Source of the DNA: Steromphala cineraria
Lineage: Eukaryota > Mollusca > Gastropoda > Trochida > Trochidae
DNA length: 64,000 nt
Assembly (NCBI GenBank): GCA_916613615.1
Contig: OU744726.1
Span: 65,550,987 to 65,614,986 of the forward strand
Direction: 5' to 3'
Part shown: piece after piece, positions 1-64,000 of the stretch
How positions within the stretch are numbered: the stretch's first letter is position 1
How the letters are laid out: each line of letters starts with the position of its first letter
The notes under the pieces: generated by a model
What the model was told of the DNA's origin: nothing
The model's input: the letters and a program-made list of their open reading frames with translations, nothing else
Database searches by the model: none
Translations under genes and position numbers: made by a program

Positions 1-534
1 GTTGTCACCTAAAACTTTTTGGTGTTTAAATATTTTATTCTCTTAGAATTTTTTTTATTTCAAGTAGTATTTACATATGTAAAAAATGTAACTTGTACTA
101 TAAAATTTAATTTATGATATAAGGAAAAGGCAGAACAATAGAATCATATCTAGTATCTTTACAAATAAGAACTAATCAACTTTATCCTTTTACAGTGATA
201 TATTTAATAAATTGAATAAAATAATTGACCTCTTGAAATTGTTCAAATTGATGTGTATGAATTTATTTAAATCAAGTTGAAGATCCTTGTAAAATTGTTT
301 ATTGCATAACAATGTACTGATGGAAACAATAAAAACATTAAAAAAAAAAAAATATGATGCTCATCAAATATAAAAATTGATTAAAAAAAATATATATATA
401 AAAATCCTTGAATTATGAATTATATAATCCTTTTAAAGAGATATATTTAATAAATTGAATAACAATTTTCATTTTTGACCTCTGAAATTGTTCATTTTAG
501 ATAAGAAATTAAGTCTTTATTTTTATATAAGTCT
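1..534. other. AT-rich noncoding DNA, nothing recognised
   Basis: No gene or element boundary is visible. The stretch is very AT-rich, with short homopolymer and TA runs around 340-400. It may be intron or upstream flank of the glycosyltransferase gene that follows. Confidence 0.5.
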
Positions 535-806
535 TAAGAAATTCTTATAAAAAATTATCACTAGTAAGAAATATATAGGATTCTTATAAGAAATTTTAGC
601 TACTAAGAAACGTGTAAGATTCTTATAAAAAATATATAGGATTCTTATAAGAAATTTTAGCTACTAAGAAATGGGTAAGATTCTTATAAGAAATTTGTGA
701 ATGGTTTCTTAGTCACAACTTTTTCTTATAAGAATCTTATAAGAAATCGGCTTCTTATAAGATTCTTATAAGAATCTTATAAGAATCTTATAAGATCTTA
801 TAAGGT
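535..806. repeat. Palindromic TTCTTATAAG repeat array
   Basis: The core TTCTTATAAGAA, its own reverse complement, recurs many times with variable spacers. The densest run of overlapping copies is at about 720-806. Longer spacers share TTTTAGCTACTAAGAAA at about 594 and 655. The array can fold into many alternative hairpins. Confidence 0.85.
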
Positions 807-1164
807 AAAATCGTACGGGCCACTGAATTCATTTATCAATATTATGAATGGTAAAAGCCTTGCAACTGTATAACAAGGCATGATAGATCATCACTGTAGA
901 GATTTGTAAAAGATCCTGCCTTTTAGTCCTTCTGGAAATCCTTTTAAAAGCCAAGACCCACTATTCTCTCATAGTGTTCGAATTAAGCCTAAATTCTGAA
1001 CCTTTTTCTAACTGCTTGGCAACTTTTGCCTGGTTTTATCTAATTTTGCCCAAAATCAACAAAATCACACTTCCAAGGAATGTTTCATACAATGCGTTTG
1101 TCTACAGGACCTGCCTGAAGATTTGCCAGTGTTTGAGGAAGCTGTTGGTGTATCTTCATCTGAA

Positions 1165-4100
1165 ATGAGGCTGCCGCGGTGGAGCGTTGTCATGCCGACC
1201 TACAATGAGGCTGAGAACATTGTGTACACTCTGCAGGAACTCCTCAAGGTAGCTTGGTGTCATTGTGTAATAACAATATCTATTATTCATATGCATCCTG
1301 CTATATCAGCAGATATGTCTCCGCGTTAGGCTACAACCTATCCCCTGATATTCTCCTATAGTATTCAGCCGTATCGCTGACGGGTGGTTACTCAGCGCTA
1401 TTTATAGCCTTTCTGTTTTCAGTCAAAGTATTTCAAACTCCATACACTGTTGTCTAGTGATGTCGCACATGTAAATCTAAGAGCGCACAATTTGGAGCTC
1501 AGCGGGAGCCTGCAATGAGAATCAGATTTGTTATCTAATAGCACTCCCATTGGTTAATTTGAATCACGAGGTGAGCACGCGGAACAGGCCAAGAAATCAG
1601 TTTGCCCCTATCGCTGAAAGGTTATCATTTGATTGGCATGCTATATATAGCAATACGGCAGAATACTATAGGAGGATATCAGGGGATAGGTTGTAGCCTA
1701 ACGCGGAGACAAGCCTCGGATATTTGTTATTTTTATCAACTTGTGTTGATATATTTGATATCAGAAGACACTTGGGTGAGATTCTCTATATACCGGTACC
1801 CTTATGCTAAACATTTTAGCAGAATGTTAATCTTTATTCTCTAAAATGTTAAGACTATGCATTTATCTTGTGACCTTCATTTCAAAGCCATGTTTGTTTC
1901 CAGAGTGTGAGTTCCACAGACAGTATAGCAGAAGTGATTATCAGTGATGGTGGAAGCTCTGACGAAACGGTTAGAATAGCTAAAGAGTTTGCAGAGACAT
2001 CACCAGTCCCCATCAAAGTTATTTCAAGTCAACCAGGTGAGAAAATCAGACGATTTCAGTGTTGTTCCTAGAGCAGTTCTTTTACAAATTTTCACACCCT
2101 TTTTGTTTTGTGTCCCTTGAATTTTTTAGTAGTATGTTTTCTACCTTAAAGAGGCTCCCATCTGCTCATAATTGACCAAAATCACAGAGCCTAACATCTA
2201 CAATTAACAGACTTCATGAAATCAGGTCTTTGACAAATTTGCCCAACCTTTTTGTTTTGTGTCCCTTGAATCATAGAGTAGTATGTTTCTACCTTTGCAA
2301 AGGCTCCCATCTGCTCATGATTGACCAAAATCACAGAACCTAACATCTACAATTTACAGACTTCATAATATCAGCCATGTCTTGTTCTGTCGGGCTGATG
2401 AAGGAGGTCAAACAACAATTCAAATGTCGAACCTTCATGAGTGTCAATTCTGTGTTTGAACGGTACTCCCCCCTTACATTCTTTAACTTTCTTGTTTTGT
2501 TGTGCATCATTTATTCGATCCACAGCTATGTCAATCCATTAATCCTCATTTCTGTAGGGTAGGATAGCGCCACCTTCACCCATGTCTTGTTCTCTGGTAG
2601 GTCGAGGGTTACAGCAGCACAGTGCAGTGAGTCATGCTACAGGATCTCTTCTGATCTTCCTCCATGCTGACACGAAGCTGCCACAAGACTTCGATACCCT
2701 CGGGGCCGAGGCTCTGGCCGTTCCTGGCAATGTGGCTGCAGCTTTCCAGCTGGACTTTGATGGTCTGCATCCAGAACATAGGTACTTCGTTCCCTAACAT
2801 AGGTAGTTCATTAGTTGGTTTGCACAATAAGGACCTGTTCAGGATATAGTATATTGAGAGTGACGTTTACTTTGTGTGTCACATCACTGCACGTGTTGTA
2901 TGATCCCCCGTGAGTTGAGATGGTAAACATTGTGTGTCATGAAGACTGATATCAATGATCAAGAGAAAACAACAGCGCCTTTGAGCAGCGCTCGCTAAGC
3001 TAGATATTCACTATAATTGGAGCTATGCAAATAATTAGTAGTGTAGTAGTGCAGTAAAGTATTGTACCCTCTGTGAAAATAACATTAAAATTAGGTTAAA
3101 CATGTCAATGTTCAACAACCTGTCTTTGATCATATTTTGTTAGATGCAAAACACAATTTCACACTAATTGTTACCAGAAAGTAAAATTCCAGATTCCAGA
3201 AATAAAATGTAGAAATAGAAATGAAAACAAAAATGGAGTTTCAGTTCCCTCATCATTTATCAACTGTGATGTTTTATTTCAAGACAACTTTGTATCAAAT
3301 TTATGTGAGTGTTCCAAGTTTATTTTGTCTCAGTTGAAGAGTTTGTTCAATTCATCCTTTCAGGAAGTCACGAGGTCTCCCTGTACTAAACTGGTTCACA
3401 TCCTTCCAGCTAAAGCTAGTCCTAGGATTTGCCAGGTTCTTCATCTACTTTCTTCCAGGTAGAGCATTTATTCTTTCTCTTTCTGTTGCATGCTGTGCAC
3501 GGACCTGGAAAAGTACTTGAAAATTTTGTTTTGATACTGAAAAGTTCTTGAATTTACAATGCTTACTTAATTTCCCGAAAAAGTACTTGAATTTACAATG
3601 CTTACTTAATTTCCTGAAAAAGTACTTGAATTTACAATGCTTACTAAATGTCCTGAAAAAGTACTTGAATTTTTTTGATACTGTAAAGTACTTGAATTTA
3701 CAATGCTTACTAAATTTCCTGAAAAAGTACTGGAATTTTGTGGTAATGTCCTTGAAATTTTCAAACATGTACTGGAATTTACCGTGACATCGATCTTAAT
3801 TACGGATGTATCGTCGTTCTACTAGCTGCAAAAAAATGATAGAGAACAGATGATGAAAACCAGTCTGCGAGCATTTAATCATTCCAACAAAATTGGTAAA
3901 TTCTGCTTCTCACGATCGATTGCATTTGGGAAATTCCGATGTCGCAATGCCGCACCTTGGAAAATGTCGGCATAGAAACTGAAAGTTTGTCACTTGACCT
4001 GCGAATATGTACTTGAAAAATAGTAAAATGTCCTTGAAAAGTCCTTGAAAAGTACTGGAATTTCATTCTGTTTCTGCTGTATGAACCATGTGTTGGAATG

Positions 4101-7068
4101 GGGGGAGAATGTGCTGTCTAATATTGTTAAAAATCAGCAGGAAAAGGTGTCAACAAAAAGATTTACCTAAAATCATATTTTACCGAGAATTCCTGTATTA
4201 AGCCCTGGTTGGCTCCAAAAAGAAAACCACACCTCTGGTGATAAAATATTTTACCCATATTGCGTGTAACAATAATACCTTGCCTTCATTTCATGCTGAT
4301 TGGAAAATCTTTATCAATGTATTATGATTACTGGTACCAGTATATTTACTGTACTTATACTTATGGTATGCTGGCTGTTAATATTTTATGGATGCTTCAT
4401 CATATAAAGTGTTTTTTTTATGCTGTTATACTTGAATGTTGAAATTGAAATGTAAAAAAATTGCAAAAAAACCCTAGGTTCCGGAGAATGTTTCATAATT
4501 TGCGGGCCTTCCTCCATTTGATAATTAATGCAGCTTTATCAATTGATATAAAATTTTGTGGTAAATGTTACAAGGAATATTCTCCTCATATTTTATCTTG
4601 TCCATCTTGTATTGTTTAATAATTAACCTCAAAGAACATATATGTTTAGAAAGTTGCTCAAGTTTATTTTATAATATTGCATTAATATTTTACAGGTTTT
4701 TCTTTTCTCTGCTTTTTTAGAATTTTAATATGCTTTGTTTCTTAATAGTCAGATAATGATGATCAAATCAGATACTTTTTACCAATTTCATTATGATAAT
4801 ATTCCATTTTTTTTTTTCAGAGGCCCCATATGGGGACCAGTCATTGATGATGACTCGTAAAAGCTATGATCAAGTTGGCGGGTTTGACTCTGTTAAACTC
4901 CTTGACGATTACATATTGGTATGATATATAGTGGCAATTCACCTCTTTTTTCATTATATCTGTAAAACCCAACAAAGCATCAGAACCCTATAAGGTCTTC
5001 TAATGTTTTTGTCATATTGCAATATTGCAAGAATTTATGTAGCACTAGCACTGTTTTGCTAAGTAAGTATAACAAGGAAATCACATTTGGTCAGGAATTA
5101 CAAATCCTCGACCAGGGCCATATCTAGTCCTGTATTTATGTACTGGAGGCATTTGTTATTTACGTCATGCACTATTATTATTGTCTTGTGACGTCACTCA
5201 AACTAAAATCTTTTTGGGAATAAAGAATGGGTGGAACCGAAACTAAAATAAGGGTTACAGTATGACCGGACACTATCTAATACCTAGACATCTGGTACAG
5301 GCCAGGGATTATACCTTCTTAGAAAGCGTATTCCAAAAATTTATTTATCATTACTTGGTTCATATTTCCCCAAGCTTTTGTATGTTTTTTGATCAGCATT
5401 AAAGGGGCAGTAGCTCGTTTTTAGGGGGTATATAGGGTGATGTCAGGAAAATGAAAATTAGTGGTTCCAATTGAAAGACAATGTATCTAAACTAAATGGA
5501 GCAGTAATAATTCAAATATATAACGTAAAGTTTAGCCATGCGATTCTTTTTTCTTACAGAAAATGAATTGAAGGTGTTCACACAAAATGGCCGCCAATGG
5601 ATTTTATGTGAATCTTCATACTTTGTCCTCTGACTCTGGATGATTGGCTTGTGTAATGAGATTTTTGACACTGTCAAAATAATACATTTAGCATTAACTT
5701 ACAATTATCAGTGAACAATTTAGAATATAAAATTATCCAAAAACGTGCTACTGCCCCTTTAAAGCTTTAAAATACGCCTTGCAAAACTGACACAAGGACT
5801 TTAACCTGTTATTACAACCCTTAGCAATGAGAACATGCAAAGACAGATGAGCGCCAGAGCCAATGGTTTGTAAGTGTTCTTGTATCCCTGTGTTCAGGTC
5901 AGGAAACTACACAAGATTGGACACGTTGTTACTTTACCAGAAAGTGTCATCACATCGTCACGGAGACAAGAAACCAAAGGGCCCCTGAAGGTAGGTTAAT
6001 ATATCATCTTGATTATTAATATTATACAATTATTGACTTCAGTTAAGGTGAATCCAATTGTTTAGTGACCTCGGAACAGTAATGTTTACCGAGATGATAG
6101 CCGAGGTGAACATAAGTTTCCGAGGTCAATAAACAATTGGATTTACCAATAACTGAAGTCAACAACTGTTTTATTATATGATTTATGAAAGTTTCAGTTA
6201 TTTTTAAAACTATTCAATTATTTTAAGTTTTTTTCGGAAGCAACTCTTTACGGCGCTCATCGTAGTGGCGATCTATTTTTAGCTCCAGGTCATTGGATTG
6301 TTATGTTGACCTCGCTTGACGTTTCCCGCAGTCAACATAAGGTTTGATCATTGTCGGTGACCACCTTAATAATAATAATAACACTTTATTGTCCTCAGTA
6401 AATACATACATTGGAAATTTTGTTTGTGCCGAAGCACCCGGCAGCCACAGTGCAGCGCCAGTTAAATCGTTGTTCTGCCTTTACAATGCTGAGTGTCAAG
6501 CAAGACAGCAACAACTCCCAACTTTTAACGTCTTCTGGTATGACGCGACCGGGAATCGAACCCCGGTCTTCCGGGTGACGAGCGGACACTCTACCACTGA
6601 GCTACGCCCCCGGTCCTCGACCAATCAGAAGACAGATCACTTGTCCATCATATAATAATACTTCTTATTTTCCTACTTTGCATTGTAATATTGCATTGAT
6701 ATTATAGATAAAGTTTTCAATGATAAGGTGTCTTTTTTTGTGACAGGCTTTAACATTTGTCATGAGTTTTATCAAATGTCATGTTGTTGAACATTAGTTT
6801 TTGCCAAATAGGTCATTAAATTTAAAGTTTTGAATTTCTCATGTTCAGCATTTCATATGTCTAATGCAATGTATAAAACAGTTACATGTAATTGTTCATA
6901 ATTAATTTTGATTTTCATGTCATTATCAAAACATGTTCTAAAATATTACCGTATATTTTCTTTCAGTCAACTATTATCAACAGACTCATAGTGACGCTGT
7001 ATTCAATGGGTGTATCAACAGACACTTTAGCCCAGTTTTATTATGGAAAGAAGTTGAAAAAAGATTAG
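1165..7068 (+). CDS. Family-2 glycosyltransferase, TIGR04283-like, seven exons
   Basis: Predicted exons are 1165-1248, 1904-2036, 2601-2781, 3364-3458, 4821-4918, 5898-5990 and 6967-7068. All junctions are GT-AG, phases match throughout, and the product is 261 residues, close to the family length. The GT-A fold shows as VVMPTYNEAEN (residues 8-18), IISDGGSSDET (40-50), the DxD-like LHADT (93-97), then YGDQSLMMTR and the acidic LLDDYILVRKL. The GDQ and GGF-x-LLDDYxLxRKL pattern matches the TIGR04283 (rSAM/selenodomain-associated transferase 2) group; substrate unknown. No signal peptide or membrane segment is seen, so it is probably cytosolic. The first ATG is used, but the frame is open back to an AG acceptor at 1106-1107, so a further 5' exon is possible. 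The first canonical AATAAA after the stop is at 8448-8453, giving a long 3' UTR. Confidence 0.88.
1317..1710. mobile_element. MITE in intron 1, about 57-bp inverted ends
   Basis: The segment starting GTCTCCGCGTTAGGCTACAA at 1317-1373 is repeated inverted at 1653-1710. The interior has no coding potential, so this is a non-autonomous DNA transposon. No clear target duplication was found and the family is not recognised. Confidence 0.8.
2083..2374. repeat. Tandem duplication of about 150 bp in intron 2
   Basis: Two copies, 2083-2225 and 2233-2374, share long matches such as TTTTTGTTTTGTGTCCCTTG and GGCTCCCATCTGCTCAT, with a few substitutions. It is purely intronic. Confidence 0.85.
3510..3780. 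repeat. Tandem repeats of about 37 bp in intron 4
   Basis: The unit contains AAAAAGTACTTGAATTTACA followed by ATGCTTACTTAATTTCCTG. It occurs about five times with drift, and degenerate copies recur near 4010-4065. Open frames on both strands here are low-complexity by-products of the repeat. Confidence 0.85.
5400..5762. mobile_element. MITE copy 1, ends GGGGCAGTAGC...GCTACTGCCCC
   Basis: The ends are about 20-bp inverted repeats (AAAGGGGCAGTAGCTCGTTT and its near complement). The interior matches the copy at 8645-8972, including GGTGTTCACACAAAA and TTTTTGACACTGTCAAAATA. It lies in the intron before exon 6 of the glycosyltransferase gene. Confidence 0.85.
6020..6185. repeat. Foldback repeat centred near 6098
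   Basis: The left arm contains TGACTTCAGTTAAGGTGAAT and CCAATTGTTTAGTGACCTCGG. The right arm holds the near complement, CCGAGGTCAATAAACAATTGG. A related half-arm follows at about 6285-6355 (TGTTGACCTCGCTTGACG), next to the SINE tail. Confidence 0.7.
6366..6614 (-). mobile_element. tRNA-derived SINE, minus strand
   Basis: On the minus strand the 5' end resembles a tRNA with an A box (GCGTAGCTCAGTGGTAGAG) and a B box (GGGGTTCGATTCCCGG). An unrelated body and an (ATT)n tail at 6367-6382 follow. The internal promoter, non-tRNA body and simple-repeat tail identify a retroposed SINE, not a functional tRNA gene. Confidence 0.8.
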
Positions 7069-8475
7069 TTAATAACTTTAAGAGGTTCAAAGTTTCATTT
7101 TATTGTGTAGAGATATATCTGACTGAGATTCTTATAGGTCCAGTTACTCTATGTTAATTCTTAAAATTACAGAAGGTAACCTGTTGACACCATAAGGAAG
7201 GGGATACTTGTAAGCAGAAAAATGATAAATACTAGAATGTTTTGAGCTGGTATAAGTGCAAATGAACTTGGTGGCACATGTTCCTGTGCAATGCTCAGTT
7301 GAAAGCTATCAGTATAGTTCAGCAACGGCGGGCACAGCTTGCTTGATGAGTGGGGTATCCAGGAGGAAGTGGGTACCAAAATGGGGTGTGTTGTCGATGA
7401 CCTTACAGCGACATTGTCAGCTTGGGTTAGATCATGGTAATACAACTCCTATAGTACCTTGAGGATCCACTGAGTGGATGGATTAGTTTGCTCTATAAAT
7501 GGACATATTATCATTATCATAGTGTCAGTCAGTTGAAACAAATGTCATCATGCTAACAAAGTCATATAATGCTTTACCTGTTATAAATTCTGCTTTTTAA
7601 AATTTTCTCATATCATACCATGAACTGTATGATTTTCACAGCTCCCAAGTTATGTTGAGGCTACTTCCAAAAATTCATTGTAGCTATTTATTTGTTGCTG
7701 AAAAGTAAAAAATCATGTTAAAAGATTCTGCAAACCATGTTGGTTACTACTTTTTATTAAATCTGCTTTTGTTTATTTCATGTGACGAGATTCAAACATT
7801 TTGAGATGTTTGTTAACATGATTTTGCTACTTTATCTGATATTGTGTAATCTAGGATCTCCAAATACTTCTAATATTTTGCTCATCCATTTGATATGTAG
7901 TAATCAAAGATATCAAGATGCTTTTCAATATTTTGATAATTGTTTGATTTGCAGTAATCAAAGATATCAAGATGCGTTTCAATAATTTGCTGCCACACTC
8001 GCAAAAATATAAGGTTTATCTCATCACTCAATGAGAGAAAAGTGATATCGCACTGAAAACCTATATAACATTACATGAAAAGATATCCTCTTTATATTTT
8101 AATCTTTTGCTTATTTATCTGAAATGCTGTAATCAAAGATATTAAGATATTTTTCTTATTTAAAATTTTGCCAAACACCCCTGAAAAAGTGCTTATCATT
8201 TTAATGTTTTTTAACAAAAGCATATTCATTTGATCAGTATTAATACTTTTAAATATGCAGAGAATTTTTGATAAAATAGTGAGATGTTACTGCATAAATT
8301 GTGCAATATTTGTTGACTACATGAAATGAACATGTACTTGATTGTTGTTGATTTTAGATATTGTTTTTAATCTGTTAAGACGAAAAGAATCACATCAAAA
8401 TAATGATAACTTTTATGTATAAATATATATTTTTTTTGTACAAAATCAATAAACATTGATGAAGTTCAACATTTG
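7069..8475 (+). other. Probable 3' UTR of the glycosyltransferase gene
   Basis: AT-rich noncoding DNA with no recognised gene. AATAAA at 8448-8453 is the first canonical poly(A) signal after the stop and is followed by a T/G-rich stretch. The motif TAATCAAAGATATCAAGATG is tandemly repeated near 7900-7980 and occurs in degraded form near 8130. Confidence 0.5.
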
Positions 8476-8644
8476 TGATTATTTTACTTTGTTTACTTTT
8501 TTAATAAATCAGTATAACGCATCAAGATTTTACTCGTGCAATTTATATGGGAGAATATGAGATATCCATTATTTACAACAATTATTGGGACACCTGGAAT
8601 ATGAAGCCTACAAGTTTTCCTTGTGCTCATTAGAGTAGTGTTGG

Positions 8645-8972
8645 TAAGGGGCAGTAGCACGTTTTTAGGGGTATATATTTAAGTTGATGTCAGGAAAATG
8701 AAAATTAATGGTTCCAATTGAAATACAATGTATATAACATAAAGTTAAACCATGGGATTTCTTTTCCTTACAAAAAATTCAAGGTGTTCACACAAAACGG
8801 CCGCCAATGGATTTTATGTGAAACTTTATACTTTGTTCTCAGACTATAGATGATTGGCTGGTGAAATGAGATTTTTGACACTGTCAAAATAATACATTTA
8901 GCATTAACTAACAATTATCAGCGAAACATTTAAAATAAAAACTTATCAAAAAACGAGCTACTGCCCTTTTCA
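8645..8972. mobile_element. MITE copy 2, same family as 5400-5762
   Basis: Same inverted ends (GGGGCAGTAGCACGTTTTTA and its complement) and the same interior order as the intronic copy, with small indels. It lies just downstream of the inferred 3' end of the glycosyltransferase gene. Confidence 0.85.
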
Positions 8973-10012
8973 TGGTAAGCAAAAACCCTTCAAGGGGGCA
9001 CTGGCACATATTTCAAGAAAGTTTTATTCCTTCAAATGTTTTCCAAAGAAACATTAGTTAGAGAGTCATAATCTCCTTAGCTGGCCATTGGGAACACTTT
9101 TCATCATTTGAATTATTTGCATAGCAGTTTCAACAGAACTTGGTACTTGAACTCTTCGTTTATCAAGAGAAAAGATTGTGTTGCAATTGGTTGTCGTGAG
9201 ATTTTCCTTCCCCCCTCTGTTAAGGTGTATCAATAATGCCTCTAAAATATCAGTCCTATCGGGATTGTTTGTGGAAAAAACATTCAAGAGTACTTCGGTG
9301 TTTATACTTATTTATGATTATTTCCCACTTATTTTCATATATGTTAGTTGGGAGAGCATTTAAGTTGCTCTAGAGTTCACAATTTGACAAAGAATGGAAT
9401 GCATCATTGAATTTCATTTCCACAAAAAATACCTGATAGGACTCTCCCTTTTAAATGACAGTTGGTACGGTCCATAAGAATTCATTTGACTTTGGCCGGT
9501 GCTATAATCTGCGATTTGTGTAGTTTTACTGATAATAATACTTCGTAGGTTCGTCAATGACGTACATCTGTCAACATGTAGATTCTAGATAGCTGACATT
9601 AGCTAATAAAACGCTCCACCTTCTTATAAGATGTCATTACAGTTGTAAAAATTGTAATATAAAGGTTCACAGTGATGAAAGTAGTGTCTCCTGACCAAAA
9701 ATTACAATCACCAATATTTACTTTCACTTATCAGTATATTGGGTTTCTTTTTTAAAAATTTGAATACACAAAACTTGTAAAACGTTATCTAAATGAGAAA
9801 ATGTTAAAAACGAATCGACAAACCTTTCTTCCTTTTATAGTCCAAAAGTGATTTGAAAGGAAGCCAAAAAACTGAAATTCGGTTTAAATCTCGCCAAATA
9901 TTGACACAAATGAATTAGAAAATACAATTTAGATTTAATGTTTATCTGACCCCTCATGAAAGCGCTCCTAGTTATCTCTTTAGGATTTGAAAACGAGCCG
10001 AATCTTTTCTTC
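8973..10012. other. Intergenic DNA, nothing recognised
   Basis: Only short unsupported open frames are present. No repeat structure stands out. Confidence 0.4.
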
Positions 10013-10014
10013 TA

Positions 10015-11351
10015 TACTGATGGAAACCAATAAGGGAACGCTTAATTACTGTTAACTTATGTCTGGCATGTTACGTTTGTTCAAAGCTGCGTGGGGCCAT
10101 TATAAACTGAAAATGTTGAAGTTTACTTTCACTGAAAAAGGTACCGTGCACGTGAAAATTGATTTCCATAAAAACTCATGCATGACAACGTCCATTTAAC
10201 CTTCAAGGAGTCAACGAATGTCAGTGTACCTTTACCTTCAGAATCATGCGAAGAGCATACCTTTCTGATAATGAGAAACGGCAGGCTATCGGGTGCATAA
10301 AACGCGGTCAATCAATATGCCAGACAGCCAGACAATTTAACAAGTCTAAAAGTGTGATTTCGCGACTGTGGAACTGGTACCGTCAGACAGGGAACGTAAA
10401 GATTAGACCAGGTCGTGGTCCAAAACGTAAGACAACGCACCGTAACGACCGCCAGCTGGTGCTGATGTCCTTACGTAACCGATTTAAACCAGCATCGAAA
10501 ATAAACTCTGAGTTCAGGGCAGTAACGAGACTAAGAATTTGTGACAGACTTAAAGCAGCAGGCTTAAAGTCACGTCGTCCTGTTGTTGGGGTAAGGCTGA
10601 CTGCGGAACACAGACGTCTCAGAAGACCATGGAAACACACCATAGAGTTAGACAGCTTCGACATTGGCGCAATTCCATGTTCAGTGATGAGTCTAGATTC
10701 AATTTTGGACTTTGCAGATGGTCGGATCCGCGTTTGGCGACGCCTTCGTGAACGTCAACATCAGTGCACCATCAAGCAACACGATTCCTAGGGAGGCGGA
10801 TCTGTGATGGTATGGGGAGGCATAACCTACGACCATAGGACCAACTTTGTTCGACTTGATGGAAGGGTGACTGGTGTCCGTTGCAACCTGTTGTTCTTCC
10901 TTTCCTCCGTAGAGTGGGTGTAAACTTTGAGTTTCAACATGACAATGCTCGACCCAACACGGCTCACGTCAGCAGGGATTTTCTCACGCAGAACAACGTC
11001 AGAGTGTTGCCATGGCCGTCATAGAGCGCAGACATTAATCCTATTGAACACCTCAGCCACGTTCTTGGACGTCGGGTGAGGGGTCGTGATGTTCTACCCC
11101 AGACACTTGATGCCATGTTCCAGGCTCTCCAAGAAGAGTGGCGCGCAGTTCCTCGGGCTGTCATCCGGAAGTTGATCCAAAGTGTTCCACGACGGTGTGA
11201 AGAAATGATCAGGAAACAGGGAGGACACACCAGATACTGAAATTTCACCTGTGGTGTACATACTTAATGAAATATACTTGATCAAAAACCCATGACAATA
11301 AAACAAATTTCACCATCAATACATGCATTCCTTTATTCATTTCCATCAGTA
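10015..11351 (+). mobile_element. Tc1/mariner-like DNA transposon
   Basis: The outer ends are inverted repeats. The left end is TACTGATGGAAACCAATAAG and the right end on the minus strand is TACTGATGGAAATGAATAAA. A TA dinucleotide flanks both sides (10013-10014 and 11352-11353), the hallmark target duplication. At 1,337 bp it is within the usual Tc1 size, and it encloses a broken transposase gene. Confidence 0.92.
10246..11240 (+). pseudogene. Tc1-type transposase, broken
   Basis: The ATG at 10246 begins a helix-turn-helix DNA-binding region (LSDNEKRQAIGCIKRGQS) followed by the GRGPKRKT linker. The DDE core is spread over several frames: SDESRFNFG near 10680, VMVWGGI near 10805, HDNARPNTA near 10935 and DINPIEHL near 11030. 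The frame shifts around 10640-10720 and again near 10790, and a TAG interrupts the core near 11020. A terminal stop is at 11238-11240. The element cannot make its own transposase and is a fossil. Confidence 0.9.
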
Positions 11352-11353
11352 TA

Positions 11354-12329
11354 TTACGAAAACATATACAGAGACCAGTAGATTTTCAACTGCGACATGA
11401 ATATTGCTAACCAGTTTGGATTTATGTTTTTAGATAACGTTTGGTGTCTCTTAACTAAATAGACCATAAAAATACTGCATTAGCCTTTTGCGAGGTATAA
11501 GGCTTGTGATCAACAACGGTTGACATTAAAAGATTAATGATAAAACCTTCAACATTTGCAAATGGAATGTGAAATTTGGGAGACAAGTAGTAAAATATTT
11601 CTCAAATTTTCGTCAAGAATTTAAGATTTTATAACGTTTCAATATGTCATGCGCTTCAATAAAATACCTTTTAGCATGAACAAAAACCCTGATATTTAAA
11701 CGTTTCCCAATCCATATAGATCACCTATAAATATTATTTATGATAACAGAACCAACTATACTTGAGCGGTTGTCCATCTGCAAAGTGTGATACACGTTGA
11801 TGCTATATTATTTTGCTTTAATATGAAAACATCAATACCATTACGGCAACCTTTTTTATGCAGAAATATAACAACTTTAAAAAGTAATGAATCTGAATCA
11901 TCAATGATAACATCCATTCGGTAATAATTTATTTCGTAACAAATGTTCGACAGAAAATTTTGAAATGTTTTTGTTAAGAAATAAACCAGTCCTGGGTGTA
12001 TTTCTTAATTAAAGGCAAATGTCATTTATTCAGTTCTGGTGGATAAGGAGGCAAGGAAACTTTGATGATAAAAACGATATCAGTTCATTAGATCAAACAT
12101 GTAACAGATTAAATCCCTAAGAACCCAAAATGTTTTCATAAATCGTATGATTGATGTTTGACTTGTTAAAATTAAGTAAGTAACACAAATGTTGTTTTTG
12201 ACATCTGAAACCCATTGTGTATCACGATGTTTCTCATGATTAGTAAACAAATCAGTACCATTACAACTTCAGTCGTATTTAAAAAACAATTTCAACTTGA
12301 ATTTTCTTTGTAAGTATCCATATAATTTT
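11354..12329. other. Intergenic DNA, nothing recognised
   Basis: AT-rich; no coding frame, inverted repeat or family motif was identified. Confidence 0.4.
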
Positions 12330-12463
12330 TAGCTCATCTGGCCTGTAAGGAAAGCTGAAACTTTGTGTACAGACTCCTTCACTAGTGAAGTTTATTAATT
12401 GTAGCTTTGGTGGTCCTGTGACCCCTAATAAAGGCCACATGGACCACACCCTAAAAACCTATT
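12330..12463 (-). repeat. Left part of an interspersed repeat split by the DIRS element
   Basis: On the minus strand it reads AGGTTTTTAGGG, then a CACAGGACCACCAAAGCTAC block, an AGGAGTCTGTACACAAAG block, and ends GATGAGCTAAAA. This is the order seen in the intact copies at 57480-58010. The other half resumes at 33715, so the DIRS element inserted into this repeat. Confidence 0.85.
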
Positions 12464-12486
12464 ATTTAACGTACTCTACCGTCTCC

Positions 12487-12609
12487 GACTCACCGTAGCC
12501 CATTGATTGCCTATCAATTATCTCTCGACCCATAACACAGAAAAAACAAAACGGGAGTTACCTGCTCATCCCCGCCGCGCCACCTATGGTCATGTGACCT
12601 GAACCTCAT
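12487..12609 (+). repeat. DIRS left inverted terminal repeat (shared part)
   Basis: These 123 bp, beginning GACTCACCGTAGCCCATTGA, are repeated inverted at 33545-33667 with no difference seen by eye. The outer 20-odd bases (TTTAACGTACTCTACCGTC) are unique to this end. Confidence 0.92.
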
Positions 12610-13019
12610 TCCAACTTCCTGTCGCTCAGTGATCGGTTGTGTCTCTGAGCTCTCTCGAAGTTATCTTGCCTTGTCTAAGTATAAAAGTTTGTAGACCTTA
12701 TTTCTCGATTCCTTTTTCTTTGGGGATAAGAGTACCCTTCTCTTACCTCCTGTCAACCTTCTCCAAATTGCTATTTGGAGGTGGGTTGTTGGTTTTCTGC
12801 CTGTGGGACAGGCAGGCCTCTTGGTATCGCGCGTCCCTGCTCGGGTCGTGTAGCTTGGATTGCACGTGCGCGCTCGTGCTTCTCGGTTGATAGGCAGCAC
12901 ACCCTCAGGGGTCTGACCTTTGACCCTCGCTTGGTGCGTGGGTCGATTGCGGGTAGCGTCAGCGACGTACCTTGTGACTCTACGCGTCCTCCCCGGCTGG
13001 AGTGAGTTGATTCGCACGT

Positions 13020-13835
13020 GGTTCGCGTGGCAAGTAACGGGCGTGAGTGACTATTCAGTCCTTCGTCTGGGTACGCGTTCGCTTCGCTTCGCTCTGCCTT
13101 GGTCCGTCTGGCGAGTGACTAACGGGAGTGACTGGTCCGTCCTCCGTCTCGATACGCGTTTGCTTCGCTCCGACTTGGTCCGTCTGGCGAGTGACTGACG
13201 GGAGTGACTGGTCCGTCCTCCGTCTCGGTACGCGTTTGCTTAGCTTCAAGCCAACTTGGTCCGTCTGGCGAGTGTCTGACGGGAGTGACTTGTCCGTCCT
13301 CCGTCTCGATACGCGTTTGCTTCGCTCCGACTTGGTCCGTCTGGCGAGTGACTGACGGGAGTGACTGGTCCGTCCTCCGTCTCGGTACGCGTTTGCTTCG
13401 CTTCAAGCCGACTTGGTCGGTCTGGCGAGTGTCTGACGGGAGTGACTTGTCCGTCCTCCGTCTCGATACGTGGTTGCTTCGCTCCGACTTGGTCCGTCTG
13501 GCGAGTGACTGACGGGAGTGACTGGTCCGTCTTCCGTCTCGATACGCGTTTGCTTCTCTCCGCCTTGGTCCGTCCGGCGAGTGACTGACGGGAGTGACTG
13601 GTCCGTCCTCCATCTCAGTACGAGGTTGCCTCGCTTCGAGCCGACTTGGTCCGTCTGGAGAGTGACTGACGGGAGTGACTGCTACGTCCTCCGTCTCGGT
13701 ACGATTATGCTTCGCTTCACTCCGCCTTGGTCCGTCTGGCGAGTGACTGACGGGAGTGACTGGTCTGTCCTCCATCTCGGTACGCAGTTGCTTCGCTTCG
13801 TTCCGTCTTGGTCCGTCTGGAGAGTGAAGGGGTAC
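13020..13835. repeat. Array of about 77-bp tandem repeats in the DIRS 5' region
   Basis: About ten or eleven head-to-tail copies contain GGTCCGTCTGGCGAGTGACT, GACGGGAGTGACTGGTCCGT and CCTCCGTCTCGATACGCG. Some are spaced in alternating length because of a small AAGCC insertion. Degenerate copies continue to about 14420. Long open frames on both strands here are an effect of the unit and not a gene. Confidence 0.88.
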
Positions 13836-14637
13836 CTAGAACAGCGTACTGGTGAGTGGCAGAGGTCCGTGGGACGTCCGCTCCGCCTGAGACGGACTAA
13901 CATCGCTTCGGCGAGTGAGTGCGTTCTCGGCCTTACTCCATCTCACCTTGCCACTCGGTTCGCTTCGCTACGCGCAGTGACTTGATCCGTCTGGTGATTG
14001 ACGGGTCAACCTTTGTTGTTTTACGGGCGATTGGGACCCCCGTTTGTCACGTGCCCCGCGTGGCGAGTAATGGGCATGAATGACCGGTCCGTCCTCCGTC
14101 TTGGTGCGCGTTTGCTTCGCTTCACTCCGCCTGATCTGTCTGGCGAGTGACGGAAGTAAGGGACTGGTCCGTTCTCCGTCTTAGTACCAATTGCCTTGCT
14201 TTACTCTGCCTTGGTCCGTCTGGCGAGGGACGGAAGTGAGTGACTGGTCAGTCTCAGTCTTGGGTCGAGTTCACTCCGCCTCGGGCCGTCGGGTGAGTGA
14301 CGGGTCAACGTTGGTTGGTTCACGGGCGAGTGAGACCCCCGTTCTCTCCGTCTTGCTCGGTCTACGTTCCGCCCTCACTCACCCGTGAGTGACTCTGGCG
14401 AACCAGGGTGTCGTCAGGGTATGTGTATGTGCTCACCTTGTACAGATATGTTTAATTACATCTCACTCGCACAAATAGACGTACATAGAATAATGAACCA
14501 TATATTAAGCGACCAATCGCCAAGCGATTGACGAGAGATGATAAAACACATAAAGGCTTTCTTTCTGGTTGTCTGTCTGTCTGTCAGCGACGTACCCTGG
14601 TTCTGTTGGCGATGTGGACTAAGGGAATCGGGGACAC

Positions 14638-15545
14638 ATGACCTCCTCTCCCTCTGTCGCTCTTGCACCTCCGCATGCCCCTTGCAACAGGTGTGAAGAG
14701 TGCGAGTCTCTCTCTCTGGGAGCGTTATATCTTCAGGCTTTAAGGAGGAGTGAGAGAGACGCCGTATGTGCGAAGCGTAGGGCTCGCACCCCGGGAACCT
14801 GTCGGCCTCGTCCACCATCACCTCCCCTCCGGAGGGGCCCGTCCGAGGGAATTCGAGGCGGATGAACGGGCTTCGGATTTAGACGGGGCCACGCTCGGGG
14901 GGAGTCACGGAAGCCAGTCCTCCTCCCCCTCGTCTGTCAGCTCACCAACGGTCCTCTTCGGTGCCCTCCGTCACCTCCCGCACGTCGACCCTTCGCTTGC
15001 GGAAGGAATTGATGAAAGGAAGAAGTCGGAGGACTGAGGTCCTTTCGATCAGGCGGCCTTCTCCATGCAATTGCTTACGTGAATGTTAGATGCCAGGGGG
15101 GGCCGCACCCCCGCTAGCGTACGGCAGAAGAAGACTCCCCCCTCCAGTGGGGGGTCCACTCTCGAGTCTCCTCCCTCTTCTCCTCACTCCGGCCGTAGGG
15201 TCACGCTCCACTCCCCGGAGGTCTCCCCCAGTGACACGTCCACCCCCACCGTGTCACCAGTTCACTCGGACCACCAGTTCATGGGGACGACGAACCCTCC
15301 CTTCACTCCTATCACCGGGGGAAGGAGCGGGAGCACGTCGGGTTCGGACGCGGCCGATAAGAGGGACGCGGTAGTGGAATGGGCCGGGTCTTTCTACAGT
15401 AGGTGGACGAATCCCCGTCCCCCTGCAAGTGGGCTCGTCTGGAATCCTTCTGTGAGGAGAAGGCCCCACTATGCGGAGACAGGCCTTTCCCCCTCATCGG
15501 CTGTGCGACACGGCCGGGGAAGATTTCAGCCCGTCTGCGCCGGGT
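14638..15545 (+). pseudogene. Gag-like region of the DIRS element, degraded
   Basis: Open segments at about 14750-15034 and 15083-15547 encode Ser/Pro/Thr- and Arg-rich sequence without a known domain. They lie where DIRS elements carry a gag-like protein, upstream of the reverse transcriptase. The frame changes several times. Assignment rests on position and composition only. Confidence 0.5.
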
Positions 15546-15849
15546 AGGCTTATTCCTCCCCTTGTTCTGACGGACCGTCAGCGGTCCACCATCTCAGTAG
15601 CGTCCCCCCTATCCCTCTCAATCCTCCAGTCTTGGACGAGGATTTCAGGCGGGTTGCCGCCCCCTCCGCTGATCACCTTGTCTCGGACGCCAATCTTGTC
15701 CACCTGGACAAGGAGGCCAGGTCTATCTTGGGGATGTGAACTCTGTCGTTCACGCCTGCAGGCGATGACGGCCTTCGCCAGAGAGGCAGAGATGGGGAGG
15801 GGGGCTCCGTGGCGGGAGGCCTGATGCAGGTAATGCTTTACGCGGGACG

Positions 15850-16674
15850 TATCTCGGCGGGGATCACCAACCTACGCAGGGACGGGTTCCTCAGTCAGTC
15901 CAACCTCCCTGTCGAGATTCGTAGTAATCTCCAGGCAGTCTCGGGGTCAGCCAACGCCCTCCTTGTCAGTACTGCTATTTATGAAGCGATCAGACTGGGT
16001 GATATCCCTGGATTTTCAGGACGCGTGCTTGCATATTCCCACCATTCGGGAACACCGCAAGTACCTCCGCTTCGTCCTGGGGGCAAAAGGGGGCGCCACT
16101 TCCAGTGGAACGTGCTCCCGTTCGGGATATCGTCCGCTCCGTGGGTTTCACCAGAGTGACCCAGCCGGTTGTCCAACTACTTCACCATCACGACGTACAG
16201 TTCCTGGACCTGGACGATGGGGTCAATTACCACCACTCTCCCGCAGTCCGCGGCTGGGGCTGAGGCCTCGTTTGGGGTTTCCCAACCCTCATGTCAGCGA
16301 GGAAGTGTGCAGACACGCATTCCCGCTGCCCCAGCGGCTCGTCCCTCTCCTAGCCTGGTGGAGGGTGCAGGCCAACGTGTTCTCAGGCGTTCCACTCAGA
16401 CCTCCCGCGGCGACTGCCCATCTCTTTGTGGTACATCCACGCAGGGTTGGGGCGCCCTCCTTGGAAGGGAACAGACGGCTGGGCTGAGGTTGTCGGCCCA
16501 GCGCACGCGCCACATCAACGAGCTGGAGATGGAAGCTATCAGGCTGGTAATCTCTCACTTGTCCGCTCTGCTGTTGGGCCAAGTGCTTCTAGTGCACTCG
16601 GACAGCTCGACAGCGGCTTGGGGGCACCAGCTGTCAGTCTATGTGTCTCCCGTCCCCGATCCCGAGTCGTGGGG
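15850..16674 (+). pseudogene. DIRS reverse transcriptase / RNase H, 5' half, broken
   Basis: Reverse transcriptase pieces in shifting frames include SLDFQDACLHIPTIREHRKY near 16005, RHFQWNVLPFGISSAPW near 16100, and a degraded catalytic LDLDDG near 16205 where YLDDG is expected. RNase H follows with INELEMEAIRL near 16520 and VHSDSSTAAW near 16590. The frame runs into the Polinton at 16675 and resumes at 31903. Several frameshifts precede the insertion point, so the element was probably already inactive. Confidence 0.85.
16669..16674. other. Left target-site duplication of the Polinton
   Basis: GTGGGG immediately precedes the terminal repeat and is repeated exactly at 31897-31902. Six bp is the known Polinton duplication size. 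Confidence 0.93.
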
Positions 16675-17122
16675 AGTAGTATAGAAGGTGGACGCAGACA
16701 GGGTGTATGCAATGTGCAATGTGCAATGTCTGAAACCGGAAATGATGTAAATAGATGGATGACGTCATAAGGCAGATATATACTGATGAGATTATGACAT
16801 CACATGTTTTGATTAAAATGTTCATAATGCAATGACTTTGCAAGACGATAAATGTGATAAAATATTACTATTATTTTATGAAGTGAATGAAACAAATGAA
16901 TTCATAGATTGTATTAATTATATCAGTGGTCATTAATCTGAAAACAAAAATATAGCACAAGATTAGAATTACATTTATGTAAAGGCTATGAAGATTTATT
17001 TAGCAGGTAAAAGGAGACTAAAGTCAATTCAAAGTATACTAGATAATGTGCACCTGTCCATTCACGTGACCCCGAGTGTGTAAACCGTACGTGACTTAGC
17101 TAAAGTGTGAGGACGAAACAAT
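16675..17122 (+). repeat. Polinton left terminal inverted repeat
   Basis: It starts AGTAGTATAGAAGGTGGACG, with the family-typical 5' AG, and includes a triple GCAATGT repeat at about 16708-16728. It pairs with 31449-31896; only a handful of differences are visible, mostly at the inner end. Confidence 0.94.
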
Positions 17123-17260
17123 GGAAGGTGTGACTTGGAAAAGCTGACAATGCCTCTTTGTGATACCTTAAAGTTATTATTAACTATTACCTATGTATAT
17201 AAATATGAGTAAATATCCATTGTTAATCCACCAATCATTCGCTAATGTTTTAAACACATT

Positions 17261-17290
17261 TATCACGTGACTGTTATATATCACGTGATA
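17261..17290 (+). promoter_or_regulatory. TATA box within paired CACGTG motifs
   Basis: TATCACGTGA, CTGTTATATA and TCACGTGATA together form a near-palindrome placing a TATATA element between two E-box-like CACGTG sites, about 100 bp before the ATG at 17377. It is a probable promoter of the leftmost Polinton gene. Confidence 0.6.
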
Positions 17291-17376
17291 AGAAGCAGTA
17301 TTCGACCCTTCATTTCTACGTCACAGCTCATTCACAGCCGAGACATCAATTGGCGCCTAACCATACACTGACAAAC

Positions 17377-17982
17377 ATGGCTAGTGATAATATGACCTTC
17401 TACACTTGGAAGTATGTACAACCCGAATCTGATCATATCAGTGAAACAACTGTTGTGGAATCCTCCCGATGGTTTCAACAAAGAGAAAGATGTGCCCAAG
17501 ATGCCGAGAAGAAGGTGCCCAATGCGGATGATACCCTCAAACGAGTCATCACAAAGAAGACTAAATCAAACTTGGGGGATAATTTGACTGTAAAAGTCAC
17601 GGAGCATGTGTCATCCTTACTGACTCTGTGTTACACCCTTGAACTCTGCAGAATGATTAAACATCTCAGTGTTGAGTTGTGCTTCGGGTGCCTTTTCGAA
17701 CAGACCGAAAGCCAGTATCATACCTGTCAGGACCTGTACAAGAGAGAGAAACTGGAGCAATATATGAAGACGGCTTTGGACGAGGTGAATGACGACCGCG
17801 TGATAGACCAATGGGCTCAACTGATTCGTGATGATCCCGACTTGCCTAACCTAGCACCCCTGACTGTGTGCCAGTATCGCTGTAAAGACTTTATAGATAA
17901 CCACTTTAAAACAGATGATTGGATAAAGAACATTGCAGATCGTGTGTTTAAAATGTTATATTTAGACAGATCATTTCGCTAG
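17377..17982 (+). CDS. Polinton protein of unknown function with Cys/His motif
   Basis: 201 residues from the first ATG; upstream in-frame triplets hold only a non-ATG start. No domain is recognised with confidence. The centre has ELCFGC, then about ten residues, then YHTC (C-x2-C...H-x-C), which could bind zinc. The N-terminal half is charged and the C-terminus hydrophobic-basic. AATAAA at 18022-18027 follows the stop, so the gene probably makes its own short transcript from the TATA element at 17274. It is the outermost plus-strand gene, next to the terminal repeat. A structural or regulatory role would be a guess. Confidence 0.75.
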   Translation: MASDNMTFYTWKYVQPESDHISETTVVESSRWFQQRERCAQDAEKKVPNADDTLKRVITKKTKSNLGDNLTVKVTEHVSSLLTLCYTLELCRMIKHLSVELCFGCLFEQTESQYHTCQDLYKREKLEQYMKTALDEVNDDRVIDQWAQLIRDDPDLPNLAPLTVCQYRCKDFIDNHFKTDDWIKNIADRVFKMLYLDRSFR

Positions 17983-18071
17983 AAATGCATGATTTATACT
18001 CGCCTTACATTATTCGTTTGCAATAAAGCATGTTTTTTCGAGATTTTATGTTTTCAGTGTTGTCCATGATA

Positions 18072-18079
18072 TATATAAG
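18072..18079 (+). promoter_or_regulatory. TATA box before the integrase cluster
   Basis: TATATAAG lies 52 bp upstream of the integrase ATG at 18131 and downstream of the previous gene's poly(A) signal. Similar boxes precede 22011 (GATATAAAG, 21945-21953) and 23260 (TATAAATA, 23156-23163). Confidence 0.6.
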
Positions 18080-18130
18080 AGGGCTGAGAGTTAGAGAGCT
18101 CTCATAGGGTGGGGTGTAAAGCATAGAAGC

Positions 18131-19234
18131 ATGTCATCTCAGACTAGCTCCGGGAAAGCACTTGAGAGTGTCTATTTTGACCCAAGGTCGGCCGGCAGTT
18201 ACTTTTCCCCTGCAAAATTTCGAGAGAATTTAAAACGACGTGACGGAGATGTCCCATCGCTTTCTAAGGTAAAAGCCGAGTTGTCTAAGCACGACGCCTA
18301 TACACTCCATAAACCTGTCAGACGTAGATTTCCACGTCTAAGGGTCATTGTCAATGCTATAGATCAGCAATGGGACATGGATTTGATGGACATGAGTCGC
18401 TATGCTAAAGCCAACGACGGGGTACGCTATATTCTCATTGCCATTGATATACTGTCTCGCTATCTATGGGTCGCCCCTTTAAAAAACAAGAAACCCGAGT
18501 CTGTGGTCGAGGGACTGAAAGCTATAATAACTCAGGGACGAAGCCCTCAATACATCAGAGTGGATAAAGGCACAGAATTTAAAGGGGCTTTTGGCAATTA
18601 TACAGAGAAACACTCTATCAAAGTATTCGTCTCGCAGAACGAAGACATTAAAGCCAATTATGCAGAGAGAGTCATACGAACTTTGAGGGGTCTTATAGCC
18701 AAGTACTTGACCCATAAGAATAGTGAGAGGTACATCGACGTGTTATCCGATTTGGTATACAACTACAACCATACCCTACATCGAAGTTTAGGCAAATGGG
18801 CCCCTGCGGAGGTGAACAAGCGAAATCAAGTTCAAGTGTGGAATCATTTATACATGAAACCATTCAAAGGAATGTCGAGAAAGGCATTTAAGTATAAAGT
18901 GGGTGACATCGTTAGAATAAGTTATTTGAGAAAACCCTTTGCCAAGGAACACAACTTACGCTGGACGGAAGAGTTATTCAAAATTGCTTCGCGGTCGAGA
19001 CAACAAGGACTACCCCTGTATAGATTGATGGACTTTCACGATGAGCTCTTAAAGGGACGTTTCTACGAACAGGAACTACAGCGTGTTGTTAAAGACCTTG
19101 ACGCTGCATGGGACATTGAGAAGGTGGTCAAGAAAAAGAAGGAAAAAGGAAAAGTCTATTATCTGGTGAGGTGGGCAGGGTGGCCTTCTAGTTTTGATTC
19201 TTGGGTGGACGAGAGCCAAGTGAAAGATAAGTGA
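18131..19234 (+). CDS. Polinton integrase, retroviral type, with chromodomain
   Basis: 367 residues. The RNase H-fold core carries the catalytic triad in its expected settings: D84 in WDMDLMDMS, D145 in YIRVDKGTEF and E179 in NYAERVIRTLR. An SH3-like region rich in YKVGDIVRIS follows. The last 44 residues form a chromodomain, with the aromatic-rich YYLVRWAGWP and DSWVDE typical of the fold. The protein inserts element DNA into chromosomes with 6-bp staggered cuts, matching the observed duplication. The chromodomain may target modified histones. The frame is fully open. The stop lies 14 bp before the next gene's ATG. Confidence 0.95.
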   Translation: MSSQTSSGKALESVYFDPRSAGSYFSPAKFRENLKRRDGDVPSLSKVKAELSKHDAYTLHKPVRRRFPRLRVIVNAIDQQWDMDLMDMSRYAKANDGVRYILIAIDILSRYLWVAPLKNKKPESVVEGLKAIITQGRSPQYIRVDKGTEFKGAFGNYTEKHSIKVFVSQNEDIKANYAERVIRTLRGLIAKYLTHKNSERYIDVLSDLVYNYNHTLHRSLGKWAPAEVNKRNQVQVWNHLYMKPFKGMSRKAFKYKVGDIVRISYLRKPFAKEHNLRWTEELFKIASRSRQQGLPLYRLMDFHDELLKGRFYEQELQRVVKDLDAAWDIEKVVKKKKEKGKVYYLVRWAGWPSSFDSWVDESQVKDK

Positions 19235-19248
19235 TTCTGTCAGTCATC

Positions 19249-19677
19249 ATGGATAAGTACATCGTGTTCAATAACCTAGACTCCAAGAAGGACTACTATG
19301 CGAGTAACACACCCTATCGATTCCGCGTGAAACTGTCTCAACGTTTAAAACTAGAAGGAGTTTGGATGGTGGCTCTATTAGAATTGAAACTGGGTAAAGT
19401 AGAGACAAAAAATATCAATGATACGACTATTGACGTGTTGTGCAGTCTGTGTGATAGCTCACACGTGGGTCAAAACTACCTTCCCTTACTGAGACGTATC
19501 GATTTGAGAGATGGGCCTAATTATTACTTTCACCAGCCTTGGTATCTCCCCGTCATAGTGAAAGACACGTCGGAAATCGAGGTGTATATAAAGTGTGCGG
19601 AAGGCACACCCCACTCATTTCTGAAAGAGTCTGTGAACGTGTCACTGCTGTTGCGACAGTATCCCTTTCTGAGTTAA
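19249..19677 (+). CDS. Polinton minor capsid protein, penton-like
   Basis: 142 residues from the first ATG. By position between integrase and major capsid gene and by its beta-rich pattern (LEGVWMVALLEL near residue 35, a C-terminal SVNVSLLLRQYP strand), it matches the single jelly-roll minor capsid protein of Polintons and adintoviruses. That protein is expected at the five-fold vertices of the particle. No catalytic motif is expected. The frame is open. Identification rests on context and pattern, so a sensitive profile or structure comparison would settle it. Confidence 0.75.
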   Translation: MDKYIVFNNLDSKKDYYASNTPYRFRVKLSQRLKLEGVWMVALLELKLGKVETKNINDTTIDVLCSLCDSSHVGQNYLPLLRRIDLRDGPNYYFHQPWYLPVIVKDTSEIEVYIKCAEGTPHSFLKESVNVSLLLRQYPFLS

Positions 19678-19695
19678 AGACATAAATAAGTGGCC

Positions 19696-20027
19696 ATGGA
19701 GAGGAGACTTTACATTCCGGATACCAAGAAGTTTATGGACTTTTTTGAACATAGAAGTAAGAAAGGAGCAAAACTGGTGCTTCGAAAGGACAGCACAATA
19801 GTCAGGACTCGAAACCAAACATCACTTTGACGTCCCCCAATCAGAACGTTGTTCAAAGGGCGGAGCTATCCCAGAAGCGAACTAAGGCTATAAAACGCAA
19901 AGCGGGGGACAAGATTGTCACTTCGAAGAAAGTACGTCGCGAGGGACAGAGCTCTACCTCCAAACGATCCTTTCTCGAGTTTAAGAATACCCCTGTCATC
20001 GACCCGAGAGATATCTGGCAAAAGTAA
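19696..20027 (+). pseudogene. Small basic protein gene between capsid genes, frame-disrupted
   Basis: An ATG at 19696 opens a 44-residue frame ending in TGA at 19828-19830. The -1 frame is open across the same region and runs on to TAA at 20025-20027, two bp before the hexon ATG. The second part has no ATG of its own near its beginning and encodes very basic sequence (KRTKAIKRKAG, SKKVRRE). The simplest reading is one Lys/Arg-rich protein of about 110 residues broken by an indel; a programmed frame change or an assembly error are alternatives. Basic proteins at this place might bind packaged DNA, but this is inference. No joined product is given. Confidence 0.6.
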
Positions 20028-20029
20028 TC

Positions 20030-21340
20030 ATGTCTATACTGAGCGAGAAAGAATTTACGGAAGCCCTCCCCAACAGCTTAGATTTATTTGAGTTACCTCC
20101 CTATCAAACGAGCATTGTACAACATTATTACGAGAATGTGAGACCTCTGTCGGTGATCACAGACTCCAGTCCCGTGGAATTTCACGTCCCCAATGGTGGG
20201 AAGGATTACATCGACCTGAGTAAGACGCGACTTCACGTTAAACTAAAAGTCACCCACGCGGACAAAACACCCTTGGTGGATAAAGAGAAAGTGGGACCGG
20301 TCAACCTCACCTTGCAAAGCTTGTGGAGTCAGGTGAGCGTCTACCTGCAGGGACAACAGGTCAGCTCCAGCAATGCGGGGTACCCCTACAAAGCGTTGAT
20401 GGAAACAGAGTTGGACTACGGGACGGACGCCAAGGGCAGTCAACTCACCAGTCAGCTCTATTACAAAGATTCGGGAGACACGGTTGACGAGTTTAACTCT
20501 GGCGATCCCCTCGGAGGCGGGAACGACGGACTCATCAACCGAGGCAGCTTTATCACCCTCAGCAAATCCCTGACCATGTCCGGACCTCTCATGGAAGACG
20601 TGTTCCGCTTCAATCGACATTTGGTCAACGGAGTGGACATCGGAGTCAAATTGTTCCGCTCCAACACGACCTTTGTCTTGATGTCCGACGAAACGGGTAA
20701 AGAGTACGCCATCGACCTGCAAGACGTCTATCTGAAAGTGTGTAAACTGAAAATCAACGACTCGCTCATCCTGGCTCAAAACGAAAGATTCAAGCATGCA
20801 AACGCCTTGTATCCATTCGAGAGGTCCATCGTCAAGATGGTATCGGTAGCCTCCTCCAGTCTGAGTTTCAACTGGGACGCCATGTTTCAAGACGAAGTCC
20901 CCAGTCGTCTAGTGGTGGGCATGGTGAGATCAGACGGGGTGAACGGATCTTACACAGTCAATCCCTTCTGTTTCGAAGGAGACATAATCAAAAGCATGGG
21001 ACTGTACCTGAACGGGACCACAGTACCTGGGAGACCGCTGGAGACGGTCGACGTGGAGGCCTACAACAGTCTGTTCGAGTGGAATAATGAATGGGGTAAA
21101 GACAAGGGTTTGAACTTGGACCGCACCGACTTTAAGATAGGACACGCTCTGTACGTCTTTAACCTGCAAGCCATCGGAGGAAACAACAGAGAAGACTATC
21201 TGAACCTGGTCAAGTCGGGAAACCTGCGTCTGGAAATTCAGTTTAGCAAGGCACTTACCCACACCTTTAACGTCATCGCTCTAGCCAAGTTCCCGGCTCT
21301 CATCGAAATTGATCAAGCCCGCAACGTGTTTCTAAAGTAA
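20030..21340 (+). CDS. Polinton major capsid protein, hexon-like double jelly roll
   Basis: 436 residues, the usual size for the group. The protein belongs to the family often annotated in invertebrates as F54H12.2-like, now recognised as the Polinton/adintovirus major capsid protein. Visible traits are an N-terminal VEFHVPNGGKDYIDLSKTRL strand pair, LWSQVSVYLQG, a long loop with GGGNDGLINRG, and a C-terminal LRLEIQFSKAL strand. Trimers of such double jelly-roll proteins would form hexagonal capsomers. The frame is intact. It starts 2 bp after the upstream small gene and ends 6 bp before the protease ATG. Confidence 0.87.
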   Translation: MSILSEKEFTEALPNSLDLFELPPYQTSIVQHYYENVRPLSVITDSSPVEFHVPNGGKDYIDLSKTRLHVKLKVTHADKTPLVDKEKVGPVNLTLQSLWSQVSVYLQGQQVSSSNAGYPYKALMETELDYGTDAKGSQLTSQLYYKDSGDTVDEFNSGDPLGGGNDGLINRGSFITLSKSLTMSGPLMEDVFRFNRHLVNGVDIGVKLFRSNTTFVLMSDETGKEYAIDLQDVYLKVCKLKINDSLILAQNERFKHANALYPFERSIVKMVSVASSSLSFNWDAMFQDEVPSRLVVGMVRSDGVNGSYTVNPFCFEGDIIKSMGLYLNGTTVPGRPLETVDVEAYNSLFEWNNEWGKDKGLNLDRTDFKIGHALYVFNLQAIGGNNREDYLNLVKSGNLRLEIQFSKALTHTFNVIALAKFPALIEIDQARNVFLK

Positions 21341-21346
21341 AAGATA

Positions 21347-21838
21347 ATGAACACACGGCAAATACAATGCGCCATCCGCAGCGACCCGAGTCTACGTAGT
21401 CGCATGACTGGCGTGTATGCAAGAGATACCTTAGTCGGCATTGCTTCACCTCCCCCTGGAAGACCCTGGGGATGCGTGGTAAACACGGACAAAGCCTCGG
21501 GCAAGGGTCAGCACTGGGTAGCCTTCTATTATGACGGGAGTGGAGTCGGCGAGTTTTTCGATAGCTATGGACAGAAACCCGGCTATTATCATAAAGAATT
21601 TGTACATTTTTTACAGAAACACTCTTGTGGATATCAATATAATAAGACTGTTTTACAACAATCTACTTCCAACGCTTGTGGTTTCTATTGTCTATTTCAT
21701 GCATTACAAAAATGTAAAAACAATGCCATTTTACGAGATATCATACAACTGTTTGGTGGTGATAAACGATGTAATGACGTCTATGTCACGCAATTTATAT
21801 GTCATTATTTCAAATATTGTTTTAAATGTGTAAGATGA
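21347..21838 (+). CDS. Adenain-like cysteine protease
   Basis: 163 residues. The catalytic set is readable: H56 in GQHWVAFYYD, D72 in FFDSYGQ, Q104/Q105 in TVLQQSTSNAC and the nucleophile C111 in ACGFYCLFH. The order His-Asp/Glu-Gln-Cys and the DSYG motif are those of the adenovirus protease / Ulp1 (C5/C48) fold, and Polintons carry it to process capsid and core proteins. It is Cys-rich at the C-terminus. It follows the hexon gene by 6 bp, and AATAAA at 21893-21898 closes the cluster. Confidence 0.93.
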   Translation: MNTRQIQCAIRSDPSLRSRMTGVYARDTLVGIASPPPGRPWGCVVNTDKASGKGQHWVAFYYDGSGVGEFFDSYGQKPGYYHKEFVHFLQKHSCGYQYNKTVLQQSTSNACGFYCLFHALQKCKNNAILRDIIQLFGGDKRCNDVYVTQFICHYFKYCFKCVR

Positions 21839-22010
21839 TTAATGGGCTTGTATCTTCTATATGTATTTTGTATATGTATACTATGATTTTGTAATAAAAT
21901 TGGGGAAAGGACTCTATTGACTTTTGTTGTCTATGGTAATGCATGATATAAAGATTGAAGTAACAAGAATACATACCTCAGTCTAGAGTGTGCCACCAGT
22001 CGAGCAAGAC

Positions 22011-22418
22011 ATGGCAAATTACGTCCTGAGACATTATGATTTCCTGATACACGTACTCTCTCAACACGATTACCAGGAAACCTTGAATGATATAAGACAT
22101 ATGACGAGTGGACAGGTGAAGGCAGTCCAAGCGGTTGTGACCCGATTATTGAATGGTCTCATCCCGGTCACACGAACACAGGATCGTGTGTATTTACAAC
22201 CAAACCCAAACAATAATTACTACTCGATTTTACGACGCATGATTCATGGAAATGCCACCCAAGCCTCCGTCAAGCGGAGTCTATTACGACACACCCAGCT
22301 GATTCGATTCATCTTTGATGCCGAGCATTTAAGACACGTGCGGGACGAGGCTAGAAATAACATCCTTCGTCAAGCTAGACGCCAACGACAGAGAAACTTG
22401 GTGGCTAGAGCTGCTTAA
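22011..22418 (+). CDS. Polinton small protein A, unknown function
   Basis: 135 residues from the first ATG, about 60 bp after a GATATAAAG box. The middle has the pattern FLIHVL...VKAVQAVVTRLLNGLIP, then a basic helical C-terminus (RQARRQRQR). The same pattern recurs in the protein encoded at 23260, so the two look like distant paralogues on either side of the ATPase gene. No known domain is recognised. The mostly helical, basic composition would suit a nucleic-acid- or virion-associated protein, but this is not shown. Confidence 0.72.
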   Translation: MANYVLRHYDFLIHVLSQHDYQETLNDIRHMTSGQVKAVQAVVTRLLNGLIPVTRTQDRVYLQPNPNNNYYSILRRMIHGNATQASVKRSLLRHTQLIRFIFDAEHLRHVRDEARNNILRQARRQRQRNLVARAA

Positions 22419-22478
22419 AACAGAGGGTCCCTTCGCTCAAGTTGTCATTCTTATCACAACCGCAAACTGGTCAATACG

Positions 22479-23150
22479 ATGGAGGGCAAGGTATCATGTT
22501 TATTAAAATGTACGACGCCGACCAACTTGGCGGTAGCCGGCTCGAGCGGTTCTGGAAAGACGAGATGGACTAAACGTCTTTTGGAGAATTCGGAATACAT
22601 TTTCGATAAATCGCCCAATCTCATTGTGTATTGCTACGGTGTATGGCAGGATATCTACGGCGAGATGCAACAGTCGATAGATCGCATTCAGTTTCACGAA
22701 GGCTTGCCCAGCGAAAGTAATCTACGCGAGTGGTCTGACCAGTCGGATAAAAACATGATTCTGGTGTTGGACGATCTCATGATGGAGGTATGTAACAGCA
22801 AACTCATGTTAAACGTGTACACCACATTAAGTCATCACCTCGGCATAACGCTGGTAAATCTACAACAGAGCATCTTCCCTCGAGGAACGTATTCTCGCAC
22901 TATCAGCGTGAATACACACCTGTACTGCCTACTCTCCAACCCAAGGTCTGCGAACGAATACAAGATTCTGGCCAGTCAGATATTTCCAGGAGAAAGCAAG
23001 TACTTTTGGGAATCATATAAAGATGCCGTGGAAGGCAGAAAATTTGGTTACCTCATCATTGACGTCTGTCCCTATAGCAACCCCGAATTTGGACGACTGA
23101 GAACGGGCATCTTTCCAGGCGAAGTGTGTACAGTTTACTTTCCTAAATGA
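22479..23150 (+). CDS. Packaging ATPase, FtsK/HerA type
   Basis: 223 residues. The Walker A motif GSSGSGKT is at residues 21-28 and Walker B MILVLDDLM at about 93-101, with DD at 98-99. TLVNLQQSIFPRG probably holds the sensor glutamine (QQS). This short ATPase matches the A32-like genome-packaging ATPases of Polintons and relatives, which move DNA into a preformed capsid. The frame is open. It lies between two small paralogous genes. The start is the first ATG, shortly before the P-loop as in relatives. Confidence 0.93.
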   Translation: MEGKVSCLLKCTTPTNLAVAGSSGSGKTRWTKRLLENSEYIFDKSPNLIVYCYGVWQDIYGEMQQSIDRIQFHEGLPSESNLREWSDQSDKNMILVLDDLMMEVCNSKLMLNVYTTLSHHLGITLVNLQQSIFPRGTYSRTISVNTHLYCLLSNPRSANEYKILASQIFPGESKYFWESYKDAVEGRKFGYLIIDVCPYSNPEFGRLRTGIFPGEVCTVYFPK

Positions 23151-23259
23151 AAATGTATAAATACAACGTCAAGGACGGGACTCGAAACAGTCTTCCTGCG
23201 GACGCGCTACGGACAAGATATATCGCTCGAGACTGCTTTGAGTAGTACATATATCTATC

Positions 23260-23769
23260 ATGAGTCAGTGCATTCGAGATAATCTGGATATACTACACGT
23301 TCTGGGAAAGTCAAAACCCAGGAGTCGAAAAGCCCTTCTGACTTATGTATTGCCATGTCAGTATAGGGCCATTGCTACACTATTATACAACATTATCATC
23401 GGTGTCATACCCTTAAGTCAAGAGGAGGAAAACAAGCTGTACCGCCACAGGAAGATCATTCGCCTATTGACAGCGAAGCGTGGCAGAAGTCATCCCAGAG
23501 TCTTACTCAAACAGGCAGGATTCAAACATAAAAATTTATTAGAGCTGCTTGTGACCTATCATTTCCTCATCCCTCCCTGTGTGCAAGCTCTAGACCGATA
23601 TTTGCAACATGACAAGGCCAATGATACTGTTGTCTCGAGAGACCTACCAACACCTGCTCCAAGCGTCTCAGAAGACGGAAGGGCAGGATGCCCTTCCCCC
23701 AGTTCAGACCCAGACTCCCCAAGTCCAGTCTCCACAGACACCGACTATGAATCATCTGAAGACATGTGA
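23260..23769 (+). CDS. Polinton small protein B, paralogue of protein A
   Basis: 169 residues. LDILHVLGKSKPRSRKALL and YRAIATLLYNIIIGVIPL resemble the core of the protein encoded at 22011, with the same spacing of an ILHVL-like segment, a short basic run, and a hydrophobic helix ending in G-x-IPL. The last 40 residues are a Ser/Pro/Asp-rich tail that overlaps the next gene's start in another frame. A TATA-like TATAAATA lies about 100 bp upstream. Function unknown; the overlap suggests the tail is under weaker constraint. Confidence 0.75.
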   Translation: MSQCIRDNLDILHVLGKSKPRSRKALLTYVLPCQYRAIATLLYNIIIGVIPLSQEEENKLYRHRKIIRLLTAKRGRSHPRVLLKQAGFKHKNLLELLVTYHFLIPPCVQALDRYLQHDKANDTVVSRDLPTPAPSVSEDGRAGCPSPSSDPDSPSPVSTDTDYESSEDM

Positions 23770-24262
23770 AGAGCAGACTAGTGTTAAGCAGGACACTTCG
23801 GATAATAGCGACATGATATCAAGTGAGCCCAATCAAACAGGAGGAGGAAATAAAACAACGATGGACCCAGCCTCACACGATGCATTAGATCAACTGTTAC
23901 AACAGGTTGGCTCGGATAAGCAAAAGGGCAAATTAGTGTCCATGTTGCAGTATCTCAACAAACAGAAACTTCTTGGCAATATCAACTGGAATGACAAGTT
24001 TGAACTCCAAGACAAGGCTGGTCATACCATAAAGGATTCTAATGTGATTGACTTTATTCGACAGTTTGTGTTACAAAGTAATGTTCGAAATCCCATTGGA
24101 TATCAGATGTTTATACGCATGGTAAAGACTCTACCACAATCAAGGCCTTTTTTCCCTCAAGTGGGAAAAGGCAAGAGAAAACGAGCAATGTATGTACAGG
24201 GTAAAGTGAAAGACGGTGTTCCCGGTGTAAAGAAGTTCAAGGCTTTGGAAAATTACTATTAA
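23609..24262 (+). CDS. Polinton protein of unknown function, overlaps preceding gene
   Basis: 217 residues from an ATG inside the previous gene, giving a 161-bp out-of-frame overlap. The first 90 residues are Gln/Thr/Pro-rich and look disordered. The C-terminal half is more ordered, with INWNDKFELQDKAGHTIKDS followed by NVIDFIRQFV, the W-x(n)-G-x-x-I-x-x-S/T-N pattern I associate with an unnamed conserved Polinton protein. It ends in a Lys-rich GKGKRKR tract. AATAAA at 24354-24359 follows. The true start could be a later ATG (23747 or 23812), which would shorten or remove the overlap. Confidence 0.72.
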   Translation: MTRPMILLSRETYQHLLQASQKTEGQDALPPVQTQTPQVQSPQTPTMNHLKTCEEQTSVKQDTSDNSDMISSEPNQTGGGNKTTMDPASHDALDQLLQQVGSDKQKGKLVSMLQYLNKQKLLGNINWNDKFELQDKAGHTIKDSNVIDFIRQFVLQSNVRNPIGYQMFIRMVKTLPQSRPFFPQVGKGKRKRAMYVQGKVKDGVPGVKKFKALENYY

Positions 24263-24834
24263 ATGTCTTGCTTATCCATTGTACCAGAAAATACTTCTTT
24301 TACATCTTTGTGTAAATTGATTTAACTGATTGATGTAGTAAACTATTTTATCAAATAAATTGTTCTCATATCATTACTATTCTGTTGATTATGTGAAAGC
24401 AGGTTGAAAGAAAGACAGACACATTCATTTCATGTTAATATATTTTATATAGACAATCAATGCATACATTACATAAAATCATATATCACAGGGTAGTCAT
24501 ACAAAAATACTGTAGGTACTTGATTCATCATGAGCCAATCTTATCAAATAATAATGTCCACATACACACACACACACATTAAAACATATATACAACACAA
24601 TACATTCAAATTCAATCAAAGTAAACATGTACACTATGTGCAAAATACAAATGTCTGGGAGACTTGATGGAACGAGCAAGGAAAGCGTGTTTAAGCATAA
24701 AGAGTTGTACTCGATGATTTCAAAATCTCTATTAAATGATTTCTGTGTCATCTGAACTGACTTCACGTGTAGAATATGGGCAGAGCTCTATATCCAAAGG
24801 AACCGTGCTAATGCCATCGTCTAAGACCCGGCGC
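24263..24834. other. Convergent intergenic region of the Polinton
   Basis: It separates the plus-strand genes from the 3' end of the polymerase gene. It holds AATAAA (24354-24359, plus) and a short (CA)n run at about 24558-24578. No gene seen. Confidence 0.6.
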
Positions 24835-27800
24835 TTACAGTAAAGGTAGCTCAACCCTCGGCGTCTGCTGATAGGTACACATGGTGTTTCCCCTCAGACG
24901 GAAGCCTCTATTCATTCCCTCGCCAGGAACACCCGTCCGCAGAACTTGTCTAAATGCAGCTAGTGGTGTTCTGAGTGTGCGTTTCGAAATGCCCTTGCTG
25001 GAAAACTTTACCTTCTTTTCGAAGCGTCCAATCATAGCTTTTGTCAAACTGGTTTTCTTCATGACAGAGGTTCGTTTACCTCTTACAGTATATCTTGCAC
25101 GGCGTAGGATACGTTGAGCACAACGTACGCTCGATGTCATGGAAGGCTTGGGCATGCGTTGAAGGGTGATCTGGGCAACTAAATAGGTTTTACTGCAGAG
25201 CCCAATCATTTCGTCTCCTTCGTACTCGAGTTTGAATAAACCTGGTGTACGCTTGTCGTGGAGTGCGTGAATGGAACAGCAATTGCGTGGAAACCATCGC
25301 ATATCATTCTCCAGTTGTTGCTCTACGCAAAGCCCCTTTAACTGGTTGTGGAATGCCACCTGTTTGTCGGGTTTAATCACTTCCGAGAGTGACGAGGCGC
25401 TCAAAGCCATGTAAGCACTGTCTGTATCCATCTCCATATACTCAAAATCACTACGATCGACGTATACGTCCATACAGTCGTAATAGTAACTGAGCATGCG
25501 CAGCTTGGCGTACTGGAGAATGAAATAGCCAAGCTGCACGGGAGTATCGAGACGCAAGAACTTTTTGCCCATCTCGACCTCGAAATAGTCCCCATCCAGA
25601 TTTGTAAGTTTTCTGAATTGCGGAATATTGACTTGGTCACTAGCCTTTGTATGACCATGTACGTAGGACACAGTTTGATGTTTTTCTTTATTGATCAAAA
25701 CCGAACCGTATGCAGAGTTGCCCGTAAGTTTAGCCGTATCCCCACGAATGGCTGCGGAAGGATCGCGGTCGGCTTCTCGTCTCGCTGAACACACATCTCG
25801 AACAAATTGATCAAAACATGCGTTCGGGGTATACTCCACGACTTGGTACACTCGATCTACCATCATTCCATGCTGCAGATACCACTGTAAAAGTGGGGTG
25901 GCGATCATCATTTGTCTAGCCTTAAGCCCACCCACAAGCATGCGGCGTGGTTTGGTGCTCAAGTCGTTCTCCCTGATGTAGTCTTGCATGTGTTCCCCGA
26001 GATCTTCGAATGGAACCTCCGCATTGCAAAACAGGGGAGTCATTTCTTGAAAGTACTCGTATGGGGAGAGCCGTGTACCATGAGGATTCTGGCCAGGAGC
26101 CCACTGTTCCGGAACGTGAATGTCCACTTCCACCATTCCGAACAGTTCCCCCGTTTCCACAGCTTTCAAAATGTCTTGTTGCGAGACCTTACCTCTCTTC
26201 TTTCGTGCGAAAGGCGGTGCACGTTGCTCGACGAATGACTTAAGGTCGTCATTTTCTTGACACTGGCGGTGGTATTCGCATTCCCACATTTCATAGAGTT
26301 GGTAACCCTGACTGCGAATATAAGCAGCTCGTGCTTCAGTGTCTCTGAGACGCTTCTCTAAAAGTTTTCGAGATTTATCTTTGTTGCGCGCATGCATAGT
26401 AAGGTGACATTCGTGTCCGTGGTAATAACAACCATTGAATTCCAGTAGAATGGTCGAGTCTGGAATCCATCCGTCCACCAAGTATGGACCGACTCGTTTT
26501 TCCCGCCCCCAATTGAGTTTATGTTTTATGTCGGCATTGAACTTTTGTTTCATCCAATCCATCCAATCGTACATGGATGTGTACCTGTCTCTGCGTTCGG
26601 GTTTGAAATCGTTCTTGGCTTGCCTGCGCACAAATGCACCTGTTGGCATGGGTTGATCTATGGCCCACAAGTATAAGGCATTCGCGTCATACCCAACAAC
26701 CTTTTTACATCGTTTAGCAGGATTGCCTCTAATCAATGTCCGTTCGGCTTTGTGGTATCTGGTGAAAATAATCGAAGGACCACCGACCACGTTAGCCTTG
26801 ACTGTGTGATAAAGGTCCTCGTTCTTCTTATCAAAGAGAGCAAAGGAGACCCCTTTTTTCTGACTCTCTCGGAACAGTTTTTGTCTGGCCACGCCTGGTA
26901 CCGACATGGTGGTCTTAAAGAGGTCAATACCGTCCTCGAAATAAAACCTTTGCATGGCTTGCACGGCCTCGACAAAAGGACCCACATCGAGATTGTTGTA
27001 CCACTCCAGGAAGTCCCGAAATGTGGACATTCCTTCCCGCCTCCAGACCTCCTCAAGATCTGCATAATTATCTTCGATAGATTTTACCCCGTCATCCAGG
27101 ACAGATTTCTGTTTGAGACTGGAATACCAAGCCTCGCCCAGCGGTGGAAGCCGAGTTTCATTCAACTTTTCTGGGCTGTCGAGGTATTCATACGGGAAAA
27201 AACCTTTCCTTTCCTCTACCCCGAAAGCTTTCAGAAATTGAGCATAGCTCGTTCCTGGAGAGAGATATTGTGTCACGTCAAGAAATTTAAAATTTTGATT
27301 ACTTTGACACAAGTAAGCATTGTTTTTCTTGACTGTGAAAGCTTGAGATTCAGCGACGTGAAGAGAGAGATGTTTTGGAAGCTTCTCTTTGACGATATTC
27401 AAGTCATACCGAGCTGAATTAAAGCCGAGTACAGGGACTTGTGAACAGTACCCCAAAAGCTTACCATAGAGTTTGTTCACATGCTTTTCCCACTTGGCCT
27501 GTGGTGTTGAAGCACTGTCTTTGTCATCCATGTCATCCATATCATCCATATCATCATACATGTCATCATCCATGTCATCATTGTCATCAGCATCACTATT
27601 CATTTTAACACTACCATCATCGTCCTTTTGCCACTTTTCTAACTCCTCAAACACCCATTCATACTTCTCTTTGGCAATCTTAGTGACTTTTTCAGCAATG
27701 ACAGAGATATATTCCATCATAGCAGATATGAGTTCATCGGAATCGGGATTGACAATGCAGTGCGGTGATGTAAACCCTGGTACATTGGAACAGATGCTTA

Positions 27801-30664
27801 CCGAAATGGGGCGATGTTCTTGTGTCCATCTCAATTTCTGCGTTCCAGTGTTGATAGATTTCAAGAAACACTCGAAATCAAACACCACAAACCATGGAAA
27901 AAATCTCTCTCCAGGCGTGACGTGCAAGTCACTCTCATCCAGCTCGTCAAACACTGTTTTTGGGGTGTGATGAAAACCCCCTGGAAATATTAATTTTGTT
28001 TGACCAGTGCATCGGCGCTGGTGTTTCTGCTGTAAATCTATGCGTTTGAAGAGTCTCTCGCACAAAGGACATTGATAGCGCTTACAATACATGTTTATAT
28101 TTGTAATGAGAGACAAGTGTTTCTCATAGAGATTTAAATTCATGTGAACATCAAACAGACCTCGAGTTTTATACACCGGTTGAGCTACCTTTTTCTCGTT
28201 GAGTCTAAATACGTTGACATTGACACGAAAACAAGCTTCGAAATCAGAGAAGTGAGCGGGAGAGAGTCCTTTATACTCTTGGTGAGTTACTTTATCTAAA
28301 GACTCGAGATGATGATGGTTTCGACAGTAGACTACCCACTTATAATATAAATCTTGAGTAGGCTTTTCTAGTGCTTCTCGAGAGGAAGGATCTTTGTGAA
28401 GTGCCAGACAGCGGAAAGCACAGAGGCGATCCTCATAGAATCGTTTTGTGCCCTTGTTACAATCTAGAGAAATAATAGCTGAATGATTTTTCACATAGTC
28501 AGGGAGTATAACCGGGGGATGACCTAAAGGAAAATTCAATCTGAAGGCATAAAACTGTACATTAGTGATCAAAACAGGTTTCCATTTTGTATTGAGACGT
28601 TGTTTTAGGAGAAATGTCATGATATCTAACCTCTGTAATCTCTTGCGCAACTTTTCAAGATCCTTCACTCCTGTGATATAAATTGGATTATTAAAAAGTG
28701 GATCTGCAGCGTAAGGTTTAAAATAGCGATATTCACCCGTTTCCACATTCCTTAGGATGACACCAAATGCCAAATTCAATCTAAAGCTAAAATCTAAGGA
28801 TTGATAAATGTCCCTAGCTTGTTCCATCAACTCATCAATTGTTAAGTTATTGGTGACAGGGAGATTGTATAGCGAAACCACGGATTGGTCCTCAGCTTGG
28901 TCCTTAGCTTGGACCCCGGGTTGAGCCACGGCTTGATCCCCAGGCTGGTTCTGAGCTAGGATAAATGCTGCATTCAGATCATAGGCCTCCTGTAGTTCAG
29001 GGTCGATCACCTCGCCACTCTCCTGGTCTTCCCATGGAGCGGGACCTTCACCCCACGGGCGCTTCACTTTCTTGGCTCCACTGCCGGACTGTGAGGGTAG
29101 CACCCGATGTCCCTTCATCACCTGATGGCGATAGAGAGACTTTTGATCTATGAATCGTCTCTTACAGGTCCGACAGGTTCGCTCCTTTGTTCCTCGATCG
29201 TCGTTGTTTGAAGTTGAGCTAGCTGTAAATATAAACTTAAATGTAATACGGATATAGATAGTAAGTTCACTGATTCAATCACTTGTTTATCGCTGAACAT
29301 ATGATAACAATTCAACATTAATTTAAATTATCTCCCAGAAGTGTAAACAAAATATATTACCTTCACTAGGACCGTGTTGCTCGCCATTAGCCGAGGAAGT
29401 AGAGGGTGCGGACTGTACGGCTGTAAGACAATGATTCATAAACATATATTCATCTTGTGAAACAGATATACCTCTAAGTAAGCGTCCTAATGATCATTTA
29501 GTTCGAGAGTTTCGACTGACATCATAACTTGATAAATCATTAATCATACATATTAAGCATCGGAAACGTTTTCAACATATATGATTACATTGTTTACAAA
29601 ATGATTTCATTATAGTAAAGCAAACTGTTGCATTAAATGTTTTAATCTAACAAACAACATTCATAGACGTTTGACTTACTGGTTTGATGGAACCGACAGT
29701 TGTGCACAGTCAACTCACGTGGAGTGGAGAATACCTCAGAGCAATCCTATACATAGAAGCAATGTTCTAATAGTAGTTGTAATAGTAAACAACCAAACGG
29801 GAATTGAATTCAAAATGCATTATAACAGTTTAAGTATATGGAATGGAATTCCTAGCAGCCTTACTCATAAAGGTGTGTTTAAATGTGTACTAATAGTCAC
29901 ATAACATAATCCCGATATAACATTTTGTGTAAATTTATTTATGATTATGAGAGTATTAAGTTACACCTTTTGTAACAGGATACTATGAAGTCATCAATCA
30001 CACACTTTAAAACAACATTCAATTTGCAAATATGTCAAAATCACTTATTCGCTCAATCTTTAGTATATAGCACATAATACATAGCTAAACCTCGTTACAT
30101 TTCTATTAACATCATGAGAAGTATTCATTCATAAATACAATACAAATACGTTGTATTTTACATATATGTGTAGATATGAAACTTTCTTGTCACAGCAGAC
30201 AAACAACATTGTTTTCACAAAACAGTATCACATGGATTATCATATGTCATTGGGTGTATTGTTTCTTATCTATTGTGTTTTGTTTAATAACATGAATACA
30301 TCATAAAATACATTTACTATTTAGTAACTATAAGTCATAAACATAATCATACTTACGTTGCAATGATATTGAGCTGTGGCGCACTTGTGCTTTTTCATAT
30401 AATGCATTCTGGTGAAGGACTTATCACACTTGTCACAGAGGAATCGTCTCCCCTCGTGAGCTGATCTCTTATGTTGATTGAGATTTGTTGGTGATGAATA
30501 AGTTCTCTCGCATTCCGGACATTTGAATGTACTGCAATCGGATAAAGAACTTGTAAGATGAAATAAACTTTTAAATATATCGTCCTTTTGCAAAAGCAAT
30601 CTTTATGTATTAGTTCTGTTGTATTGATATAAGTCTGTACTTACGGTTTTGATGGTGAATCCAT
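24835..30664 (-). CDS. Protein-primed family-B DNA polymerase with spliced zinc-finger N-terminus
   Basis: The large exon (29222-24835) holds the polymerase. The 3'-5' exonuclease shows as FDFECF (27866-27885) and NSARYD (about 27403-27420). Polymerase motif A is YDANALY (26671-26691), motif B KLTGNSAYG (near 25710) and motif C DTDS (near 25420). Between A and B is the LEFNGCYYHGHECH insert (26404-26445), a nuclease-like module of such polymerases. An acidic Asp/Met tract lies near 27520-27605 and a C2HC finger at 28012-28074. Predicted upstream exons are 30664-30645 (ATG), 30531-30357, 29734-29680 and 29420-29361. All have GT-AG borders and compatible phases, giving 1,565 residues. They add two C2H2 fingers (exon 2) and complete another across the large exon's start (CRTC...H-x5-H). 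Without splicing, the first ATG is 29118 (1,427 residues). No joined sequence is given. Confidence 0.85.
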
Positions 30665-31448
30665 TTTGAACAATTTCCGAGAGCAGAAAACTTGATGTTA
30701 ACAGCAAGAGAGCTAATGAAGGAATGAACACATATGTATGTGTGTACGTATTTCGTAAGTCACACATTCCATTTTTCGCCAGCATAGCTTGAAACATTGA
30801 CTGTTGTCACGACTTTGTTTACCCACACCTCACTCCTAGCCTGCGTCTGGCACGTCCAGAAAGGCTATGTTTATTCACAGGTCACGTCGGGTCAAGGAGG
30901 TGACCATCAGCTGACAATACACACAAGCTAAATGATTTAACAACTCCTTGTAAAATAACAAACTGATAGAATAATCTTTCTAAACCTTTTAAGATGCGAT
31001 TTAATAGTTAAAATAGTCCTGCTTACTAAACACCCTTTACCAATGTTATTCAACTCTGTAATTTATAGTCAGTAATACTTGAATATAGAAATTGCTTGAA
31101 CTATGGTGAACATTGATTGTAACAAGCTGGGGTTCAACAGAGTGTCACCTTAGCTCACAAATATGACTATGCTAAATGCTTTATCAGTTTGTTTCTAGAG
31201 AAACATGTAACAAGATATGATGTGTTGAAAGAATGTAAAACATAGTATTCCTACATCTCATACAGATCATCTATATACTTCAAGTGTACATCAGTGATAT
31301 GTTGTGTTCATTAGGTCATATATACATGGATAATCTAAAGAATGAATTAATATTTCCTCTTGTATTCAAGACGTTTTTTTTAAAATTCAGTTTTGTGAAC
31401 ATAGGTAATGGTTTATATTGAGTTTAGGGTATTCATAGGAAAGAATGT
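30665..31448. other. Polinton region upstream of the polymerase gene
   Basis: No gene seen. It should contain the promoter and 5' UTR of the minus-strand polymerase transcript. It is AT-rich, and no single TATA box could be assigned with confidence. Confidence 0.45.
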
Positions 31449-31896
31449 ATTGTTTCGTCCTCACACATTGGCTAGGTCACGTACGGTTTACACACTCGGG
31501 GTCACGTGAATGGACAGGTGCACATTATCTAGTATACTTTGAATTGACTTTAGTCTCCTTTTACCTGCTAAATAAATCTTCATAGCCTTTACATAAATGT
31601 AATTCTATTCTTGTGCTATATTTTTGTTTTCAGATTAATGACCACTGATATAATTAATACAATCTATGAATTCATTTGTTTCATTCACTTCATAAAATAA
31701 TAGTAATATTTTATCACATTTATCATCTTGCAAAGTCATTGCATTATGAACATTTTAATCAAAACATGTGATGTCATAATCTCATCAGTATATATCTGCC
31801 TTATGACGTCATCCATCTATTTACATCATTTCCGGTTTCAGACATTGCACATTGCACATTGCATACACCCTGTCTGCGTCCACCTTCTATACTACT
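31449..31896 (-). repeat. Polinton right terminal inverted repeat
   Basis: Inverted copy of 16675-17122, same length (448 bp), ending CCACCTTCTATACTACT. A few differences from the left copy are visible near 31470 and 31610. Confidence 0.94.
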
Positions 31897-31902
31897 GTGG
31901 GG
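31897..31902. other. Right target-site duplication of the Polinton
   Basis: GTGGGG, identical to 16669-16674. The DIRS sequence resumes directly afterwards in the same region of its RNase H gene. Confidence 0.93.
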
Positions 31903-33210
31903 CTTAGATGCTCTGTCGTTCGGATGGGAGGGGATGGACGCTTACGCCTTCCCTCCCTGAGCATTCTCACTCAAGTGGTGATGAAGATCGAGGCGACACG
32001 GTTGATCAGGCTGATCTTGATAGCTCTCTTCTGGCCAGCGAGGCCGTGGTTCGTACCTCTTCGGAGGTTGGGCCAGGGTTATCCATTCCCTATTTCTCTC
32101 AGATGGAATCTCTTAGTGAGTCAAGCGGGCGGGTGCACGAGAACCCGCAAGCACTGGATCTCCACGGTTGGCTCGTCTCCAAAAGGGGATGAAACGGACG
32201 GGCTACTCGCAGGAAGTCGTAGCTGCGGTTTCCTCCTCCCAGCTTGGCTCTACTTGCTAGTCGTACGACGTATAGTAGAGTTCATTTGCCACCTTCTGTG
32301 CTGACAGAGGCTGGGACGTCCAGGTAGTGACGACCCCCCAGGTGGCGGGAGGAGAGGGGGCTTAAGGCCTCCTCTATTAACACCCACCTAGCTGCAATCA
32401 GGTCGGTTCTGCGGAAGCGGGACTCCTCTGTGGACATCTCCGTCCTTAAGGAGGTGATCAGGACATACCGTCTGGAGGACAGGCGGCTTAAGCCTAGACC
32501 TCCCGAGTGAGATCTAGCGATCGCCCTCGAGCACCTGTGCTCGGACTCCTACGAGTCCCTGACGGAGTCCTTCATTCCCGACTGACGGGTAAGAACGCCT
32601 TCCTGGTGACCTTGGCTTCGGCCGCCAGGATCTCATAATTGCACGTGCTTCAAGCCGATTTGGGACTTGCTCTGAATTTCGTATGCAAGAACCAGGGGTC
32701 GGATGAACGGGGCAGGGTATTTCACATTCCCGCCCTTTCAGGTTCAGTCTCCCCCACAGACGAGGAGAACAGACTCCTCTGTCCGGTCCGAGGTCCGAGC
32801 TCTTCATGTTATGCGGAACGTACGCGTTCGCTCCGGGGGAGGAGACTAATTCTACCTCACTCCCAGCGTAGCATGAAGGAGATAGACAAACGGTTCCTGG
32901 GCGTCTATCTGCGGTCCGCTATCCTTGACACCTACAAGCCAAGGAGTTAGCTCCGCCAGCTCGTGCTAACCCCCACGGCTTTTTACAGCAGCATAGCTGT
33001 AGTAGACAACATGTCGGACTGTATCTGGAAGTCTGGCATGGTTTTCGCTAACCATTACCGCCGAGATTTGTCCACGGTAGACCTCACGGGCGTGGCCAGG
33101 CTGGGGCCACAGGTGTTGCACAGCACCGATCTTCGGGTTCTGCTCCCCCCAGAGGGGTCGCAGTTCACCGTTAGGTCCTGGGTTGCGTTCTGTTGTTTTA
33201 GCCAGTAAAC
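31903..33210 (+). pseudogene. DIRS RNase H C-terminus and tyrosine recombinase, broken
   Basis: The first bases encode LDALSFGWEGMDAYAFPP, the conserved segment that follows RNase H in DIRS elements. Next come recombinase pieces: KASSINTHLAAIRSVLRKRD near 32370, VLKEVIRTYR near 32445, NFVCKNQGSDERGR near 32675, ENRLLCPVR near 32765, and the C-terminal WKSGMVFANHYRRDLSTVD near 33025-33075 with the catalytic tyrosine setting. They lie in different frames with many stops. The same landmarks occur in the better kept copy at 42190-43260. Confidence 0.88.
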
Positions 33211-33377
33211 TTCGCATCGCACCTCCGTGTCTCGGTTGTTCTTTCTTCTGAGTCGGGGCGGGCTTCCCTCCTTAGCAGGGCACCTGTGCACCCACCTTTA
33301 GTTAGACGATAGTGGGGGGAGTACCTGCTCTCCTGCCGCCTTGCTCTCGCAGCCCTCCACCCTCTGTGGTAGTCGGG

Positions 33378-33469
33378 GCTACGGTGAGTCGGAGACGGTA
33401 GAGTACGTTAAATAATAGTACGTTTTTGAGTAAACGTCATTATTTGTACTTACCGTCGACGACTCACCA
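33378..33469 (+). repeat. DIRS internal complementary region
   Basis: 33378-33417 (GGCTACGGTGAGTCGGAGAC onward) is the complement of the element's left outer end. 33418-33469 (AGTACGTTTTTGAGTAAACG onward) is the complement of its right outer end. In the DIRS model this joint serves as template to complete the ends of a circular intermediate. Confidence 0.92.
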
Positions 33470-33544
33470 ATCTTTATTTCCCACCCATGCCTCCCCTCCT
33501 GCGAGTAGGTTCGCTCTAGCGTTCACTGGCTCCAGGTAGGTTGG

Positions 33545-33667
33545 ATGAGGTTCAGGTCACATGACCATAGGTGGCGCGGCGGGGATGAGCAGGTAACTCC
33601 CGTTTTGTTTTTTCTGTGTTATGGGTCGAGAGATAATTGATAGGCAATCAATGGGCTACGGTGAGTC
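33545..33667 (-). repeat. DIRS right inverted terminal repeat (shared part)
   Basis: Inverted 123-bp copy of 12487-12609. It is followed by a unique outer extension with AATGACGTTTACTCAAAAAC up to 33714. Confidence 0.92.
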
Positions 33668-33714
33668 GTCGACGGTAAGTACAAATAATGACGTTTACTC
33701 AAAAACGTACTATT

Positions 33715-34150
33715 TTCATCTTCTTCTCCAGAAGCATAAGGCTTAGAAAGCTGAAATTTTTTGTACAGAGTCCTTGACTAGTGAGGATGATGAATTGTAG
33801 TTTTATAATAATAATTAAGAAAACAGGAACGTCCTTCAAATCTATTTTTATCTTCTCCTGAAGTAGAAGGCCTAGAAAACTGAAACTTGTCGCCTTTATA
33901 CAGTGTTTAAAATATTGCCCGTCAGCCAGGACTGGTTACTTTTTTTCAGGACTGGTAACTTTTTGGTCAGGACTGGTAACTTTTCAATTTTCTTAAATTT
34001 CCCAAAGGAATTGACCAATGAATTTTCAGGACAGGCTAGATTTCTAATCTTTTTTAAACACTGCTATATATACTTAATTTTATGATTGGTGACCCTGTGG
34101 CCTCTACAAAGGGGGAATCTACATCATTGTTGATGATGACGTCTGATGGC
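33715..34150 (-). repeat. Right part of the interspersed repeat split by DIRS
   Basis: It continues the family begun at 12330-12463. On the minus strand it ends GCTTCTGGAGAAGAAGATGAA exactly where the DIRS element starts. It matches 57360-57650, apart from a small nested insertion at 33901-34063. Confidence 0.85.
33901..34063. mobile_element. Small MITE nested in the interspersed repeat
   Basis: The ends CAGTGTTTAAAA and TTTTTTAAACACTG are inverted. The repeat copy near 57455 lacks this 163-bp segment. The interior has CAGGACTGGT(T/A)AC three times. A TA duplication is likely. Confidence 0.75.
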
Positions 34151-34299
34151 TCTATTTTTCATTTTAAAGTGATAAATAAACGTTCTTGCCTTTGAATTTT
34201 GAGGGCGCTTATTTTCCCCATATGTTCATTTCGATGAGATTTTCTATTATTTCTTTCGTAAAAACCTATTTTAATAAAGTCTGACCGGCCGTTTCTCAA

Positions 34300-34470
34300 T
34301 GTCTCAACCCAATTAAACACGTTTGGGATGAAATGATGATTGAGAAGACGTCAATATCTGTCTGTGACTTTGAACTACCTGAGGCAAACCTTGGTTGACA
34401 TTTGGAAACAGATTCCATGAAACGTTTTGACTAACCTGATGTCGTTCTGAGGCGTATTGATTTGTGAACA
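34300..34470 (+). pseudogene. Relic of a Tc1/mariner transposase C-terminus
   Basis: LNPIKHVWDEMM at 34302-34337 matches the NPIEHVWD motif around the catalytic Glu of Tc1 transposases. A second frame then reads LRQTLVDIWKQIP near 34378, as in the transposase tail. No ends are found. Confidence 0.55.
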
Positions 34471-35308
34471 CTAATGTTTGAAGCTTTCCTCACAACATTA
34501 TAAGTTGTTGTTGCAATACATTGAATATAGTATACATACGATATATAGATATAATATATACAAGCTTATGCAGTTTTAAGGAACTATATGGTTAATCTTA
34601 TGGCTTTTCTAAAACGATTGTATAATTCTTATTGATGTATCAAATCATTTTTATTAAGTTTACGCTACACTTACCACATTTTTCACCAAAATCATAAAAG
34701 AAATTGTAAAATAAGTTCAGGGGAGGGAACTCTTGATATCTTATCATCACATGTTGCTGTTAAAATCCTGTACATCTGTTCAGAATATATATACAGATGC
34801 GAGTTCTTTGCTACTTTCAGATCAAATATTGAACCTCCAACAATATTGTTTGTGTAAAATATTATGCTTTATTCATTGTATGGGCATGATTGTACGAAAT
34901 CTTGCCTTTATATATGCAGGTAGTCATGTGATCAAATAATGTTATTTTTGTACCATCAAGAGTGTTTTTTGAGAATTTGAGTCTTGAATCGTAACTTAAC
35001 TAACAGGACAGGAATTGATTTGAGTTTTCATACTAGTTCCAATGGAAAAACAGCTTTCCAACAAAGGTCTATGGGGAAACCCAATGAGTCGTCGTTTGTT
35101 ATCGTTAACCGACCAATGGTTCTATTGTCAAAGATATGCTCTGACATGAACATATGTGAAATTCCCAAAACTTAATATTTAAAAGTATTTTTTTATTCAA
35201 TTCCTGCCAATTTTATGCAACCCAATACCATTTCCCAGGTAAAAATACAGCGATCTTCTGACAAACGCTTTTGATCAGTCAATCAGGAAACCGGATGAAT
35301 CAGTCACT
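34471..35308. other. Intergenic DNA, nothing recognised
   Basis: AT-rich; only short unsupported frames. Confidence 0.4.
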
Positions 35309-35546
35309 TATGCAAAACATAAAACGCCAGTTTTCGAACTGTCAGTTTTATGCCTTGCTGCAGACCCTTGAATGTTCTGTGCTTGCTCTCTAACTTACTA
35401 TGAGATAAAGCAATAGTCCAATCAGAAAGTAACTGGAGGCTGCTAACAGTCCCTTGTAGGGGCGCTGATATCAGCACAGAAACTCAAGGGTCAGCAGCAA
35501 GACTTAAAACTGACAGTTCGGAAACTGGCGTTTTAGGTTTTGCGTA
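35309..35546. mobile_element. Foldback element with arms of about 75 bp
   Basis: The left arm (TATGCAAAACATAAAACGCC, then TTCGAACTGTCAGTTTTA) is repeated inverted at the right (AAAACTGACAGTTCGGAAAC, then GGCGTTTTAGGTTTTGCGTA). The loop is under 100 bp. Non-coding. Confidence 0.85.
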
Positions 35547-35920
35547 GGAAGATTGTCATTTATGTCTGAAGATTGCTGCACGCGATCCATGAAATATTTC
35601 CTTGCGTGCATAAATAATTGCCCTGCAAAAGCGAAACTTTGACTCTGATTCGATGACCTATAATATATCTAGGTTTAAGCTTAGCTATTTTCTTTAATAA
35701 CTAAGAATATTAAGTGATTTAATGAAGGTTGACTCATCGTACAGCTGCATATTGCGACTCTTCAGTTTCAATATTACCTATACTGACCTTTTCATTTCGC
35801 CACTCAGTTTTGAAACTGCACGTATTCATTTAATCTAGTTGACATTATTTTACAATACAATTCTAATCTGACATCATCTTTAAGAGAGTGGTAAACACTG
35901 ACAATACATACACTTTCAGT

Positions 35921-36003
35921 GATCGACTCCTATGTAAAGTGATCGATCCATTATGTAAAGTAATCGATCCATTATGTAAAGTAATCGATCCATTATGTAA
36001 AGT
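35921..36003. repeat. 22-bp minisatellite, four copies
   Basis: The unit GATCGATCCATTATGTAAAG plus a TA is repeated head to tail; the first copy is divergent. Confidence 0.85.
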
Positions 36004-36368
36004 CGTTCCTATACTCTCAAGAGATTAAAGATACAACACCCACTTAAAACATTGTCTTTTTCAATAAACGTCTCGCCACAGCGACAACCTTAGAACATTC
36101 TGTTTGCATCAATGAAATCAATCTTTCCCCAAACAATAAGAACAAAGAACTTAATTATGCATTTCCATTAACTTTGCGAGAATCAACTTTGCAACAAGAA
36201 ACTGGAGTCAAAGAAAGCTATCGTGAGATTTCCCTGGACCAAATGGTAGAGTGGAGACTTTGGTTACAAACTATACATAGGATTTTTTTTTCTGTATCCA
36301 GTGTGCTAGAACAAAGACAGTATATCAAATGATGTCAATCATTAGACTAATGGAAACCATTGACTTAT

Positions 36369-36631
36369 GTAGCACTCCATACATTGATAAATACGTTTGT
36401 ACCCGGGACCGTCACTGAGGTGGGAGATATTGATAGAGTTGATAATAACGTTTATCATACAATGGATAGTGTTCTCGGCATAATACAGCCAACGGATATT
36501 TTCGGTATCCGTTAATTGGGCGTGGCTAAGGGTCATAGCACTCCATATATCGATAAATACGTTTGTACCTTGGACAGCGAAGATGGTTACGTCACTGAGG
36601 TGGGATATATTGATAGAGTTGATAACAACGT
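36369..36631. repeat. Direct duplication of about 85-95 bp
   Basis: 36369-36451 and 36536-36631 share TAGCACTCCATA, GATAAATACGTTTGTACC and TATTGATAGAGTTGATAA. The second copy has a 12-bp insertion. Confidence 0.8.
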
Positions 36632-37639
36632 ATAGTTGCTACCTTAAATTTGTTCGCTTATCTGCGTATCCTAGTGTAATTATTATGTGATCTGGATTGT
36701 CTTAAAAACAGCCTAGCATTGCGAAATATAATTGAAACTCTTGATATTTCACTTCAGTATTTAAGGTTCATTTTATGGTTACATATTCGTATATCATACC
36801 TAACAGTTGGCCGTAACAGATTTGACAGAACATTTAACCGATCAGTAGTAAAATTTTTGAAAACAGGAATTATGATTTTTCTCAACAAAAAGGGATTACC
36901 AATTTTAAACGCAAGTTGCATTGTTACTAAGTAAATGTAACTGTACTGATGCTTTTGTCATAGATTATTCTATTGTATTGATTATTTTAATCGAAATTTA
37001 AGAAAATCAGATTTAAAAAATATTACTCCTCCTGTCTGTTCCAGCATGCTAAACTTTTGAAGAAAGATTTGATGACCAAAAATATTATATATATTTTACA
37101 CATTGGACACTAGTTGACCATTTTAAGTTTTTTGAAATTATTCAATTGACGTTGAGACTAAATCGAAATTACGTGGTATTTGCACTGAGATACACAAATA
37201 AGTGAACAAACTTAAGGTACGCAGCTGTAAGTTATAGATTTGAATAAATCGATGGTTTCCAATCTGAGAATGTATGACCCTAAAATGTGTCAGTTTTTTT
37301 ACGTTATGAGGAGCAACACGCACATAATTTACATGTTCATTTATTGCAGTATCAAATTCTTAATGAACATAATATCTTCTCTCAGGTATTGACATGTCGC
37401 TTTTACACTCATTTATATTGCAATAATTGTGATAATTCATGCTTAAGATTGTTGAAAATTTGAGTTTACAAGAACATTTACTATTTTGAATAAATTTTGT
37501 CATAATGAATTGATGTTTTAAATGTTTAAAAAATATGCTAATTCCGAAAATGTTACTTATTTGTTTTTGTTTTTGACAGTCTTTCAGTGTTGAATAATGA
37601 GAACCAAGATGGATGTAATCATATATTACGTTTCCTATT

Positions 37640-38360
37640 TTAGATTTCGTGTCAAAAGATTTTGAAATACTATTGAACGATAATTAATAATTTTATGTCA
37701 GTTTTAGAATTATTCATTTGTCAATTTGACAAATCGATATAGTTCAATCATGCAGGCTTTAAACACCAGATCAATTTCGTAGGTTAACGAACTTTGATTG
37801 GTTACTTTAGCAAAAACTTCTTGGGATTAAAAGCCTACACTCGCTTAAAACATTGTCTGGGTAGAAACGTCTCGCCACAGCTTCTTTCTTTTTTAACAAT
37901 GAAATAAATCTTTTCCCAAACATAATGAATATTTATTTTCATTTTCGGTTTTGATGTGCACTTATTTCCCGAAAAGGTCTGCGCGTCAAACAATGTACAA
38001 GCTAAATATGGGGAAATATTAAGTTAAAAATACAAAATAATTTTGTTGAGTACATTAACGATGCATTCTTTATATTAGATGCCTACACCAACTGAAAAGA
38101 TATTATGATCTCATTTTAATGAGATTGAGAATAATTATTTTGTCAATTCGATAAATCGATATAGTCACTACATGCATACATGCTTGCTTTAAACACCATC
38201 AATCTTGTAGGTTAACAAAGTTTGGTTGGGTTCTTTCAAAAACATCATTGGGATTAAACCAAACACTCACTTGGAATATTGTCTTAATAGAAACACGTCT
38301 AACCAAAACGACTTCCTCTATGAACAATGAAATCAATTTGTCCCCAAACACACCTTTAAT
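37640..38360. repeat. Diverged direct repeats upstream of the segmental duplication
   Basis: About 37735-37925 and 38150-38360 share AATCGATATAGT, CTTTAAACACCA, TTGGGATTAAA, and an AACGTCTCGCCACAG-like block before a CAATGAAAT(C/A)AAT block. Further copies of the last block are near 36065 and 52960. Confidence 0.7.
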
Positions 38361-39745
38361 CGAGTTGGCAACAAGTTCTTTCAATACATACATCGACTTA
38401 GTGTGAATCAATGTGAAATAAGAAACTTAGGACAAAGAAACCTTAAAAGAAATTCCCTGGACGGAATTGCAAAGTTGATTACTTAGGTTACAAACAAAGT
38501 ATCAGCTTCCTACCATTTTCAGTGATCTTTTACAATGAAGTCATATCGAATAGGGGGTGATCAGTTGACTAATGGAAATAATTGACAAGTGTAGGGCTTA
38601 ACACAACGACTGGTAACGTCGTGTCTGGTGCAGTTAGGTGCAGTTAAGTCATTGTGGTGGGAAATAACTTAATACGGATTGATTTAGCGAGGTGAAATAC
38701 GAAAATGTCAATATTGATACCATTGACATTTTCTCATCCGAAAGGAGCATCGGTGTATATGGCCAAAAAGGCGTTTATTTAGCTTTTATGCCATTTTCAT
38801 TGTATTTGTCTTTTTGTTCTGAGTTTGCGACTTTAAAGGTTATTAAAAGGTCTTACTAGTGATATTGAGCAAATTGTAACGTTATCAGAATAAACAAATC
38901 TTACCTATACTACTAAATTATGATTTTATCATTCCATATCATTATTTTTACAATCATATCTCCTTCTTTGTTATCATGCAACTTTTGCAGCTTAACAAAT
39001 GGGAGTGCTTAACTTTTTTCCACCTGTTTAGATCTATTGCATGGTAAACAATTCACAAATTATTCATTGTGTACCTTTTTTTATATATGTAAATGAAAAG
39101 ACGTTTTATGTGAACGCTAAGAAAAATTTACAAAAACGATTTGAAACCATAAATCACGGATAAAAAGTTCATTTTAAATCTTTGATTAAAAAAAGCCTAA
39201 ACAATGTGCTACTGTGCCTTAAAATTAAGATCTACAGTAGTTTTTGGGAGTAAATTTTTTTTTAGATTATTCCCATTATGATCATTTTAATTTTCAACTG
39301 TTTTTGTATAGATCACATGCAGAACTGTAGCACTATTTAATTTTTTTAAAAAAATAAACTACTTATAAAAATCTAAATCATATTTAATTACGAGTTGATT
39401 AATTAACTTCAACTGAATTCCAAAGTTGTGTAAGTAAAAAGTGTGTCACTCATCTATTGGTTCAGTCATTCCGAATAAAAAATGTTTTGTAAAAATGTCT
39501 TCATAACAATTTGCAGTTTTTCATCAGATAGCAATAAGTCATAACCCCAGACAACCATTCAAAGGGCAATGTAATTTTGTTTCCTCATTTAGGTTTTGGA
39601 ATAAGAAAGGAAATCGTTAACCTTTAAAGCTGCCGATCTATTATTACACTTCTGATAGATGATTCAGTATTTATTATCTTAATCGAAACATTGCAAGAAA
39701 TTCGGAACATCGAAACATTGAAAGAAGTGACAATAGTTGTTCTTG

Positions 39746-40280
39746 TATATGACCTTATCTGTCGTGGTATGACCTTATCTGTCGTATTATGACCTTATCT
39801 GCCGTGATATGACCTTTATTACCCATATGGTTGCAAAAAAATGGTAACATATTATCAATATGAGCACTAGTGCACATATCACTTTTGCCTAGCAACGATT
39901 GTTGTAGCGCGGATTCCCGTATTTTTTCGCCTGTGACGTCATAACACCATTGTTTGTGTCGTCACTGAAACCATCCGTCGCAAGGGAAGTTGCCAGTTTC
40001 TTGAATATTTCTAAGATGGTAAATGGAATACAATCAGTAATAAAGAAATTATTACCCGGGGAAGTGTGTCATATGACTTTTATTAAACTCTTGCAAACTT
40101 GTGTATAACCCTTGCTCTCACTCGGGTAATACAAAAATCACACTCGTTTCGTAAATATATGACACACTTCCCCGGATAATAATCTCAATATCTGTCATGT
40201 TATGACCTTATTTGTCGTGATGTGACCTTATTTGTCGGGATATGACCTTATCTGCCGTGATATGACCTTATCTGTCTTTC
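39746..40280. repeat. TATGACCTTATCTG minisatellite, two clusters
   Basis: The unit TATGACCTTATCTGTCG(T) is repeated at 39746-39822 and 40198-40280. Between them is a hairpin with arms ATTATTACCCGGGGAAGTGT (40049) and its complement (about 40160-40190). The duplicated copy shows the same at 54932-55005 and 55352-55412. Confidence 0.85.
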
Positions 40281-40525
40281 ATCCGCCATCTAGGATTTTA
40301 ACATGATGAAAAATCAAATCTGCTGTATTATGCTAATTTATAAACAAAGTTAAGATGTTACTAATTGGTTGTTAGAATATGATCATAATCACAAATGTGT
40401 TGTACCACATGATTAAAGTTGTCTGATATGACATTGTTAGCCATAGTAATTCCTTCCTGGTCGATGTTTTTGTGGGTGATGTTCTCCATTCTTTGTCAAA
40501 TGATCTTTTACAGCTGAAATATAAA

Positions 40526-40912
40526 CCTTTATTATATGATCAGCGATGAAATACTGGGTTTTATCAGTGAAATAAACTGTCTATCAGGCAACAGTGATGA
40601 TATATTATATTTTCACTGTGACCAGTGACAATATATTATATCGTCACTGGTCAGGTGCCTGAACTACTTTCAGCCATTTGAACAAAAGGGGGTAACTTTT
40701 AAGTCTTAAAGTCGTTTTAACTAGATATTTCATTAAAAATCATATAATAAATAGAATACTTAATGTAGTTTTCCAAATACCAGGTTTATTTCATCTTGTG
40801 ACATTGGTAAAGTTGATATTTCACTCGTGGCTGCGCCACTCGTGAAATATCAACTTTACCCATGACACTCGATGAAATAAACCTGGTATTTGGAAAACAA
40901 CATTAAGTATCC
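40526..40912. mobile_element. Palindromic insertion specific to duplication copy 1
   Basis: Copy 2 joins ATATAAACCT directly to CTCTAACACA (about 55665), whereas copy 1 has this segment between them. Its right half is a long hairpin: arms with CCAAATACCAGGTTTATTTC and GTAAAGTTGATATTTCAC face each other around GTGGCTGCGCCAC near 40830. It is a foldback or MITE that moved after the duplication, or was lost from copy 2. Confidence 0.8.
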
Positions 40913-41009
40913 TCTATCTCTAACACATTCAAAATTAAGTGGGAAATTATGATATAAATATATACACATAGTGGACATCTTTAATTTCGTTACAACCAAA
41001 ATTATCCGA

Positions 41010-43266
41010 CATCCGACATCCGACATCTGCGACACCGCCAGGAGACCCAACAACAGGAGCTCACCAACCGCTTGGCAGCGGGAGGTGGCAGGGTCTCTTC
41101 GGCGGTGACGACACCCAAGAAGCGGAAGGGTGGCACTCCGCAATCCCCCGCCGGCTCTAGGACCGGCGGGGTTTCCTTTCGGGACGGGAGCCGGCCAGGC
41201 AAGGGCCGCGGCGGCTACAACGCCGGCCCCTCTCCAAAGAGGACACCCAGCAAATCACAGGGTAAGGGATGCGCCTATGGAGGAACCCACAAGAAGAGGT
41301 GACTCCTGGGCGCCTCCTCTCCTGCCGCCGGCAGCGGTAGAGGTTCGGGAGGGGGCCGTTGGTGGCCAACTGGAGGCAGTTGGGCCTGGACGAGTACGTC
41401 TGTCAGACACTGGAGCGTCGGTTTCGTATACCCGTGCACACCCGCCCCCCTTTGACTTGTTCGCCAGTGGAACGCCCGCTAGAGCCGGAACGGCTCGCGC
41501 GCACGCTGGAACAAGTGGAGATCCTAATCACCAAGGAGGCGGTGAGCGAGCTTCCGCTCCAGGGTCTGACACCGGGGTTCTACTCCCCAGTATTCGTGAG
41601 ACCGAAGAAGGACCCGAAAAAATGGCGGCTGATTCACGACTTGAAACAGTTCAACCGCTCCTACCTCGAGCGGCCGCCATATTTTCGGCTCTTGACCGTG
41701 CGGTCTATCATGCGGTTGCTACAACCATACAGCCGCATGGTGTCGCTGGACCTCCAGGACGCGTACCTGCATATCCCAATCTGCCCCGCGGATTGCAAGT
41801 ACCTCCGATTCGTCCTGGCGGGTCGTCACTTCCAGTGGAAGGTGTTGCCCTTCGGGATTGCGACAGCCCCTTGGTTGTTCACCCGGGTGACCCAACCCAT
41901 CGTCCAGTTCCTTCACAGGCACGACATCCAGTTAGCGATGTACCTGGACGACGGGTTCGGGAGCCACTGCTCCCCGTCAGTTCTGACCGAACAAAGGGAC
42001 TTTGTGATCGCTCTGTTCAGACGCCTGGGTTGGCTTGTCAATCTGGACAAGTCGGACCTAGTGCCGACGACGTCGCTCGTCTTCCTAGGCGTCCGTCTGG
42101 ACACGACGCAGGACAAGGCCTTTGTCACGGAGGAACGGATGGGCCGTTACAGGGAACTCCTGCACGAGAACCCTCACCACTGCACGTATGGGTTGTCTCC
42201 AAGACGGTATGAGGAGCGCAGGGTTCTCGGAAGCGGTAGCCAGCGCAGTGGCAACCTCACAGCGGTCATCCACGCGCAAGCTGTACGATTTTCAATGGGC
42301 TTCTTTCGTGACCTTTTGCGAAGGGAAGGGGTTCGATGTGCGGTCGGTAACGGTGCCCCAGGTCGCGGATTACCTGGTCCACCTACGCACAGTGAGGAAG
42401 CTTAAGGCTTCCTCCATCAACACAAACCTCGCGGCCATTTTGTCCGTTCTTCGCAAGAAGGATCCCGACTTGAACACCTCGGTCCTTAAGGAGCTCATTA
42501 GGACGTACAGGAACGTGGATGGCCGCCACAAACTGAGACCGCCAGAGTGGGATCTGGCGATAGTTTTGAATCACCTCAAGTCTGAGCACTATGAGCCGCT
42601 GACGGACATGACGCTGCTGCGTCTTACCATTAAGACTTGTTTCTTAGTGGCAATGGGGTCAGCGGCCAGAATATCAGAGTTGCACGCGCTGCAAGCTGAT
42701 TTGCTCAGGTTTGAGGTGAGAGATGGAGGGTCAGCGACTTTGGGTCTAGCACCGGAGTTCTTGTGTAAGAACCAGGGCGCTGACGAGCGTGGACAGACGT
42801 TCACACTGCCGTCAATCTCCTCGGCTATCGAGCCTACGGACGAACAGGAACGCCTCCTCTGTCCGGTACGCGCTCTGCGCATCTACGTGGAAAAGACGCG
42901 CACGCTGAGACAGGGGAGGCGCAGGCTCTTCTTGCCTCACTCCCAGACAAGTTCAAAGGAGTTGGACAAGAGGCAGCTGGGAGTTTATCTCAGGTCGGCA
43001 GTAGTGGACGCCTACAAGGCGGCTGGACTGCCGGCGCCGGCGCGGACCAACCCGCATGAGATCAGGGCCATATCGGCAACTTGTCAGTGGCGGACATCCT
43101 GGCCGGCTGCTTCTGGAAGTCAGGCTTGGTGTTCGCCAACCATTACCTGCGCGATGTCTCCACGGAGGACCCTGAGGGCGTAGCCCGTCTGGGGGCGCAG
43201 GTCTTTGCCCAGCAGCGAACCACAGGGGGGGCCCCCCCTGGCAGGGGGCGCAACCATCCACGCTAA
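41010..43266 (+). pseudogene. DIRS gag tail, reverse transcriptase and tyrosine recombinase, deleted
   Basis: 41072-41299 is a Lys/Arg/Gly-rich gag-like tail. The reverse transcriptase frame (41359-42170) is intact in its core: VFVRPKKDPKKWRLIHDLKQ, SLDLQDAYLHIPICPADCKY, WKVLPFGIATAPWLFTR, and catalytic MYLDDGFGSH near 41938. After VTEERMGRYRELL it jumps at about 42165 straight to recombinase sequence, so the RNase H region (present in the 12464 element) is deleted. The recombinase frame (to 43183) has the catalytic Arg setting SAARISELHALQ and HEIRAI, but shifts frame near 43080. The Tyr region FWKSGLVFANHYLRD lies in another frame at 43108-43160. It cannot make either full enzyme. Confidence 0.88.
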
Positions 43267-43490
43267 CAGGGCCTCACGAGTTGAGAGGGGCTCTTAACTC
43301 ATTTAATAAACTTTGTTGTTGAATGGTTATAGTGGTTTTGTGGTGTTTTAATTAGGGATCGTCGACCGCGAGAGGTCAGACAATTAATCCTCATTAGAAC
43401 GGCTGCTCGCTAGGTCGCCGATCATCAGAGCAATCTTGAGAGTTACCGCTATGCGACGAATTCTACCCGCCTCCTACAGTGGTATCAGGC

Positions 43491-43576
43491 TAAGGTCACT
43501 TGTCGGAGGTTAGTAACTAAATAATAGTACGTTTTTGATTAAACGTCATTATTTTTACTTACCGTAGACAAGTGAC
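43491..43576 (+). repeat. Internal complementary region of the truncated DIRS element
   Basis: AATAGTACGTTTTTGATTAA, then ACGTCATTATTTTTACTTAC, is the complement of the element's right end at 43790-43838. The preceding half (GGTCACTTGTCGGAGGTTAG) predicts the missing left end. Confidence 0.85.
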
Positions 43577-44109
43577 CGTCATCATACCCGTCCCGCCTCC
43601 CCTCTTACGCATCCGTCGTTAATTGGGACTCCTAGGTAATGTGAATGATTCTAATTGGATGACAGGTCACGCCACACAGTGGACTAGTGACGGGCGGGTA
43701 ACTCTGATTGATCTGTGTAATGATGTTTTCATTACGTCTGTGGGAATGAGTCGATTACATGTTATATGGCTAACAAGGCTAAGGTCACTTGTCTATGGTA
43801 AGTAAAAATAATGACGTTTAATCAAAAACGTACTATAATACACGTTTTTCAACAAACTCTCACCTTCCATTCAGTTCCATGTAGGTCAATTTATATTCCA
43901 ATATATGTATTCTTTGCAGTGGTATCAACATTCCAATATATGTATTCTTTGCAGTGGTAACAACATCAGTCATGTTCTATGTTCATACAGTGTCCATATG
44001 AGTATCACAATAGGTCACAATCCCTTTCTTTTGGTTACTTCCCAAAAGATAACTTGAAGGCAAAACAGTCACATTTACAATGTTTATACGGTATGTGTTT
44101 GTCATTAGG

Positions 44110-45100
44110 AAATATATTTACAAGCTTGATCCTCAACCTACTGTTTTCGGACTGTTTTGGTTCAAAATTTCAAAACTTATTTGAACTTTGGAATAAAAAA
44201 CCCTAAAAGGCACAACAGCATCATAAAGGTTACTGCCATACCAAGTTTGAAAATTCCAAGTGGTATAGTTTTTAAATTATGATCCGGAAACGACACAAAG
44301 TCGGAATATCTGACCGTTTTTGGTCAAATTTTCAAAAATTATTTGAACGTTGGAGGTGAAACCATAAAGGCACAACAGCATCATGAAGGCTACTGCCATA
44401 CCAAATTTGAAGTTTCCGAGTGGTATAGTTTTTTTAATTATGCTCCGGAAAGGAGACAAAGTCCAGAAATCTGACGGTTATTGGTCAAAATTTCAAAAAT
44501 TATTTGAACGTTGGAGGTGAAACCCCTAACAGGCACAACAGCATCATGTAGGCTACTGCCATACCAAATTTGAAGTTTCCAAGTGGTATAGTTTTTTAAT
44601 TAGCTCCGGAAACGAGACAAAGTCCAGAAATCTGACGGTTATTGGTCAAAATTTCAAAAATTATTTGAACGTTGGAGGTGAAACCCCTAACAGGCACAAC
44701 AGCATCATGTAGGCTACTGCCATACCAAATTTGAAGTTTCCAAGTGGTATAGTTTTTTAATTAGCTCCGGAAACGAGACAAAGTCCAGAAATCTGACGGT
44801 TATTGGTCAAAATTTCAAAAATTATTTGAACGTTGGAGGTGAAACCCCTAAAAGGCACAACAGCATCATGTAGGCTACTGCCATACCAAAATTGAAGTTT
44901 CCAAGTGGTAAAGTTTTTTAATTGTGCTCCGGAAACAAGATAAAGTCCAGAAATCGGACAGTTTTGGGTAAAAAATTCAAAAAGTATTTGAACCATTGAG
45001 ATGAAATCCCTACAAGGCACAACAGCATCATATAGGCTACTGCCATACTAAATTTGAAGTTTGTAAGTGGTATAGTTTTAGAGTAATGCTCCGGAAACGA
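44110..45100. repeat. Tandem repeats of about 162 bp, five to six copies
   Basis: Each unit contains TTCAAAAATTATTTGAACGT, TTGGAGGTGAAACCCCTAA, GGCACAACAGCATCATG and GTGGTATAGTTTTTTAATTA. Starts of the CTCCGGAAA block lie near 44452, 44604, 44766, 44928 and 45092. The array runs into a CGGACGGA-rich tail and a terminal hairpin at 45158-45188 (TACCCCCGCC/GGCGGGGGTA type). Confidence 0.88.
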
Positions 45101-45364
45101 TTTCGGACGAACGGACGGATGCACGGACGGACGCACGGACGGACACGTGGAGCGCTATATACCCCCGCCTACGTCGTAGCGGGGGTATAAAAAGACTACT
45201 CTGAAACGCGCCGAAAATACGATATTACCAACTTAAATCCCAATGTGGAATGAGGTTTGATATTTTTATTCATTTCTGCACCTATTTTGCATACCTGAAG
45301 CTTTTATAAAACCATCTATACTACATTTATAGCATATCAAGTTGCTATTTGCTACCTGCCTTAA

Positions 45365-47150
45365 GATATTTTCCTTTCCAAATATGTAAACACACTAAAT
45401 ATTTTTTTGACTTCTAAGTAACATATTAGACTTGCACAGCTTTAAAAATATACCTAATGGGGAGACCTACACCATATATGTATCCAGTCAAGTTTATCAT
45501 GTTAACGCATTGAAAATAACAAATGATAACATTTAACGTTTTATTTAAGATTGAACAAATCATTTCAATTCTATTACAAACTTACTGAAAAAACATCTAC
45601 AATTTGGTACATTCATTTTGTTTATCATAATTGTGAGAATAAATGTAAAGGGTGCATATTATTTAAATAATTCCTTTGTATGCCAATAACACAAAGGAGT
45701 AGGCAGCAAGCACTACCATGTATACAGTTTCTTGGTAAAGCGCAGTGGGTATAGATAAAGCTAGAATACAGCTTTTGGAAACTGATCCTCTCAAAGTTGA
45801 TAAAGTTTCTATATATTTGAAGAATACACAAAACAACTAAAGTCATAATTCCCATCACCGCGCGGGAGCTACCTTCACAAAAAGGATTCCATTATCTCTG
45901 GTTGAGTTACTCTCGTGCTCTCTCTTCTCATTCTCCGGCCTCTCCGCAGCTTCTTCTTCATAACGCAGGCCTGTGATTGATTGCATTAATGAAAAGAGAA
46001 AGTCCAGAGGTCTATTGATTTCCTACTTCGCTACAAAAAAGCTCACGAGCAGGCCGAGCCCTAAAACGGAGGTCAGCAGGAGACCCATCACACCTGACTT
46101 CTCCTTGTTGACTTCCTCTCTTACCGTTTCCCTGACATCATCTTTCGCTTCATCCTCAGCCTCCTTTTCCTTCCTCTTCTGCTCCTTCTCCAGGTCTTTC
46201 TTCATCATATCGTTCTTTTTCGCGAGATTTTTCAAATCTGACTTTAACTTCGCAATTTTCTGTGCATGAAATTTGCTTGCTTCAGCAGAGGATTGTTTAC
46301 TTGCGCGCTCGATTTCTCTGATTTTGTTTTGAAGTTTTGTCACCTCAAATTTGTACGTATTGCTTTGAGAAATCAATTTTTCATCACTCTCTTTTTTTAA
46401 TGCATCTAGCTGATTTCGCCGTTTCTGCTCATTTTCTTTCTCCAATTGTTTTTCCCGTTCCTTAATGACTTTCTCTGCTTCTTCAAACATCTCATTTGTG
46501 TAACAGTTGTCTCCGTTGTCTCTCAGAATGTCATCAATCTTCTCAAAGAATTCTTTGACAACTTTCTCAAGTTCAGATTCTGATGCTCTGTTGTTGAAAG
46601 CAATACATCGGTGGTGGCAAGCCTTGAGAAGATCAGTAAGTATCTTTGGAGCGCTCTGTACATATTCAGCTAGAGTTTTATTATCGGCTTGAAGGTTATC
46701 TTGCCCCGTGAACAACACCAGGAGATAATCCACCATCTTTTCGCCAAACACTTGTTTAAACTGTTGAACAGTGTTTTGTTCCTCTTTGGTGAAGCGACCA
46801 ATCCTGACAACTAAAACAAATGCATGGGGTCCTGGTGCCGCCATTCCAAAGCATTTACAAATCTCTTTTTGGACTTCACTTTCTGTCATATCAGTGTCAA
46901 AGAGACCCGGAGTATCAATTACTTCTATTTTACATCCGAATCTATGAGCAGTTCCTCTCTGACATTTCTTCGTCACTGATGATCCTAAGGCACTTGTTTC
47001 AAATACGTCCTTACCCAGAATGTTGTTACCGGAAGCACTCTTGCCTGATCCTGTTTTACCTAGAATTACAATTCTTCTTTCTTTTGCCAAATCCACCTTT
47101 GTTGTCGATCCGAGATTTGCAGCTGAACAAAAAGGAAATTTTGAGTGATA
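45365..47150. repeat. Segmental duplication, copy 1 (GIMAP part)
   Basis: Matches 59405-60910 from CCTTTCCAAATATGTAAACA through the whole GIMAP coding exon to just past its splice acceptor. About 225 bp (45615-45845) are present only here. Confidence 0.88.
46023..47122 (-). CDS. GIMAP-type (AIG1) GTPase A, main exon, hydrophobic tail
   Basis: This is one large 3' exon. Its 5' border is an AG acceptor (TTTGTTCAG) at 47123-47124 in phase 1, and no ATG precedes the GTPase motifs, so the start is in an upstream exon not found here. About 365 residues are visible. The motifs are G1 GKTGSGKSASGN, G3 DTPGLFD, the AIG1 conserved box (CKCFGMAAPGPHAFVLVV), G4-like LFTGQDNL and G5-like FNNRAS. A long Lys/Glu-rich coiled coil follows, then a C-terminal hydrophobic segment (VMGLLLTSVLGLGLLVSFF) that would anchor the protein in a membrane by its tail. 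GIMAPs bind GTP, oligomerise on membranes and are linked to immunity; they are expanded in molluscs. A conserved poly(A) signal (complement of TTTATT, 45540-45545) lies downstream. Confidence 0.9.
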
Positions 47151-47801
47151 ATATTCAGTATTCTGCTGATTCCAAACATCAACGAACTAAATTATCTTCA
47201 TAGGATTTAGGATTATATCAAGAATGTACACAGTCACTCTCAATTTAAAATCATTTTATTCTCAGAAACGCCACCTACGATGGCACTTGCAATGGAAATA
47301 GGTTTCTCGTTTCATTATTAACAAAAAGGCTATTTCCGTGTGAGCACTCTTTACACTGTTCTTACACATGAGCTAGGGATTACTAGTTTTGATAAATATG
47401 TTAAAACAGAGAAATGAGAAAGATAGGACCGATTGGTGTCCTAAAATATAAATTGCAATTGTGCATTTCAGAAGTATGACAATTGTCTACAATGAACCAC
47501 AACAAAGATTGCAGAATTCCAAAAAGGAAAGAACTACACTTCTGTTAATACAAACAATCTACAGGTATGAGATACCATACACAAGCAACAATATTTTTAT
47601 GAAACTACTAATACGAAAAAAATCAGTTACCCATTTTCGAGAGGTCTTGAGCTATCTTATGGTCAGGAAACCTGTAAAAAGATTTTCTTTTAAAAAAACA
47701 AGGATAATCTTCAATCAATTGATTATGAATTATGTAATAAAAATGCTTTATATGTGCTCTTTGTTACAGAGGAGTAAGGAAAGGAACTTTATAGGAAAAA
47801 G

Positions 47802-48320
47802 GGTACGGGATAGCTCAGTCGGCAAGAGCGCCGGTCTCACGTTGCTGAGGTCCGGGGTTCGAATCCCATCCAGGCCAAGGTATAAAAACCTAGAGTTCAC
47901 CTCTGTTAGAACTCTATATGTGTCACCCTGGAGCCCTAGTGTGTAGTGCAACAAAAACTGCGCACTTAAAAGATCCCACGAATTCATGTCAGTGGCTGAA
48001 TGGTGGATACATGAACATGTGCATACGCCGACCTGTCGGATATCAGCGTTCAGCAGTGTTGGACAAACTGCTGTGACTATGTGTCTCGGTTCACCCAGCT
48101 GTGAGTGGGTACCCTGTGAGGCATAGAATGGTCCCTAACCTGAGCGCCATATATGGATGCCGGTTGAAATACTCCCCAGTGGGTTGAGTTGGAAAATGAT
48201 CGGACGGTGAAAGAATGCAATTGACCAGGGGAATCAATGTAAGCGCCTTGAGCAACCACAAGTGGATGGATATGTGCGCTATATAAATATTCATATAATA
48301 CAAATAATAATAATAATAAA
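47802..48320 (+). mobile_element. tRNA-derived SINE with LINE-like tail
   Basis: It begins with a tRNA-like part holding A box (GATAGCTCAGTCGGCAAGAG) and B box (GGGGTTCGAATCCC). A long body follows, including GCGCACTTAAAAGATCCCA. The 3' end is AAGCGCCTTGAGCA...GTGCGCTATATAAAT and (TAA)n. The tail resembles that of the LINE fragment at 49764. It is not a functional tRNA gene. Confidence 0.85.
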
Positions 48321-48339
48321 AAAAGTTTTTTTTACTGGG

Positions 48340-48735
48340 TCTGAGAAGGACCAAGAGGAATAAAAGCTGTACTGGATTTGATGATTGAGTTAATGTGTTG
48401 GGAAAGAAAGAAAGGCTGTACTGGATTTGATGATCAATAATTGTAAAGGTAAGTAAAAGTCTACCTGATTTGATGATCAAGGTATCGCATAGCTTTACTT
48501 TCCAATAGTAAAGCTATATGACGTTCGATAATCAAGATATTGTATAGGGAAGTAAAGCTCTACAAGGTTTGGTAATCAATATAATGCATAAGAAAAAATG
48601 TACCGGGTCTAATGATAAAGATATGTACAGGGAAGTAAAGCTCTATCGGGTTTAATAATTAAGACATTTTGTAGAAAAACAAAATGTCTACCGGATTTGA
48701 TGTTCAAGATATTGTATAGGGAAGAATTGCTGTAT
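48340..48735. repeat. Degenerate tandem repeat of about 60 bp
   Basis: Recurring blocks are GGATTTGATGATCAA, GATATTGTATAGGGAAGTAA and AGCTCTAC. Five or more diverged copies are seen. Confidence 0.7.
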
Positions 48736-49763
48736 TGCCTGCCGAGCTGGTCACTGTCATTAGTTTTTTTCTTGTAAATCCGATTAAGCATAAACTACAA
48801 ATTTCCGTAAGGAGCTACACAGTTTTGGAATGCATTGTGTTCTAAAATACGGACCCATTTCTTCAGGGGAAAGAACACTTGAAATGTATAAATGATGAAA
48901 TGTATATAAGCGTTATTTTATGTTTTAATCTTATTTAAACAGTCTTCTGATCAATGATATGTTTTAGAAATAATTATTCAAAACACCTTCCTTGTAAGGT
49001 TTCGTTATTGGGTATTGTCTTATTTTGTCAGGGTTACCTTTCGAAATCAACGAGAAACATTTTCGTTGTGGCTAGATTTGGGTTACTAGAGATTTTTATA
49101 TATAGATGATTGTGTTGTGATAGTATTATGTTTTTTAAAATTGTTTTCTACCCAAAGTGCAGGGTCTTACAGGGACCATTTCATTTTCAAAATCAAATCT
49201 TAGAAGATATCTTACCGAGAAAATTACAGTGATAATATGTTAAATAAGGCGAAAATGTCTTGAAATGGAGAACAAAGAGATGATATATACATCACTCTGA
49301 AGCAACATATAATCAAATACAAACAGACACACTCATAAATTTAAATATTGACCCTACCATCAAAGTTATAAAGTACAATTTTAAAATTGAAACATGTAGA
49401 TTTGGATATAAATAAAAAATGGGCTGGTTGTTTCTCTACATAAAATCTTCCGCATTATCAATCACATTCTCAATAAAGAATACTTAAAGACGTCCCATTT
49501 AATAACATTTTCAAGAAACGAGTGAAAGGTATGGTATTTAACAAGCGTTAGCGAGTTAAATGCCGATATATACCATTCACAGGATGCTTAAAATTGTCAT
49601 TAAACGGAAGTGAGTTTAGTATTTTATTTATTACTGGCCTCAATACATCGTTGAACATATAAAGACACAACGGGTCCGCTGACATTGTGACGTCATTCGA
49701 TCAGCGCGCAATGTTATTACACATATGTACGATTTATCAAACAGCGATATTTTCAACGGGAGA
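48736..49763. other. Intergenic DNA, nothing recognised
   Basis: AT-rich, no supported gene or repeat boundary. Confidence 0.4.
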
Positions 49764-50240
49764 GTAATAATAATAATAATAGGCAATTTGTATAGCGCCT
49801 TTCCACGTCACAAGGATATGCTCAAAGCGCTTCCTGAGTCCAACTAAAACTATATACAGAATGCAGGTTGTGAGAGCTTTAAAGTTACTTGTAAGAGAGA
49901 AAGGAATGAGTCTTGAGTTGTCTTTTGAAGAAACACAGGGTCGGGCTTGATTTTAGTTCTAAAGGGAGAGAGTTCCACAGAGATGCTGCTTGATATGCGA
50001 ATGTTCTTCGTCCAAATGATTTTAATTTGTAACTCGGGACAGCTAGTAGTACTTGTTGAGACGAGCGAAGAGTTCTTTCTGGGGCGTAATGAGTCATTAC
50101 ATCTTGGAGGTATGGAAGGGCCTGAGTTCTAGAATGACTGATAGGTAAGACAGAGAATCTTGAAGTCAATTCTTTAACGAATACGGAGCCAGTGGAGAGA
50201 GTTCATAATAGGAGAGATGTGACTGCGAGGACTCATTTAG
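49764..50240 (-). pseudogene. 5'-truncated LINE (CR1/L2-like), 3' end of reverse transcriptase ORF
   Basis: On the minus strand, broken frames read a NSLHWLRIR-like block, then RIDFKILCLTYQ, then RTLRSSQQVLLAVPSYKLKS and FGRRTFAYQAASLWNSLPLE, ending FKRQLKTHSFLSYK. This is the standard C-terminus of CR1/L2/Rex-type non-LTR reverse transcriptase proteins. A 3' tail with AAGCGCTTTGAGCATA and GGCGCTATACAAAT plus (ATT)n follows. A frame change lies near 50150. It is a dead 5'-truncated insertion. Confidence 0.85.
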
Positions 50241-52887
50241 ATGAACATTGCGATATCCCTACCACGCAGTTGCACCATTGTTGTAAGTTCGTGGTATTGC
50301 AGTTTTGTAACAAATAAATGCCGGGAAAAGCAACAAAACAACACTATTAAAGGTGTATGATAGACTCGAAATTTCTGACAACACCCATGAGCGTGTGCGT
50401 TGGACCGTGAAAACCCCTGAAATGTCACAATGATACAAACAACTGCAATGTGCATTTTATTTATAATATCGAGGTATACGTTTAAAGTAAATATGAAATA
50501 AACCCTTTAAAACAAAGCCAATGCTTTACATGCATTAAGGAGTCATAGAATTGATGCTCTACATGAAACCATATTTGATTGTTAAAAGTAAAAAGCACAT
50601 CAGTAAAACTATTATCAAGATACGTTTTGTCATGTATAATTCTTTTACATCAAATAGAAACATATTTAAAACCAATTAAAGATATTCTCAACAATTTATT
50701 TGTAACTTCTTTGAGAGGCATTTTAGAAGTTGGAATGACAATAATGCTGAGGAATATCTGGATGACAACTTCTTTGTTCATTATTAAATTTATTTCTACT
50801 CCTTATTTCCACTTCTGTCACAAAAGTGGTTTTAAAAACAACTATATATGATTTTGTAATGTAATTCTCCCTTTCTAAAAACTACTTGGATGACCATACA
50901 TAGTAATATAACCATGACGAAACTTACCCTTTAATATGAAGATATGGTTTCAGTATAATCCACTACTTTTTCGATCTATTGTAAAGCATTTAAATTTTAA
51001 ATGCTTCAGTAAATGGGCTGTCACGTGATCTACTTTAAACTTATATTTTCCTTGGCTTCGTGATGAATTTGTGATTCATTTACAAAAAAATGATTTGAAA
51101 AAGTGTTCATTATTGAAAATAGACTAGAAATATATGACAAGTTATGCAATACTAGAAAATAGGAGAACAAACATCAACATTCATCTTCTTCTAATGCATA
51201 TATAACATTAACTGTTTTAAAATTTTTAACATATCTAATTCGAATCAATCCTTGTAAGTCTAAATGAAAGTTTTACCTCAATTTGACATTCCACGACTCC
51301 AGCTATGTATCTCGAAATCTTCAACGAGCTCCTGTTCGTTGTAATGGCGTCTGTGGGAAATACTGGTTGCTCTCTTTTGCACACTTCAATACACAAACAG
51401 GTTACCCAATGAAAGCAACGCTGTAACGTTGTACATATATATGTGTATATATAAAATTCAAAGTTGTCAAACGGCCTCTTGTTTCGTATTCAAAATAGCA
51501 TCCAGGAAGTAAGCTTCCATGAAAAGATGATAAACCGGTCCTACGGGCTCAGAAGTATCCCTCTTAGTCTTGTCTCTCTGACACCCTTGAACAGGTGTTA
51601 ATAAATGTTTTTCAAGTAAGATTTACCTAAGCCAAACTATAAAGAAGTGGTATATTGTTCTTAAACGTCAACATATTAATCGAATTTTAGTCCTTCTTGT
51701 GGATTTACTTTTAAATGTTCAGACAATTTTGATTTATACATCGAGGCTAATCTAGCAAACCTTAGCTGTAACTCCTACTTAAAGGGGCAATCTTATCTCG
51801 TGCTCTATTCACTCGAGTAAATTTATCCAATGCTTTATTATCCTTAATCCTTCCAGCTTATCGACGGTTACAAATATACGTGTGGATTTGATGCAGGTGA
51901 ACTTTATCAGAAAATATACTCACTTTAAACTATCTATTATTGGTTTCTCAATGTACATGCTTTATAAAGATATTTATCTAGATTAAATAATGATTTAATG
52001 TAATTGATACTTGAAAGCTGGACAAGTAATAAGAAGATGGATTTTAAGATTAGTATTGCTTTATATAATTTTAGGTTCAAGATCGTTATAGCCTACATTG
52101 GACATTTCCAAATAAAATGAAATTATTCCTTGCTGTCATTTTTACTTAAAATACAAAAGCAAAAGTTGTTAAGCTTGTAAGATATTTGGGATAACAGAAA
52201 CTTTGTAGAATACTGAGGGGATTTCAAAGTAGCCAGTCTGAAATACCCTATATTTTAAAGCGCACTATATGCTTTTATTTATATTAAGGAAGAATAGTTT
52301 TGAATTCCAACTAGTGCCGCATGTTTAGGCAAATGGAATGATTATTTCTTTCACTGGTGCACGTTTCAGCTTATGAATGGTAACAACAGTGCTGTCTCTC
52401 TTATAAAAGGTTTCTTGATTGATATACTGATCAGATGGCGAATTACAATCTTTTCCATATATTTGTTGTTTTTTATAATTTAATTTTATAAACAGGATTT
52501 TCTCCTTGTCACAATACTTAAACTCATTTGTGCTATGATATTTGGGAGATATTTAGTTTACAACAAAACAATTAATTTTGGCCATTTGTTTGAATGAATT
52601 GTTTTTTATGTTACAAAACCCACCCATTTGCCATAATTGTTGATATTTTTGGAATATGAAATGATTAAACCAAAGTGTAGTGAGCCAAAATGAACGTTAT
52701 CATGTAATATATTTATTCACATCATCCTACTTTTGATATGGTTCATGTATTTAAGAAATTGTATTGAATGATATTGACTAAATTCTATGTCAACTTTGAA
52801 ATACTTATTTTGTTACTTTGTTGATTAAAACAGCCACTTTTTGCATGCTCTTTGTGCTATACATTACCTGCAAAATAATCAAACAAA
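50241..52887. other. Intergenic DNA, nothing recognised
   Basis: AT-rich. A non-repetitive stretch near 51290-51420 might hold an untranslated 5' exon of the minus-strand GIMAP gene A, with a donor-like CTCAATTTGAG/GTAAAAC arrangement on that strand, but no coding start fits. Confidence 0.35.
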
Positions 52888-55757
52888 CTTTTGGTGAGTA
52901 CATTAACGATGCATTCTTTATATTAGATGCCTACACTAACTGCTAACAATGTCTTACTAGAAACACGTCTCGCCAAAACGACTTCCTCTATGAACAATGA
53001 AATTAATTTTTCCCCAAACACACCTTAAATCGAGTTGGTAACAAGTTCTTTCAATACATCCATCGACTTAGTGTGAATCAATGTGACACAAGAAACTTAG
53101 GACAAAGAAAGCTTTAAAGAAATTCCCTGGACGGAATTGCAAAGTGGATTACTTAGGTTACATACAAAGTATCACCTTCCTACCACATTCAGTGGTCTCT
53201 AACAGTGAACTTCGTGTCTGGTGCAGTTTGGTGCAGTTATGTCATTTTGGTGGGAAATAACTTAATACGGATTGATTTAACGAGATGAATGACGAAAATG
53301 TCAATATTTGATACCATTGACATTTTCTCATCCGAAAGCGGCATCGGTGTATATGGCCAAAAAGGTGTTTTAATGATATTAGTAACATTTTGAAATAAAA
53401 GATTCACGCCAGTGCACGCATCATTTACATTAAGGATGCGTGGTATTATCGATATATCGGTATATTGCAATACGGGAAAACGGTGATACGAATCGGTACA
53501 CACTTTTTAAATTATCCAATATATCGAACGTTTTAAAACGAGGTATTCCATCTAAAATTACTAACAAGCACAAAGAAATGTAACAGGATTTACGTAAAGT
53601 TCGTTTCAAAGTGTGAAGTTGTGTTGTGAATATAGCTTAAATATTTTTACAGATCATAGACAGTGAAAAATATCCTTTCCAAAACGTTCTCAACGCTTTT
53701 ATTTATACAAGATAGCATACAAATTCTTGAATTAAAGAAGTACTAATATATTACCATACGTATTGCAATACGCTTTTCTGTATCAAATCGGTAATATATC
53801 AAATATCAAATAGTCTTTTATCTTGCATGTTAGGAAGTCACTTGTCGTTGAAACTGCATCCTTAGTTTCAACATTCATTGTCGATTATTGACAAAAAGGA
53901 TGTAATCATACGATTCCGGAATAATCTTGAGATGCTTTTGAATTAATCCTTTGATTTCTACAGTTGACACTGACCATATTCAGCTTTTATGCCATTTTCA
54001 TTGTATTTGTCTTTTTTCTGAGTTTGCGACTTTAAAGGTTATTAGAGGTCTAACTAGTGATATTGAGTAAATTGTAACGTTATCAGAATAAACAAATCTT
54101 ACCTATACTACTAAATTATGATTCTATCATTCCATATCATTATTTTTACAATCACATCTCCTTCTTTGTTATCATGCAACTTTTGCAACTAAAAAAATGG
54201 GAGTGCTTAACTTTATTCCAAATGTTTAGATCTATTGCATGGTAAACAATTCACAAATTATTCATTGTGTACCTTGCTTTATATATGGAAATGAAAAGAC
54301 GTTTTATGTGAACGCTATTAAAAATTAACAAAAACGATTAGAAACCATAAATCATGGATAAAAAGTTCATTTTAAATCTTTGATTAAAAAAAGCCCAAAC
54401 AATGTGCTACTGTGCCTTAAAATTTAGATCTACAGTGGTTTTTAGGAGTAATTTTTTTTATAGATTATTCCCATTATGATCATTTTAATTTTCAGCTGTT
54501 TTTGAATAGATCACATGTAGAACTGTAGCACTATTTAAAAAAATTTAAATTAACTACTTATAAAAATCTTAATCATATTTAATTACGAGTTGATTAATTT
54601 ACTTCAACTGAATTCCAAAGTTGTGTAAGTAAAAAGTGTGTCACTCATCTATTGGTTCAGTCATTCCGAATAAAAAAATGTTTTGTAAACATGTCTTCAA
54701 AACAATTTTGCAGATTTTCATCAGATAGCAATAAGTCATAACCACAGACAACCATTCAAAGGGCAATGTAATTTTGTTTCCTCATTTAGGTTTTGGAATA
54801 AGAAAAGGATATCGTTAACCTTTAAAGCTGCCGATCTATTATTACACTTCTGATAGATGATTCAGTATTTATTATCTTAATCGAAACATTGCAAGAAATT
54901 CGGTTAAGATATGACAATAGTTGTTCTTGTATATGACCTTATCTGTCGTGGTATGACCTTATCTGTCGTAGAATGACCTTATCTGCCGTGATATGACCTT
55001 TATTACCCATATGGTTGAAAAAATGTGGTGATCAATATGAGCACTAGTGCACATATCACTTTTGCCTAGCAACGATTGTTGTAGCGCGGATTCCCGTATT
55101 TTTTCGCCTGTGACGTCATAACACCATTGTTTGTGTCGTCACTGAAACCATCCGTCGCAAGGGAAGTTGCCAGTTTCTTGAATATTTCTTAGATGGTAAA
55201 ATGGAATACAATCAGTAATACAGAAATTATTACCCACGGAAGTGTGTCATATGACTTTTATTAAACTCTTGCAAACTTGTGTATAACCCTCGCTCTCGCT
55301 CGGGTAATACAAAAATCACACTCGTTTCGTAAAACTCATAAAACACAATCTCGTGGTATGACCTTATCTGTCATGATGTGACCTTATTTGTCGTGATGTG
55401 ACCTTATCTGTCTTTCATCTGCAATCTAGGATTTTAACATGATGAAAAATCAAATATGCTGTATTATGCTAATTTATAAACAAAGTTAAGATGTTACTAA
55501 TTGGTTGTTAGAATATGATCATATTCACAAAAGTGTTGTACCAAATGATTAAAGTTGTCTGATATGACATTGTTAGCCATAGTAATTCCTTCCTGGTCAA
55601 TGTTTTTGTGGGTGATGTTCTCCATTTTTTGTCAAATGATCTTTTACAGCTGAAATATAAACCTCTCTAACACATTCAAAATTAAGTGGGAAATTATGAT
55701 ATAAATATATACACATAGTGGACATCTTTAATTTCGTTACAACCAAAATTATCCGAC
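52888..55757. repeat. Segmental duplication, copy 2 (noncoding part)
   Basis: Second copy of 38041-41010. It carries an extra block at about 53381-53985 and lacks the palindromic insertion of copy 1. It contains the second set of TATGACCTTATCTG repeats. No gene seen. Confidence 0.9.
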
Positions 55758-56689
55758 ATCTAAAACAACGACGTTGAAATTCTGTCATTTCGGTGCTTAT
55801 CGGTTTAGCATTAATCTTTAGAAGTTTATAAAACTTTTTCTAATATTTATTCTTAGAAAAAACATTATTTATGAAATCGAAATTTGAAAAAATAAAGTCT
55901 TAAATCACGTATATGGAATCTAGAATGGCTGAAACAATTCCATTGCACATAAAGGGATGTCATATTCTTCTTCTTTAATGGAGAATATGCAAGTTCTTGA
56001 AGACTGAAAACAGCACATATTGTATTCTTGCTAAAATGAAAGCAAAAAAAACCAAAACCCGTTAACATTTTTGATAGAACGTACCTAGGAACCAATAAAC
56101 CGCTGAGATAAATAATTCTACTTTGGTGATAACACCTTTGTTACAAACATTTAAAAATTGAAAGAATTGTGACACTGAAAAGAGAATACAAATAGACAAG
56201 GTTATGACACTATGTCAATGAAATATCATCTTGATTAACTTCGAATGCTCCTTATCTACGAATAAGCAACACGTGAATTTTATTAACACTGAAGACATCC
56301 ATCATGAAAATACCTTCCCGCATGATATGAAAGTCTGAATATCTCCTAAAATAGTACCGAACGCATGTAGATAAAATAATGCATTTCCTAAGTGATAAAA
56401 AACCTTTACTTTGTGTCAACTGATTGAAGAATCAATTTCGATAAACAAATGCAGTCAGGATTTGGGAGTTTTCCTTTGTTTTTTTGGGACACATCAATAT
56501 AAAGGCCTTTAAATAAAAGCCAGGCTGGGGTAAAGTTTCAATCTTGTTATATTCAAACTTTATTATCTCACAATATTGAGACATATATAAGTCATATTAT
56601 ATATAAGTCCTTATAATATATAATATAAATGTCCTTAAAATTAAAGTCATGAACATTTATTTTGTCAAATGAAAGAGTACTATGTTTTG
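55758..56689. other. Noncoding DNA between duplication parts
   Basis: AT-rich. ATATAAGTCCTTATAATATA-type runs lie near 56590-56630. No gene recognised. Confidence 0.4.
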
Positions 56690-57355
56690 AAATATTTTTA
56701 CCAAATGAGCGCAAACGAAATATGATCAACTCTGGAATCATTTTTGTAAATTGGTGACGTAGGATTTCAAATATTTTAAAATACAGGATTTTGTTATATG
56801 GATATGTTTAAATTCAAAATGTTCATAAAAACACAAAACGCAACATTGAACTCTCTTGCACCTATGATAGAAAAATGGAATCATGTATTCATTGAATAAT
56901 TAAATTTGTAATACTTGCCTTTATGATTTCCTGTTATGGACATATCGAAAACTACCATCGATGGGGCAAAATGAGCCGTGGTGGTCGGGTGGGGCAAGGG
57001 ATGCTTTGCCCCATTTGATCTTAAATAGCGTAAAGTTTTTTTTTGTATTCTCAATCATATTACATAAAAGACAGTTTTCCCAATATCATTATTCTCCTTA
57101 ATTTTATATAAACGAAATGTACAATTTTGCCGAAAACTGTTACGAAAACATATTTTGTTAAGTGTTTTATGTTCATTGTATATTATCTTTCAATCTTTAA
57201 ACCCAAATTATAGGACAAAGCCCGCCCCCTTGTTAAAAACACTTCCATACAGCAAAATCCTGTACTTTAGTATTAAATCCTACGTCACCAATTTGCAAAA
57301 ATGATTCCATCGTTGATCATGTACAGTATCGTTTGCTTTCATTTAGTAAAAAAAA
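56690..57355. mobile_element. Foldback element with diverged arms of about 110 bp
   Basis: The left arm has GGAATCATTTTTGTAAATTG, GTGACGTAGGATTT and ACAGGATTTTGTTAT. The right arm has their complements at 57235-57330. The interior is noncoding and includes a GGGGCAAA/TTTGCCCC pairing. Confidence 0.7.
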
Positions 57356-57359
57356 AAGC

Positions 57360-58015
57360 CATCAGGCTTCATCATCAATAATGCTGTAGAGTGTGGCCAA
57401 TGTGATTCCCCCTTTGTAGAGGCCACAGGGTCACCAATCATAAAATTAAGTATATAAGCGACAAGTTTAAATTTTCTAGGCCTTATACTTCAGGAGAAGA
57501 AGATGAAAATAAATTTGAAGGACGTTCCTATTGCCTTTATTAGGGACAACAGGGTCACCAAACTGCAATTCATAAACCTCACTAGTCAAGGAGTCTGCAC
57601 ACGAAGTTTCAGCTTTTTCTGGCCTTATGCTTCTGGAGAAGAAGATGAACATAGGTTTTTAGGGCGTGGCCCCTGTGGCCCTTTTTAGGAGTCACAGGGC
57701 CACCAAAGCTACAATTTAAAATCCTCACTAGCCAAGGAGTCTGTAAACAAAGTTTCAGCTTTCTAGGCCTCATGGTTCTGGAGAAGAAGATACAAATAGG
57801 TTTTTAGGGCGTGGCCCCTGCGGCCCTTATTAGGGGTCAGAGGGCCACCAAAGCTACAATTTATAATCCTCACTAGCCAAGTAGTCTGCACACAAAGTTT
57901 CAGCTTTCTAGGCCTCATGGTTCTGGAGAAGAAGTCGAAATTCCACAAAGTTTACGGACGGACGGACGCCGGACAACATGCCATGCCATAAGCCCATCGA
58001 TGAGCTAAAAAATAA
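57360..58015 (+). repeat. Interspersed repeat, intact copy with internal tandem units
   Basis: It has three internal units of about 130-140 bp with AGGCCTCATGGTTCTGGAGA, GGTTTTTAGGGCGTGGCCCC and GCCACCAAAGCTACAATTTA. It ends in ACGGACGGACGGACGCCGGA and GATGAGCTAAAAAA. This is the family into which the DIRS element at 12464 inserted. Confidence 0.85.
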
Positions 58016-58155
58016 TAAATATATATATTATATATATATTTTGAATAAGGAGAGTTGGTTTCTCACGTGAAGAAAGGTTGTATATAAGAAAGAGTAAACA
58101 TCAGATGGCTCGGACTGGATCAATCTTCTTTAATTATATATATATATATATGCAG
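58016..58155. repeat. TA-rich simple repeats
   Basis: Two (TA)n runs, at about 58019-58038 and 58135-58152, flank a short unique stretch. Confidence 0.8.
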
Positions 58156-59404
58156 AAATAGTAGGCATAAATTGCATGTGTAATTCGACAGAGTTTCTGA
58201 TCAATATAAGAGATACGGTGCAAGTTGCATTCTGTTCATGTTTAGATGCACCTGACAGGCACTTGTATGTATATATTATACGTATATGCTTTGCCCTTGT
58301 CGCCCCTTATTTATACGTCAATTGAACATTAAGAAAAGATTGTCAATATTAAATGTATCTCGTTCTCACTTTCAAACATGACCCCATGATTCTATTAGAA
58401 AATACCCTTAAAGGTATGATGATTTATATTCTGAGGTTACTTAAATAATATTTTCGTTCACTTATGTCTGTTTTTTTATAGTTCTGATTATCGATAAAAA
58501 ACTTGAATATGTGTATGAAATAAGATCACTCTATGAAAATCAACGAGTTGCGGATAATTTGTTCTTATTAAGTTCTTTTTAGTTGATTATTATTTTTCTA
58601 ACCGAAGATCTTTTCTATTTGTAAAGAGAAAAAAGAATATAACTTGCAGCTTTGTATGTCATCCGTAGATTAGTGCTTTAAAATGACAAAATTTGAATGG
58701 CAATGAACGATCCAATTAAAGGCTTTCTCTTTAAAAAGCTTGTACTGCCAATCAATCCGAGCTTTACACACATAACCGCCACTTCATCGTCACCATTAAC
58801 ACCTTTCATGATGGTTTATATAACTTTGGACGTGCTTTTACAAACTCTAAGGTGATCGTAATTCCTAAAGGTAACCCAAGTTAAGCAATGTAAAAGAATG
58901 GGAGTTAAATTAGTAAAAGGTGCTATGTGAAAGAAGGTCCTGTATTTTATTCCAAATGCCTCATCCAACAGTACCTGGATGGAGTTTGAGGTAGCTTGAT
59001 AGATAACCATACAATTCCCTGAATTGTGGCTCGGTTGATGAAAGTTGTTGCGAAGTAGAATGGAACAATTTTCTTCCTTACACAGGATTACGATATGTGT
59101 AGGCTTTCATGTCGTGTATTCCATGTGTTTCATTCAGGGAATATCCTTATTACAACTATTATCAACTGGACCTCCATTCACCTTGGTTTGGCTTTGTTAA
59201 GTGAATAGTCCAATGAGCCTTGTTTAGGTGCTGTCTATGAAGCCAAGTTTATTTCCAGTTTATTATTAATATAAAGTTATTTGATAAAAGCATGCTTGAA
59301 ATCAGTTAACACGTTTGTTGTGATCAATAATGTGTTATATTTTTGTAATCAGGCAAAGGGAAAAGTGGTTATTTAATTTACTCATCATTTCAATCAATTT
59401 GGGA
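58156..59404. other. Intergenic DNA, nothing recognised
   Basis: No supported gene. Confidence 0.4.
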
Positions 59405-60910
59405 AAAAGACTATTTTCCCTTCCAAATATGTAAATAAACTAAATATTTTGTTGACTTCTAAGTAACACAGCTTTAAAAATATACCTAATGGGGAGACCT
59501 ACACCATATATGTATCCAGTCAAGTTTATCATGTTAACACATTGAAAATAACAAATGATAACATTTAACGCTTTATTTAAGATTGAACAAATCATTTCAA
59601 TTATATTACAAACTTACTGAAAAACATTAACAATTTGGTACATTCAGTCATAATTCCCATCACAGCCCGGGAGCTACCTTCACAAGAAAGGATTCCATTA
59701 TCTCTGGTTGAGTTACTCTCGTGCTCTCTCTTCTCATTCTCCGGCCTCTCCGCAGCTTCTTCTTCATAACGCAGGCCTGTGATTGATTGCATTAATGAAA
59801 AGAGAAAGTTTAGAGGTCTATTGATTTCCTACTTCCTTGCAATTCTACCAACCTTGCCAACAGCGCTCGACAGGATGCGCCTCACAACGTTGAACAGAAC
59901 CTTCATCACACCTGGCTTCTCCTTGTTGACTTCCTCTCTTACCATTTCCCTGACATCATCTTTCGCTTCATCCTCAGCATCCTTTTCCTTCCTCTTCTGC
60001 TCTTCCTCAAAGTCTTTCCTCTTCATAACGTTATCTGACTTTAACTTCGCAATCTCCTGTGCATGAAATTTGCTTGCTTCAGGAAAGGATTGTTTACTTG
60101 CGCGCTCCAATTCTGTGATTTTGTTTTGAAGTTTTGTCGCCTCAAATTTGAACATATTGTATTGAGAAATCTTTTTTAGCCGTTTCTGCTCATTATTTCT
60201 TACCAATTGTTTTTCCCGTTCCTGAATGGCTTTCTCTGCTTCTTGAAACATCTCATTAGTAAAACAGTGACCTCCATTGCCTCTCAGAATGTCATCAATC
60301 TTGTCCAAGAATTCTTTGACATCTTTCCCGAGATCAGATTCTGACGTTCTGTTGTTGAAAGCAATACATCGGCGGTGGCAAGCCTTGAGAAGATCAGTAA
60401 GTAACTTTGGAGCGCTCTGTACGTATTCAGCTAGAGTTTCATTAGCGGCATGAAGGTCATCTAGCCCCGTGAACAACACCAGGAGATAATCCAGCATCTT
60501 GTCGCCGAAGACTTGTATAAACTGTTGAACAGTGTTTTGTTCCTCTTTGGTGAAGCGACCAATCCTGACAACTAAAACAAATGCATGGGGTCCTGGTGCC
60601 GCCATTACAAAGCATTTACAAATCTCTTTTGTGACTTCACTTTCTGTCATATCAGTGTCAAAGAGACCTGGAGTATCAATTACTTCTATTTTACATCCGA
60701 ATCTTTGAGCAGTTCCTCTCTGACATTTCTTCGTCACTGATGATCCTAAGGCACTTGTTTTAAATACCTTCTTACCCAGAATGTTGTTACCGGAAGCACT
60801 CTTGCCTGATCTCGTTTTCCCTAGAATTACAATTCTTCTTTCTTTTGCAAGATCCACCTCTATAGACGATCCAGGTTTTTCAGCTAAACAAAAAGTGCAT
60901 TTTGAGTTAA
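59405..60910. repeat. Segmental duplication, copy 2 (GIMAP part)
   Basis: Second copy of 45365-47150. Homology covers the gene's 3' flank, coding exon and splice acceptor and fades just beyond 60910. Confidence 0.88.
59829..60883 (-). CDS. GIMAP-type (AIG1) GTPase B, main exon, basic tail
   Basis: It is a paralogue of the gene at 46023 with the same exon layout. The AG acceptor is at 60884-60885, phase 1; the start codon must be upstream and was not found. About 350 residues are visible. G1 reads GKTRSGKSASGN, with Arg replacing Gly inside the P-loop but the essential GK-S kept. DTPGLFD, CKCFVMAAPGPHAFVLVV, LFTGLDDL and FNNRTS follow. The coiled coil is shorter: about 12 residues near NEQKRLKKISQY and 7 near LKSDNVMKRKD are missing. 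The C-terminus is not a membrane segment but a basic amphipathic stretch (VLFNVVRRILSSAVGKVGR). No frame damage is seen, so it looks functional. Confidence 0.9.
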
Positions 60911-61214
60911 CATACACTAAGCAATCTAAATATATCTATATCAACAGGTTTTCATATTTAATGTTATATAATGTTGATATAACATCAGATAAGATGCCCT
61001 AACTCGCTGGAGGCTAAATAGCAAAACGAAAAATTCACTCGAGTCACGACACGAATTTTTCAAGGATCGTGTACACATATTTTTAACACAAGGATAACCA
61101 TAGGCTTTAAAATGTTTACCTATAATATGTAAAGGTACGGTATTCATACATGTACGTGTCAATGTGTTCATAATACTGTCAATGTATACATGTAAGTTTG
61201 TATGATGCTTGTCC

Positions 61215-61445
61215 GTGAAAATGGCCGACAGCCGACAATGCAGCTTTATATTAATAGGCATGAAAATGTTAAGTGTATAGTCAGAGGGAGTGACCGACAG
61301 GCGACAATTCATTTCTATTTATGATAAGATATTTGTGTATACTCTGGAAGAGGGGCCGACAGCCGACAGCCGACGATGCTTATCTATTTATAATAACATA
61401 CTTGTGAATTGACAGTAGCCGACAGCCGACAATTTATTTCCATTG
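61215..61445. repeat. Degenerate repeats with CCGACAGCCGACA blocks
   Basis: The block GCCGACAGCCGACAATG, or a variant, occurs about four times at roughly 75-bp spacing, each followed by TTTATTTATA-like sequence. Strand-neutral; not coding. Confidence 0.75.
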
Positions 61446-63384
61446 AGAATGAAATAGATGGATCATATATTCCCAGCATTTCGTTAAACAATTTACAATT
61501 TTTTATCAGTTTATGTTTGTGTATTCGACTTTTTTCCCTCAATGCAATTTTAGAAGATATCAACGTTTTACGAGCGTATGAAAATAGGCTCTTCATCTTT
61601 GTTAATAATTATTCAAATATATCTGATCGCGATGTATTTTGTAATAGAAAGCTAGTCATCATATATTTTTTTGCATTAATATCGGCATTTTTACTTTATC
61701 TGGGTCATCCGTCTTGCGTGAATTCTTTGGATATGGGATCATTTATTGACAACATTGTGATCTTTTCCATGACTGCCCATGTTATATAATGGCGTTGCAA
61801 CAATGTTGTACAAAAAGCAACCTTAGGTATGCTAGCATTTTGTAGTGTATTTAGGAGAGATAGGACCAACTATTCCTTCTAAGTTACAGTAAGATTTTGC
61901 GACATTATATTGCGCAAATATTGGCGAGTTTGAGAAGTTTATTCCACTTAAACCTAAATTCGTACATATTGGCGTGCTAGTTTTGTGATCACCACATCTA
62001 CCAATACTGGCGTTCTAGATCTGATGGCTGCATGATGAAGCGCGTGCATCGTAACAAGTGCACGAGGTTCATGAGCTCAAGGAGTATTGGACAGGTATAA
62101 ATACTCGCATTTTACTTGCATTTCCTGTCATACATTGGGCATCGTGTATGACGTAGCGTACAACAAATGAAGTCTCTGTAAGCTTTATGATATTTCTAGA
62201 TTGAGTATCTTGTTAACATTCTTTATAGCATTTACTGCAATGCTCCTATTAATACGTTTAAAGAATCATAAGTGTATGAATGTTCAACCTTTTATATTGG
62301 TTTATGAAAACCGCGACTCAACCTTCTATTTACTCAATCCATTTATCAGTTACTTGAAAACGAAGTTGTCACGTATTGCACGAAAACTGCATTTCAGTAT
62401 ACATGTACACTGATTTATAAACATCATTTGGGTAGGGAAAAGATTAAAGTAACTTTAGTGAAGATTTTAGTTCGTTTAATAGAAACAATACATTCAATTT
62501 GCATTTAGATTTATATGTCGTGTAATAACCCTGTTCGTTTTCTATTTTTCTTTTATACAATGATGTTGTTTTCCTACGAACATGCTCCTGCCCTAGTATA
62601 ATAGTAGTTCATTGCCTTATTAGATTTAACTGATTTGAAACACACGGATTAAAAAACAACTACAGATTCCTCAAAATGTAATTTAGATATGAACCAATGC
62701 GACACCTATACACTCAATATAAATCTGGTTGTATTTAATGATTGTTAGCATTATCGTTAAAATAGTGTCGCATCGAATACATCGAATATACCCGTTTTGT
62801 TTTAATGAAAGACATGTTGAACCAATTCTCTACCGTCTAATAAACTATAACGCATAAGTTCTCAGCAACAGTCAGCGCTTACGAAAATACATAAGATAAA
62901 CTAATACAATATTTATCGTTTGGCATATATAGCATACTCATATCACTTTAACTTAGAAACGACACGGCAACAACAATTTTGGAAATTTGTAACAATTTAG
63001 TCTCCGAACAAACTCAATTTCTAAACCAATCTTACGATAAACGTATCCATGCAAAACTAGCTTGATTTAAAAAACAAAAGAATTTTGCTGAAATAAATAC
63101 CAAAAGTTACAACTTTATCGTAAAACTGTGTATTTATTGCTGTTTGATAGATGAGCAAGAAACAACAATTTAAAACGTTTTTGTTTCATTTCAGATTTAA
63201 GAGCTTCACCAATGATCAGTCTTTACATGGATTCTCCAAGAGGAAATACGTCACCAGCGTCTTCATCACATCCTAGCTGTTGAACTAAATCTTAAAATGT
63301 TGCAATATTTACCAAGTTCAACACATTTTCGTTTTTCTTCGAAAATACAATAAAATCTATTTACATTAGTTTCGTTGTTATCTT
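61446..63384. other. Intergenic DNA, nothing recognised
   Basis: AT-rich, with only short unsupported frames. It may hold the missing 5' exon(s) of GIMAP gene B. Confidence 0.4.
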
Positions 63385-63828
63385 TTATATTCGGCATCGC
63401 ACGTGAAAGTGTCTAATACGTTTACATAAGCCGCCACAAAGCAAAACGTAGTCGCCAATATGCAAAACTAGGGCGCCAATATATGCAAAACTAGGACGCC
63501 AATATGCAAAACTAGGATGCCAATATGCTAAACTAGGACACCAATAGGACAGATATATTGGACTGTCAATTTGCGATAACATAAGCAAAATACACATAAT
63601 GGCACCTAATTTAGGTTTAACAATATGATATAAACAAACGATAAAACTATTGTTATGTTTGTCGAGCATTTGAAGGGCATTTTTACAAAGTTTAACATTA
63701 GTAGAAATGTAATCTGTCAAAACATCTTGGCTATCGCAACTACCTAGTATATCGGACTTGACAAATGTTGATAAATATGGGGGTCTGAGAAGTGGCTGAC
63801 AAGTAACCGAAACGTTTATAATATCCAT
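63385..63828 (-). CDS. Possible hypothetical ORF, 147 residues
   Basis: An ATG at 63828 opens 147 codons on the minus strand. The N-terminal two thirds are not repetitive, but no domain is recognised. The C-terminal part is encoded by the minisatellite at 63438-63550 (repeated WRPSFAY-like residues). It may be a chance frame or an unrecognised exon. Low confidence. Confidence 0.2.
   Translation of the reverse strand: MDIINVSVTCQPLLRPPYLSTFVKSDILGSCDSQDVLTDYISTNVKLCKNALQMLDKHNNSFIVCLYHIVKPKLGAIMCILLMLSQIDSPIYLSYWCPSLAYWHPSFAYWRPSFAYIGALVLHIGDYVLLCGGLCKRIRHFHVRCRI
63438..63550. repeat. Minisatellite of about 19-21 bp, five copies
   Basis: The unit CCAATATGCAAAACTAGGAC is repeated head to tail with small changes. 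Confidence 0.85.
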
Positions 63829-64000
63829 AGTCTTTTAGGTTGTGCAAATCTTAAAATGTCATCATCATGTTATTTACATGAAATGAATTAATTTGCACGG
63901 AAAAGATTAACTACTTTTTGTATAAAAAAGACAAACAACATACTTATTATATGATTATATAAGTTATAATGTTCAGTCAATGTGAATAATAAATGGCCCC

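What the first reader, a model, noticed from the sequence alone, without database searches (positions are those of the whole stretch)
24835..30664. Polinton DNA polymerase appears to be spliced, with zinc fingers added at its N-terminus
The polymerase frame on the minus strand extends upstream of its first ATG into half a C2H2 finger that starts at a clean splice acceptor (29223-29224). Four further exon candidates (29361-29420, 29680-29734, 30357-30531, 30645-30664) have GT-AG borders, and every junction keeps phase (1, 1, 0 and 2 going upstream), ending at an ATG. Exon 2 holds two C2H2 fingers. Polinton polymerase genes are usually taken as intronless, so a spliced zinc-finger and protein-primed polymerase fusion would be unusual. 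The fingers might bind the terminal repeats or host sites; that part is inference.
Basis: partly seen in the sequence, partly recalled or inferred. Interest (0 to 1): 0.9.

Follow-up and report, generated by a model that had tools for sequence, protein, structure and literature searches.

The report
Spliced zinc-finger polymerase of a Polinton
A virus-like Polinton element in what looks like an abalone genome carries a spliced gene that puts zinc fingers in front of its protein-primed DNA polymerase, and in the sibling copies compared the fingers tend to change in step with a short repeated motif near the element's ends, as if each replication enzyme recognised its own element.

Summary
The finding holds with one border corrected, and it leads further. 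The window carries a 15.2-kb Polinton (TIRs 443/448, duplication GTGGGG). Its minus-strand polymerase gene has finger exons upstream of a 4.4-kb main exon. Haliotis rufescens proteins match exons 2, 3 and 5. In the same genome, 14 of 14 sequences showing finger exons (window plus 13 copies) keep the exon 2 and 3 borders; exon 1 is found in 13. Exon 3 starts at 29746, not 29734, completing a third finger. Fingers precede the polymerase body in 69 of 75 relatives with enough N-terminus; a second family in this genome has them without introns. Next come a TP-like domain, an OTU fold, exonuclease and polymerase. Six TIR types each have their own direct repeat between nt 34 and 55. Its left half goes with finger 2, its right half with finger 1. 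Two copies alike over much of 3.2 kb differ in finger 1 and in the repeat, though not only there. A prediction noted beforehand was met exactly in one copy, two easier ones were met, and one was met in part. Most likely the fingers bring the priming protein to its own origin. Splicing, binding and cleavage are untested.

The parts
16669..16674 (.). target-site duplication GTGGGG, left copy (right copy 31897-31902)
16675..17122 (+). left terminal inverted repeat of the Polinton (starts AGTAGTAT)
   Evidence: 443/448 identical to the right arm
31449..31896 (-). right terminal inverted repeat
16708..16729 (+). direct repeat TGCAATG x3.1, nt 34-55 from the left end
31843..31863 (-). the same repeat at the right end; the 14-mer of two units (up to 1 mismatch) occurs in the window only in the two TIRs
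30645..30664 (-). exon 1, start codon, MDSPSK.., ends in phase 2
   Evidence: like exon found in 12 of 13 other copies
30357..30531 (-). exon 2: finger 1 (30521-30456), finger 2 (30437-30381, atypical C2HC), first Cys of finger 3; finger coordinates counted by hand
29680..29746 (-). exon 3 (corrected start): rest of finger 3
29361..29420 (-). exon 4: Ser/Thr-rich linker, 60 nt, symmetric
   Evidence: similar Ser/Thr-rich candidates in some copies
24835..29222 (-). exon 5: finger 4, TP-like domain, OTU fold, internal finger, exonuclease, polymerase with endonuclease-like insert; frame broken near the C-terminal end relative to P0002
29107..29175 (-). finger 4 (C16, C19, H32 in 30 of 30 rows of A1)
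28501..28923 (-). D1 / terminal-protein-like domain; candidate priming Thr211 at 28588-28590
   Evidence: model pLDDT 88; residue counts; identity as TP follows PMC11071308
28090..28500 (-). OTU cysteine protease fold; Cys267 (28420-28422) and His368 (28117-28119)
28009..28071 (-). internal C2HC-type finger between OTU and exonuclease
   Evidence: a like pattern in 98 of 99 relatives
26254..26445 (-). Vsr-like endonuclease insert
   Evidence: phrog_13076 E 4.1e-5; weak PDB matches E 0.9
18131..19234 (+). rve integrase with chromodomain of the same element

Best explanation
The locus is a multi-exon Polinton replication gene encoding zinc fingers 1-3, a Ser/Thr linker, finger 4, a terminal-protein-like domain, an OTU-type protease, exonuclease and protein-primed DNA polymerase. 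Shown by comparison: the exon structure, the fingers, and an association of fingers 1-2 with a lineage-specific direct repeat 34-55 nt from the element ends. Inferred: finger 2 reads the left half and finger 1 the right half of that repeat, in the usual antiparallel C2H2 manner (recalled). The replicase thereby finds the two ends of its own element family and places its priming residue at the terminus. After priming, the protease may free the polymerase and leave a zinc-finger terminal protein on each 5' end. Introns around the finger exon may help recognition cassettes to be exchanged between elements. Estimates: gene structure 0.95; fingers 1-2 read the TIR repeat 0.8; role in origin choice for replication rather than only transcription or integration 0.6; fingers stay on the terminal protein 0.45.
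For: Gene: tblastn blocks. Exon 2 and 3 borders and phases in 14 of 14 sequences with these exons, exon 1 in 13. Window copy against L003: 0 gaps in the 322 nt of exons 1-4, 30 gap events in the introns. Fingers, TP-like and OTU folds. Repeat: in 6 TIR types (10 TIRs) the best direct repeat lies between nt 34 and 55; shuffles reach its score in 0 to 27 of 1000. Modularity (contacts at -1, 2, 3, 6): finger 2 REDK goes with CCG (L034, L038, L047, L040, L035, L011), SQNK with ATT (L037, L042, L039), RHYK and RSYK with TGC (window, L032); finger 1 RDNQ with [AC]AGGGA (L034, L042, L035), RDNR with GAGGGA (L039), TSNR with GAT (L038, L047, L011), QYNA with CAATCA (L037). L034 against L038: 46 of 64 fifty-base steps at 98-100%, but 63-68% at TIR nt 1-100, and 20 nonsynonymous to 5 synonymous changes in exon 2. 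Predictions noted before reading: L039 met exactly (ATTGAGGGA twice), L035 and L011 met, L040 left half plus 2 of 3 bases.
Confidence: 0.7

Rival explanations
1. The fingers read the TIR repeat, but for gene regulation or for integration, not for replication: the TIRs also hold promoter-like sites, and fingers fused to the polymerase could control the element's own genes.
For: TIRs of the window's family carry TGACGTCA and, in several lineages, ATGCAAAT inside the repeat, motifs recalled as CRE and POU sites; separate zinc-finger regulator genes are reported in some adintoviruses (PMC11071296, passages).
Against: The fingers are on the replicase itself, in front of the TP-like domain, and in the window the repeat sits at the same distance from both ends.
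Confidence: 0.2
2. The fingers serve nuclear import, chromatin tethering or RNA binding, and the finger-repeat association is a by-product of shared ancestry and recombination of element pieces.
For: Few lineages; L034 and L038 differ in further patches; the code test was mixed; a distant relative has a SAP domain at the N-terminus (P0113).
Against: Half-by-half modularity, constant position, nonsynonymous excess in exon 2, and the exact prior prediction for L039.
Confidence: 0.12
3. The gaps between finger pieces are insertions in a decaying copy that look like introns, as Genewise reports for degraded Mavericks.
For: PMC8097293 (passages) describes such false introns; the window copy is frameshifted near its C-terminus.
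Against: Same borders and phases of exons 2 and 3 in 14 of 14 sequences; no gap in exons 1-4 against L003 but 30 gap events in the introns.
Confidence: 0.03
4. Exons 1-3 belong to a separate short zinc-finger gene, and the polymerase starts elsewhere.
For: Exon 2 read on runs to a stop at 30321; zinc-finger genes apart from PolB are reported in some adintoviruses (PMC11071296, passages).
Against: P0001, P0002 and P0024 hold fingers and DNA_pol_B_2 in one protein above curated cut-offs; the second family in this genome has fingers and polymerase in one frame.
Confidence: 0.05

Closest known systems
Polinton/Maverick pPolB (TP-vOTU-Exo-Pol; PMC11071308: abstract, passages, sections 6 and 7)
   Same: TP-like domain, OTU fold with conserved Cys and His, exonuclease and polymerase in one protein; endonuclease-type insert
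   Different: four zinc fingers in front of the TP-like domain, spread over five exons; a word search of that paper's main text gave 0 hits for zinc and C2H2; Ser or Tyr is the proposed priming residue there, mostly Thr here
Vertebrate Mavericks (PMC8097293, passages)
   Same: TIRs, 6-bp duplication, integrase, polymerase
   Different: intact vertebrate copies reported intronless; here introns are conserved among copies. The paper also mentions short N-terminal stretches set off by long 'introns' as possible false positives
Adintoviruses (PMC11071296 and PMC8363768, passages)
   Same: OTU-bearing PolB, rve integrase with chromodomain; the best viral fold match is a 'C2H2-type domain-containing protein' of Drosophila-associated adintovirus 2
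   Different: no finger-PolB fusion in the passages seen; zinc and C2H2 0 hits in PMC8363768; PMC11071296 speaks of separate Ziftr genes
Adenovirus origin (recalled)
   Same: protein-primed replication from TIRs with an auxiliary site a few tens of bases from the end
   Different: there host factors (NFI, Oct-1) bind the auxiliary site; here the replicase's own fingers are proposed to
Rep-iteron systems of plasmids and geminiviruses (recalled)
   Same: initiator and lineage-specific origin repeats change together
   Different: C2H2 fingers and protein priming instead of a Rep DNA-binding domain

Membership tests
Polinton/Maverick | terminal inverted repeats of hundreds of bp | tested here: met
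   443/448
Polinton/Maverick | 6-bp target-site duplication | tested here: met
   GTGGGG on both sides
Polinton/Maverick | retroviral-type (rve) integrase | tested here: met
   PF00665 33.6 bits, cut-off 32.6; chromodomain 32.3, cut-off 25.1
Polinton/Maverick | protein-primed family B polymerase | tested here: met
   no Pfam polymerase hit on the window protein itself; 73% and 67% identical to P0001 and P0002, which pass DNA_pol_B_2
Polinton/Maverick | packaging ATPase and adenain-type protease | tested here: inconclusive
   Pox_A32 E 0.0018 and Peptidase_C5 E 0.012, both under cut-off
Polinton/Maverick | double jelly-roll capsid protein | tested here: inconclusive
   ORF 20030-21340, no relevant Pfam hit; no fold run
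eukaryotic pPolB with TP and vOTU | OTU-fold domain with catalytic Cys and His | tested here: met
eukaryotic pPolB with TP and vOTU | D1 domain with TP / Y-family little-finger fold | tested here: inconclusive
eukaryotic pPolB with TP and vOTU | proteolytic release of TP | not testable with these tools
   needs biochemistry
adintovirus (definition in PMC11071296) | hexon recognisable by BLASTp to adintovirus hexons | not tested
   no hexon comparison run
C2H2 zinc finger | C-x2-C-x12-H-x3-5-H/C with hydrophobic core | tested here: met
   finger 1 above Pfam cut-off; finger 4 only weak in Pfam (E 0.017 for zf-C2H2_4) but its ligands are conserved; finger 3 read by eye across the exon 2/3 junction; finger 2 atypical
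sequence-specific DNA-binding fingers | binding to the predicted site | not testable with these tools
   covariation only

The most novel reading that the evidence does not exclude
A self-addressing replicon. Each Polinton lineage of this kind in one animal genome carries its own zinc-finger origin-recognition module on the protein that primes its DNA and its own matching repeat at both ends. Introns flanking the finger exon let recognition modules be exchanged, together with the matching end sequence, so that co-resident families diverge in replication specificity.
Probability: 0.6. Interest if true: 0.92.

Novelty: new variant of a known kind. Interest (0 to 1): 0.85.

Why it matters
How Polintons and adintoviruses choose their own ends for protein-primed replication is, as far as I know, not settled. 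A natural series of finger variants and end repeats in one genome makes the question testable by simple binding assays. The locus also shows conserved introns in a gene described as intronless in vertebrate Mavericks, and a finger layer in front of the TP-vOTU-polymerase chain. I did not find that layer described in the papers listed, of which I opened eight, in passages or sections only.

Tried and rejected
Chance splice signals: considered, because GTAAGT counts alone are weak; rejected on homologues and sibling copies. Clean loss of intron 4 in copy L006/L035 was my first reading; one search shows exon 4 runs into exon 5 out of frame there, so it looks like a deletion, and I dropped the claim. 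Recent capture of one host zinc-finger gene: a search with the P0002 fingers (688 candidates, proteins of like length only) found P0002, P0001 and one spalt-like host protein at E 2.5e-6, so no donor is seen. Exon shuffling from a host finger gene seems unlikely because intron 2 lies inside finger 3. Searches of IMG/VR, prokaryote genomes, phages and plasmids found no relative. TIRs of the second family show no direct repeat at the same place (shuffles 896 to 940 of 1000) but, by eye, an inverted one, so the repeat rule is shown only for the window's family. No test came from L009 (fingers not found in L061) and L048 (no finger hit); L033, L036 and L041 repeat L034. No TIR of L035 was found in L057; its right TIR was found through. 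L032's TIR was taken from its right end by motif and is less sure.
Full report
What is in the window. The element runs from 16675 to 31896 (15,222 bp): TIR arms match at 443 of 448 positions, the ends read AGTAGTAT, and both flanks carry GTGGGG. It has an integrase with chromodomain, ATPase-like and protease-like ORFs below cut-off and a minus-strand polymerase. The closest named relatives of the polymerase are two Haliotis rufescens proteins, P0001 (73%) and P0002 (67%), so I take the source to be an abalone or close kin; the genome held has 1.27 Gb in 281 contigs.

Gene structure. Exons have 40-58% GC; introns have 25-29% GC and a stop in every frame. The N-terminal parts of P0001 and P0002 align to exon 2 (E 1.4e-18, 7e-17), exon 3 (7e-4, 0.005) and exon 5 (4e-29, 1e-30) in order. 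Exon 4 gives only E 2, with P0002, in the right frame. Exon 1 is too short for BLAST and was compared by eye (MDSP in P0002, an inner MDSS in P0001). P0001, P0002 and P0024 each hold zf-C2H2 and DNA_pol_B_2 above curated cut-offs in one protein (six proteins scanned). Whether P0001 and P0002 come from spliced genes was not visible.

Sibling copies. The genome search scored 32 of 831 candidates and listed 66 matches, pieces included. I fetched upstream pieces of 18 copies. Of these 18 and the window, 14 showed the finger exons (window, L031-L042, L047), 4 belong to a second family (L043-L046) and 1 had no finger hit (L048). In the 14, exon 2 and exon 3 borders were found in all, exon 3 is 67 nt with donor GTAAGT in all, the exon 2 donor is GTAAGT in 13 (GTATGT in L037), and exon 1 was found in 13 (not L037) (borders were sought with set motifs, and two decayed copies have stops inside exons 2 or 3). 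Several are near-identical (window with L031; L033, L034, L036, L041), leaving about ten lineages. Window against L003: no gap in exons 1-4 and 30 gap events in the introns; identity of exons 1-5 0.85, 0.77, 0.90, 0.97, 0.94 and of introns 0.80, 0.69, 0.82, 0.87. In the second family the finger hits lie in the same frame as the following polymerase piece, within open frames of 1585-1702 aa (frames compared by hand for L043-L046), so introns differ between families of one genome.

Fingers across relatives. Of 124 relatives found, 120 were listed; 27 lack the start of the body; of the other 93, 75 have at least 60 residues in front of it, and 69 of these 75 carry at least one strict C2H2 finger there (mean 2.43 against 0.0019 in shuffles). 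In 73 proteins with enough N-terminus, 65 have fingers in the extension and 0 in a C-terminal stretch of the same length. A more distant search found 149 proteins and listed 120, of which 117 were new; 47 of these have enough N-terminus and 36 of the 47 a finger. Three relatives (P0009, P0027, P0031) carry fingers and the polymerase body on contigs with only 559, 346 and 150 spare bases, less than the 1,120 nt of introns here; these may be intronless DNA or transcripts.

End repeats. In the window each TIR has TGCAATG three times from nt 34 on, and the two-unit word occurs nowhere else in the window. In the other TIRs of this family the best direct repeat lies at about the same place with a different sequence: AACCG[CA]AGGG twice (L033, L034, L036, L041), ACCGGAT twice (L038, L047), ATTCAATCA twice (L037), ATTAAGGGA twice (L042); shuffles reach these scores in 0 to 27 of 1000. 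L032 has TTGCAGCC/TTGCATCC/TTGCAGCC, by eye.

Covariation. Writing finger contacts at -1, 2, 3, 6 (peptides): finger 2 REDK goes with CCG; SQNK with ATT; RHYK and RSYK with TGC. Finger 1 RDNQ goes with [AC]AGGGA, TSNR with GAT, QYNA with CAATCA, STNQ with AAT, SKNQ with A[GT]C. The halves recombine: L034 and L042 share finger 1 contacts and the right half but not finger 2 or the left half; L034 and L038 share finger 2 and the left half but not finger 1 or the right half. L034 and L038 are otherwise much alike (46 of 64 fifty-base steps at 98% or more), yet differ at TIR nt 1-100, in intron 1 with exon 2 (5 synonymous, 20 nonsynonymous), at two indels, and in the intron 3-exon 4-intron 4 stretch. 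L031 differs from the window at finger 2 position 3 with the same repeat.

Predictions. Before reading the left ends I noted ATT+GAGGGA for L039, because its finger 1 has Arg instead of Gln at position 6; ACCG+GAGG for L040; the L034 repeat for L035; and an NNG-AAN repeat for L032. The stretches for the first three were fetched. L039 reads ATTGAGGGACATTGAGGGA. L040 reads AACCGGATTCGAACCGGATC: left half right, right half GAT instead of GAG. For L035 no TIR was found there. A second note predicted ACCGGAT for L011 and repeated L035; both were met at the right ends, but these TIRs are close to ones already seen. A formal test with the recalled code was mixed: high own scores for L034, L038 and L047, not for the window, L037 or L042; 9 of 720 pairings score as high (8 of 720 on both strands). 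By hand, finger 1 fits the code at 16 of 18 specified contacts over seven helices and finger 2 at 2 of 7 over five.

Reading. The simplest account is that fingers 1 and 2 read the repeat, finger 1 on the inner (3') half, as C2H2 fingers do (recalled). Because the fingers precede the TP-like domain, and vOTU is proposed to release TP from the polymerase (PMC11071308, passages), the fingers would end up on the protein that stays on the DNA ends. The last two steps are inference.

Literature. I saw passages of PMC3671162, PMC11071296, PMC12721341, PMC8363768, PMC12220804, PMC2646287 and PMC8097293, and passages plus sections 6 and 7 of PMC11071308; in these I met no finger-polymerase fusion. Other papers I saw as listings only. 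Starrett 2021 is not held; Kapitonov and Jurka 2006 I did not look up and know only as cited.

Noticed in passing
TIRs of L034, L038, L047, L037, L042, about nt 60-110 from the end: Inside the repeat several TIRs hold ATGCAAAT (changed in the L034 group) and TGACGTCA (changed in L042), which look like POU-octamer and CRE sites; the window keeps TGACGTCA.
   Followed up: partly
L049-L051 (second family TIRs): The intronless family has an inverted repeat (AGTACATTATA..TATAATGTACT) near the ends where the window's family has direct repeats (by eye).
   Followed up: no
G000:C39:22452955-22459338, C36:36906481-36912434 and others: Pairs of L034-type TIRs only 6-7 kb apart, probably non-autonomous derivatives of the family.
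   Followed up: no
window 26254-26445: Vsr-like endonuclease segment inside the polymerase.
   Followed up: partly
P0113: A distant relative carries a SAP domain at the N-terminus where others carry fingers.
   Followed up: no
several relatives: Several relatives list PF08719 (precomputed; NADAR by recall), an extra domain on the polymerase protein.
   Followed up: no
window 38263-46713 and 52933-60474: A run of 89-99% direct repeats spaced about 14-15 kb apart, a large duplication beside the element.
   Followed up: no
window 41359-42405: ORF that looks like a reverse transcriptase, outside the element (by eye).
   Followed up: no
window 40753-40913: Palindrome, 90% over 79-nt arms with a 3-nt loop.
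   Followed up: no
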